DNA from: Oculatellaceae cyanobacterium Prado106
GTDB lineage: Bacteria; Cyanobacteriota; Cyanobacteriia; Elainellales; Elainellaceae
Length of the DNA stretch: 42,727 nucleotides
Assembly: GCA_025454315.1 (NCBI GenBank)
Contig: JALOOP010000003.1
Coordinates: forward strand, 1 to 42,727
Direction: 5' to 3'
This document shows positions 1 through 42,727 of this stretch, piece by piece; the stretch's first letter is position 1; each line of letters begins with the position of its first letter. Below the pieces are notes generated by a model, which was not told the origin of the DNA, did no database searches, and saw only the letters and a list, made by a program, of their open reading frames with translations. The translations under genes were made by a program, and so were the position numbers.

Positions 1-91
1 CCCTACTCCCCACTCCCTACTCCCCACTCCCTACTCCCCACTCCCTACTCCCCACTCCCTACTCCCCACTCCCTACTCCCCACTCCCTACT
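1..91. repeat. Heptamer tandem repeat (STRR type)
   Basis: Thirteen consecutive heptamers alternate CCCTACT and CCCCACT, a 14-bp higher-order unit, and the array continues off the left edge. Short tandemly repeated repetitive (STRR) heptamers are known from cyanobacteria. The TAG stop of the adjacent histidine kinase (87-89 on the minus strand) lies inside the last unit, so the array abuts the coding sequence directly. Confidence 0.95.
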
Positions 92-1781
92 CCCCCAAAG
101 GCAACGTAAACACAAACCGACTCCCCTCCCCTAACTTGCTGGTCGCCCAAATTTGGCCGCCATGTTGTTGGATGATGCTGCGGCAGATGGCGAGTCCTAG
201 GCCGGTGCCGCCTTTTTGACGAGAGTCGGTGGCATCGACTTGGTGGAAGCGATCGAAGATGGTTTCGAGGTGGGTGGGGGGGATGCCGCGTCCCTGGTCT
301 TGGAGGGTGACTTGGAGGGTGGTGGCGGTGAGGGTGGTAGTGGTTTGGGTGGTGAGGTGGACGGTGGTGCCAGTGGGGGAGAAGTTGAGGGCGTTGCTGA
401 TGAGGTTGGTGAGGACTTGGAGGATGCGATCGGGGTCTAGGGCGATCGAGAGGGTCTTGGTTGATTCATCGAGATCAACACAGAGATCAATCCCGGCGAT
501 ATCGGCCATGGTTTGCATCAGGTCGATGGCTTGGTGGATCAGGTCGGCGAGGTTGCAGGGTTGTTGGATCAGTTTGATTTTGCCGGAGTTGAGACGTTCT
601 AAGTCGAGGATGTCTTCGACCAGGCGGACGAGGCGATCGCTCCCTTCTACGGCGATTTCTAGGACGCGCTGTCCCCGTGCGGATTCGAGGGTGACGAGGC
701 GATCGCTCAGTAAATTCAGGGCGCATTGGATCGAGGTCAATGGCGTTTTGAGTTCGTGGCTGATGACGGAGATTAATTCATCTTTGAGTCGATCCATTTC
801 CCGTCTCGTGGTGATGTCTTCGCCAATACTCAGGGTGCCGATGATACCGTTGTGGGGCGATCGCAGTAAAGTATTGTTCCAAGCAATCACCAGTTCTTTG
901 CCATCCTTGGTGACGATCGCGTTCTCATAGTAGGTGTGAAAGGATTGTTCGAGAAATTCTCGAAAGACCATGGAAACCTGGGGACGCAGCCGTTGGGGGA
1001 GGCAGGTTTCAAACCAGTTTTTGCCCAGCAGTTCGTCTGCGGTGTAGCCACAAACTTCCAGGAAGAAGGGATTGGCGTAACTAATATTTCCGTCTGCGTC
1101 CAGTCCGACGACAATTAGCCGGACATGATCCAGGAGGGTGCGCCAGCGGCGATCGGCTTCTCGTAGGGTGGCTTCGATGTGGGTGCGCTGCTGGAGTTCT
1201 TGGTGGAGGCGATCGTTACTTTGGGAAAGCTCGGCGGTTCGTTCGATGACGCGCTGTTCGAGGTCGGCTTTGGCTTGTTTGAGGGCGGTTTCGGCGAGTT
1301 GCTGTTCGCGGATGGCTGCCTGTTCTTTAGTGACATCTTTCATCAGAACGCAGCGGGCGGATAGGCCAGACCAGGTAATGGTATGGGCGGTGACTTCAAC
1401 CTGGACGAGGGTGCCGTCTTTTTTCTGGTGTCGCCAGATGCCGACTTGGGAGTGCGATCGCTGGAGGGAATCCACTAGGGCAGCGCGGAGGATGGGGACA
1501 TCTTCGGGGGGGCGAATATCGGCGATCGTCAGGGTGGCAAATTCGGCGGCGGTGTAGCCGTGAAGCTGGATGGCGGCTTCGTTGACGGCCAGGAATTTCC
1601 AGGTCTGGGGATCGTAGATGCACATGGGGTTGGGGTTGTTCTCAAACAGCAGGCGATACATGGCTTCGCTTTGCTGGAGTGCGGCTTCGGCTTGGCTGAG
1701 GTGGGTGAGTTGCGATCGGAGGGTTTGGAGTTCGGTGAGGAGTTGGGCTGGGGTATGCGTAGAATCATGGGCTGGGATCAT
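87..1781 (-). CDS. PAS-domain sensor histidine kinase
   Basis: This is a probably cytoplasmic sensor kinase; no membrane segment is visible. In the 564-residue form there is an N-terminal coiled coil, a first PAS/PAC domain at about residues 35-155, a coiled-coil linker at about 160-210 and a second PAS at about 210-325. A HisKA dimerisation domain follows with the H-box SHELKTPL (phospho-accepting His342), then a HATPase with an N-box-like segment (NLISNAL), G1 (DQGRGIP) and G2 (GTGLGLA). I chose the ATG at 1781 because AGGAG sits 7 bases upstream and because it overlaps the stop of the upstream response regulator as ATGA. A TTG at 1799 would give six more residues and is less likely. Co-translation with the regulator implies a cognate pair. 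The signal is unknown. Confidence 0.93.
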   Translation of the reverse strand: MIPAHDSTHTPAQLLTELQTLRSQLTHLSQAEAALQQSEAMYRLLFENNPNPMCIYDPQTWKFLAVNEAAIQLHGYTAAEFATLTIADIRPPEDVPILRAALVDSLQRSHSQVGIWRHQKKDGTLVQVEVTAHTITWSGLSARCVLMKDVTKEQAAIREQQLAETALKQAKADLEQRVIERTAELSQSNDRLHQELQQRTHIEATLREADRRWRTLLDHVRLIVVGLDADGNISYANPFFLEVCGYTADELLGKNWFETCLPQRLRPQVSMVFREFLEQSFHTYYENAIVTKDGKELVIAWNNTLLRSPHNGIIGTLSIGEDITTRREMDRLKDELISVISHELKTPLTSIQCALNLLSDRLVTLESARGQRVLEIAVEGSDRLVRLVEDILDLERLNSGKIKLIQQPCNLADLIHQAIDLMQTMADIAGIDLCVDLDESTKTLSIALDPDRILQVLTNLISNALNFSPTGTTVHLTTQTTTTLTATTLQVTLQDQGRGIPPTHLETIFDRFHQVDATDSRQKGGTGLGLAICRSIIQQHGGQIWATSKLGEGSRFVFTLPLGE

Positions 1782-3757
1782 GGTGATACTCCTAGGCAAT
1801 CTCGGTGAGAGCGTCTGAGGCGGTGGAGAATGCGATCGATCAATTCGGGGATGGCGATCGGTTTGACCAGGTAATCATCGGCTCCAGCCATGAAGCTGCG
1901 GTGGAGGGTGGAGGTGTCGCGGTGGGCGGAGATGAACATGACGGGCAGGTTTTGCCAGCGGATGTCGTTGCGGATCACTTGGCAGAGGTCGAGGCCGTTC
2001 CAGTGGGGCATTTCGATGTTGAGGAGGACGAGGTCGGGTTGGGTTTGTTCGAGGGTTGACCAGAAGTCATCGGGTTCGCTGAGTAGGGTGATGGAGAAGC
2101 CCTGGGGCTGGAGTCCGGTACGCAGCAGATCGAGGATGGCGGTGTCGTCATCGATGATCAGCAGACGAGAATCAGCGGGGGTGAATTGTTCCAGTCGTTG
2201 GCGAACCAGGGTCATGACCTGGGCGGGTTGGACGGGTTTTGAAACAAAGCCTTGTCCGCCTAAACGCGCTACTCTCACCCGTTCAGCTAAGTCCTGATGC
2301 GCCGTGACGACGATGACGGGAATGGGGGAGTGCTGAGCGTTTAATTCTTCTAGGAGTTGGAAGCCGTCTTCGTTGGCATCGGACAGGCTGAGATCGAGCA
2401 GGATCAGATCGGGGGGTTGTTCTAGGGGATCTTTATAGAGTGCGGCTCTGGCTTGGGTGAGGTTGGTGGCGATCGCCGATTTCACGCCATACATCTGACC
2501 CGCTTCGACCAATTCCTCTGCCCAGATCGGGTCATCTTCTACGATTAGCAAGTGGGCGGCTAAACGGCAGGTGAGGGCGCAGGCTCGGGGTGCAGGTGTA
2601 GGCGTTGAGGGGATGGGCGATCGCACGGACTGAATGCCATCTGCCAGCAATGTAGCCTGATTTGCTGGAGTGGGCTGGACGGAAACCTGTTGCACTGTGC
2701 GCTGAAGATCCCGCAGGGATTCGGCCAGTTGAGCTAACCGCAGCGGGGAGGGCATTTCGGAAACTCGAATTTTGGACAGCAATTGTTCGATTTTGCGAGC
2801 CTGGAGGGCGGCTTTTTCGAGGCCAAAGGTGCCCAGAGAGCCAACCAGGGTATGGGCTTCGCGGGTCGCTTGCTGATGCAGTGCCACACTGGCAATCCCC
2901 GAATGGAAGGCTTGGATCAATCGCTCAATCAACCGGATGCGATCGCCATACTGCGATCCATGGCGCTCCCAGGCTTGGGCAAACTCGGGGGGAATGTGGG
3001 GGGAGCTAGATTCAGGAGGATGGGGCGTAGAGGATTCAGCTTTCTTCAGACGGTAGCCTAAGCCATAGATGGTTTCGATGAGATCGCCTGCGCCTGCCTG
3101 TTTGAGTCGTTTCCGTAAGCTTTTGATATGGGCACGGACGGCGTTCTCGGTGGGCTGTTCGTCAAAGTTCCAGAGGGTATCCATGAGAGTCTGCTGGGTG
3201 AAGATGCGGTGTTGATTTTTGAGGAAGAGTTCGAGGAGACGATATTCTTTGTTTCTTAAGCTGAGGGAATGTCCTGCGTAAGTTACCTGACAAAGATTGG
3301 GATCTAGCACCAAGGCTCCCCATTGGAGGATCGGCAACAGGGCAAGACGGCGATTTTGCAGGAGGGTTTGGATGCGAGTGAGGAAGGCTTTGCCATAGGC
3401 CGTTTGTGGCGACAGGGCCGAGAGGCTCGTCGGTTTGAACAGGGTATCTTCGATGCCGAGATCCAGGTCAGTTTGGTGAGGGTTCTGTTCGACCTCACCC
3501 ATTGGATCGGGTTCATGGGGATCAGCTAAGGCAAAAATGGGAGTCCGATCGCCCTGTTTGCGAATGTTCCGAACCCATTGGAGGCGATCGCCCCTAGTCA
3601 TTCCCAGGACAATCAAATCGTAGGTAGTGAGTTCTCGCATCGTCCAGCCGGACTGAGCATCGGTGGCGAGATCGATTGAAAAACTCTGACTGAGTAATAC
3701 TTTCTGGATCGCTTGTGCCCAGTTGCGATCGCTGTCCACCACTAATAGTTTTGTCAT
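1778..3757 (-). CDS. Multidomain response regulator (REC-wHTH-HPt-REC-REC)
   Basis: A 659-residue hybrid regulator. The order is a receiver-like domain (1-115), an OmpR/PhoB winged helix (about 145-238, ending in the YGLGYRLK hairpin), an HPt-like helical domain (about 260-360, candidate His302 in AHTLVGSLG), a second receiver (about 402-522) and a third receiver (about 530-645). Only the middle receiver keeps the phospho-acceptor, Asp455 in LILLDLSLS. The first has Gly52 (LIVLGMTRG) and the third Asn580 (LVLLNIEMP) at that position. The winged helix points to DNA binding, and HPt plus the intact receiver suggest a phosphorelay with the adjacent kinase. The kinase start overlaps its stop by four bases. 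Upstream is a 480-bp intergenic region divergent from the Uma2 gene. The Shine-Dalgarno is weak. Confidence 0.92.
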   Translation of the reverse strand: MTKLLVVDSDRNWAQAIQKVLLSQSFSIDLATDAQSGWTMRELTTYDLIVLGMTRGDRLQWVRNIRKQGDRTPIFALADPHEPDPMGEVEQNPHQTDLDLGIEDTLFKPTSLSALSPQTAYGKAFLTRIQTLLQNRRLALLPILQWGALVLDPNLCQVTYAGHSLSLRNKEYRLLELFLKNQHRIFTQQTLMDTLWNFDEQPTENAVRAHIKSLRKRLKQAGAGDLIETIYGLGYRLKKAESSTPHPPESSSPHIPPEFAQAWERHGSQYGDRIRLIERLIQAFHSGIASVALHQQATREAHTLVGSLGTFGLEKAALQARKIEQLLSKIRVSEMPSPLRLAQLAESLRDLQRTVQQVSVQPTPANQATLLADGIQSVRSPIPSTPTPAPRACALTCRLAAHLLIVEDDPIWAEELVEAGQMYGVKSAIATNLTQARAALYKDPLEQPPDLILLDLSLSDANEDGFQLLEELNAQHSPIPVIVVTAHQDLAERVRVARLGGQGFVSKPVQPAQVMTLVRQRLEQFTPADSRLLIIDDDTAILDLLRTGLQPQGFSITLLSEPDDFWSTLEQTQPDLVLLNIEMPHWNGLDLCQVIRNDIRWQNLPVMFISAHRDTSTLHRSFMAGADDYLVKPIAIPELIDRILHRLRRSHRDCLGVSP

Positions 3758-4049
3758 AGTAATAACACAAGGTCTTTGTTAATTTGTGGGCATCTTCAGG
3801 CCAAGCGGCCAACACCACAAGAAACAAAGAGCGTCCCTGGATCGAGAACCCCACGACTGCCATCGTCATTCAGGGTTGAAAGGCTTTGGTTGAGGCGGAT
3901 TTTGAATGGAAGCAAGTTTATTTCTCGGGTTGCAATGGGGTTGCAGTGGAGAGAGGAAACAGGTACCGGGGTTGCCCCAGTTCAATCAATATAGGGGAAA
4001 AGCCTACTTGATACTTCACCCAGTCAGGTGATCCGCTTGGACATGGATC

Positions 4050-4091
4050 TCTCACAGTAAACATTTCACAGTAAACGTCTCACAGTAAAAT
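4050..4091. repeat. Three 14-bp direct repeats
   Basis: TCTCACAGTAAACA, TTTCACAGTAAACG and TCTCACAGTAAAAT follow each other without spacing, sharing the core TCACAGTAAA. They lie 145-190 bp before the Uma2 start. They could be a regulator binding array or a small tandem duplication; nothing in the sequence decides between these. Confidence 0.85.
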
Positions 4092-4133
4092 AGAGGCGTT
4101 GCTGAATCTAGCTGTTGCTGAATCCAGCGATAG

Positions 4134-4170
4134 AAATGTTGTGTGGCGGCTACGCTGCCACACAACATTT
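4134..4170. repeat. Perfect 14-bp inverted repeat (hairpin)
   Basis: The arms AAATGTTGTGTGGC (4134-4147) and GCCACACAACATTT (4157-4170) are perfect complements around the 9-nt loop GGCTACGCT. The hairpin lies 66 bp upstream of the Uma2 ATG. Its apex resembles those of the other palindromes in the window, which have different arm sequences. Confidence 0.9.
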
Positions 4171-4236
4171 CACAGCCCCGATCTGCAACTCGAAAATAGC
4201 AACGAATCCTTGGATGGCAATGGAGAAGGTCGTCTT

Positions 4237-5058
4237 ATGTATCAAACAAATCCGCCCAAGCCCCCCCAAGAAACCCTCCCCACCATGTATGATCTGCCCA
4301 GCGAAGACCCGGAGGAGCCTGGTTTGCCCGATGAATTTCACGACATTCAACCCCAACTGCTCAAGGAAACCTTTCGTCCCTCTACCTATCTACCCGAACA
4401 GGTCTTCGTTGGCACCGATCTCAATGTTTACTACGACGTGCGTCATCCCCAATGGTATAAGCGCTCCGATTGGTTTGCAGTCTTGGGCGTAGAGCGTTCC
4501 GAACAGCAAGCAGACCTCCGTCTTAGCTATGTGATCTGGCAGGAAGGCGTATCCCCGTTTCTGGTCGTAGAACTCCTCTCTCCGAGCACCGAAGAAGAAG
4601 ACCTGGGACAGACCCTGAGAGAAATCAATCAGCCCCCTACGAAATGGAATGTGTATGAGCGGATTCTCCATGTTCCCTATTACGTGGTGTTTAGCCGCTA
4701 CACGGGAGAACTCAAAGCTTTTGAAATTCGGGGCGTTCGCTACCAGGAATTGTCTCTGGAGGGCGATCGCTTTTGGCTGCCCGAATTAGAACTGGGATTA
4801 GGCGTGTGGCAGGGGCACTATGAGAATGTAGAAGGACGCTGGTTGCGCTGGTATGACGCTGAGGGGCAATGGTTGCCAACTGCCCAGGAGCAATTAGCCG
4901 ACACCGAAGCTCAATTGGAAGAGGCTGAAGCTCAATTGGAAGAGAGGGAAGCTCAACTGGAAGAAACAGAGGCTCAATTGGAGCAGGAGCGATCGCGGAC
5001 TCAACAATTAGCCGAAATGCTCCACAACCTAGGCATTCCCCCTGACCAAATTCCCTAA
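4237..5058 (+). CDS. Uma2 family (DUF820) nuclease-like protein
   Basis: A 273-residue member of the Uma2/DUF820 family, PD-(D/E)XK-fold proteins greatly expanded in cyanobacteria and often of unknown biological role. The family core is at residues 40-185, with the characteristic VVELLSPST strand (Glu112), a downstream Lys/Tyr region (PTKWNVYE) and the YYVVFSRYTGEL strand. The C-terminus (about 215-263) is a coiled coil of 7-residue units of the type EAQLEE, encoded by near-identical 21-bp repeats. I chose ATG 4237 because GGAGAAGG lies about 7 bases upstream. A longer frame opening at 4099 would be translated through the palindrome and is less likely. It stands alone, flanked by repeats. Confidence 0.87.
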   Translation: MYQTNPPKPPQETLPTMYDLPSEDPEEPGLPDEFHDIQPQLLKETFRPSTYLPEQVFVGTDLNVYYDVRHPQWYKRSDWFAVLGVERSEQQADLRLSYVIWQEGVSPFLVVELLSPSTEEEDLGQTLREINQPPTKWNVYERILHVPYYVVFSRYTGELKAFEIRGVRYQELSLEGDRFWLPELELGLGVWQGHYENVEGRWLRWYDAEGQWLPTAQEQLADTEAQLEEAEAQLEEREAQLEETEAQLEQERSRTQQLAEMLHNLGIPPDQIP

Positions 5059-5144
5059 ACAAATTCCCTGACCAAATCCCCTAAACTCCCGTCGGTTCGG
5101 CTTTACCAAAGCTGTACCAATTTAGGATGAAGCTGTCCATTATT

Positions 5145-5322
5145 GTAGGATGCGTTAGCGCAGATCATTGAGCCATTGGGTGAGGTTTGCGATCGTCGTG
5201 AAGTCTAACAGAGCCTCACCAAGGGATTTAATCTGTTCGAGCGATAAGGCATTGATTTGTTTCGAGGTATGGAGCAACTTGGGGAAAGGCTCGATGCGTT
5301 ACGCTCCGCTAACCCATCCTAC
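5145..5322. repeat. 178-bp segment bounded by 16-bp inverted repeats
   Basis: GTAGGATGCGTTAGCG (5145-5160) and CGCTAACCCATCCTAC (5307-5322) are inverted copies with one mismatch. They enclose the DUF4351 fragment. The GTAGGATGCGTTAGCG motif also occurs at 7619-7634 in another palindromic context, so it is a dispersed repeat in this genome. I see no target-site duplication. Confidence 0.75.
5155..5280 (-). pseudogene. C-terminal fragment of a DUF4351 protein
   Basis: The minus strand reads in one frame for about 41 residues to a TAA at 5155-5157. It includes LSLEQIKSLGEALLDF and a following LTQWL segment. This matches the terminal DUF4351 motif (leucine-rich, then LGEALLDF, then a WL ending) found at the end of cyanobacterial Rpn/PD-(D/E)XK transposase-like proteins. 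Upstream in the same frame a stop appears inside the GCGTAACGCATC repeat, and no start or nuclease domain is present. It is therefore a remnant, probably of a deleted gene, with the repeat inserted at its broken edge. Confidence 0.7.
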
Positions 5323-5851
5323 AGTTCCACTGGGAAGTGCATGTTCTAATGCTCTTGAAGTTTTAAGCGATCGCAATATTCTCTTTTTATTGGACAGTGT
5401 TTTGAAAGCTTCTGTTCACTTCACTGAAGCACTACCCATTCACAGGTACGGAGATGGCAATGAACATATCCTTACAAATGTTGATGCATACTGTAGCCAA
5501 TGAGAATATATCAGGGAAACTCTCCCTTCGTAAGTCCATGGATCTTTTTCTAAAAGTTTAGTGTTGTGAAGATTCTTAAATCGATGACCATTGGCTTGTA
5601 GTTGGGGCGATCGCCTTCTATCCTTGAATTCCCACAGAATGGTCTATTCACTCTCGGCCTTAGATCTCTAGGCTCTCAATATTAAGTAATTTATAATACA
5701 TTGATCTTCATTCTGTCCGGGTATCTGGTAACATCCATGTGATTCCGGGAAGGAGCTTTTCTTCACCAAAAGACTGCAAATCTCCCTAGAATTGACATTT
5801 TTTGCAAGCATCTGTCTGTAACATCCTAATAATCTTTTCAAAGATGTTCAT

Positions 5852-5865
5852 TGTGATTAATCACA
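5852..5865. promoter_or_regulatory. 14-bp palindrome TGTGATTAATCACA, candidate operator
   Basis: A perfect dyad, TGTGA-TTAA-TCACA, centred about 138 bp upstream of the ATG of the subtilase-like gene. The half sites resemble CRP-family half sites (TGTGA/TCACA), but the spacer is 4 nt rather than the 6 nt expected for CRP. The regulator is therefore unassigned. Confidence 0.45.
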
Positions 5866-5996
5866 GTGAAAGCATCTAAGCTTTGCTTGAAAGCCCCAAA
5901 TACAGACCAGCCTAAATTGGTCGTTGAGTTGCATGATGAGTTCAATTCAATGATCGATTGATTTGTCCTGTGCATTTACCACATTGGAACACTACC

Positions 5997-7547
5997 ATGA
6001 GCATCACGATTAGCAAAAATGATCCACTGTTTAAAAAAGTGGGTGGCGATTTGGTGACGGTGGAGATTGAATATGAAGCAGCGCTTAGCAATTCAATTGG
6101 CAATACATTTCAACCCAGCAATTCTTTGTTGCAAGTTGAGAATGGATTTATTGCCATTGAGGCGATCGCCAACGGCAACGCAGCGGCGCTCAAAGCTGAT
6201 TTAGAACGCCTCGGACTCAAGAACGGTTCAGCCTTTGGTCTGTACGTTTCAGGTCTGATTCCACTTGATCAAGTTAGCGCAATTGCCATGAAGTATGTCG
6301 CGTTTCAAGGGCTTGGCTCCATCAATGAGTTTGATACCCGCAGCAGCACGGTCTATGGACATGCTAATGCGGCTGGGGCAGAAGCGGTGGGTGCGGCTGA
6401 CTATCGCAGAACGCCTGCGTTTGGCACCAATCCACCTCAAATTGAATCCTTTTCCTCGGCGGGCAATACTCCGATTCTGTTTAATATTGATGGCTCACCC
6501 ACCAATCAGATTCGCCAAAAGCCCGAAATCACCGCTCCCGATGGCACCGATACCACTTTCTTTGGCTCTGATGTCGATGGTAACGGCAAACCCAATTTCT
6601 TTGGCACTTCTGCGGCGGCACCCCATGCGGCAGCGGTCGCAGTCCTCCTGCGAGATGCGAATTCATCCCTGACCCCCGCCCAGATTTATCAAGCGCTGGA
6701 AAACTCGGCGATCGACATGGATGATCCTTCGACTCCAGGGTTTGATGTAGGATTCGACACAGGCACAGGATTTGGGTTGATTCAGGCGGATGCTGCATTG
6801 GCAAGCGTCCTAGGCGGGATTCCTAGCTGCAATGGCAAACTAGCCACCATTTTTGTCAATGCTGCCAATCGAATCGTGGGAGGGATAAGCAACGGGCAGA
6901 CTTACTTTGGCAATCTGCTTGGAACAGTGGGCGATGATGTGATCGTGACCCAAAATGGCAACGATACGGTGACCGGATTGGGTGGCAACGATACTATCTG
7001 TGTCAGGGACGGCAATAATACCGTGAGTGCCACGGGTGGCAACAACTATGTGGAAGCAGGCAGCGGCAATGATTCGATCGGCATTGGTGCTGGAGCGGAT
7101 ACGGTGCTGGCAGGTAACGGTAACAACTTTGTTTACTCTCTGGGAACAGGAGCAAATGATAATAATCAAATTACCACAGGTAGTGGTAGCGATCGGATTC
7201 TGATGCTCCTGGGAACCAATGATGTTGTCACTGGAGCCGGAGATGACCAAATTACGGTGGGAGCTGGCAATGATTTGATCAATGCTGGAACGGGCAATAA
7301 CACGGTGACCACTGGAGGCGGTCAGGATAGAATCACCCTGGTCGAAGGTGCTGGTATCACCACGATTCAGGATTTCCAGGACGGCAATGACAGACTCACA
7401 GGGTTCAGCTTTGGCGCGGTGACGGTTACCCAAGGAACTGGAATTGATGTCCTCAACACCCTCATTACCAGAACGGCAGGGGGTGATGTGTTGGCAAGAT
7501 TAGCCAATGTGTCCGCTAGCTTAATTACTGCTGCTGATTTTGTCTAA
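5997..7547 (+). CDS. Subtilase-like protein lacking Asp/His region, with RTX-like repeats
   Basis: A 516-residue protein. Residues 1-104 look like the propeptide of cyanobacterial S8 peptidases (ending near GLIPLDQVSAIAMKYV). The sequence then jumps directly to the C-terminal third of the catalytic domain: HANAAGAEAVGAA, a KPEITAPDG stretch and FFGTSAAAPHAAAVAVL, with nucleophile Ser205. The region that normally carries the catalytic Asp (GVLSDS-type) and His is absent. From about residue 310 there are glycine/aspartate-rich hemolysin-type repeats (GNDTVTGLGGNDT, GNDSIGIGAGAD and similar) and a terminal domain typical of type I-secreted proteins. I prefer ATG 5997 over a TTG at 5958. It could be a pseudoprotease or a recent in-frame deletion product. 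It converges on another RTX gene. Confidence 0.85.
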   Translation: MSITISKNDPLFKKVGGDLVTVEIEYEAALSNSIGNTFQPSNSLLQVENGFIAIEAIANGNAAALKADLERLGLKNGSAFGLYVSGLIPLDQVSAIAMKYVAFQGLGSINEFDTRSSTVYGHANAAGAEAVGAADYRRTPAFGTNPPQIESFSSAGNTPILFNIDGSPTNQIRQKPEITAPDGTDTTFFGSDVDGNGKPNFFGTSAAAPHAAAVAVLLRDANSSLTPAQIYQALENSAIDMDDPSTPGFDVGFDTGTGFGLIQADAALASVLGGIPSCNGKLATIFVNAANRIVGGISNGQTYFGNLLGTVGDDVIVTQNGNDTVTGLGGNDTICVRDGNNTVSATGGNNYVEAGSGNDSIGIGAGADTVLAGNGNNFVYSLGTGANDNNQITTGSGSDRILMLLGTNDVVTGAGDDQITVGAGNDLINAGTGNNTVTTGGGQDRITLVEGAGITTIQDFQDGNDRLTGFSFGAVTVTQGTGIDVLNTLITRTAGGDVLARLANVSASLITAADFV

Positions 7548-7624
7548 GGCTGCGGCGATCGCAATGACCAAGCGGCTGTGGAACTCGGGTCACGACATTG
7601 AATCTGTAAGATCAGGCCTGTAGG

Positions 7625-7742
7625 ATGCGTTAGCGAAGCGTAAGGGGATCTCTGAGAAAGAAAATCCCAGATTTTTTGTGGTGTGGCGAGGCCACACCAC
7701 AAAAAATCTGGGATTTTCTTTCATGGAAATGTCCTAACGCAT
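7625..7742. repeat. Nested inverted repeat with 32-bp perfect stem
   Basis: The inner arms 7656-7687 and 7691-7722 are perfectly complementary over 32 bp around a 3-nt spacer (GAG). The outer arms GATGCGTTAG (7625-7634) and CTAACGCATC (7733-7742) are also complementary. The structure looks like a long hairpin inserted within a GTAGGATGCGTTAGCG-type repeat. As RNA it would be a very stable bidirectional terminator. Confidence 0.92.
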
Positions 7743-7832
7743 CGGTGATCGATACGTGGTCGATGAGATGTTATGCTTCGTTCGCTTTAACGTCTTGATT
7801 CAATGTTCGGATCACCGAATCCAATCCTAGTA

Positions 7833-7900
7833 CAATGTCACTGAAATAACGATCCGAATCGCCCCCCAACCCCCAACTCTGGGGGAGCCGAGGCTTCAAG
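7833..7900 (+). mobile_element. Partial copy of the CAATGTCACTGA MITE-like element
   Basis: It starts with CAATGTCACTGAAATAACGA and continues with the C-rich core (CCCCCCAACCCCCAACTC, then GGGGGAGCCGA), matching the left end of the complete element at 40545-40677. The right terminal repeat is not found, so this is a truncated or decayed copy. Confidence 0.75.
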
Positions 7901-8016
7901 TTTACATAGACATTTCCTTTCGGAAATGCTTCTCGTGCAATAGCTCTTGTTTGTGCCGGAATAGTCTCAGTTATTTCTTAACAAGCCCTAAGTGCTGTCC
8001 CTGATTAAAAAATGTT

Positions 8017-8844
8017 CTACACGATGACAAACTGAATGGTCGTGATATCGGTGATCTGGACACCTTGTAACGTGGCTAACACCTCACTGGTACTCGTTTG
8101 GGTTACTAACGTATTGCCAGAACCGAGACTGAGCGTTAGATCGGCGATCGCCAAGCCCTCCGTCAAACCAATCTTATCCACCAAGTTGTTAAAATCAATT
8201 ATCCTGTCCGTTCCCGCTCCAGTGGCCAACACAAAGGTATCACTACCGCCGCCACCTTTGACAATATCATTGCCCAAACCACCGACCAGCATATCCTGGC
8301 CAGCATTGCCGCGCAAGGTATCATTGCCGCCTAAACCGAACAGCGTGTCATTCCCTCCCATGCCGTTGATGATGTCGTTGGAATTGTCTTTACCAGAGAC
8401 GGTGTTATCCAAGTCATTGAGGAACGTGGACACAAAGCGACGAGCAACAGTGTTGATTTGAGCATCCGCATCGACTACATCAAAGCTGTCTTGAATCCGA
8501 GTCTCTCCATTGAACAGAATATTGCCCGTACCCTTCTTGAAGCCAATGTTATCCAGATTTTCCAGCGAGAAATCCTTCAGAGTGACCTGAGTCGAGCTAC
8601 CCATGAAGCTAATCACCACATCTGCCCCGACTTGATCCAATTTCAGGTTCACAAAATTGAGCAAGGGGGCACCTTGAAACTTCAGCGTATCCAACTCAGA
8701 TAGGATGCTGGCTGAAGGTCTGTTCTTTTTGCCGACTCCACCAAAGTCCGTAATCGTCACCGCTGATCCTTCATCGATCACAAAGGTGTTTTTGCCGCCG
8801 CTCCCAGAGTAGGTCAGGCCAGATTGGGTATTAACGGTTGCCAT
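8017..8844 (-). CDS. RTX/hemolysin-type calcium-binding repeat protein
   Basis: A 275-residue protein without a Sec signal peptide. Residues 1-125 form a beta-rich N-terminal region of unknown function. Residues about 150-208 hold four nonapeptide-like repeats (GMGGNDTLFGLGGNDTLRG, GLGNDIVKG and similar) that bind calcium in RTX proteins. The C-terminal domain (FVLATGAGTDRIIDFNNLVDKIGL onward, a family-typical segment) resembles the secretion/capping end of type I-exported proteins. AGGAGA lies about 6 bases before the ATG, supporting the start. It is the last minus-strand gene downstream of the exosortase group, 58 bp after the HpsJ-like gene. It converges on the subtilase-RTX gene, whose C-terminus is of the same general type. 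The function is unknown; an extracellular role is inferred. Confidence 0.85.
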   Translation of the reverse strand: MATVNTQSGLTYSGSGGKNTFVIDEGSAVTITDFGGVGKKNRPSASILSELDTLKFQGAPLLNFVNLKLDQVGADVVISFMGSSTQVTLKDFSLENLDNIGFKKGTGNILFNGETRIQDSFDVVDADAQINTVARRFVSTFLNDLDNTVSGKDNSNDIINGMGGNDTLFGLGGNDTLRGNAGQDMLVGGLGNDIVKGGGGSDTFVLATGAGTDRIIDFNNLVDKIGLTEGLAIADLTLSLGSGNTLVTQTSTSEVLATLQGVQITDITTIQFVIV

Positions 8845-8902
8845 AAAATTCTCCTTTCAAGTTGTTAGTTGAGTGCTGATTATCTGTTGATTAAGTGCTG
8901 CT

Positions 8903-9619
8903 TCATCCTTTGGCCTGCACCATCGCAGCCAATACTTTGTGCGATCGCGTCCACTGGGTCATCCGCCAAACCGAAAAGAATAAAAAGGCGGATACCAGAG
9001 CTGTTAAATTCCATTTCAGCACCGTTTTACGGAGGGTTAGGCGCTGTGCTGTCTTTTGGGACTGACTGTTTGCTAATGCTGTCTTACGGGCTTTTCCAGC
9101 TTCTACTGCAACTTGCTGCCGCAGCGACTTGGGATTGGTAATGGTAAAACTGGGGTTTTGGGATTTGAGCGCTGTAATGAAGGTATTAAGCTGCGCTTCG
9201 GGAGCCTGGGTAAGCTGCTGCTCAATCTGATCGAGTTGCTTGATTTGTTGACGATACTGGGTATTAATCTGGTTCATCGCTTGTTGATCCAGAGTCATTC
9301 CAGTTCGTAACAGGAGGGGAATGATCAGCAAAAACAAAATCCCAATCCCCAGAGAACTCCAGGATAAGCCTTTGATCAACATTCGCTCCCAGCGATTGCG
9401 ATACTCGCTGCCTCCCCAAAACACCAGCACAAACCCCACCAGGGTCACAGGCATCCGCTCAATGAGAATGCCAATGGTGCCATACCGCCAATTAGAATCG
9501 GAAATATAAAAGGGAATGAGCGCGTCGAACAGGTTGATTAGGGCGATCGCCAACAATCCGTATCCTGCCAGCCGACACAGAGAAACAGTCCAGGGATGAT
9601 TTGCTGTAGATTGAGCCAT
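8903..9619 (-). CDS. HpsJ-like membrane protein
   Basis: A 238-residue membrane protein with predicted helices at about residues 12-32, 52-70, 85-105 and 205-222. A hydrophilic, glutamine-rich coiled-coil loop (about 110-200) lies between the third and fourth helices. The topology and the position beside a cyanoexosortase match the HpsJ family, first described in hormogonium polysaccharide loci. It follows the exosortase-associated gene by 36 bp in the same direction, so it is probably in the same operon. The assignment rests on length, topology and context more than on a specific motif. No strong Shine-Dalgarno is visible at the ATG. Confidence 0.72.
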   Translation of the reverse strand: MAQSTANHPWTVSLCRLAGYGLLAIALINLFDALIPFYISDSNWRYGTIGILIERMPVTLVGFVLVFWGGSEYRNRWERMLIKGLSWSSLGIGILFLLIIPLLLRTGMTLDQQAMNQINTQYRQQIKQLDQIEQQLTQAPEAQLNTFITALKSQNPSFTITNPKSLRQQVAVEAGKARKTALANSQSQKTAQRLTLRKTVLKWNLTALVSAFLFFSVWRMTQWTRSHKVLAAMVQAKG

Positions 9620-9655
9620 ATTTTTAGGGAAAATGGGAAAAAGATAAACAGAAAA

Positions 9656-10411
9656 CTAAGAGTTTGGGAAGCGTGTTTGCCACTCGTTAAACCAGAGCAG
9701 CCAAGCTTCTTCTAGAATTGGATATGCAGTCTGAAGTTGATGTACCTTTGTCGTCTCCACTGGTGTCTCCACTGGTGTCTCCACTGGTGTTTCCAATGTC
9801 GTATCTAAGGGAACGGACATGCTGACCCATAGACACCGATTGTCGCGGATTTCGTGGCCGTACATCAGCCACTTGAAGGGGCGATCGCTCCACAAGTCAT
9901 AGGTATAGCGATTGCGGCGAAACTGCGGCAAACTCACTGTGCTGCCCCCTTTGGGGTTGATGCAACTGGTGAGGTAAGCCTGCTGTTGATGGACAAAGAG
10001 CAGATAATAGCCGATCCCATCGCGGTACCGTTCATCTCGCAGCGCCGGTTGAATGGCCGCAGCAGGAATCTTGGTGTAGTGGGTTAAAAATCCAATCACA
10101 TTGCCGCTGGGTTCAAGGGTATAGCGCATCTCAATCTGCAAGAACTGATTCGCTTTTTGATATCGGTAGCGTTTGCTGGCCAACAATCGCTTTTGAATGC
10201 GGCGATCGCTCGGCAGATCCTGGACTTCAGTACTGCCCAAACTTTGCCAACCGGGTAGAGCAACTGCTTGGAGAAATTCGTACTTTGTGAATGTTATGGA
10301 ATTTTTCTGAGGCGGCATGAGCAAGATTTTGCCCAACATCCCTATGACCATCAATCCGGTGATCACCCAAACCCAATCTTGAATTCGTCGTCCTATCATG
10401 GGTTTAATCAT
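9656..10411 (-). CDS. Cyanoexosortase A system-associated protein
   Basis: A 251-residue protein with one N-terminal membrane helix (about residues 12-30) followed by a soluble extracytoplasmic domain. This is the arrangement of the accessory protein encoded directly after cyanoexosortase A. ATG 10411 overlaps the exosortase stop as ATGA and has GAGGA 5-6 bases upstream; a longer frame reaching 10456 is rejected. Near the C-terminus a 15-bp unit is repeated three times (about 9755-9800), giving the peptide VETPVETPVET. Its molecular role is unknown, and co-occurrence suggests it assists sorting or processing of PEP-CTERM proteins. Confidence 0.85.
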   Translation of the reverse strand: MIKPMIGRRIQDWVWVITGLMVIGMLGKILLMPPQKNSITFTKYEFLQAVALPGWQSLGSTEVQDLPSDRRIQKRLLASKRYRYQKANQFLQIEMRYTLEPSGNVIGFLTHYTKIPAAAIQPALRDERYRDGIGYYLLFVHQQQAYLTSCINPKGGSTVSLPQFRRNRYTYDLWSDRPFKWLMYGHEIRDNRCLWVSMSVPLDTTLETPVETPVETPVETTKVHQLQTAYPILEEAWLLWFNEWQTRFPNS

Positions 10412-11241
10412 CGTTCCTCGCCCTCGGTTATCCTTGATTGGCTCCAGATCCAGCACCCCAAGATCAACACTGACAACAACGAAAAAATCAGAGAACCTTC
10501 TCCCTCATGCCAATACTGAAACGCAGTCGAGTTCGAGGATGCAAGCACAACCATCAGGGCAACCCGAATCCCATTCACAGTGAATCCTAAAAGAATGGCA
10601 GCGATCGGTAACCCCAGTTGTTGCCAGCGCTTGGTTGGAAACATGAATAGATAGATCACGGCAATGCTCAAAAGCTGCACCATGTTGCCATACCCGGAAC
10701 AACCCGGATTCACCTCAACACTGCCAGTAAGCAAAGAAACATAAACCCCCTGCCTGGATACATCAAAGCCCAAAATCCAGAGCAGTACGGTCGCAAACTC
10801 AGCAGTCAACGGAGAAGCATCGAAAACTTGGGATAGCAAAGCACTATGGGGAATGAGAAAGCTCAAGACAACAAACTCTTGCCAGTATTGCTTCAAGCCG
10901 CTAATGCCTGAAGCCAGGAGGGCTAGGGCGATCGCCGACAATAGCGGAGCAACCCGCAGGAAAGCATCAAAGCCAGCGATTGACTGACTCCGCAGGAGGA
11001 CGATCGCCATCAAGAGGATGCCACAGCTTATGGACAAAACACTGCTGCCCAACCGCAATTGATCACGCTTTTTCCAAACGAGTGAACCGACCGCAACCCA
11101 ATAGAGGAGGCTGCTACTGAATAACTCATCTTGCCCTGTCCGGAAAACCTGGGTGAGATGAATCGCCGCTAAACCTGCACCCCCGACGCAGAGCCAAAAC
11201 TGCGGATCAATGACGATCCGAGAAAAGCGATCGATGTTCAT
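10408..11241 (-). CDS. crtA: Cyanoexosortase A
   Basis: A 277-residue polytopic membrane protein with about eight helices. It has the exosortase/archaeosortase catalytic triad: Cys181 in VNPGCSGYGNM, Arg226 in VNGIRVALM and His245 in YWHEGEGSL. Exosortases are transpeptidase-like enzymes that recognise PEP-CTERM tails at the membrane, cleave them and are thought to transfer the protein to a cell-surface carrier. The next gene, an exosortase-associated protein, overlaps by four bases, and an HpsJ-like gene follows. A PEP-CTERM candidate substrate lies 411 bp upstream on the same strand. The symbol crtA is the cyanoexosortase name, not the carotenoid gene. Confidence 0.93.
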   Translation of the reverse strand: MNIDRFSRIVIDPQFWLCVGGAGLAAIHLTQVFRTGQDELFSSSLLYWVAVGSLVWKKRDQLRLGSSVLSISCGILLMAIVLLRSQSIAGFDAFLRVAPLLSAIALALLASGISGLKQYWQEFVVLSFLIPHSALLSQVFDASPLTAEFATVLLWILGFDVSRQGVYVSLLTGSVEVNPGCSGYGNMVQLLSIAVIYLFMFPTKRWQQLGLPIAAILLGFTVNGIRVALMVVLASSNSTAFQYWHEGEGSLIFSLLSVLILGCWIWSQSRITEGEER

Positions 11242-11652
11242 ATCCTCAATTGATATTCATTGAAATAACGGTAGGGCGGACAGTGTTCTAATGCTGAATT
11301 GAAGCTTAGAAATTTAAGATCATTAGAAATTCAAGATCAAGCGTTGCAGAAATCAGGTTGTTTCCAGGCAAAGCCCTACTTTGTACCCACCAGTTCTCAC
11401 CTGTCTTCCCTCCTGGATCTCGCGCCCCCCAGCCCCCAACTTTGAGGGAGCCGAGCTTTCAATGAGCTTTCGATGAGCTTTCGATGAGTCTTCACGGAAG
11501 TTTTTAAAGGAGTAACCCCTGACCATTCATCGAACTCAAAGTCCCCCAAAGTTGGGGGATTTAGGGGGCGAAAAGCTTGAAACGAAGTCGATCGAGGCTG
11601 GTGTACACGGCAGAGCAAAGCCTGGAGTCAAAGAACAGGGAATCAACGGAGA
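11242..11652. other. Intergenic region upstream of the exosortase gene
   Basis: No gene is seen in these 411 bp between the PEP-CTERM gene and the exosortase gene. About a third is a MITE-like element (11423-11570). The exosortase promoter is expected at 11242-11420, but no clear boxes are recognised. Confidence 0.6.
11423..11570 (+). mobile_element. MITE-like element core, 148 bp
   Basis: It begins CGCCCCCCAGCCCCCAAC and ends GTTGGGGGATTTAGGGGGCG, with imperfectly complementary ends matching the core of the element at 40545-40677. The outer CAATGTCACTGA ends are missing. The interior carries a roughly 12-bp unit (GATGAGCTTTC) repeated about three times, which differs from the other copies. 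Confidence 0.75.
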
Positions 11653-12399
11653 TTAGCCCACTGCTCCTTTCTTCTTCAGCGCCTGACGACGCTTCATAAA
11701 CGCACCCAGCCCGATCGCCGCACCCGTTCCTAACATGGTCATCGGTTCAGGCACCGCTGAATTGACAAAGGATGCCGAGTATTCAAGGTTTGCACCCCCA
11801 AATCCAGTGGCTCTTAACCCCAGTCGTAAACCACCCAGTTGCAAATCAGTGATGACCGCGTTAATGGGATCGGTGAAGCCACTGTTAATATTCATGATGA
11901 TCCCTAACTCTTCACCCAAGTTGATGCCATTGACCGTCAAACCGGGCGCATTAGGATCAGAACGAGCCGCAAAATCGGTTGTGAAACCAGGAGCACCCGG
12001 CAAATTACTACTCGATTGTCTGAAGTCCACGATCCCTTGGTTTCCTGCATTTAATTGAGCAATGCTGCCCAAACTCTGTACCCCCGTATCTTCAAAAAAC
12101 ACCCCAATGATGGAAGCAGCGATCGAACTGCCATTAGACCGAATCGTGTTCATAAACCGAAACAAGACCTGTCCGGGGTTACCCGCGACTTCTTCAATCC
12201 TGGCTTTAAACTGATTTTCCCCGGCATCACAAGCCTGGGTGGCGATCGCAGAACTACCCGAGGTCACACAGTTAAACCCAATGGTCACTGGGGCAAATGC
12301 CTGAGCCGGAATTGCACTAATGGTCGTAGCGCCTAAAACGGTAACAGCGGCGGTGAAGGCCGCGATCGGGTTGGGTAACCCAAAGCGAATGATACTCAC
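11653..12399 (-). CDS. PEP-CTERM sorting-domain protein
   Basis: A 248-residue exported protein. The N-terminus is a signal peptide with likely cleavage after IPAQA (residue 34 or so). The C-terminus is a full PEP-CTERM tail: the motif VPEP at 216-219, a hydrophobic helix to about 235, then the basic cluster KRRQALKKK. This is the recognition signal of exosortases, and the cyanoexosortase A gene lies just downstream, so it is a probable substrate. The mature region has two cysteines near its N-terminus and no other recognised domain. The start is GTG at 12399 with AGG about 8 bases upstream. Two 11-bp near-repeats (AGTTGCAATTT and AGTTGCAGTTT, 12443-12466) lie just upstream. Confidence 0.92.
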   Translation of the reverse strand: MSIIRFGLPNPIAAFTAAVTVLGATTISAIPAQAFAPVTIGFNCVTSGSSAIATQACDAGENQFKARIEEVAGNPGQVLFRFMNTIRSNGSSIAASIIGVFFEDTGVQSLGSIAQLNAGNQGIVDFRQSSSNLPGAPGFTTDFAARSDPNAPGLTVNGINLGEELGIIMNINSGFTDPINAVITDLQLGGLRLGLRATGFGGANLEYSASFVNSAVPEPMTMLGTGAAIGLGAFMKRRQALKKKGAVG

Positions 12400-13336
12400 A
12401 TTAATACCTACTTCTTGGCGATGATGGAATGTTGTTACTTAAAGTTGCAATTTAGAGTTGCAGTTTCCTAAAGAAGCCTTTTCTAAACCCATCGAGGGAC
12501 TTGTCTTCGAGGGGTTGTCGAGACTTTCAGGAACATTGACTCGTGGGAAAAGACATAGGGACGAATGGCATTCGCCCAAGCCTGGCAGAATGCACCGATG
12601 CTCTCTTTTTTGTTGTCGGGTACCTATCTAAACAGATCGCTCTATGTGGTGCTGTTTAGGGCGATCGGTACATGCATTGATACTGTGCTATGTTTTAACA
12701 ATGGCTGAGGTACCCTGACCGGATGAATCTTAAATCTTTAGAATTCTCTTTCTTACGCTATAGACGCTCATAAGACAAAACGAATCGACCAATACGTTGT
12801 TTTGGTGAGTTTGAGACATTCGGAGTGATGAGTTAGCAGCAAATAATTGGGTTGATCGATCATTCAAGCAGCCTTTCAGATTGCTGGATGAAGTCGATCG
12901 CCACCCAGTTTGACTAGCCTGTGGATTTGCTGGTTACCGAAAAATGAGTGTATAAAATGTTTACATTTTTATTTTTGAAATGTGCGGTTGAGTCAAGATT
13001 GTCCTTGTAAAGGGGTGATATGGATTTATCCACTGCACGGATCTTTGAATCTAATCGCTAAATTTAGCACCTTGAAGATTTGCCGAGAAGATTCATGAGA
13101 ATAACTGGTTAACGCTCGTTATCTGCTTCAGCAACACAAGCAGGATGACTAGGGTAGTAACTGCTGAATCAGTTCAATTGTGCCTTTAGATTTTGATGGC
13201 ACGAGATTTGCGCTCCGATTTTTTTAGATAACTGAATGGCAATTTGCGATCGCCGCTTCAGCCTTAGCACCACAGGCAGAAGCAACAGAGCATTTTGTGT
13301 GAGTAGTGTTCCCTCTTGATCAGAAGGTAAAACGAG
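12400..13336. other. Long divergent intergenic region
   Basis: These 937 bp separate the minus-strand exosortase group from the plus-strand glycosyltransferase operon and should hold both promoters. I see no credible gene. Visible structure is limited to the short direct repeats at 12443-12466 and a nested inverted repeat at 12620-12671. The stretch from 12900 to 13100 is AT-rich. Confidence 0.6.
12620..12671. repeat. Nested short inverted repeat
   Basis: CTAACAG-type arms CTAAACAG (12628-12635) and CTGTTTAG (12652-12659) are perfectly complementary. Outer arms GTACC (12620-12624) and GGTAC (12667-12671) extend the structure. It may be a protein-binding site or RNA hairpin in the divergent promoter region. 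Confidence 0.6.
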
Positions 13337-14167
13337 ATGGAAGAAGATCCCGCGATCGCAGCCCTAACTGGGGTTGTGACTCAGAACGTGATTGGCTTTG
13401 AAATAGCGGCTTTAAGTTTTGACGCACAGATTGAATTAATGGTACGTTGGGCAACTCGACATTTGAGCAAAGTGGTCTGTGTTGCCAATGTCCATATGTT
13501 GATGGAAGCGCATACTCAGTCAGAGATGCGGTCAGTTCTCGATCGGGCAGACCTGGTAACGCCCGATGGTATGCCCCTCGTGTGGGTGATGCGACTGCTG
13601 AGCGGAGTATGCCAGGATCGGGTAGCCGGAATGGATATTTTAATTGCCCTGGTTCAGAAAAGCCCTGATCATCAAATTCCGGTCTTTTTTCTAGGATCAG
13701 ATGGGCAAACGTTACACCGCATCCGCCAACGCCTGATGCAAGATGCGCCCAACTTGCAAATTGCAGGCATGGAGCCTCTTCCCTTTCGGCCTCTGACGAT
13801 CGCAGAAGATGAGGCGATCGCCCAAAAAATCCATGACAGTGGTGCAGGAATTGTCTTGGTATCGCTAGGTTGTCCCAAGCAGGAACTCTGGATGACAGCG
13901 CACAAGAATCGAATTAACGCGGTCATGATTGGCCTGGGCGGCGCTTTTCCGGTTTATGCTGGACTCCGTCGTTGGGCACCTGCGTGGGTACGAAAGGCGG
14001 GTCTGGAATGGTTCTATCGCTTAATTCAAGAACCCCGTCGCCTCTGGAAACGCTATCGCAAAACCATTCCGCCTTTCCTCTTTTTAGCGTTTAAACAAAT
14101 TCTCACGACCCGATCTGAGCGAGATATTTCTGCGTCTTCACTCGGACAACCCGAACGATTTCCCTAA
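13337..14167 (+). CDS. WecG/TagA/CpsF family glycosyltransferase (GT26)
   Basis: A 276-residue GT26 enzyme, the family that adds the second sugar (ManNAcA, ManNAc or similar) to a lipid-linked first sugar at the inner face of the membrane. Family marks visible are VANVHM near residue 50, DLVTPDGMPLVW at about 72-83 with the conserved Asp, GCPKQELW at about 179, GLGGAFPVYAG, and the C-terminal membrane-associating segment GLEWFYRL followed by EPRRLWKRY. Length is normal. It is the first gene of the plus-strand polysaccharide operon, 34 bp before the GT2 gene, after a 0.9-kb intergenic region. Its presence suggests a lipid-linked acceptor, although no priming transferase is in the window. Confidence 0.94.
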   Translation: MEEDPAIAALTGVVTQNVIGFEIAALSFDAQIELMVRWATRHLSKVVCVANVHMLMEAHTQSEMRSVLDRADLVTPDGMPLVWVMRLLSGVCQDRVAGMDILIALVQKSPDHQIPVFFLGSDGQTLHRIRQRLMQDAPNLQIAGMEPLPFRPLTIAEDEAIAQKIHDSGAGIVLVSLGCPKQELWMTAHKNRINAVMIGLGGAFPVYAGLRRWAPAWVRKAGLEWFYRLIQEPRRLWKRYRKTIPPFLFLAFKQILTTRSERDISASSLGQPERFP

Positions 14168-14201
14168 TGGGTTCTACTCCCGCTTTTGGAGCCATCCTTC
14201 T

Positions 14202-15275
14202 ATGATCAGCATTCTTCTCCCCGCTTATAATGCAGAGCGCTTTATTGAGGCGGCGATCGTCAGCATTCTCCAGCAAACCTTTACCGAATTTGAACTGATT
14301 GTCATTGACGATGGCTCCACCGACCAAACAGGGGCAATCGTCGAAGCTCTAGCACAGCAGGATTCCAGAGTCCGGTTGTTGCATAGCACTCATGGGGGAT
14401 TGAGTCGAGCCTTAAATCAGGGCATTGCCACGGCTCAATATGACTGGGTGGGACGGATGGATGCTGATGATATTGCATTGCCCGATCGCCTGCAAAAGCA
14501 GGTTGAAGCCATCCACGCCCAGCCCCAGGTCGTCGCTTGGGGCACCTATGCCTATCACATCAACGCTCAGGGCAAACCCCTTGGCATGGCTCGAACAGGC
14601 CCTACCACTGAGGAGGAATTTTTGCGTCAGCGACAAGCAGGCCATTTGGTGCAATTAATTCATCCCACGGTGCTGTTGCGGAAAGATGTTTTATTGGCGG
14701 TTGGGGGATACGATCCGGAATTTGAACTCGTGGAAGAGTTAGAACTCTTCGATCGGATGGCGGCCTATGGTGCCACGCTAGCAATTCCAGAACCCCTGCT
14801 TCAGTACCGGGTGCATTCGGCCAGTGTCTCCATGCAAAAGTTTTTTATCCAGCGGGTGCTCATGCGGTACGTGGTGGCACGTCATCGCGATCGCCTAGCC
14901 GGAAAACCCGAACTCAGCTATCCACAGTTTCTACAAGATTATCAACAACAGCCCTGGCTCAGTCGGTTGCAGCGCAATATTCGCACAACGGGCATGTTCT
15001 ATTACCGCAAAGCGGGGCTGCTGTTTGGTGAGGCGCAACGGATGAAGGCTGTTGGGTACTTGACTGGTGCGATCGCCCTCCATCCTGCTTATAGTTTGCC
15101 TCGCCTCTGGAATCAAGTTCTGGCTGGCCATTTATCGCATTTCCCAAGATTCAAAAAAAGCCCGGAGGCTCGGTTCACTCCCCTTGGCAAAGAGCTACCC
15201 TGTACACCCAAGGCTCGGTCGGCTTCGCTTCGGGAAGTTATGCCCCCTAAATCCCCCAAAGTTGGGGGACTTTGA
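14202..15275 (+). CDS. Family 2 glycosyltransferase
   Basis: A 357-residue GT-A fold enzyme. Residues 1-110 show the nucleotide-sugar domain: ISILLPAYNAERFIE, IVIDDGSTDQT with the first Asp pair, and the DXD-like MDADDIALP. A second region (about 150-230) has the acceptor-side HPTVLLRKDV and YDPEFELVEELELFDRM elements common to these enzymes. The recognisable protein ends near residue 320. The last 11 residues (from Met347) are encoded by a MITE-like repeat that begins at 15242 and supplies the TGA stop, so the native C-terminus was probably replaced. GGAG lies 10 bases before the ATG. Substrate is not predictable. Confidence 0.92.
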   Translation: MISILLPAYNAERFIEAAIVSILQQTFTEFELIVIDDGSTDQTGAIVEALAQQDSRVRLLHSTHGGLSRALNQGIATAQYDWVGRMDADDIALPDRLQKQVEAIHAQPQVVAWGTYAYHINAQGKPLGMARTGPTTEEEFLRQRQAGHLVQLIHPTVLLRKDVLLAVGGYDPEFELVEELELFDRMAAYGATLAIPEPLLQYRVHSASVSMQKFFIQRVLMRYVVARHRDRLAGKPELSYPQFLQDYQQQPWLSRLQRNIRTTGMFYYRKAGLLFGEAQRMKAVGYLTGAIALHPAYSLPRLWNQVLAGHLSHFPRFKKSPEARFTPLGKELPCTPKARSASLREVMPPKSPKVGGL

Positions 15276-15377
15276 ATTCGATGAATCTTCTAGAATTGCT
15301 CCTTTGAAAATTCCTGTGAAAACTCCTTGAATACTCCTGGAAGGCTCGGCTCCCCCAGAGTTGGGAGCGGGGGGGCG
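15242..15377 (-). mobile_element. MITE-like element core, inverted copy
   Basis: It begins GCCCCCTAAATCCCCCAAAG and ends in AGAGTTGGGAGCGGGGGGGCG, the reverse orientation of the copy at 11423-11570. It overlaps the 3' end of the GT2 gene by 34 bp and provides its stop codon. Outer CAATGTCACTGA ends are absent. Confidence 0.75.
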
Positions 15378-15586
15378 AAAACCTAGCAGCGTAGCCAGTT
15401 AGACACAGACAGCATCGTTCAGTTTCTGAGTGGGTTCTCCCTAAATGACATTGAGCTAAGTTACCTCAACCAAACCTGCCACATTGCATTCAACTTAAAT
15501 GTTTTTCTTGTTTTTTCGTTAGAACGAGTTAGTCAGAGTTTCGCAATACAACCATAAAATATCATCCTACAAAATAGCCCCTCCGT
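15276..15586. other. Intergenic region between GT2 and GT4 genes
   Basis: About 100 bp is the rest of the MITE-like element. The remaining 15378-15586 is AT-rich and shows no gene. It could contain a second promoter for the downstream GT4, GT4 and polymerase genes, but no clear boxes are recognised. Confidence 0.55.
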
Positions 15587-16786
15587 ATGCTTAGCACTAT
15601 CCCTAATTCAATCCCTAGCTCTATCCCTGCCTGCATTTCAGATCCTATCTCTGATCTTAATCCCAAGGTTGTTTTATTCAGTAGTTTGCTGCTTCCTCCC
15701 TCACAAACTTTTATTAAAGCTCAGGGAGAGCAATTAAAACAATTTACACCTTACTATATAGGTTCCCGGCTGGTGCCTGGATTGCCATTACCCTCTGAGC
15801 GAACCCATGTCATCAACCAGGGTGGCTTGGCGGGGAAGCTGGAAGAGTATCGGTTTAAGCTGTCCGGATTTTCACCCCAGTTATCCCAGCAGATTCGTCA
15901 GATTCGTCCTGCGATTATTCATGCACAGTTTGGGCTGAGTGGCGTGTTGATTCTGCCCTTGGCGCGATCGCTCAACATTCCCCTCATCGTTCATTTTCGA
16001 GGAGCCGATGCGACTCTCACCGAAGACTCTGCTCGTTATCTATCGCTCAATCACTGGCTCTATTTTCAACGTCGCCCAGCTTTGCAACAACAAGCTAGAC
16101 TCTTTTTGACAGTCTCCCAGTTCATTCGCCAGAAGCTCTTGGAGCAGGGGTTTCCGGGCGATCGCGTGATCACACACTATCACGGAGTCGATACAACCCA
16201 ATTTTGTCCCGATCCCAATGTGCCACGAGAGCCTGTGGTGCTATTTGTGGGACGATTGACGGCTAAGAAAGGATGCCTGGATATGATTCAGGCCATGGCA
16301 CAAATCCAAAGGACAAAACCGGACATCCGGTTAGTGATGATTGGAGATGGGCCGTTGCGAGAAAGGTTAGAACTTGCAGCGGCTCAAACTCTAAAAAACT
16401 ATCAGTTTCTGGGCACACAGTCCTCTGCCGTAGTCAAAGACTGGATGAATCGGGCACAGGTGCTGATGGCTCCCAGTGTGACTTCAGCGGAAGGCGATGC
16501 GGAAGGGTTGCCCAATGTGGTCATGGAAGCCCAGGCGATGGGATTACCCGTGGTCGCCACGCTTCATGCTGGTATCCCAGAAGCCGTGATTCAGGGAGAG
16601 ACAGGGTTTTTAGTCCCAGAGCATGACCCTGAAGGACTCGCGGCCTATAGCTTGCGGTTATTGGGAGAGCGATCGCTGTGGGAACACATGAGTATTCGAG
16701 GACGAGAACACATGCAGACCCATTTTGAACGTGCGACTCAAACTCGGACTTTAGAGCGTATTTATGCATCGGTGATGGATGCGTAA
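15587..16786 (+). CDS. Family 4 glycosyltransferase (colanic-acid type)
   Basis: A 399-residue GT-B retaining glycosyltransferase. The N-terminal acceptor domain includes HAQFGLSGVLILPLA and VHFRGADAT, typical of the colanic-acid/WcaL-like group. The C-terminal donor domain has LFVGRLTAKKG, LVMIGDGPLRE, and the EX7E-like AEGLPNVVMEAQAMG that binds the nucleotide sugar. The first 26 residues are low complexity with SIP units, encoded by about 12-bp repeats. The true start could be slightly downstream, and no good Shine-Dalgarno precedes the ATG at 15587. It is followed by another GT4 gene after 78 bp. Confidence 0.92.
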   Translation: MLSTIPNSIPSSIPACISDPISDLNPKVVLFSSLLLPPSQTFIKAQGEQLKQFTPYYIGSRLVPGLPLPSERTHVINQGGLAGKLEEYRFKLSGFSPQLSQQIRQIRPAIIHAQFGLSGVLILPLARSLNIPLIVHFRGADATLTEDSARYLSLNHWLYFQRRPALQQQARLFLTVSQFIRQKLLEQGFPGDRVITHYHGVDTTQFCPDPNVPREPVVLFVGRLTAKKGCLDMIQAMAQIQRTKPDIRLVMIGDGPLRERLELAAAQTLKNYQFLGTQSSAVVKDWMNRAQVLMAPSVTSAEGDAEGLPNVVMEAQAMGLPVVATLHAGIPEAVIQGETGFLVPEHDPEGLAAYSLRLLGERSLWEHMSIRGREHMQTHFERATQTRTLERIYASVMDA

Positions 16787-16808
16787 TCGCCGATGCTACC
16801 CAGTTTTA

Positions 16809-16823
16809 GTGGGCAATGCCCAC
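16809..16823. repeat. Small palindrome between GT4 genes
   Basis: GTGGGCA and TGCCCAC flank a single A (16809-16823). This is a short dyad 23 bp after the upstream stop. It has no T-run, so a terminator is doubtful. Confidence 0.6.
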
Positions 16824-16864
16824 CTGCTAGTCCTGAGCAATTCCCTCTACAAAATTATTAAATC

Positions 16865-18085
16865 ATGAACATTCTGAGCATCCATAATACCTATCAAATC
16901 CGAGGAGGCGAGGACGAATCTCGCGAATCTGAGGAAAAATTGTTACGTGAAATGGGACAGCAGGTCGATGTTTACGAAGAAACCAATCATCGGTTAAAGT
17001 CCCTCAATCCCATGCAAATGGTGGCAAAAACCATCTGGTCAACTGAATCCTATCAGATTGTCAAAGAAAGATTGCAGCGATCGCCCTATGATCTGGTTCA
17101 TGTACAAAACTCCTTTCCTCTGATTTCTCCTTCGGTTTACTATGCGGCTCAATCTGCGGGAGTGCCCGTAGTGCAGACTCTCCGCAATTATCGCCTGCTC
17201 TGTCCGAATGCACTGTTTTTCCGAGAAGGCAAGGTTTGTGAAGATTGTCTGGGGCAAATGATCCCGATCGCTGGAATCGCCAAAGGCTGCTATCGAGGCA
17301 GTCGATCGGCGACGGCAGTAGTCGGAACCATGCTCACCGTCCATCGTCTGATGAAAACCTGGATGAATCAGGTGGATTTGTACATTGCATTAACCGAATT
17401 TGCCCGAGATAAGTTCATTGCGGGTGGATTTCCGGCTGAAAAAATCGTCGTTAAACCCAACTTTGTTTACCCCGATCCGGGTGTAGGACAGGGTGAAGGA
17501 AACTATGCGCTTTACGTCGGCAGACTCTCCGTCGAGAAGGGATTGGATACGCTCCTGCAAGCCTGGGAAAAGCTAGAGGGACGAATGCCCCTGAAGATTG
17601 TGGGCGAGGGACCCTTGGAGCCACAGGTGCAGGCTGCGATCGCCAAAATTCCCAACATTGAGTTGCTGGGTCGCCGTTCGATTCCTGAAGTGTATGCATT
17701 GATGGGAGCCGCGCAATTCGTGGTTTTTCCGTCGAAATGGTATGAAACGTTTGGCCGAGTGGCGGTTGAAGCCTTCGCCAAAGGAACGCCTGTGATTGCG
17801 GCTAAGATTGGAGCGATCGCCGAACTCGTAGCGCATGATCAGACCGGATTGCACTTTGATCCGGACAGTGCTGCTGATTTAGCGGATAAAGTCGCATGGG
17901 CTATGTCACATCCTGAAGCTTTAGCGCAAATGCGAAAGACTGCCAGGGCTGAATATGAAGCCAAATACACTGCTCAAAAAAATTATCGTCGATTGATGGA
18001 GATTTACGCTCAAGCTCGTCAAACCTCGAAGGCGCATGAAACTCGAAGCTTCCAACCCAGAACCGCTTACAAGCTACCTGGTTAA
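16865..18085 (+). CDS. Family 4 glycosyltransferase
   Basis: A 406-residue GT-B enzyme. The N-terminus has NILSIHNTYQIRGGEDE, typical of a GT4 branch with a Rossmann-fold acceptor domain. A cysteine pair (CEDC) follows the LRNYRLLCPNALFFREG segment. The donor domain carries YVGRLSVEKGLDTLLQAW, KIVGEGPLE, SKWYETFGRVAVEAFAKG (EX7E motif) and an IGAIAELVAHDQTGL loop. The gene overlaps the next by 50 bp, implying coupled expression with the polymerase. No strong Shine-Dalgarno is visible. The sugar donor is unknown. Confidence 0.92.
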   Translation: MNILSIHNTYQIRGGEDESRESEEKLLREMGQQVDVYEETNHRLKSLNPMQMVAKTIWSTESYQIVKERLQRSPYDLVHVQNSFPLISPSVYYAAQSAGVPVVQTLRNYRLLCPNALFFREGKVCEDCLGQMIPIAGIAKGCYRGSRSATAVVGTMLTVHRLMKTWMNQVDLYIALTEFARDKFIAGGFPAEKIVVKPNFVYPDPGVGQGEGNYALYVGRLSVEKGLDTLLQAWEKLEGRMPLKIVGEGPLEPQVQAAIAKIPNIELLGRRSIPEVYALMGAAQFVVFPSKWYETFGRVAVEAFAKGTPVIAAKIGAIAELVAHDQTGLHFDPDSAADLADKVAWAMSHPEALAQMRKTARAEYEAKYTAQKNYRRLMEIYAQARQTSKAHETRSFQPRTAYKLPG

Positions 18086-19592
18086 ATCAAAATCACCCTT
18101 TGCTTGGCGCGGCAGCCATCTAGCGCTCTGGGCATTTGCCACGGCCTTTTTTCCCAGAGTCCTGGTCGCTTTGGGATTTCCAGCCGTGATCAATTTTTTG
18201 CACTTCCTCACCATTCCCTGGATCTGTTGGTTTGTGCTAACTCAAAGCCGTTCCCAAGATGCCAAAGCATTTGCGATCGCGCGATCTTTACTGACGGGCT
18301 TAGTCACTCTATTTGGCATCATTGTCGCCAGTGCAATCTTAAACGATGCAGGGGTGGTCAATGTGGTGTTCAGTTTTTTGCTGTACAGCGAACCTTTTAT
18401 GTGGCTGCTCGTTGTGGTGCTGTTGCCGCTGTCTACCGAGTCACACATCAAGCCTTCCATTGAACCGTCCCTTAACTCTTCCATTGAATCTTCTCTTAAC
18501 CCTTCCATTGAGTCTTCCTTTAACCCTTCCATTGAACCTTTCCTTAATCCTTCCACTAGTCCCCCCAAAGAGTTATTTACAAAACCATTTACAAATCGAT
18601 TCACAGAGCCATCTATCAAGACCCTTAAAGAGCGATCTATGGGGCAATCTGGCGATCGCTTCTCTCATTTCCGAACTTGGTGGCTGCGGTTTGGACTGAT
18701 TAATCTTGTGTTTGCAATGGTTCAAGCCTTTGTGCTGCGGTTGGATCAATCGAATGCGGATAATATCAAAGGTATTTTTATTGGCCAGGGTTCGGGGCAT
18801 GTCGTAGGAGGTTCGGTTTCTCTAGCATTCGCAATCTATTATTTCTCAACCGCAAAACATCAGTCCGCTTGGGTGCGATCGCTGTTTATCGTGGCAGCAC
18901 TCATTCATCTGGTGAAATGTGATGGTAAACAGGTGCTTGCAGTGTTTCTCACGGCATTGCTGCTCCTGGTTTTGACCAAAGTTAAAAGTTTGGTGAGATT
19001 CATTCAATATGTGGCGATCGCCATTGTCTTCGTCGGACTCATGGTTCTTGCGGCCAATACCGTCTTCAGTGCGTTGCTTACCTGGTTTGATCTTGACATT
19101 CAGCGGGAAGGGATGGAGCTAAAGCTGGCGGGATTTTCCATTTTGCCAACCTTCTACCACTCTCCCTTAAACTGGCTCTTGGGCTTGGGGCCAGGTCACA
19201 GCATCAGCCGCCTGGGGGGCTGGCTGGTGTGGGACTATTTTGATTTGCTCCAGCCTGCTGGCATCACGGTGTCGGAGGCGAGTCGGGCAGTATGGCGCGT
19301 GGTCGGACAGAGTTGGTTGGGCGATCGCTCCAGTTGGTTTTCGCCGCTATTTGGTTGGGCAGGGATTTGGGGCGATTTGGGGTTTGCGGGGGTTGGGGTT
19401 TATCTGTCGCTCTGGTGGATCGTGTGGCGACGACTTTGCTCTAATGATCTGTCACGTTTTTTAGTGCTAACGGTGCTAATTTTTGGAACCATTTTAACCC
19501 AAATTGAAGAACCCGGTTACATGCTGTTTATGACCGGAATCATTGGATTAAACTGGCATGAAAGTCGGTTAAGTCTACACAAACGCAGATGA
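18036..19592 (+). CDS. Wzy-like polysaccharide polymerase/O-antigen ligase family protein
   Basis: A 518-residue polytopic membrane protein with about ten predicted helices. It has a large periplasmic-type loop near residues 355-420 containing LGLGPGHSISRLGGW, and a late WAGIWGDLGFAGV helix, as in WzyE/O-antigen ligase-like polymerases of cyanobacteria. It would join repeat units at the outer face of the membrane. Between two early helices (about residues 140-175) is a repeated linker: four 8-residue units such as PSIEPSLN, SSIESSLN and PSIESSFN, encoded by 24-bp tandem repeats. The start at ATG 18036 lies inside the preceding GT4 gene; GAAGG is 3 bases upstream. Such proteins are poorly conserved, so the assignment relies on topology and neighbours. 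Confidence 0.78.
   Translation: MKLEASNPEPLTSYLVKSKSPFAWRGSHLALWAFATAFFPRVLVALGFPAVINFLHFLTIPWICWFVLTQSRSQDAKAFAIARSLLTGLVTLFGIIVASAILNDAGVVNVVFSFLLYSEPFMWLLVVVLLPLSTESHIKPSIEPSLNSSIESSLNPSIESSFNPSIEPFLNPSTSPPKELFTKPFTNRFTEPSIKTLKERSMGQSGDRFSHFRTWWLRFGLINLVFAMVQAFVLRLDQSNADNIKGIFIGQGSGHVVGGSVSLAFAIYYFSTAKHQSAWVRSLFIVAALIHLVKCDGKQVLAVFLTALLLLVLTKVKSLVRFIQYVAIAIVFVGLMVLAANTVFSALLTWFDLDIQREGMELKLAGFSILPTFYHSPLNWLLGLGPGHSISRLGGWLVWDYFDLLQPAGITVSEASRAVWRVVGQSWLGDRSSWFSPLFGWAGIWGDLGFAGVGVYLSLWWIVWRRLCSNDLSRFLVLTVLIFGTILTQIEEPGYMLFMTGIIGLNWHESRLSLHKRR
18453..18548 (+). repeat. 4 x 24-bp coding minisatellite
   Basis: Four 24-bp units at 18453, 18477, 18501 and 18525, each a variant of CCTTCCATTGAACCGTCCCT plus TAAC, keep the reading frame. 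They encode an octapeptide repeat in a membrane-protein linker. A partial fifth unit follows. Confidence 0.93.
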
Positions 19593-19632
19593 ACACAATT
19601 GGTTGAATGGGGAAAGGGAAAAGGGAAAAGGC

Positions 19633-19853
19633 GAAAGGGAGAACATTAAACAAGCCGTTGAGAAAATCTATGGGGGAAATTCACAATTCTTTTTGAGAAC
19701 TTTCCAAAGGAGTCCTGGAACCAATTCAGGAGAACTCCCCATTTCCTTTCAAGGGGAGAATCTATAAAGTAATCCAAGTTCTCCCTTTCTCCTTTCCCCC
19801 TTCGTCCCTTCCCCTACTCCCTACTCCCTACTCCCTACTCCCCACTCCCTACT
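19633..19853. repeat. Inverted repeat and heptamer STRR downstream of the polymerase gene
   Basis: GAAAGGGAGAAC (19633-19644) and GTTCTCCCTTTC (19778-19789) form a 12-bp perfect inverted repeat inside longer purine-rich and pyrimidine-rich tracts. Six heptamers of CCCTACT/CCCCACT type follow at 19812-19853, the same repeat as at the left edge of the window. They end 12 bp before the ATG of the small membrane protein. Confidence 0.85.
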
Positions 19854-19864
19854 CCTCAAAAACC

Positions 19865-20053
19865 ATGCATCAAATAACTAAAAGAATGAGTCTATTCATA
19901 TTTTCCCTCCTACTCTTGAGTGCATTAGCACAGCCTGCCTCAGCGCAGGAAGCGGAAAGTGGAGGGAAGCGACAATCGCCAGTGCAGATCGTTACCACGA
20001 TCGCGATCACAGTTGCGCTAATGAAAGGTTTAAGCTATTTCAAGATTCCTTGA
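19865..20053 (+). CDS. Small hypothetical membrane/secreted protein
   Basis: A 62-residue protein with a signal-peptide-like start (basic MHQITKRM, a hydrophobic stretch to about residue 22, then QPASAQE with a likely cleavage after ASA). A hydrophilic linker and a second hydrophobic segment (about 42-60) follow. The ATG comes directly after the heptamer repeat array, without a clear Shine-Dalgarno. It is in the same direction as the polymerase gene, 272 bp downstream, and is followed by a hairpin terminator. The protein-like organisation supports a real gene, but I recognise no family. Confidence 0.5.
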   Translation: MHQITKRMSLFIFSLLLLSALAQPASAQEAESGGKRQSPVQIVTTIAITVALMKGLSYFKIP

Positions 20054-20068
20054 ACACAGAAAATTTAT

Positions 20069-20095
20069 CGTCGGGTGGACAGTATCCACCCGACG
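20069..20095. terminator. Bidirectional hairpin terminator
   Basis: CGTCGGGTGGA (20069-20079) and TCCACCCGACG (20085-20095) form a perfect 11-bp stem with a 5-nt loop. It sits between convergent operons, 15 bp after the small gene and 35 bp after the stop of the minus-strand GT4. T-runs are weak on both sides. Confidence 0.75.
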
Positions 20096-20130
20096 AATCA
20101 TTGTTTTCAGACTGACCCAGCCCCTTCACC

Positions 20131-21291
20131 TCATAGTCCTAATGCTGCTAGATACTGTTGGGCGATCGCTTCCACCTCAAACTGGGTTAACCAATTTGGA
20201 TCAACGGATTTAACCTTCCCAGATAACAGGTCTAGAATCGCAGCCGCAACAGCCTGATCATCTCCGACTGGAACCAACGTCCCATATTGGCCATTTTTAA
20301 GAATTTCCGCTGGCCCACTTTCACAGTGAGTCGCAACAACGGGCGTACCCACGGCCAATGCCTCGGCCACAACATTGCCAAATCCCTCCCATTGTGAGGT
20401 AAGGGCAAACACCGCTGACTGCGCCAGGTAGGCATAAGGATTGTCCACAAAACCAGGGAACTCCACATCTGGTTCGACGTGGAGTTGTTGGATTAAAGCC
20501 TCTAGTGTGGGACGGTTTCCACCATTTCCGCCCAGAATCATCAGTCGAGCAGGTCGTACCTGACGCACTCGCGCAAAAGCTCGAATTAAAGTGGAAAAAT
20601 CTTTTTGACTGACCAGACGACCAATGCCCAAAATCACAGGAGGTTGACCGGATAAAAACCAGGGGTGATCCAAGGGTTGTTTTGCTTTTCCCAGTAGATC
20701 GGGGGTGATGATCGGGTTGTAAATGACCTGGATGCGATCGCCAGAGAGTTGAGTCACCTGTTGCAGATCTTGCGCGACTCCTTGGGATGCGGCAATGATG
20801 CGATCGGCCCAAGGATAGAAGAGTTTTGCCCAGAGCGGTGTCCATTTCTCAACTTGCCGAGAGGAGCGCTGAGCATAGCGCGAGAGTGTATTTTGCTCGG
20901 TCACCAAAACTTGGGTGTTCACACCAAATAGCTGTTTTGCCCACCATCTTGCCCACAATGCGACTTCGTTTGCATAGTGCATGGTGGAAATGAGGGCAGT
21001 AGGCTGTTCTTGCCGGAGGTAGCGAATCAGTGGGGCAAGGCTGGCGGCTGTAGAGGTGCCTAGATCAAGGACTCGCACCGTAGACGGAACCTGGGATAAG
21101 TAGGCTCCTTTCGCTTTAATCAAGATTACATCGACTGTGAATCCTTTCTGAGCAAAGTTCATTGCCAGATGGAGGATGACTCGTTCTGCGCCACCACCAT
21201 CGAATGAATAGAGAAAAAACGCAATCCGTGAGCATTGTCTCACTTTGGAATCTGAAACAGGATGGGCAATGGGGTCTATTGTAGAACTCAT
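20131..21291 (-). CDS. Family 4 glycosyltransferase
   Basis: A 386-residue GT-B enzyme. The N-terminal domain begins AFFLYSFDGGGAERVILHLA, the glycine-rich acceptor-domain loop of a GT4 branch. The donor domain has LGIGRLVSQKDFSTLI, SQWEGFGNVVAEALAVGTP (EX7E) and CESGPAEILKNGQYGTLVPVG. I start it at ATG 21291, with AGGG 7-8 bases upstream and 22 bp after the kinase stop; the longer frame to 21342 would overlap the kinase gene. It is the last gene of the minus-strand polysaccharide block. It is clearly paralogous to the GT4 at 40935-42053, with the same GGAE loop, EQNTLS, QDLQQV/QDLHQV, HPWF and CESGPAEIL segments. Confidence 0.93.
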   Translation of the reverse strand: MSSTIDPIAHPVSDSKVRQCSRIAFFLYSFDGGGAERVILHLAMNFAQKGFTVDVILIKAKGAYLSQVPSTVRVLDLGTSTAASLAPLIRYLRQEQPTALISTMHYANEVALWARWWAKQLFGVNTQVLVTEQNTLSRYAQRSSRQVEKWTPLWAKLFYPWADRIIAASQGVAQDLQQVTQLSGDRIQVIYNPIITPDLLGKAKQPLDHPWFLSGQPPVILGIGRLVSQKDFSTLIRAFARVRQVRPARLMILGGNGGNRPTLEALIQQLHVEPDVEFPGFVDNPYAYLAQSAVFALTSQWEGFGNVVAEALAVGTPVVATHCESGPAEILKNGQYGTLVPVGDDQAVAAAILDLLSGKVKSVDPNWLTQFEVEAIAQQYLAALGL

Positions 21292-21313
21292 GGTGATCCC
21301 TACAGAAGAGCGA

Positions 21314-23527
21314 TTAGGGCTTTTTGATTTTTTGTAGATCAATAATGTTGTTGGACGAGTGCCCCTCCTTAGTTCCAGGAGAAGACTGTGAAGCTAGGAG
21401 CGGATGGGTGGGCTGGGGGTAATAACTGGGATAAACTTCCTGAGCATTGGTGTGCAGGTCTTTGGAGCCTGTCGCCACCAGTCCTAGCACTGATATCCCT
21501 GTTACTTGAAGTTGCTCTAATGCCTGTTCTAGGAGTGTGGATTTCAGTTTCCCTAATCCTGTCACTAGTAATAAACCATTTGCGTATGCTGTCATCAACG
21601 AGGCATCGGCAAAGCCCAGCAAAGGCGGTGTATCATAAATGATCAGATCAAACTGATCAAGGCTTTGTTCGAGGAGCGCTTGCATTTTGGGAGAAGCCAG
21701 GAATTGAGTGGCATCAGGCGGAACTGCGCCTGCGGTTAACACAAAGAGATTGTTGGAGAGGGGCGATCGCTGCACCGCCTCATCCAAAGTAATATCGCCA
21801 ACAATCACATGGGTTAATCCCTGCTGATTCGAGACTTGTGCCAAGTGGTGAACTTGGGGATGACGCAAATCCGCATCCACGAGCAACACCCGTCGCCCCA
21901 TCGCTGCCGTAGCCTGAGCTAAACCCAGAGCAACCGTCGATTTCCCTTCACCCGACACAGCAGAACTGACGACTAGCGCCCGAATCGGGGCATTGGGATT
22001 GAGGAGGCGAATGTTGGTGGAGAGCGATCGCAAGGCTTCAACGAAAGAAATCGCGGTATAGGCTTTGGTGGGTGGGTGATCGGTCGGCGATCGCATCAGC
22101 AAAGTCGCCAACTCGTCCGGTTGATCCGACCGGGATAGGCGATCGCTATGGGGAATCACACCCAGCAAAGGTAATGGCGTAATTCGCTTCAATTCCTGAG
22201 TGCTGTGGATCGTTTTGCTCAGTTTGTCTAGCAGTAGAACCAGCGCAATTCCCAGCACCAATCCCAGTAGGATACCCAGCACAACATTCCGTTCAATACT
22301 GGCAGTGGACACCTGGGGTTGGCTGGGTGGCGTGAGCAGTTGCCAGGGAATTTCTCGCTGAGCTGCTTCAATCTCTAGAGATGCCTGTTTGGTGAGGAAC
22401 TGATTCAAATTTTCGATGGCAATTTGCAACTCGCTTTGAATGGTGTCGTACTCACGGGAGATGCCGGACAATTGATTGATGTTGCCATTCAGGGAAGACA
22501 GGGTTTCTTGAAGGGCGCGATCGCGTTCTTCCAATTCTTGAATTTGAGTATTGAGCTGAGCCTGGACATTTTCTGTTTCTTCCTCCAACAGGGCGACCAA
22601 ACTCTGGCGCTGTTTATCTAGAAGTCGCATATCCGGACTCTTCGGCAAAAACAATGCCGAGGTTTCGGCTCTTTGGCTGTCGAGGGCTAGCAGTTGATTT
22701 TTAAGAGCCTGATAGCGGGGCGCGCTGTCTAGGGCTGAGGAAGTGGCTGATTCTCCCGATTGAGTCTGGAGTTGGGCTGCGACTGCCCGAAGCTGTTTCA
22801 ACTGCACTTCCACTTCTAACTGTTGCTGCGAAAAGGTATTGACCTGTCCCGTGAGTTGTTCTCCTTTGGCTGCCGGATCAACAATGGCGTTGCGGCGACG
22901 CAGATTCTGAAGCTGTTGCTGGAGTTGTTCAACGCGATCGCGCAACAAAGGCAACTGCTCGCGAACAAACGTAATTCCCTGGCGAATATCGCCCTGTCGT
23001 GATTCTAAGCTGTAATCCAAATAAGCCTGAGAAATGGTTTCTAGAATCGTTTGAACCTGCTCCGAATCACCACTTTCATAGGACACCAGCAACACATTCC
23101 GATTAGACTTACTGGCACTCAGTTCCAGATGCTTCACCAGTCTGCCATAGGTGATCTGCGGATAGCGAGTTTGGAGGCGATCGACGATCGGTTGCAGAAC
23201 CGTAGGACTGGTGAGAACTTTCAGTTTTGTGCTGTCAATTCCGTTGTCCTGCTGATCCTTACTGCTCAAAGTATCCGGCAACGTAGAAATCACCTGGGAT
23301 TCTGCGGTGACAGGCTGTGTCAAAATTTCAAACTGAGCCTTGTACACAGGAATAGCCGTAAAAGCCTTGTAGGCCGTCGCCGTCGCCACCAGCACCGTCA
23401 CCCCCCCAATCAATAAAAGCTTGCGGTGCAGCGCCGCTAAAATTTGACCGAAATTCAAACTGCCGTCATCGCCAGCCTCAGCGAGAGGTCGGTAAGAGAG
23501 GGAAGACGCATAGTAATCAGTTTTCAT
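21314..23527 (-). CDS. Wzc-like polysaccharide co-polymerase/tyrosine autokinase
   Basis: A 737-residue inner-membrane protein. Residues about 20-110 form a Wzz/PCP domain with the first helix at about 37-55. A long coiled coil spans about 195-385, and a second helix (GILLGLVLGIALVLLL) lies near 415-430. The BY-kinase domain has Walker A GEGKST ending at 531, Walker A' VLLVDADLRHP at about 547-557 and Walker B LIIYDTPP. The C-terminal tyrosine cluster is small: Tyr699, Tyr702 and Tyr703 in YPSYYP. Such proteins control chain length and cooperate with Wza for export. The gene follows the Wza-like gene after 12 bp. The start ATG 23527 has only a weak Shine-Dalgarno. Confidence 0.95.
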   Translation of the reverse strand: MKTDYYASSLSYRPLAEAGDDGSLNFGQILAALHRKLLLIGGVTVLVATATAYKAFTAIPVYKAQFEILTQPVTAESQVISTLPDTLSSKDQQDNGIDSTKLKVLTSPTVLQPIVDRLQTRYPQITYGRLVKHLELSASKSNRNVLLVSYESGDSEQVQTILETISQAYLDYSLESRQGDIRQGITFVREQLPLLRDRVEQLQQQLQNLRRRNAIVDPAAKGEQLTGQVNTFSQQQLEVEVQLKQLRAVAAQLQTQSGESATSSALDSAPRYQALKNQLLALDSQRAETSALFLPKSPDMRLLDKQRQSLVALLEEETENVQAQLNTQIQELEERDRALQETLSSLNGNINQLSGISREYDTIQSELQIAIENLNQFLTKQASLEIEAAQREIPWQLLTPPSQPQVSTASIERNVVLGILLGLVLGIALVLLLDKLSKTIHSTQELKRITPLPLLGVIPHSDRLSRSDQPDELATLLMRSPTDHPPTKAYTAISFVEALRSLSTNIRLLNPNAPIRALVVSSAVSGEGKSTVALGLAQATAAMGRRVLLVDADLRHPQVHHLAQVSNQQGLTHVIVGDITLDEAVQRSPLSNNLFVLTAGAVPPDATQFLASPKMQALLEQSLDQFDLIIYDTPPLLGFADASLMTAYANGLLLVTGLGKLKSTLLEQALEQLQVTGISVLGLVATGSKDLHTNAQEVYPSYYPQPTHPLLASQSSPGTKEGHSSNNIIDLQKIKKP

Positions 23528-23539
23528 ATCGGAAAAACC

Positions 23540-24994
23540 CTAACGAAAGATATTCAGGAGACGAACGGGAAATCCTAAAATCGAGAGAAAACTCCCCAAG
23601 GGCGCAAGAGTCGTATTCAGGGTATCGGAAAGGTTCGCCGCGCCCGATCGCCGGACAACAATGACATCGTTGTTTTGTAATAGGGGATTGCTTTGGTCAT
23701 TGACATTGGCCGCAAAGTCTATGGGGAGATCTTGCTGGGTGACAGTGCCATTGGCATTGAGGCGAATCAGTTGGACATTGCCTCGGCGGGCGCGGTTGGT
23801 GAACCCGCCTGCGGATAAAAGTCCTTGATTGAGCGGGGTATTGGGGGGCAATTCTACGGTGCCTGGATTTTCGACTTCGCCCACGATGTTGATGCGGATT
23901 TTGTCGGGGGCAAAGCTGGCAGAACCCGTCTGAGAAGCCTCAGCCAGGGTCATTTCAGTTGCGGTGGGGATAATAATGCGATCGCCCTCTTGCAACGTTA
24001 GATCCTGGCGAATATCAGCGGTTTTGAGCAGTTCTAATAGGTTCGCTTCCAGAATTTGTTCAGTGCCGCTGCGGGTGGTGCGGCGCACCTGGACTCGCTG
24101 TAAATCGGCAAAGGGTTTAATGCCACCTGCAACTTGAATAGCGCGGGTGAGAGTGGGCGCTGTGCCGCCACTGCCGCCCTGTCCTGATTCTCCAGCGATT
24201 CCCGTTTGGGCGGTGCCGCCTGCGACGGTATAGGAGCCGGGGCGATAGACTTCGCCACCGATGGCGATGTTAATGGGGCGATCGCGATTGGCCGCAAAGC
24301 TGGCATTGGCCAATTCGGCGGAGGCTGCGACATCGGCTTGTGTCATGGTAGGTACCAGGATTGAATCCCCATCTCGCAGCGCAATATCAGACTGAATGTT
24401 GCCGCCGCGCACCAGTTGCCACAAATCCACATGGATAATTTCATCGCCTCCCGATCGCCGGGGACGACGAATTTCAATTTTCCCTAAATCTGCAACTTGG
24501 GTAACTCCACCCGCCAGTTCGAGCAGGTGCGTTAAATTAGGAAACTGGGCGCTTTCCATGGAGAGGCTGTAGGAGCCAGGTTTGCTGATTTCGCCTGCGA
24601 TCCCGACCTGGAGCGATCGCGCAGCCATCAAACTGACGGTAATGGTCGGTTCGTTTAAAACTTCGCGGTAAGCGTAAAGAACTGCCGCTTCCACTTGTTC
24701 CAAAGTCATTCCCCGCACTGACAACCCACCGACGACAGGTAGATTCACGGTACCATTCACCAACACCTGAAAATCACCGCTGTATTGCGGAATGCGGAAA
24801 ATATCAATATGAATGCGATCGCCCGAATCTAGGGTATAGCCCGCATCAGGAGCAGTCGCAGCAGGTGCATCGGGGGAGGCGGGTGGGATTGCAGCCATCG
24901 CAGGGGTGACAGCCATGAGCAGGGCTAAGGACAACGGCATGATGGGGCAACAGAACCGTTTCCGTCGCCGAGTAGAACGAAGGATAAGCATCAT
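23540..24994 (-). CDS. Wza-like polysaccharide export protein (SLBB domains)
   Basis: A 484-residue OPX family protein. A signal peptide (basic RSTRRRKRF, hydrophobic core, AMA cleavage near residue 35) precedes the polysaccharide export sequence domain (YTLDSGDRIHIDIF to about residue 125). Three SLBB-type beta-grasp repeats follow (about 130-215, 245-350 and 368-450), each with a G-E-x-x-x-P-G signature such as GEISKPGSY, GEVYRPGSY and GEVENPGTV. A Gly-rich insertion (about 262-285) interrupts the second. There is no lipobox cysteine at the cleavage site, unlike E. coli Wza; the only early cysteines are in FCCP before the hydrophobic core. It is likely the periplasmic/outer-membrane part of the export machine, directly upstream of the Wzc-like gene. 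Confidence 0.94.
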   Translation of the reverse strand: MMLILRSTRRRKRFCCPIMPLSLALLMAVTPAMAAIPPASPDAPAATAPDAGYTLDSGDRIHIDIFRIPQYSGDFQVLVNGTVNLPVVGGLSVRGMTLEQVEAAVLYAYREVLNEPTITVSLMAARSLQVGIAGEISKPGSYSLSMESAQFPNLTHLLELAGGVTQVADLGKIEIRRPRRSGGDEIIHVDLWQLVRGGNIQSDIALRDGDSILVPTMTQADVAASAELANASFAANRDRPINIAIGGEVYRPGSYTVAGGTAQTGIAGESGQGGSGGTAPTLTRAIQVAGGIKPFADLQRVQVRRTTRSGTEQILEANLLELLKTADIRQDLTLQEGDRIIIPTATEMTLAEASQTGSASFAPDKIRINIVGEVENPGTVELPPNTPLNQGLLSAGGFTNRARRGNVQLIRLNANGTVTQQDLPIDFAANVNDQSNPLLQNNDVIVVRRSGAANLSDTLNTTLAPLGSFLSILGFPVRLLNIFR

Positions 24995-25099
24995 CGCAAT
25001 CTAAGATTTAAAGAATGAAAAAACCGAATCTCCCGTGTTTGAAGAGGGTGCTGATTCTCATTCACGGATGCTTGGATGGAGCTACAGACGACCTGTTGC

Positions 25100-25134
25100 T
25101 AGAAGCGTTCCAGAATGAATCTAGAACGCTTCTA
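25100..25134 (-). terminator. Inverted repeat, candidate terminator of the beta-helix gene
   Basis: The arms TAGAAGCGTTC (25100-25110) and GAACGCTTCTA (25124-25134) form an 11-bp perfect stem with a 13-nt loop, about 85-120 bp past the stop of the beta-helix gene. It has no long U-run, so it may instead be an operator upstream of the Wza-like gene. Confidence 0.5.
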
Positions 25135-25219
25135 AAATCGCTCCACAATACCTATTGTTCTATATCTTTCACTTTATTCTGGGGCGATCGGGATTGACTG
25201 ACTAGAATGTTTACACAGC

Positions 25220-27316
25220 TTATCGAAAGAGCGGAATCAGGAAACCCTGATCGCGACGAGGCAGATCATTGGGCCTCAGTCGTTTCACAATTCCCTTCTG
25301 TGTTTCTCTGACAATCTCATCGTAGCTGCCAATCGTTAGCGATCGCGATTCACCCACCCCCGCGATCGACAATTGGGAGTCTAGATTGATAAAAGCTGCT
25401 TGCCCCTTCGGAATTCGGTTGCCGCCGCTAGCGGGGTAAATGAGGCCGCCTAGAATCTCAGTTCTGCCGCCATTGCGCGTTTCCAGTACCGTGCCTTCCT
25501 TTTCCGTTTTCAGTCCCATGATCCAGACTGTGCCGCCTGTGTTGGTGATCTTGGTGGTCGGATTTTCAGGATTGATTTGGCGAATCCAGACTGATTGGCG
25601 ATCGAACACCCAATCTCCAGCCGAAACATCCTCCACAAACAGACGGCCAAATCCAGTATTGCGATAGGCTTTACCCGAACCAACGGTAAAGTTTCGCAAC
25701 ACAACCGTACCTGCCGAAGCATGTTCAACCCAATAAAATCGACTACCCCCATAATTCCCCCAGAATTTTTCCAGGGTGACCGTATGATTTTGGCTCTGTT
25801 GAAATCGAAAAACCGATCGCGCATGACTCTGGAGTGGATCGGCAATGTTGAACGTCGAATACATCCCATTGATGACGCTCACGGAATCATCCACTCGCAG
25901 AGTGTCGCTGACGATATAGTTTCCTCGGGGAAAATAGACTGTGGATTTACCCGAACTTAGCGCCCGTTGAATCGCTGCGGTATCATCCCGTTGATCATTG
26001 CCATTGGCTCCAAACTGGCTGACGCTGACCCAGTCACTGGCCGCTCCGTAATCTGCTAGAGGTGTCTCTTGAATGGGTAAATTCAAAGAAGAAGGATTAG
26101 CAGAAAATAAACTGGAGCCGTTTTTAGAAACATACTCCTGAACCCGAGTTCCAGGGATGACCGTCCTACCATTGGAAATTGCAGAACGGTAGCCAGAGGT
26201 TGTAATGTTGCGGGCATAAAGGGTTCCGGTTTGGTTGGCGATCGCCGACTCTGAGCTAGAACCTCCCGTTAAATTGCTATCCAACACCATCACCACACTC
26301 CGGTCATCTCCCGTATTTTGAATCGCCGGAACCTGGTTAATGCTCGTCAGTTGGCGAATGCTGAGAATATTAGCGATGTTATCAATCCCGGCTTTCAGTT
26401 GATGTTGGAGGACAATGTTTTCAAACACGTAGCTATACTCGGGATTGGCGACTCGGATGCCAAAATTGAAGCCTTCAATGGTGACGTTTTTAATTAGCCC
26501 CGGCCCCGGCCACTGTTTGGTCAAGGCCAGTCCCGTTCTTCCTCGACGACCCGGATCGCTGGAGCGAATCGTCACATCTTCCACACCACCCTGATTATTA
26601 TTGGTCAACCGGATACCGATCGCCCCCGCATTTCCCGTTCCCACATCCACCGTTAAATTCTGGATACGATTCTGGAACGCTTGCCCCGTGCTGGTGCCTT
26701 CAAACGTGGTGATTAAAGGCTTGGGCACCGCGACATTGGTAAATCCAGGGGCATTGTCCTTGAGGCGAATCACAGTCTCCGTCTGACTTTCACCCTGAAT
26801 AATAATGCGTTTAGGGTCAGTCGTGAGCGTATTGCTGACTAAATAGGTTCCACGCGGCAAATAAAGGTAGCGGTTGGCATTTAACGCCCGTTGAATAGCC
26901 TTTGTATCATCCGTGATGCCATCTCCTTTAGCACCGTAGTCTTTTGCGTTGGCAATGTTGGCATTGGCAGGGAGGGGAATATCGGCAGAGGGAGGGAGCG
27001 ATCGCGCTGCAAATGGTGGCACCGCTTTTGGAGAAGCTGCCATTCGACGAGGGGTGGGCTGTGCTGGAGTGCGCCATACCAGAGCAGAAGAGTCAGCCAC
27101 CACCACCCATTGCAGAGGGTAGGGAATCAGCATGTGAGCGGAGGAAGAATGGGAAGAGAATCGCTGACGAGATGAAAAGGGGAGGAGTGGAGAGAAAAGC
27201 CGATCGCCCGATTGGATGACGCTTGAAGGAATGGAGTGGGCAATCGCTTTTTGATTCACAGCAGAACGACTCACAGATCCGGAAAGATCTGTAGAAACTT
27301 GAGAAATATTCAACAT
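25220..27316 (-). CDS. Right-handed parallel beta-helix protein, two Pectate_lyase_3 domains
   Basis: A 698-residue protein. The first 115 residues are serine/proline-rich with no clear signal peptide. Two pectate-lyase-superfamily starts follow: AKDYGAKGDGITDDTKAIQRAL at about 127 (family-typical) and SQFGANGNDQRDDTAAIQRAL at about 434. Each is followed by YLPRGTYLVSNTL or YFPRGNYIVSDTL and strands of a beta-helix. These domains occur in GH55-like glucanases, polysaccharide lyases, C5-epimerases and phage tailspikes. Its place between a GT4 gene and the Wza-like gene suggests it cuts, trims or modifies the exported polysaccharide. Catalytic residues cannot be assigned from sequence alone. 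Confidence 0.85.
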   Translation of the reverse strand: MLNISQVSTDLSGSVSRSAVNQKAIAHSIPSSVIQSGDRLFSPLLPFSSRQRFSSHSSSAHMLIPYPLQWVVVADSSALVWRTPAQPTPRRMAASPKAVPPFAARSLPPSADIPLPANANIANAKDYGAKGDGITDDTKAIQRALNANRYLYLPRGTYLVSNTLTTDPKRIIIQGESQTETVIRLKDNAPGFTNVAVPKPLITTFEGTSTGQAFQNRIQNLTVDVGTGNAGAIGIRLTNNNQGGVEDVTIRSSDPGRRGRTGLALTKQWPGPGLIKNVTIEGFNFGIRVANPEYSYVFENIVLQHQLKAGIDNIANILSIRQLTSINQVPAIQNTGDDRSVVMVLDSNLTGGSSSESAIANQTGTLYARNITTSGYRSAISNGRTVIPGTRVQEYVSKNGSSLFSANPSSLNLPIQETPLADYGAASDWVSVSQFGANGNDQRDDTAAIQRALSSGKSTVYFPRGNYIVSDTLRVDDSVSVINGMYSTFNIADPLQSHARSVFRFQQSQNHTVTLEKFWGNYGGSRFYWVEHASAGTVVLRNFTVGSGKAYRNTGFGRLFVEDVSAGDWVFDRQSVWIRQINPENPTTKITNTGGTVWIMGLKTEKEGTVLETRNGGRTEILGGLIYPASGGNRIPKGQAAFINLDSQLSIAGVGESRSLTIGSYDEIVRETQKGIVKRLRPNDLPRRDQGFLIPLFR

Positions 27317-27324
27317 TAGAATTC

Positions 27325-27465
27325 TTAGGGGTGTTGATGGGGCACAGTCAGGTTAGAACCGCTTTTTATGGGTAGACTCAGTTCTAAAGTTTCACCCTGT
27401 TCATCAATCAGGAGAATGCTACCATGACTGTCCGTGACACACAACCCTAAGAATCGCCGGACACG
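27325..27465 (-). other. Short open frame directly after, and in frame with, the GT4 stop
   Basis: Beyond the TAA of the GT4 gene the same frame stays open for 46 codons to a TAA at 27325-27327. The peptide is protein-like, containing VTDSHGSILLIDEQGETLE and then LSLPIKSGSNLTVP. It could be a small gene starting at TTG 27444, a readthrough extension or a gene remnant. No Shine-Dalgarno or family is recognised. Confidence 0.3.
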
Positions 27466-28704
27466 TTACTTTAAGGTCGTGGATAATTCATCAAACAACG
27501 CAGAATAACGCTGGGCTTGCAACAGGAGCGTGAATTCTTGTTCAGCTTTTGCCCGAGCGTTCATTCGGAGTTGATGATGCCGATCGCTGTCTGCCAGCAC
27601 CCACGCAATTCCTTGGGCTAAATCCTCAACCGAAAAAGGCTTTGCTAAATACCCCTCTTGTTCATGAGCAATAATATCCTTCAGTCCTGTTGCCCCAAAC
27701 GCCACTACAGGCGTACCGCAGGCCAACGACTCAGAGGCCGTTTGACCAAATGCCTCCTGTAGCGAAGGCACGATCATCACATCTGCTGCGGAATAACTCA
27801 GCACTAGCGGTAAATCATCATAAAAGCGTCCTAAATAATGGGTCTTCAAGCCAAAGTCGATCGCCTTTTCAGGAGTCGCTCCCCCAAAAATCACCAGTTC
27901 GACGCGATCGCCCCATCCTGTCAACTGCTTCAGCGCCGCCTGGAGCAAGGCTAGTCCCTTTCGAGGTTCACCAATTGCATTAGACCCTGCACCAAATAGA
28001 ATGAGTTGTTTATCGGTGGGTAAATTGAGAAGCTGACGCGCCCACCGCGAATCAATCGGTTTGTACACCATGGTGTCTAAACCATGAGGAATCACCTCGA
28101 CCCGGATACCGTTGAATAGAGAACTCTTTTGGGCACAGTCCGCCATCCACTGACTAGGCGCAACCACCGTCAAATTCAACTTAGAATAAACAGCAGCCTT
28201 CCGTTGCCAAATCCAATGAGAGGCATCCCAGTTTCCCTGGCTTTTGAGACTGGGACAGGTACCGCAGGCTTGCATATAGCGATCGCACCCCTCCCCATAG
28301 TGACATCCCCCTGTAAAAGGCCACATATCATGCAGCGTCCACACCAAGGGTTGACGAAATTTGGCCAGCGTTTCAATTTGCAGATACCCATTACAAACCC
28401 AGTGTAGGTTAATCACATCTGGATTCATTTGAGCGACCTTGTGAGCCAGGGTATCAGGAAACCATTGCGGCGAGAAGTTGACGCGATCGCGATCGGGATA
28501 AACCTTGAGCGGCAAATGATTAAGTCGCTCTCCGACTTTTGCCAGAATGGATCGTTGCACCTTGACGCTGGCATCGCCGCTGTCCTTATTCTGCACCAGC
28601 ATCTGAGACGGAACCTGGATTCCTCGCAAACTTTGGTGCAATCGATACGCAGCCCGCGCCGCGCCCCCTTCAATATCATTCGTACTCAACAATAAAGGTT
28701 TCAT
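27466..28704 (-). CDS. Family 4 glycosyltransferase
   Basis: A 412-residue GT-B enzyme starting MKPLLLSTNDIEGGAARAAYRLHQ, a typical N-terminus with the GGAARAA loop. Further marks are VINLHWVCNG, WTLHDMWPFTGGCHY, a cysteine-rich segment (CDRYMQACGTCP), the donor-side LFGAGSNAIGEPRKG, and SLQEAFGQTASESLACGTPVVAF (EX7E-like). ATG 28704 overlaps the stop of the upstream acyltransferase as ATGA; the open frame continues 76 codons upstream into that gene and should not be used. The next gene, the beta-helix protein, starts 149 bp downstream. Confidence 0.93.
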   Translation of the reverse strand: MKPLLLSTNDIEGGAARAAYRLHQSLRGIQVPSQMLVQNKDSGDASVKVQRSILAKVGERLNHLPLKVYPDRDRVNFSPQWFPDTLAHKVAQMNPDVINLHWVCNGYLQIETLAKFRQPLVWTLHDMWPFTGGCHYGEGCDRYMQACGTCPSLKSQGNWDASHWIWQRKAAVYSKLNLTVVAPSQWMADCAQKSSLFNGIRVEVIPHGLDTMVYKPIDSRWARQLLNLPTDKQLILFGAGSNAIGEPRKGLALLQAALKQLTGWGDRVELVIFGGATPEKAIDFGLKTHYLGRFYDDLPLVLSYSAADVMIVPSLQEAFGQTASESLACGTPVVAFGATGLKDIIAHEQEGYLAKPFSVEDLAQGIAWVLADSDRHHQLRMNARAKAEQEFTLLLQAQRYSALFDELSTTLK

Positions 28705-29798
28705 GAGCCTGCCACTCCAAACATCAGTTTCGATATCCTGGGCTGACGGAGGGCGATCGCCGTTATCCCCCAACTGACCCCAAACCCAATCAGGGCAACC
28801 CCCAACGGCAGCCACAGCGGGAAGATCCCAGATGGCAACCCCAAGCGCGTCAACAGACTCCACAGCAGTTCCACCCCGAGCAAATGCATTAAATAAATCC
28901 CAAACGAGCAATCCCCCAAGCTTCTGATCCAAGGCTGAGTTGGAATCACGGCAGACAACCCAAGAGCTAGAAAAACAGCAGAGTAACCCAGGCTTAACTC
29001 TCGAACCGCTTGAATGGAGTGGGGCACCTGAATAAAAACCAGAAGGATGAAAAGAAGGGATAGAAAGATGATATTTTTACGACAGAAGTTATTGAAATAT
29101 GAACGAATCGAAGTATGGTTGAGGAGAAAGGCGATCGCAATATAGGGCAGACATCGAACGGCATACCCCAAAACCGAAACGAGGATCAATAAACCTGAAT
29201 CTCCATCCTGCAATAGGCTGACTGCATCCGGATAGACAACGCTTCGGTAAATTTGGTAGAGAATCAAACTGGCTATCACAAACCCAATCCTTTTAGACAC
29301 TGACCATCGCTGTTTCAGCCACGGTACCAGAACAGCAATGCAGCCCGTTCCAGTCAACAGTAAAGGAATGAAATAGAGATGAAACCCAGCCTGCCCTAAG
29401 AAAACAATCGCGGGCAGTTGCGCTAGCAGACGAACCAGTTGCTCAGGTTGATGCTTCAAGAGCGCTCTTAGAATATCTTGGCTTAAATAAATACCACTCC
29501 AAATTGCATAGGGAATCACCAATCGTAGACAACGCGATCGCCAATTGGGTGCAGTCGGACGGTTTACCCATTTCCCAACGGTTAAATAAAATGAGGCTGC
29601 AAGGAAAAAGGGAACGGCAAAAGCCGCCAGGTTAAGCATCACAGTCCATCCTATTGGAGCAAGACGCATCCCTTCATCGGCATGTAAAATGACAACAGCA
29701 AAGGCCGCAATGCCCCGAACAAGATCCAGCCCAGTCAAACGATCGCCGTCAATCGAATCATCTCGATGCAGATGGCCGCGTTGCAAAGCATTAGACAT
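28701..29798 (-). CDS. Acyltransferase family 3 (OafA/YrhL-like) membrane protein
   Basis: A 365-residue integral membrane acyltransferase with about ten helices. The N-terminal GLDLVRGIAAFAVVILHADEG carries the family LDxxRGIA and the catalytic-type His in VILH. Later elements include VPFFLAASFYLTVGKW, the LRLVIPYAIWSGIYL loop, and a terminal SFGIYLMHLLGVELL with a second conserved His. These proteins acetylate or succinylate sugars of surface polysaccharides at the membrane. The start overlaps the end of the upstream glycosyltransferase by 8 bp and its stop overlaps the next GT4 by 4 bp, so it is translationally coupled. It likely decorates the repeat unit. Confidence 0.93.
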   Translation of the reverse strand: MSNALQRGHLHRDDSIDGDRLTGLDLVRGIAAFAVVILHADEGMRLAPIGWTVMLNLAAFAVPFFLAASFYLTVGKWVNRPTAPNWRSRCLRLVIPYAIWSGIYLSQDILRALLKHQPEQLVRLLAQLPAIVFLGQAGFHLYFIPLLLTGTGCIAVLVPWLKQRWSVSKRIGFVIASLILYQIYRSVVYPDAVSLLQDGDSGLLILVSVLGYAVRCLPYIAIAFLLNHTSIRSYFNNFCRKNIIFLSLLFILLVFIQVPHSIQAVRELSLGYSAVFLALGLSAVIPTQPWIRSLGDCSFGIYLMHLLGVELLWSLLTRLGLPSGIFPLWLPLGVALIGFGVSWGITAIALRQPRISKLMFGVAGS

Positions 29799-30969
29799 GG
29801 GACAACATCTCCTGAAGGGCGAGGTGCAGTTGTGCGATCGAGTGGCGTTGGTGGTATTCTGCGAAGTTATGGGGTAAAGCAGGCTCCTGGCAGAGCGTGT
29901 GAAGTGCTGCCATACAGCGATCGACTTTTTCGGTGCCCTGTCCGGCGATCGCCACTCCTAAAGAAAACTGCTGGACTCGTTCTCCCAAACAAAATCCTTC
30001 GCTCACAATTACGGGCTTTTGAAATACAGCGGCTTTGGTTAACAGATTGCTGCTGTAGGGAAAATCTTCATAGGCCGCAAACAAAATATCGCTGGCATTC
30101 ACCAGGGCATTGAACTGAGGTTCGTCGGGAATAGGTTCCAACCGGAAAAAGCAGTTGGCTGGCGGGTTAGCGGCGATCGCCCGAATATGTGCCTGATCGT
30201 TTGCTGATAAAGTGTAGGGAGAAAGTTTGCCTGCAAACACAAAGAAATAAGGTTCAGATGGCGATCGCAGTGCCACATCAATGCAAGTCAACAAGCCTTT
30301 GCGACGATGTAATGAACCCAGCAGCGCGACAATCTTTCTGCCCTGGGCTTGCTCTCGGATCTGCTCGACCCAGGCAAAGTTTGGATCGGGTGCCGTTTCA
30401 TCGGTGAAATCCGGAAACGATAGAACGGGTGTGCGGACGCGCTGTTGCAGTTGTTGAGCCATGTCCATATCCAGGACACCACAGCCCCGGCAGTGCCGTG
30501 CATTGAGGGCTTCATGGTGATCCAACCATCCCCGTTCCCGCTGCCATCGCGGTTGGAAACATAAGCCTGCCCAAGGATAGGGGAAGAGGCGATCGATCAG
30601 CGCATGGGGCAAATAAGCACTGAACAAATCATCGAGCCAGTTGAATAAAAATAACTCCGGTGACTGCCCCAAAACTTTACGAGCTATCTTGGCCATCTGG
30701 GCTGCGGCCTGCCATCGTGCCAGCACCTGGAGCGGTTGCGGCAGTTTTCCAAAACGAGGTCGTAGGGTGCGAGGCTCTACAGCAGGCAAGACTTTGAAGC
30801 GATGCAGGCTCTCAGGACAGGCGATCGCCATCCATCCCATCACCTGCTCAGGCTCCGGATAAAAGACCAGCACAGAGTAGCCCGATTCCAGGAGAATTTT
30901 GCTGATGACTCGCAGATACATCAAATGATGACCACCCCCATGGGTTTCGATGATAACAATGGCGTTCAT
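29791..30969 (-). CDS. GT-B glycosyltransferase
   Basis: A 392-residue protein beginning AIVIIETHGGGHHLMYLRVI, a nucleotide-binding fold start with a His-rich glycine loop. A Trp/Arg-rich central segment (FQPRWQRERGW) and a cysteine pair (HCRGCG) precede the donor domain: IVALLGSLHRRKG, FFVFAGKLS and YEDFPYSSNLLTKAAVFQKPVIVSEG, which replaces the usual EX7E region. It resembles divergent GT4/group 1 transferases. It starts four bases inside the end of the upstream gene (ATGA) and overlaps the acyltransferase by eight bases. Donor and acceptor are unknown. Confidence 0.82.
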   Translation of the reverse strand: MNAIVIIETHGGGHHLMYLRVISKILLESGYSVLVFYPEPEQVMGWMAIACPESLHRFKVLPAVEPRTLRPRFGKLPQPLQVLARWQAAAQMAKIARKVLGQSPELFLFNWLDDLFSAYLPHALIDRLFPYPWAGLCFQPRWQRERGWLDHHEALNARHCRGCGVLDMDMAQQLQQRVRTPVLSFPDFTDETAPDPNFAWVEQIREQAQGRKIVALLGSLHRRKGLLTCIDVALRSPSEPYFFVFAGKLSPYTLSANDQAHIRAIAANPPANCFFRLEPIPDEPQFNALVNASDILFAAYEDFPYSSNLLTKAAVFQKPVIVSEGFCLGERVQQFSLGVAIAGQGTEKVDRCMAALHTLCQEPALPHNFAEYHQRHSIAQLHLALQEMLSHV

Positions 30970-32123
30970 GCAACTGTCTCCAACGATTGCGAAGGAGTCG
31001 GAGCCGGAGTGGCTTGAACCGTTTCCAAGAAGCGTAGAGCAGTCGGCACCGGACTATAATGTTGAATCGCCCAGGCTCGCCCTGCGGCTGAAATCTGGCT
31101 CAGCAACTGGGGTTCAGCGGCGAGGCGATCGGCGGCGGCCTGCATATCATCGAGATCAACCCCGATATAGTGCGTCCAGTTTACCGGCATCACCGGTAAA
31201 CCCACACCGTATTTCTCAAAATCCACATGGAACGCGATACAGCCTGCTGCCATCGCCTCCCACAGCCGCCAACTTTCCCAATTCATGATTCGTCTGGGTG
31301 TTGGACTGGCGATCGTGAGGATCTTATTCAGCAAACGGTCTTCCCATTTGGATGGGCCAAACGCATCTAGCGGCCAGGGATTAATTAGTAATCCGCCAAA
31401 GCAGGCACAAGCGGCTGTTTCCCGAAGTCGTTGGTAGTAGTTGGGGTAATGGCGGCGATCGGTCTGTACCCAGTGTAGATAGGCGTACTCATCCGTGGGC
31501 GATACGGCGGTGCTATCGACAGACTCATCAATGGGAAGGGTTGCCTGAATCAGCGGGAGAAATTGGGTTTGGATCGCCTTCCGAATCGGATGCCCTAATC
31601 GAAAATTGACTAGTAAAGCCTGTCGACGGTCCGAGAAATCGGGGAGGTTTTCGAGTTCCTGTAGCATTCGGTTGGATAGGCCAAATGCCCAAGGGTGAAA
31701 ATTTTTGGGATATTGAAAGCGGCTATTGTAATGGGTTCGTAGAATCAAATCAAAGGCTCGAAACTCTGATTGCCATCCATGTCTAGCATCTGCTTCGCTT
31801 TCAATGTAAACGGTTCTATAGCGACGCTGAGGATGAAATAGCTTCTCAGGCATGGGGCGATCGGCGGTAAACCATGCCGTATGCAGCACCACAATATCGC
31901 AATCATCTGGCGTGACATCAGGGTGATGGGTGAATAAATAACCGTCGGAATGCGGAGCGGTTTTCCAGAAGGGGCGATCGCTATAAAACGGAATGCCGAG
32001 TGCCTGAAGTCCTTCGGCTAAACAAACCAGTTGATGTTGATAAACGGTTGTTTTAGAGTTGGGAAGACCGGGAGGGCAACAGTAGAAAAATACGCTTGGT
32101 TTCGAGTCTAAGGAATTGAACAT
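30966..32123 (-). CDS. Probable glycosyltransferase (CgeB/group 1-like)
   Basis: A 385-residue protein. The N-terminal half has a Rossmann-like region (SVFFYCCPPGLPNSKTTVYQHQLV, DIVVLHTAWF). The C-terminal half has LINPWPLDAFGPSKWEDRLLNKIL, then NWESWRLWEAMAAGCIAFHVDF, the usual late-donor-domain helix of CgeB/exostosin-like glycosyltransferases with an E-A-M-A-A-G core. A trailing helix-rich segment (YIGVDLDDMQAAADRLAAEP) follows. It is coupled by ATGA to the next transferase. It lies after a 190-bp gap from the megasynthase gene, which contains a near-direct repeat (CAGGAATAGGAT twice) but no obvious promoter. The family assignment is by pattern and position. Confidence 0.78.
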   Translation of the reverse strand: MFNSLDSKPSVFFYCCPPGLPNSKTTVYQHQLVCLAEGLQALGIPFYSDRPFWKTAPHSDGYLFTHHPDVTPDDCDIVVLHTAWFTADRPMPEKLFHPQRRYRTVYIESEADARHGWQSEFRAFDLILRTHYNSRFQYPKNFHPWAFGLSNRMLQELENLPDFSDRRQALLVNFRLGHPIRKAIQTQFLPLIQATLPIDESVDSTAVSPTDEYAYLHWVQTDRRHYPNYYQRLRETAACACFGGLLINPWPLDAFGPSKWEDRLLNKILTIASPTPRRIMNWESWRLWEAMAAGCIAFHVDFEKYGVGLPVMPVNWTHYIGVDLDDMQAAADRLAAEPQLLSQISAAGRAWAIQHYSPVPTALRFLETVQATPAPTPSQSLETVA

Positions 32124-32313
32124 AGCGTCTATATTTATCCAGCAATAGATATCCAGGAATAGGATTGTTCAGGAATAGGATGAGATTGATTCCGGGGTGA
32201 ATTTAAATTGAATTCCAGGTAGTGTTCTCTTCAATCTCCCAGATTTGATATCCGTCTGTTTTTACAAATCTCATTCCAATTGCATGAACCTTTAGACTCT
32301 AGGAGTTACTGAG

Positions 32314-35300
32314 TCAGGCGATCGCCTGACCTAAACAAGCATCTAAGACCTGTGCAGCGGACTGAACCTCCTCACGGATATAGGTGTCGTGGTTGCCGGG
32401 AATCACATGGATTTCCACGCCTTCAGCGGCAATGTGCTGCCATCCAAGGCTGGGATCTTGAGGATATCGATGATTCGTCCATTCGGGGCCTGCTTTTTGA
32501 TCGTAGCGCTCGTGATATCGCGCTTCGTTGATCAGCAGCGTCACTCGTCCGGGGTAGGGACGGACTTGATGACGAAACAAGAGGGCCGCTCGATGTTCTT
32601 TTTCCTGGGGATCATAGCGAAGACGAGTTCGCAGAATTTTCGCTTGCTCAGCTTCCAGAGAATCAATCTTGGGTGAAGGCTCTTGAATCAAAGTATCTTT
32701 CCGGACTTTATGAGTGATTTGATTCCAGTAATACAAGGATTTTTTCCAGAATCCAAACTGGAAAAACCGCTGTCGATGATGCTCTGCCCTTCGGCTCAGA
32801 TTCTTGAAAGCCTTGCGAATTCGGTACCGCAAATAGGTTCCCTGCTGAGGCACACCGCTGTCCAACAGAACTAAAAGAGCAACTTGTTCACCCTGATCCT
32901 GAAGACATCGAGCAATTTCAACACCCAGAATACCCCCAACACATTCTCCGCCCAATAGATAAGGCCCTTGCGGTTGAATCGCCTGGATATCTTGAACATA
33001 ATCAGCGGCCATTGCCTCTACCGTTTTGTAGCGATCGCCCCTCTCATTCACCCGACGCGCTTCTAACCCATACACCGGTTGATCCGGACTTAAAGCTTGC
33101 AGGAGCGGCGCGTACATCAGAAAATCCACATCGACCGCCCCTCCACCCGGAATCCAAAAGAAGGGAAGACGATCGCCCCCAGCCTTAAGCAAAAACACTG
33201 GGGAATGGGGCATCGCAGTCTGCGGTTGTGCCGATGTGATTTGGACGACGAGTCCTGCGATCGTGGGTGCGGTAAAAAGACAAGTGGGAGGGAGAGCAAG
33301 ACCAAAGGCTTGTTCTAATTGTGACAAGAGTCGCACTCCCAGCAAAGAACTACCGCCCAATTCAAAGAAATTATCGTAAATGCCAGGGTTCGGAACATTT
33401 AAGATCTCCTGCCAAATTGCTGCAATCTGCTTTTCTAGCGGGGTGCGCGGTTCAATGGAAGGTGAAACAGATTGTTTGCCCAGCGTCAGGAGTTGTTGGC
33501 GATTCTCTGCTGTTGCAGTGACCTGTTGAAACTGGCAGGTGGTGGGAGTTTGAAAGCGATCGCCCATCTCCAAAGCTTCAAGTTGAGGGGCGATCGGATC
33601 TGCTGTTCGATGAACCAGACCTGTTTGATGAGCCGGACTATAGTAGGCGGCCAACTGCTGCAAGGCATAGGATGGCTGATTCAGGTAGCGTCGCACCAAG
33701 CGATTTTGAGCATTTAATCCTACCAGCAAATGGGGAGTCGTTAGACGTAAGCCAGCCAGCAAAGAGTATACGCCTTGCTCAGCCGTCATCGTTTCGTATC
33801 CACGCGCACGTAGAGCCTCTTTCGCTAGCGTTCCTCGGCTTATTCCCGTTTCATTCCACAAACTCCAACTGAGACAGTGACTTTGAATGCCCTGCTGCCG
33901 TTGATAGTGGACAAAGTGATCCAAGAACGCATTCGCCGCCGCATAGCCTCCAATCATCGCCCCTCCAAAGAAACTGGTGAGAGATGAAAAATGCACAAAC
34001 AAACGCCCCGATCGCCCCTTCAGCAATCGATGCAGTGCCCAAGCTCCTGACACTTTCGGTTGCAGAATTTGAGCAAAACTTTCAGCAGTGGTATCCACAA
34101 GCGTCTGTTCCTGATAAATCCCTGCACAGTGCAAAATACCTTCCAGGAAGCATTGCCAATCGGTTTCTAGACGCTTCACGATTTGTTGGAGGCGATCGTC
34201 ATCGCTAATATCCACCGCTTCGTAGCAAACTCTGTCTGAATCGGTTGATTCTATCAGCGATCGATAGGCTCGAAGACGCTCCGTAGTAGAATCTTGCTCC
34301 TGAAGTAATTGATCCCAGGTGTCTGAGGGAGGTAAGGGAGTCCGTCCAATCAGCAATAATTTAATGGAATAGTTTTGCAGCAGATATTGAGCTATTGTGA
34401 CACCAATACCACCCAATCCGCCGCTGATGAGATACAGCCCTCCCGACTTAAACGGTAAATCTTGCAGAGACTCAGACTGAAAGTCGGCCTTCCTCAATCT
34501 GGGAATCCACCGTTGACCCTGACGATAGGCGACTTCGCGTTCTTCAGGAATCACCTGCATTTCTTGCAGAATCTTTTTCTCCCAGCCCATCTCATGGGGA
34601 ATATCCAGGTGACGACAGTCCAGCCAGGGCATTTCCTGGGAGGCTGCTTTAAGGATGCCTAACAGCAGGGCTTGGTTAGGGTTGACGGTATCGGTTTCGG
34701 TGACCTGTTGACTGTGATGGGCAACGACAAGGAGCCGCGTAGGGTGGGGATGATCTGCGAGGGCTTGAATGAGAGAGATGAGGCGGCTACAGGTCTGTAA
34801 ATCAGACTGTAAATCTGGATGTTCACCAGGATGTTCACCAGGATGTTCATCGGGGTGTAAATTTGGAGGAGAGATGGGGCGATCGCAGTCACCATACCCC
34901 CAAAGATAAACAATTTGACGAATGGATGGAGATACCCAATCGGCAAACAGTTGATGATAGTGAGTTGCGTTATTGGGATCAATTTGATAATGATTAGCGG
35001 CCAGTTTTAGGAACTCTGATCCTGCCTCGATCCGAGTATAGGGTTGAGGAAAGGTTTCACACAGCGTCGGTAAGTCACAAAAGAGAAGCGGATGTAGACT
35101 CACAGGAGTTGGCATCAAAAGCGCTGCGGCTTTTCGTTGCCAAACCTTTTGGTAAAACCAATCGGGGAGCGTATTGGTATTGTGGCTGATGCAATCGACC
35201 GTTTTCAAAACGCTGTTGAAATCTCCTGCTTCAAAGCTGGCTTTCAGTTGCGATCGCTGAATTTTGCCGATCGCTGTTTTAGGAATCGCCTCCTGCTCAA

Positions 35301-37428
35301 CAGGGATTAAATAGGTTGGATTGATCCCAATTTTCTGTACGACCTGCTGCCGGATTTCCTTGAGCAGGGTTCGGAGTCGATCAGGCTGATGGTTCGAGGA
35401 GTGGAAGAAGATGGCAAGGCGATCGCCCCCTTCACGGGAACGCACTGCACAAGCCGCCGTATAAGACACCTCAACCCCTGCGAGTTCTTCCACAGCCGTT
35501 TCGATCTCATGGCTATAGTAATTTGCCCCATGGATAATAATGATATCTTTTTCTCGTCCGGTGATCGTCAACCGTCCATCCTTCAAGTAAGCCAAATCGC
35601 CTGTACTAAACCATCCGTCTTCTGTAAACGATTCTTGATTCGCTTTTGGGTTTTGATAATAGCCACTCGTGACCGTTGCCCCTTTTACTTGCAGCCGTCC
35701 CGCAACGCCTTCGGAGACCACCTGCTGATGCTCATCCACAATTCGTAAGGAAAATCCTGGGAGGGGTCTGCCCACTTCCACGAAAGGATCTTCGTCACGG
35801 GTGGTTTCCAGCCGAAAGCGATCGCCATAGGTCACCCCCGACGAAGTTTCTGACATGCCCCAAGCAGGGTGCATCGCTGTAGGCTGCACGCCGTGAGGAG
35901 CCAGAAGCTGAAGAAAATGACGAGCGGTACGAGTCGCGATCGCCTCACCGCCATTCAAGAAGAAGCGAACGGAGGACAAATCTCGCTGACTTGTATCTTT
36001 TGCCAACTGTTCATTGACCAAGCCATAGGCAAAATTGGGAGCAAACGTGACCGTGACCTGATACCGCTCCAGCCAGTCTAGCCAACGCAAAGGCGATTGC
36101 AATACCAAATCAATCGGAGCATGGATTTGTTGACACGCTAGATACACATCGCGCAAATGGAAATAGATTAATCCGGCAACGTGATCGAGCGGCATCCAGT
36201 TCAAGGTAATCTCTGTTGCAGAGAATTGATTGAGCTTGGCTGAGGCCACGGAGCGACTGATGATATTTCGATGGCTCAGCATCACGCCTTTGGGTTTGCC
36301 AGTACTGCCAGAGGTTAACAGTAACATCGCCAAATCATCAGGCTGGCTCAGATGCCAATGGTGATCAGGATCGTGGGTCTGCAAATCCTCTACGATCGCT
36401 ACCTCCCATCGCTCCAACCCCAGCAAACCTGCCGCCGACTGCACGGCTGTCGCTAACTTTCTCCCGGCTAAAATCAGCGGTTGCTCCAGCATTTGCCAAG
36501 CATGATGCAGCTTCTGTACAACTCCATTTGCTTCAATGTAAGTGGGCGCGATCGAGACGGGAACGGGAACAAACCCGCCCATTAAACAACCCCATAATGC
36601 CGCAATGAAATCTGAATTCTGTTCTAACTGAAAAATAACTTTATCTTGTGGTTTTAATCCCTTCTGCCGCAAACCCGCCAGAATTCGCTCAGCCCTTTCT
36701 AATAACGTCCCATAGGATTCAAAGACAGCCGAACCATCGGCTTGCAGATAGGTGATGCCCTGGTGGGGCGATCGCGCCGCCTGTTGAAGTATCTCGGGCA
36801 GGGTTAGCGGCGTTTCAGGGGCAATTTCTAAGGGTTCACCATGACTGATCGCAGGTGATCCGAAATGATTCTCAGCAGGACACTCTGGCGCATGAACAAC
36901 CGCCGACTCTATCGATTCTCCTGCTTGCCATCCGGGAATCACATCGGCCAGATGGAGCGGCATTCGGAACTCGGCATAGTCTTCGATTTCGACCGCCGCT
37001 TGAGCGATCGCCTCCTGTTGATGAAGCTGATCTTCCCAGCGTTTTACTAAGTCATCGTCTAAAACGGCCAGTTGACTTAAGGCGAGTCGATCGACCTGTC
37101 CATCTTCTGTTAAGGGGAGGGTTGCGATGAGAATAAAGGATAATCTTACAGGGAGTTTGGGGAGGTGGGATTGCGATCGCTCCTTTGAAAAACCGCTATC
37201 TGGCACCACATAGGCTAATAATTCGGGCTGAGATCCGGTTGCATCCACTTTTTCTCGAAGGTAAACGGCGCAATCGAGGACGGTTGGCTCCATTGCGAGT
37301 TGTCCTTCGATTTGGGCAGCCAGTTGTTCGAGTGATAGTTCGAGTGATAATTCGAGCGAGGGTTCAAGTGAGAGGGCTTCCTCTAACCGGATAGATGAGT
37401 GTAGTGCTTGGGGCTTTATCTGAACCAT
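32314..37428 (-). CDS. Acyl-ligase/KR/ACP/thioesterase megasynthase
   Basis: A 1704-residue single-module synthase. Residues about 30-125 resemble an isolated C-terminal lobe of an adenylation domain (GQVDRLAL at 110-117, Gln111 where Lys is expected). A full AMP-binding ligase follows (about 205-735): core LLTSGSTGKPKG at 370-381, MPLDHVAGLIYFHLRDVYL, FAPNFAYGL, STGDLAY, and Lys722 in TAIGKIQR. These match acyl-activating loading domains of PKS/FAAL-like type. A ketoreductase (about 755-1240) has GGLGGIG at 1003-1009, Ser1148/1149, Tyr1162 and Asn1166. A carrier domain has ELGGSSLLGV with phosphopantetheine Ser1361. A thioesterase (1410-1704) has GGECVGG with Cys1496, Asp1523 and His1680. 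No condensation, KS or AT domain is seen. AGGG lies 8 bases before the ATG. It sits between GT61 and GT genes of the polysaccharide block. Confidence 0.94.
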   Translation of the reverse strand: MVQIKPQALHSSIRLEEALSLEPSLELSLELSLEQLAAQIEGQLAMEPTVLDCAVYLREKVDATGSQPELLAYVVPDSGFSKERSQSHLPKLPVRLSFILIATLPLTEDGQVDRLALSQLAVLDDDLVKRWEDQLHQQEAIAQAAVEIEDYAEFRMPLHLADVIPGWQAGESIESAVVHAPECPAENHFGSPAISHGEPLEIAPETPLTLPEILQQAARSPHQGITYLQADGSAVFESYGTLLERAERILAGLRQKGLKPQDKVIFQLEQNSDFIAALWGCLMGGFVPVPVSIAPTYIEANGVVQKLHHAWQMLEQPLILAGRKLATAVQSAAGLLGLERWEVAIVEDLQTHDPDHHWHLSQPDDLAMLLLTSGSTGKPKGVMLSHRNIISRSVASAKLNQFSATEITLNWMPLDHVAGLIYFHLRDVYLACQQIHAPIDLVLQSPLRWLDWLERYQVTVTFAPNFAYGLVNEQLAKDTSQRDLSSVRFFLNGGEAIATRTARHFLQLLAPHGVQPTAMHPAWGMSETSSGVTYGDRFRLETTRDEDPFVEVGRPLPGFSLRIVDEHQQVVSEGVAGRLQVKGATVTSGYYQNPKANQESFTEDGWFSTGDLAYLKDGRLTITGREKDIIIIHGANYYSHEIETAVEELAGVEVSYTAACAVRSREGGDRLAIFFHSSNHQPDRLRTLLKEIRQQVVQKIGINPTYLIPVEQEAIPKTAIGKIQRSQLKASFEAGDFNSVLKTVDCISHNTNTLPDWFYQKVWQRKAAALLMPTPVSLHPLLFCDLPTLCETFPQPYTRIEAGSEFLKLAANHYQIDPNNATHYHQLFADWVSPSIRQIVYLWGYGDCDRPISPPNLHPDEHPGEHPGEHPDLQSDLQTCSRLISLIQALADHPHPTRLLVVAHHSQQVTETDTVNPNQALLLGILKAASQEMPWLDCRHLDIPHEMGWEKKILQEMQVIPEEREVAYRQGQRWIPRLRKADFQSESLQDLPFKSGGLYLISGGLGGIGVTIAQYLLQNYSIKLLLIGRTPLPPSDTWDQLLQEQDSTTERLRAYRSLIESTDSDRVCYEAVDISDDDRLQQIVKRLETDWQCFLEGILHCAGIYQEQTLVDTTAESFAQILQPKVSGAWALHRLLKGRSGRLFVHFSSLTSFFGGAMIGGYAAANAFLDHFVHYQRQQGIQSHCLSWSLWNETGISRGTLAKEALRARGYETMTAEQGVYSLLAGLRLTTPHLLVGLNAQNRLVRRYLNQPSYALQQLAAYYSPAHQTGLVHRTADPIAPQLEALEMGDRFQTPTTCQFQQVTATAENRQQLLTLGKQSVSPSIEPRTPLEKQIAAIWQEILNVPNPGIYDNFFELGGSSLLGVRLLSQLEQAFGLALPPTCLFTAPTIAGLVVQITSAQPQTAMPHSPVFLLKAGGDRLPFFWIPGGGAVDVDFLMYAPLLQALSPDQPVYGLEARRVNERGDRYKTVEAMAADYVQDIQAIQPQGPYLLGGECVGGILGVEIARCLQDQGEQVALLVLLDSGVPQQGTYLRYRIRKAFKNLSRRAEHHRQRFFQFGFWKKSLYYWNQITHKVRKDTLIQEPSPKIDSLEAEQAKILRTRLRYDPQEKEHRAALLFRHQVRPYPGRVTLLINEARYHERYDQKAGPEWTNHRYPQDPSLGWQHIAAEGVEIHVIPGNHDTYIREEVQSAAQVLDACLGQAIA

Positions 37429-37438
37429 AATGGTTTCC

Positions 37439-38656
37439 CTATTCTAAGTTGTCTAGGATCTTCAAAAGAGCGTTCACAGGAATGGTCATATTGTCACGAT
37501 AGGGGGTAGGAACCGGACGATAAACGAATTCAGGCGGTCGTTTTCCCTCTCCAATTACGTAGGCATAATCGATATTGACCGCATGACTCATCATCCAGAA
37601 ACAGATATTGACATAGTTGGGTGAAAATAATTCCACGAGTTTTGTGCCAGGTTGGCAAAACGCAAGATTCGTTAAACTGGCACCATGAGGCGCAACAATC
37701 CATTTCGCATGGGCAAAGGCCGTCACCTGCTCAGCAACGGTCATGGACTCTAGCTGAAGCACCTGAAATCCTCGTTGAGTCAAATGGTGAATCACCTCTG
37801 CTTCATTTAAGAGATGTCGGTATCGTGCCCCTGCGCGTGTCACATAGATGCGCTCTGCACCTGTTTTAGAACGCATCTCTTGGGTCAAAAATGTGCTTCT
37901 TAGAAAGTCACAAGCGAAGGCATTGGGTTCCTTAAACAATGAAGGCACTAGCAGCCGATCGGCCTTAATGTGGGGAACTTGTTCACTTTCAATGACCTTT
38001 TCAAGCGGAATTCCTAAGTGCGCCAAAGTCTGCTGCTGAAAAGGCAGCCTAGTACTGTTGACGATGAAGCGATCGATCGCCTTCCACTCAACCCCACTCC
38101 GCCGAATCAACTCCAGACGCGGCAGCAGATCACACATCCAATGATAATAATTCAACCCACCCGGAACGGTTAATAATGCCACTGTTCCTTGAATGGAATA
38201 AGCAGGACGAAGCTTCCATTTCCTAAAAATAGTGAGTTCATCGGGGTTCTTGCCAAACTCAAAAGATACATCTCCTAAAAGTCGATCATCTGGCGCAATC
38301 ACAGCACTATCATTCCACACTCGTCCCTGGGGAACTTGAGCGACAAAGAGAGGAGGCGACTTTTGGTTCTGCTCATAAACGCGCCGAAATTTCCAATGCA
38401 AGCTAGATTCCAATGACTTAGGTAGAGGTCGAGGCAGGGGTAAATGTTGCCCAACCTCCCGATAGCTAGCGTCGGTTGGTTTTGCTAAACCCTGAAACCA
38501 ATCTCGGGTAGAAAGATAGACCCCTTTAGGCGCACCCAAAATTTCTGAATTGAAGGGTAAATTTCTGAGATGATGAGCGATCGCATCATTCCAAGATCGA
38601 ACCAGTCTGAACGTATAGAGCCACCGTGAGAATTGGCGATAAGTTTTAGCCGTCAT
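37439..38656 (-). CDS. Family 61 glycosyltransferase (DUF563)
   Basis: A 405-residue GT61 enzyme. The family core includes VPGGLNYYHWMCDLLPRLELI (Tyr-His-Trp motif), then ERIYVTRAGARYRHLLNEAEV, and the late VAPHGASLTNLAFCQPGTKLVELFSP segment diagnostic of GT61. GT61 includes plant xylosyl/arabinosyltransferases and many bacterial polysaccharide enzymes. I start it at ATG 38656, 34 bp after the ABC transporter stop; the frame is open a further 48 codons into that gene but begins with a TTG. It is followed by the megasynthase after 10 bp. Confidence 0.92.
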   Translation of the reverse strand: MTAKTYRQFSRWLYTFRLVRSWNDAIAHHLRNLPFNSEILGAPKGVYLSTRDWFQGLAKPTDASYREVGQHLPLPRPLPKSLESSLHWKFRRVYEQNQKSPPLFVAQVPQGRVWNDSAVIAPDDRLLGDVSFEFGKNPDELTIFRKWKLRPAYSIQGTVALLTVPGGLNYYHWMCDLLPRLELIRRSGVEWKAIDRFIVNSTRLPFQQQTLAHLGIPLEKVIESEQVPHIKADRLLVPSLFKEPNAFACDFLRSTFLTQEMRSKTGAERIYVTRAGARYRHLLNEAEVIHHLTQRGFQVLQLESMTVAEQVTAFAHAKWIVAPHGASLTNLAFCQPGTKLVELFSPNYVNICFWMMSHAVNIDYAYVIGEGKRPPEFVYRPVPTPYRDNMTIPVNALLKILDNLE

Positions 38657-38690
38657 AATTGATGATGGAATGATAGGGGAATGAACACCC

Positions 38691-40472
38691 TTACCCCGCA
38701 ACCTTGACCACTTCGTCATAGCTCCCTGACCTGACCAGCCGACCTTTTTCGAGGAGGTAAACGCGATCGCAATGTTCGATGGTGGTGAGACGATGGGCAA
38801 TGATGATTAGGGTTTTGGTGCCGCTGAGGGATTGGATCGCATCGTTGACGAGTTTCTCGGTTTCGTGATCGAGGGCTGCGGTGGCTTCGTCTAAGACGAG
38901 AATTTCTCGCTCATGGTAGAGTGCCCTGGCAATGCCAACGCGCTGACGCTGACCGCCCGAGAGGCGGATGCCGCGTTCACCAATGACGGTTGCTAATCCC
39001 TGGGGGAGGTCGGCGATGAGTTCGGTTAGTTGGGCAGATTTTAGAGCGCGTTCAACTCGATCGTAATCAATGCGTGAATCGGGAACGCCAAAGGCAATGT
39101 TGCGGAGAAGGGTATCGTCCATCAAATAGATGGATTGGGGAATATAGCCGATACTGTTTTGCCAAGACCGAAGATGAGGATAGATGGAGGTGCCATCAAC
39201 CTGAATATCACCTTGAGTCGGTGTCAGCAATCCTAGGATAATGTCTACTAACGTGGTCTTGCCTGCTCCAGAACGACCAATGAGAGCGATCGCCTCCCCT
39301 TTATGAATCGACAGCGAAATATCCTTTAGCACCGCTTCTGCATGACCTGGATAAGAATAGCTCACCTGATCGAGCACAATTCGATTGGAAAAATTAATGG
39401 GTTGTTCTGTTGTTTTACTGGCGCTGATCTGGAGTTGGCGATCGGAGGACTGGCTAAAGGTTTCTAATTCCTTCAAATCAGCATACAGTTTATTCAGGGC
39501 ATAGCTATTTTGACGCAAAGAGCCGATCGCATTGGTTAACTGGCTGATGGCTGGAATGAGGCGAATGGAGGCCATTGCAAACACCCCGAGAATCGAGGTG
39601 AGCTTTTGAGGATCTTGATTGGACAATAGGAAAACTGCTGCAAGCCCGACTAAAAAAGTGATCAACACCGCTTCAATAAGGAGGCGGGGGAGCAGCTTGA
39701 AGACTTGAGACTCGGCCACTGTATGCTCAAATTGACGAACATAGTGATCCATCTTCTCTTCAAAATAGGCTTCACAGCCAATGATGCGCGTTTCTTTGAA
39801 CCCTCCTAAACTATGGTTAATGGTTCGCAAAATCTCAAGGTTGGCCTGGGAGCCTTGTTTGCCCCACTTCGCGAGTTGATATCGATACCGCTGATACAGA
39901 CTAAACGGAATCACCAGCATGATCAAAATGCTTGAAGTTGCCAGTAGGCTAGTTTTTGCTAATAAAATAGCCAGTGAAAAACTGATGATCAGATATGCCG
40001 CCGAATTGAGAATGGGCAGCATAATGCCATTAGCAAATCCTCGAACTTCCAGCGTAATGTTCTGAATCAACAGCGAAGTATTACAGTTGAGATGAAAGGT
40101 ATAGGGCGCAGATAGATAGGCGTGCAATAATTTCTGGCTGAGGAATCCTTGCTGACTGTAGGTGAAATGCAGAATATATTTTTGAACATAAAACGTTAAA
40201 TAGGATTTGATGTAGAAAATCAATACAATTCCTAATCCAAATAACCCAATGAACTGAACGGGGCTAGCTAACCCTGAGTGATTATAAAGCCATTGTAGAA
40301 AAGAGCTATGGACGATCGCCCCTGGATCAGTGGCCAACACCATAAAAGGCCCCACCAATCCAATCCCAAAGGTATCTAAAAAGGAGGTCAGCAGAAATAG
40401 CAGAACGGCAACCAGGAGGCGCGATCGCCGTTCTCCTAGAATGTACAGGAATTTTGAAAAGTATCGAATCAT
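38691..40472 (-). CDS. ABC transporter, fused permease/ATPase (PglK/MsbA-type flippase)
   Basis: A 593-residue half transporter. Six transmembrane helices lie in about residues 15-320 and the nucleotide-binding domain in about 360-590: Walker A GRSGAGKTT, Q-loop IPQSIYLMDD, signature LSGGQRQRVGIARAL, Walker B ILVLDEATAALD and the H-loop IAHRLTTI. Its length and N-terminus (MIRYFSKFLYILGERR) fit the PglK/WlaB group, ABC proteins that flip lipid-linked oligosaccharides. No Wzx homologue is seen nearby, so it may fill that role. Start choice is uncertain: ATG 40472 fits the family, while upstream codons at 40496 and 40502 lack a Shine-Dalgarno. It is the first gene of the minus-strand block, with a MITE in its upstream region. 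Confidence 0.9.
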   Translation of the reverse strand: MIRYFSKFLYILGERRSRLLVAVLLFLLTSFLDTFGIGLVGPFMVLATDPGAIVHSSFLQWLYNHSGLASPVQFIGLFGLGIVLIFYIKSYLTFYVQKYILHFTYSQQGFLSQKLLHAYLSAPYTFHLNCNTSLLIQNITLEVRGFANGIMLPILNSAAYLIISFSLAILLAKTSLLATSSILIMLVIPFSLYQRYRYQLAKWGKQGSQANLEILRTINHSLGGFKETRIIGCEAYFEEKMDHYVRQFEHTVAESQVFKLLPRLLIEAVLITFLVGLAAVFLLSNQDPQKLTSILGVFAMASIRLIPAISQLTNAIGSLRQNSYALNKLYADLKELETFSQSSDRQLQISASKTTEQPINFSNRIVLDQVSYSYPGHAEAVLKDISLSIHKGEAIALIGRSGAGKTTLVDIILGLLTPTQGDIQVDGTSIYPHLRSWQNSIGYIPQSIYLMDDTLLRNIAFGVPDSRIDYDRVERALKSAQLTELIADLPQGLATVIGERGIRLSGGQRQRVGIARALYHEREILVLDEATAALDHETEKLVNDAIQSLSGTKTLIIIAHRLTTIEHCDRVYLLEKGRLVRSGSYDEVVKVAG

Positions 40473-40544
40473 ACCCAGAACACCAGTAGAATGCATGAGC
40501 AAAGCAGAACCTGCATGAGCCGAGAGGAGAAGGCATCTTCAGGT

Positions 40545-40677
40545 CAATGTCACTGAATAACGATCCGAGCCGCCCCCCAACCCCCAACTTTGGGGGAGCC
40601 GAACCTTCAAAGTCCCCCAAAGTTGGGGGATTTAGGGGGCGGTTTGCCGAGGGCTTGGGCTTATTTCAGTGACATTG
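40545..40677. mobile_element. 133-bp MITE-like element with 12-bp TIRs and 10-bp target duplication
   Basis: The element runs from CAATGTCACTGA (40545-40556) to TCAGTGACATTG (40666-40677), perfect 12-bp terminal inverted repeats; the similarity continues as ATAA/AATAA. Flanking it exactly are ATCTTCAGGT at 40535-40544 and again at 40678-40687, a 10-bp target-site duplication. The interior is a C-rich/G-rich pseudo-palindrome (CCCCCAACTTTGGGGGAGCC and complement). It has no coding capacity, so it would need a transposase in trans. Confidence 0.93.
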
Positions 40678-40703
40678 ATCTTCAGGTTCATATCTTGTTT
40701 ATA

Positions 40704-40773
40704 GCGATCCGAAATGTTTATGGAAGAAGAACCTCTCTTTCCATAAAACATTTCAAAAATTAAACTGGATCGC
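40704..40773. repeat. Nested inverted repeat
   Basis: Inner arms GAAATGTTTATGGAA (40711-40725) and TTCCATAAAACATTTC (40739-40754) differ by one indel. Outer arms GCGATCC (40704-40710) and GGATCGC (40767-40773) flank them. This is the same two-layer architecture as the palindromes at 7625-7742 and 42333-42439. Confidence 0.8.
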
Positions 40774-40934
40774 GATATAGGTTCTATATAGGTTGAGGTT
40801 GGCTATTTGATGCAGATGGGCTGAACGCAAATCGAGGGTGCTGAGATCGATTTTTTGGAACCCTGTGTCATTCCTTTACTTCAGTTACAGGGAGAATCCG
40901 TATATTTTCGGTTAGAAAACAAAAGTTTACGATC

Positions 40935-42053
40935 CTACCCCGGTGTCACTTGCGCGACCTGAAGATACTGTTGCACGATCGCCCCCAAAGAAAACTGTTC
41001 CAACCAGCCAGCCTTGACGGGAGGGGTTTTGCCGTCTAGGACTTGAGCGATCGCCCGTGCCATTGCCTGTGCGTCCCCCACGGGAACCAAAGTGCCATAT
41101 TGACCGTGATCGAGAATTTCAGCAGGGCCACTTTCACAGTTCGTAGACACCACGGGCAGACCCACAGCCATCGCTTCCACCAGCACAAAGGGCAAGCCCT
41201 CCCACCGGGACGACAGCACAAACAGGGCAGAGCGCGCCATGTAGGCATAAGGATTGTTGACATAACCCGCCAACTGCACATCGGCTCCAATCCCAAGCTC
41301 CTCAATCAATGCCTCTAGCCTACGCTGCTCCGCCTCTGGCCCCCAACCCAGAATCACCAACCGTACAGGCCGCTGGGCGCGCACCTGGGCAAACGCCTGG
41401 AGCAGGGTTGGAAAGTCCTTTTGCATCTCTAGCTTGCCTACACCCAGAATGACGGGCGGTTCTCCGGCGGCAAACCAGGGATGCTCCAAGGGTTCCTGGG
41501 CTTTGCTGGCAATTTCAGGGGTTACACCCGGATTGTAAATGACATCTATTTCAGAGAGGGGCAGTCCCAATACCTGGTGCAAATCCTGGGCAACGCCGTG
41601 GGAGACAGCAACGACCGCATCGGCTCTGGGATAGGCCAGTTTGGCAATCCAGGGCGTGAGCCGCTTGCTGAGACGGGTTTCGTGGCGCGATCGCTGGGAC
41701 AGAGTATTCTGCTCACACACTACGACCCGAGTAGGAACCCTGGCCCAATGCTTGGCCAAAATAGCCAGTTCATTATTAAAGTGCAGCGCCGAAAGCAAAA
41801 CCGCAGGACGCTCTTTTCGTAGATAATCCACTAAGGCTTTCAAGGTTGCAACATGGTTGTTACTGTTGAGATTAATAATTCTTACATCTGCCGGAATTTT
41901 CCAAAGGTGTGTACCCGTCGCCTGACAGAGAATAAAGTCTACCTTGAGCCCCTGCTCAGCAAATCCCCGAGCTAAATAGACCATGGCTGTCTCTGCCCCT
42001 CCTCCGCCTACATACCGGAGAAACAGAGCCACACGCGATTGATCGTGAATCAT
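40935..42053 (-). CDS. Family 4 glycosyltransferase, paralogue of the 20131-21291 gene
   Basis: A 372-residue GT-B enzyme beginning MIHDQSRVALFLRYVGGGGAETAMVYLA. It has VCEQNTLS, NPGVTPEIA, LGVGKLEMQKDFPTLLQAF, a SRWEGLPFVLVEAMAVGLPVV donor motif (EX7E) and CESGPAEILDHGQYGTLVPVG. It is closely similar along its whole length to the GT4 at the other end of the minus-strand block. No Shine-Dalgarno is present, because five 16-bp tandem repeats end 3 bp from the ATG. Upstream is a large palindrome region. It is separated from the transporter operon by 462 bp and may be transcribed alone. Confidence 0.93.
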   Translation of the reverse strand: MIHDQSRVALFLRYVGGGGAETAMVYLARGFAEQGLKVDFILCQATGTHLWKIPADVRIINLNSNNHVATLKALVDYLRKERPAVLLSALHFNNELAILAKHWARVPTRVVVCEQNTLSQRSRHETRLSKRLTPWIAKLAYPRADAVVAVSHGVAQDLHQVLGLPLSEIDVIYNPGVTPEIASKAQEPLEHPWFAAGEPPVILGVGKLEMQKDFPTLLQAFAQVRAQRPVRLVILGWGPEAEQRRLEALIEELGIGADVQLAGYVNNPYAYMARSALFVLSSRWEGLPFVLVEAMAVGLPVVSTNCESGPAEILDHGQYGTLVPVGDAQAMARAIAQVLDGKTPPVKAGWLEQFSLGAIVQQYLQVAQVTPG

Positions 42054-42056
42054 AAT

Positions 42057-42136
42057 CAGTAGAGATAAAGGTCAGTAGAGATAAAGGTCAGTAGAGATAA
42101 AGGTCAGTAGAGATAAAGGTCAGTAGAGATAAAGAC
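42057..42136. repeat. 5 x 16-bp tandem direct repeat at the start of the GT4 gene
   Basis: The unit CAGTAGAGATAAAGGT starts at 42057, 42073, 42089, 42105 and 42121 (last copy ends AC). Read on the coding strand it is ACCTTTATCTCTACTG, placed immediately upstream of the ATG at 42053. No Shine-Dalgarno lies between repeat and start. Confidence 0.95.
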
Positions 42137-42332
42137 TGTGAAAGGGAACGAACATGAATAAAATAGGGTCAGAGTTTAAGGGAATTCAGCGTTTAACTCA
42201 CTTCAACCGTCAAAGGAGAGATCACAACTTCGCTATCCCATGCGCTTTGAAGTTTATCTAGTCATTTTCTAGACCATAACGACAGAACCCGGAAATTTTA
42301 GGGGAGGCATCTTTTACTTCGCTGTTGCTTAA

Positions 42333-42439
42333 TCTATTGCCTCGGCAAGAAAAGAGAATGCGACAAATAAAGTGAAGGCGTTGTGGGAGATGCTTCGCAC
42401 TTCCCACAACGCCTTCACTTTATTTGTCAAGGCAATAGA
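42333..42439. repeat. Nested inverted repeat with 27-bp perfect stem
   Basis: Inner arms 42362-42388 and 42402-42428 are perfectly complementary over 27 bp around a 13-nt loop containing TGCTTCGCA. Outer arms TCTATTGCCT (42333-42342) and AGGCAATAGA (42430-42439) are complementary over 10 bp. It has the same design as the structure at 7625-7742 with unrelated arms. Confidence 0.92.
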
Positions 42440-42462
42440 GATGAATTCTTGTGTTGCGGCGC

Positions 42463-42490
42463 AGCCACTACACATACCCCTGTAGTGGCT
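42463..42490. repeat. 10-bp-stem hairpin
   Basis: AGCCACTACA (42463-42472) and TGTAGTGGCT (42481-42490) form a perfect stem with an 8-nt loop. It lies 130 bp downstream of the stop of the partial minus-strand gene and could terminate it. Confidence 0.75.
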
Positions 42491-42619
42491 ATCATGTTGG
42501 ATTGTTGCCCCTAACTTTGGAAGAGCCTAGCATTCTATGATTCTTCAGCGGAGCCTCCACAGCAGTCTTCACCAAGACATCTCAGAAAACCAATTGAGGA
42601 ACAAGGCTGGAGAGTCACC

Positions 42620-42727
42620 TTACGGTTCTCGCCGAATTTCCTCAACCTGTCCTACCACAAACACCAGTTGAAACGGCTGTCCCATTTCCCGTTCGACAAA
42701 ATCCTCCAACAGCGCAACCTGTCGAGC
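42620..42727 (-). CDS. C-terminal end of an unrecognised protein (partial)
   Basis: The last 35 residues of a gene entering from the right edge, ending at a TAA at 42620-42622. The peptide includes LLEDFVEREMGQPFQLVFVV and then GQVEEIRREP, with an amphipathic helix followed by a beta strand. The clean open frame and natural amino acid pattern support coding. I do not recognise the family from this fragment. Confidence 0.6.
   Translation of the reverse strand, partial: ARQVALLEDFVEREMGQPFQLVFVVGQVEEIRREP

Follow-up and report, generated by a model that had tools for sequence, protein, structure and literature searches.

The DNA analysed here (the window) is a stretch of 42,727 nucleotides from Oculatellaceae cyanobacterium Prado106. 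It contains a co-directional minus-strand block of genes that runs from a GT4 glycosyltransferase gene at 42053 to a second GT4 gene at 20131. Inside this block lies an unbroken minus-strand open reading frame (ORF) of 1704 codons from its ATG, which encodes a nonribosomal peptide synthetase (NRPS)-like protein, referred to below as the synthetase:

40935-42053 (-), GT4 glycosyltransferase, first gene of the block
38691-40502 (-), ABC exporter, PglK/HepA-like, with a 50% identical counterpart in locus L209
37439-38653 (-), GT61 glycosyltransferase, start codon uncertain (frame open to 38800)
32314-37428 (-), predicted freestanding keto-acid-reducing NRPS module, pseudoAsub(N)-A-pseudoAsub(C)-KR-T-TE, 1704 aa (from ORF, Pfam, PDB sequence match, fold match and catalytic residues)
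30966-32123 (-), glycosyltransferase-like protein, no Pfam match; Nostoc-type genes by a HepA-like ABC gene are 46-50% identical to it
29791-30969 (-), glycosyltransferase-like protein without Pfam match, overlapping the 30966-32123 gene by 4 bp
28701-29798 (-), membrane O-acyltransferase (Acyl_transf_3)
27466-28932 (-), GT4 glycosyltransferase with 58-60% counterparts in L207 and L209
25220-27316 (-), pectate-lyase-like protein
23540-24994 (-), Wza-like polysaccharide export protein
21314-23527 (-), Wzc-like chain-length/tyrosine kinase protein
20131-21342 (-), GT4 glycosyltransferase

The Wza, Wzc and glycosyltransferase genes are on the same strand as the synthetase gene, as in a Wza/Wzc-type polysaccharide operon. 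A preliminary description had placed the gene between GT61 and other glycosyltransferase genes in one co-directional block, and the neighbours and their shared strand agree with this. Only 10 bp separate the stop codon of GT61 from the ATG of the synthetase; on its other side, 190 bp lie between the synthetase gene and the gene that begins at 32123. The GC content and codon usage of the synthetase gene resemble those of its neighbours, which argues against a recent import. No promoters or terminators were found in the block above shuffled expectation. Condensation (C) and ketosynthase (KS) motifs were absent from every frame of the whole window, and there were no metabolite-cluster tailoring genes or dedicated metabolite exporter near the synthetase.

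The two GT4 genes that flank the operon ends are alike in sequence and match the same PglJ/stp2-type model, as if they had arisen by duplication. Elsewhere in the window, an exosortase (PF09721) is followed by a small protein without a family match (9656-11241, minus strand), and two proteins with glycine-rich GGNDTL-type repeats, one of which has a subtilisin-like GTSAAAPHAAA stretch, are encoded at 5958-8844.

Domain organization and relationship to StsA

Pfam assigned an AMP-binding domain (residues 232-591; 1.3e-57), a KR domain (997-1193; 4.8e-42), a PP-binding domain (1334-1394; 4.3e-14) and a Thioesterase domain (1437-1688; 3e-17) to the protein, and found no ketoacyl-synt, Acyl_transf_1 or Condensation domain in its 1704 residues. 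The ligase/KR/ACP/TE protein without KS, AT or condensation domain of the preliminary description is thus confirmed by ORF and Pfam. PF21394 (‘Beta-ketacyl_N’) reached 22.7 bits, below its cut-off of 26.9, with the match falling in the A-KR linker. The following regions were delineated:

37024-37317 (-), predicted N-terminal half of a pseudo-Asub, residues about 38-135 (PDB match to A-domain C-terminal subdomains, kept in related modules, folded in the model)
35194-36807 (-), adenylation domain, residues about 208-745
33850-34440 (-), ketoreductase core, residues 997-1193, with NADPH motif 1003-1009 and K1125/S1149/Y1162/N1166
33247-33429 (-), carrier (PP-binding) domain, residues 1334-1394, attachment site Ser1360
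32317-33216 (-), type I thioesterase region, residues 1405-1704; triad Cys1496-Asp1523-His1680, helical lid spanning about 90 aa

The catalytic residues of the ketoreductase, carrier and thioesterase (TE) listed above are all intact, as is K722 of the adenylation domain, and the genome has a match to a phosphopantetheinyl transferase (PPTase) for activation of the carrier.

In a sequence search of all solved structures, the nearest relative was StsA (6ULW), which matched residues 183-1394 with an E-value of 2.5e-228; the adenylation domain also matched McyG (4R0M) and StsA_A (6ULX). When an AlphaFold model of residues 30-1225 (pLDDT 81.5, pTM 0.53) was compared by fold, 6ULW again came first (E 8e-100), with an alignment of 1147 columns that includes the pseudo-Asub. 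Because of the pTM value, the TM-scores of 0.70-0.74 and the large rmsd, only the folds of the domains, and not their arrangement, are read from this model. The 6ULW entry is titled ‘Adenylation, ketoreductase, and pseudo Asub multidomain structure of a keto acid-selecting NRPS module’. Residues 39-119 match the C-terminal subdomains of A domains in the PDB (LgrA, E 2.6e-5) and are conserved in related modules. Residues about 38-135 represent the N-terminal half of a split pseudo-Asub, a feature that the preliminary description had missed.

The window protein has the main features of StsA (6ULW/6ULX), which is the initiation module (A-KR-T) of a depsipeptide synthetase that uses keto acids: an A domain with a keto-acid pocket, followed by a KR with the split pseudo-Asub and a carrier, collinear over the 1147 fold columns, with the KR catalytic residues and the carrier serine intact. 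The difference lies in what follows. StsA supplies condensation modules in an assembly line, whereas the window protein carries its own TE, has no C partner in the protein or the window, and is found among glycan genes. The sequence and model comparisons indicate that the ‘acyl ligase’ of the preliminary description is an alpha-keto-acid-type adenylation domain of a keto-acid-reducing depsipeptide-synthetase module. The protein is a real and intact, though unusual, combination of known parts; its biochemical class is known and well characterized, and its context is new in the material searched.

The A-domain pocket has the residue series V A I N F N A M S G K. In StsA_A, the Asp that contacts the amino group in amino-acid domains is replaced by I306, while M415 occupies the position of a Pro, and the M415P mutation abolishes activity (PMC11253843). 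The equivalent residues here, V417 and M525, align with I306 and M415, and both markers of keto-acid selection described in that work, a hydrophobic residue in place of Asp and a Met in place of Pro, are present. The StsA pocket, read by eye from the alignment, is I G V N M N A M S A, and that of the Microcystis AerA-type proteins is I G S N F A A M S G (these loci were assigned to AerA by genus, size and layout, and not by annotation). The acid incorporated by AerA is phenyllactate or hydroxyphenyllactate (PMC10744761). The pocket residues are closer to StsA than to the Microcystis proteins, which suggests that the pocket is nearer to the aliphatic than to the aryl type. AerA-type loading modules of aeruginosin synthetases, which handle aryl lactate, share the A-KR-T order and the conserved N-terminal half-Asub with the window protein at about 39-45% identity, but they are about 1400 aa long, end after the carrier and are followed by NRPS genes for the peptide modules; the window protein differs from them in layout as well as in the Microcystis-type pocket residues.

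It is unlikely, but compatible with any of the other explanations considered below, that the A domain accepts an aryl pyruvate, as does AerA, or a fatty acid, as does a fatty acyl-AMP ligase (FAAL), instead of an aliphatic keto acid. McyG, which was solved with phenylalanyl-adenylate, has the same V and M markers, and FAAL models do match, albeit below cut-off; set against this are the likeness of the pocket (V A I N F N A M S G) to StsA and the position of the FAAL structures far below StsA and McyG in the ranking. As an assignment of the ligase itself, FAAL was rejected: the best NCBIfam FAAL/FadD score was 297.7 bits against a cut-off of 572, and PRK09192 scored 259.7 against 600, in line with the fold ranking.

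Taken as far as the hydroxyacyl-carrier, the predicted chemistry is well supported by the sequence and model comparisons. Reduction of a keto acid to a hydroxy acid, suggested earlier by analogy with A-KR modules, is strongly supported by the sequence and fold match to StsA, the pocket markers and the pseudo-Asub (PMC11253843).

The thioesterase

Among 30 TEs compared, the Asp and His of the triad are invariant, while the nucleophile is either Ser or Cys. A model of the TE had a pLDDT of 76, with the core above 90 and a weak lid. The fold that it matched best was that of the Pks13 TE (E 6e-15), and 7CRN and NocB came next, no more than two orders of magnitude behind; by sequence, the nearest PDB matches were an epimerizing/cyclizing NRPS TE (7DXO/7CRN). 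In Pks13, the TE uses S1533 as its nucleophile and unloads the acyl product onto polyols, with a preference for trehalose (PMC9210659). The window TE differs in having Cys1496 in place of this serine. Moreover, the Pks13 sequence model was the first match for all ten control TEs, each of which scored higher than the window TE, so Pks13 is a precedent for the window TE and no more. A family of Pks13-like sugar-transfer TEs was rejected on the same ground, since ten other cyanobacterial or related TEs, of an ordinary kind, share the likeness. The Cys-type TEs of SulM and ObiF were likewise rejected as a class: they share the Cys, but the triad Asp is not on the loop after strand β7 (PMC11298585). 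In the window TE, Asp1523, the invariant residue, comes immediately after the strand that succeeds the nucleophile helix; this is the common position, from which SulM and ObiF depart. A TE-only search of 386 cyanobacterial genomes gave no close TE (E under 1e-35). By sequence, the window TE resembles general type I NRPS/polyketide synthase (PKS) thioesterases.

Related modules and comparable polysaccharide loci

Matches with E under 1e-100 were found in 24 of the 386 genomes of the phylum, the window's own included, some of them to the A domain only, and with E under 1e-150 in 5 of 117 relatives. The full module was present in the window's own genome and absent from the other 35 of the 36 genomes of the order that were searched. 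We read 33 loci with related A-KR modules (the same species may be counted twice across the two collections). All lie in NRPS/PKS clusters except one, L040, which is cut by a contig end, and in 30 the same or a neighbouring ORF contains a C or KS motif. Two further loci have neighbours of this kind: a KS-AT-ACP-TE protein by Pfam in L127, and in L118 a KR-containing PKS-like protein cut by the end of the fetched stretch. None of the 33 has Wza, Wzc or GT61 neighbours, and generic ABC matches occur at three. The window protein was the only stand-alone A-KR-T-TE seen among the loci read.

A recurrence of the arrangement beside Wza/Wzc, raised as a prospect in the preliminary description, failed to materialize in the 386 phylum genomes, the 117 relatives or the 36 genomes of the order; the related modules that could be evaluated are in NRPS/PKS clusters, although none of those is stand-alone. 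It was also not found in the species contigs of 84,980 genomes, in a scan that detects only shared exact short peptides. Viral contigs yielded no relative, and literature searches for C-less A-KR-T-TE proteins and for NRPS in connection with capsular polysaccharide returned nothing relevant. In a phylogeny, the window protein pairs with Hyella (84/42 support) on a long branch, and this placement is not firm.

The related loci vary in layout. The L118:9103-15291 protein has the order A-A-KR-T-TE, and the equivalent of the half-pseudo-Asub is the Asub of the complete preceding A domain, which hints at a possible evolutionary intermediate and a route by which split pseudo-Asubs may arise. The A-KR-T protein encoded at L127:8157-15892 matches the window protein only from the A domain onwards, with no half-Asub match; it adjoins the KS-AT-ACP-TE protein and a methyltransferase in a two-gene hybrid system. 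In L048:2769-14254, two A-KR-T-related units follow one another, of which the first is divided between two ORFs.

Within the window's own genome (92% complete, in 609 contigs), no NRPS line was found. There was one partial Condensation match (positions 25-173 of 456, in a 468-aa frame), and KS genes occur on other contigs. Given the completeness and the number of contigs, a missing NRPS line is conceivable.

Several polysaccharide loci resemble parts of the operon. The 30966-32123 gene has 46-50% counterparts at eight Nostoc-type loci (L168-L175), directly behind a HepA-like ABC gene in five and two or three genes away in three; a Wzc-like gene lies upstream in all eight. The ABC gene of the window (38691-40502) scored below the cut-off of the HepA model, and the PglK model scored higher than HepA. 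The 30966-32123 gene may belong to a polysaccharide system of the heterocyst-envelope type, here in a genome from a different order. While these HepA-type, heterocyst-envelope-like loci share this gene beside a HepA-like ABC, they lack the synthetase. L209 (G060) has, in one row and again without a synthetase, a GT-like gene, GT2, ABC (50%), Acyl_transf_3 (36%) and GT4 (60%), and L207 has a GT-like gene, GT4 (59%), WecG and Wza. The occurrence of the ABC and GT4 counterparts with Acyl_transf_3 in L209 argues that the exporter belongs to the glycan. Since similar operons exist without it, the synthetase appears to be an accessory addition to a recurrent polysaccharide set, which fits a tailoring role and also an incidental insertion. 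The Acyl_transf_3 gene (28701-29798; L209:13771-14889) is retained beside ABC and GT4 in another cyanobacterial family, and its acylation role is therefore probably independent of the synthetase.

Fate of the hydroxyacyl group

We propose, at a probability of about 45%, that the protein is a freestanding, condensation-less StsA-type module that was recruited to a surface-polysaccharide operon and hydroxyacylates a sugar. The A domain would activate an alpha-keto acid, probably an aliphatic one from the Leu/Val/Ile or pyruvate pool, as the acyl-AMP and load it onto the carrier, where the KR would reduce it with NADPH to the alpha-hydroxyacyl thioester. Cys1496 of the thioesterase may then take over the hydroxyacyl group as a thioester and pass it, in the cytoplasm, to a sugar hydroxyl or amino group, the sugar being either a nucleotide sugar or a lipid-linked repeat unit. 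Acylation would precede export by ABC/Wza/Wzc, and the polymer would bear alpha-hydroxyacyl ester or amide groups. More tentatively, we suggest that the Cys-thioesterase of this condensation-free depsipeptide-synthetase module is itself the acyltransferase that places the hydroxyacyl group, reduced in situ, on the polysaccharide precursor.

The sugar-acylating reading is favoured by the StsA match, the keto-acid markers V417/M525, the intact catalytic residues and the PPTase match; by the lack of an NRPS line in the genome, the 10-bp spacing to GT61 and the neighbour-like GC and codon usage; and by the exporter counterpart in L209. Precedents are the Pks13 TE (PMC9210659) and Vibrio cholerae O1, in which perosamine is acylated with the hydroxy acid tetronate by genes inside the O-antigen cluster (PMC3441752). 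The latter (VC0248-VC0252) is likened to the window by layout and not by homology: both have genes for a hydroxyacyl substituent within a surface-polysaccharide cluster, but V. cholerae uses several separate genes and the window one synthetase module. The reading is weakened by the lack of a second example, the absence of the full module elsewhere in the order, the relatives in NRPS/PKS clusters, the ordinary TE with its unspecific likeness to Pks13, and the similar operons that run without the synthetase. Of the earlier idea of a carrier-bound hydroxyacyl group made for the polysaccharide, the hydroxyacyl chemistry is well supported by the StsA match. The sugar as acceptor is suggested only by gene position, and the link to the polysaccharide is indirectly favoured by the missing NRPS line and the exporter counterpart in a synthetase-free operon.

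The strongest competing explanation, which we consider rather unlikely, is that the TE couples hydroxyacyl units, cyclizes them into a small depside or diolide, or frees the hydroxy acid, yielding a small secreted metabolite with the glycan position incidental. The TE is an ordinary type I TE by sequence, closest in the PDB to an epimerizing/cyclizing NRPS TE, and related A-KR-T modules serve peptide or polyketide lines. C-A-KR-T-TE terminal modules such as NatD, which works in neoantimycin synthesis, share the A-KR-T-TE order, differing in their C domain and multi-module line (PMC11355689). However, tailoring genes and a dedicated exporter are lacking nearby, the ABC gene has its counterpart in a synthetase-free polysaccharide operon, and the gene is tightly coupled to GT61. 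A free hydroxy acid, furthermore, could be obtained more cheaply with a dehydrogenase.

Alternatively, a partner acyltransferase, for example the Acyl_transf_3 protein (28701-29798) encoded in the same block, could move the hydroxyacyl group to the glycan, leaving the TE to edit mis-loaded carriers. This seems improbable, since the ABC-Acyl_transf_3-GT4 set of L209 indicates that the acyltransferase has a job of its own, and membrane acyltransferases of this kind are generally supplied with acyl-CoA. Least probable is a decaying leftover of a larger depsipeptide cluster, present in the operon by chance and without a useful product: the N-terminal half-Asub does resemble the tail of a lost upstream domain (its equivalent in L118 belongs to a complete A domain), and the protein is unique in the order and on a long branch of its own, but the 5.1-kb frame is unbroken with every catalytic residue kept, and StsA-type modules normally contain a working half-Asub.

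If the synthetase does hydroxyacylate a sugar, nonribosomal depsipeptide enzymology would be joined with polysaccharide tailoring, giving a new route of bacterial glycan acylation by nonribosomal-peptide machinery in which one protein both makes a chosen hydroxyacyl group and attaches it to the sugar. It would also show a role for a Cys-type terminal TE in the absence of a peptide, and would add a further class of acyl substituents to the exopolysaccharides of cyanobacteria.
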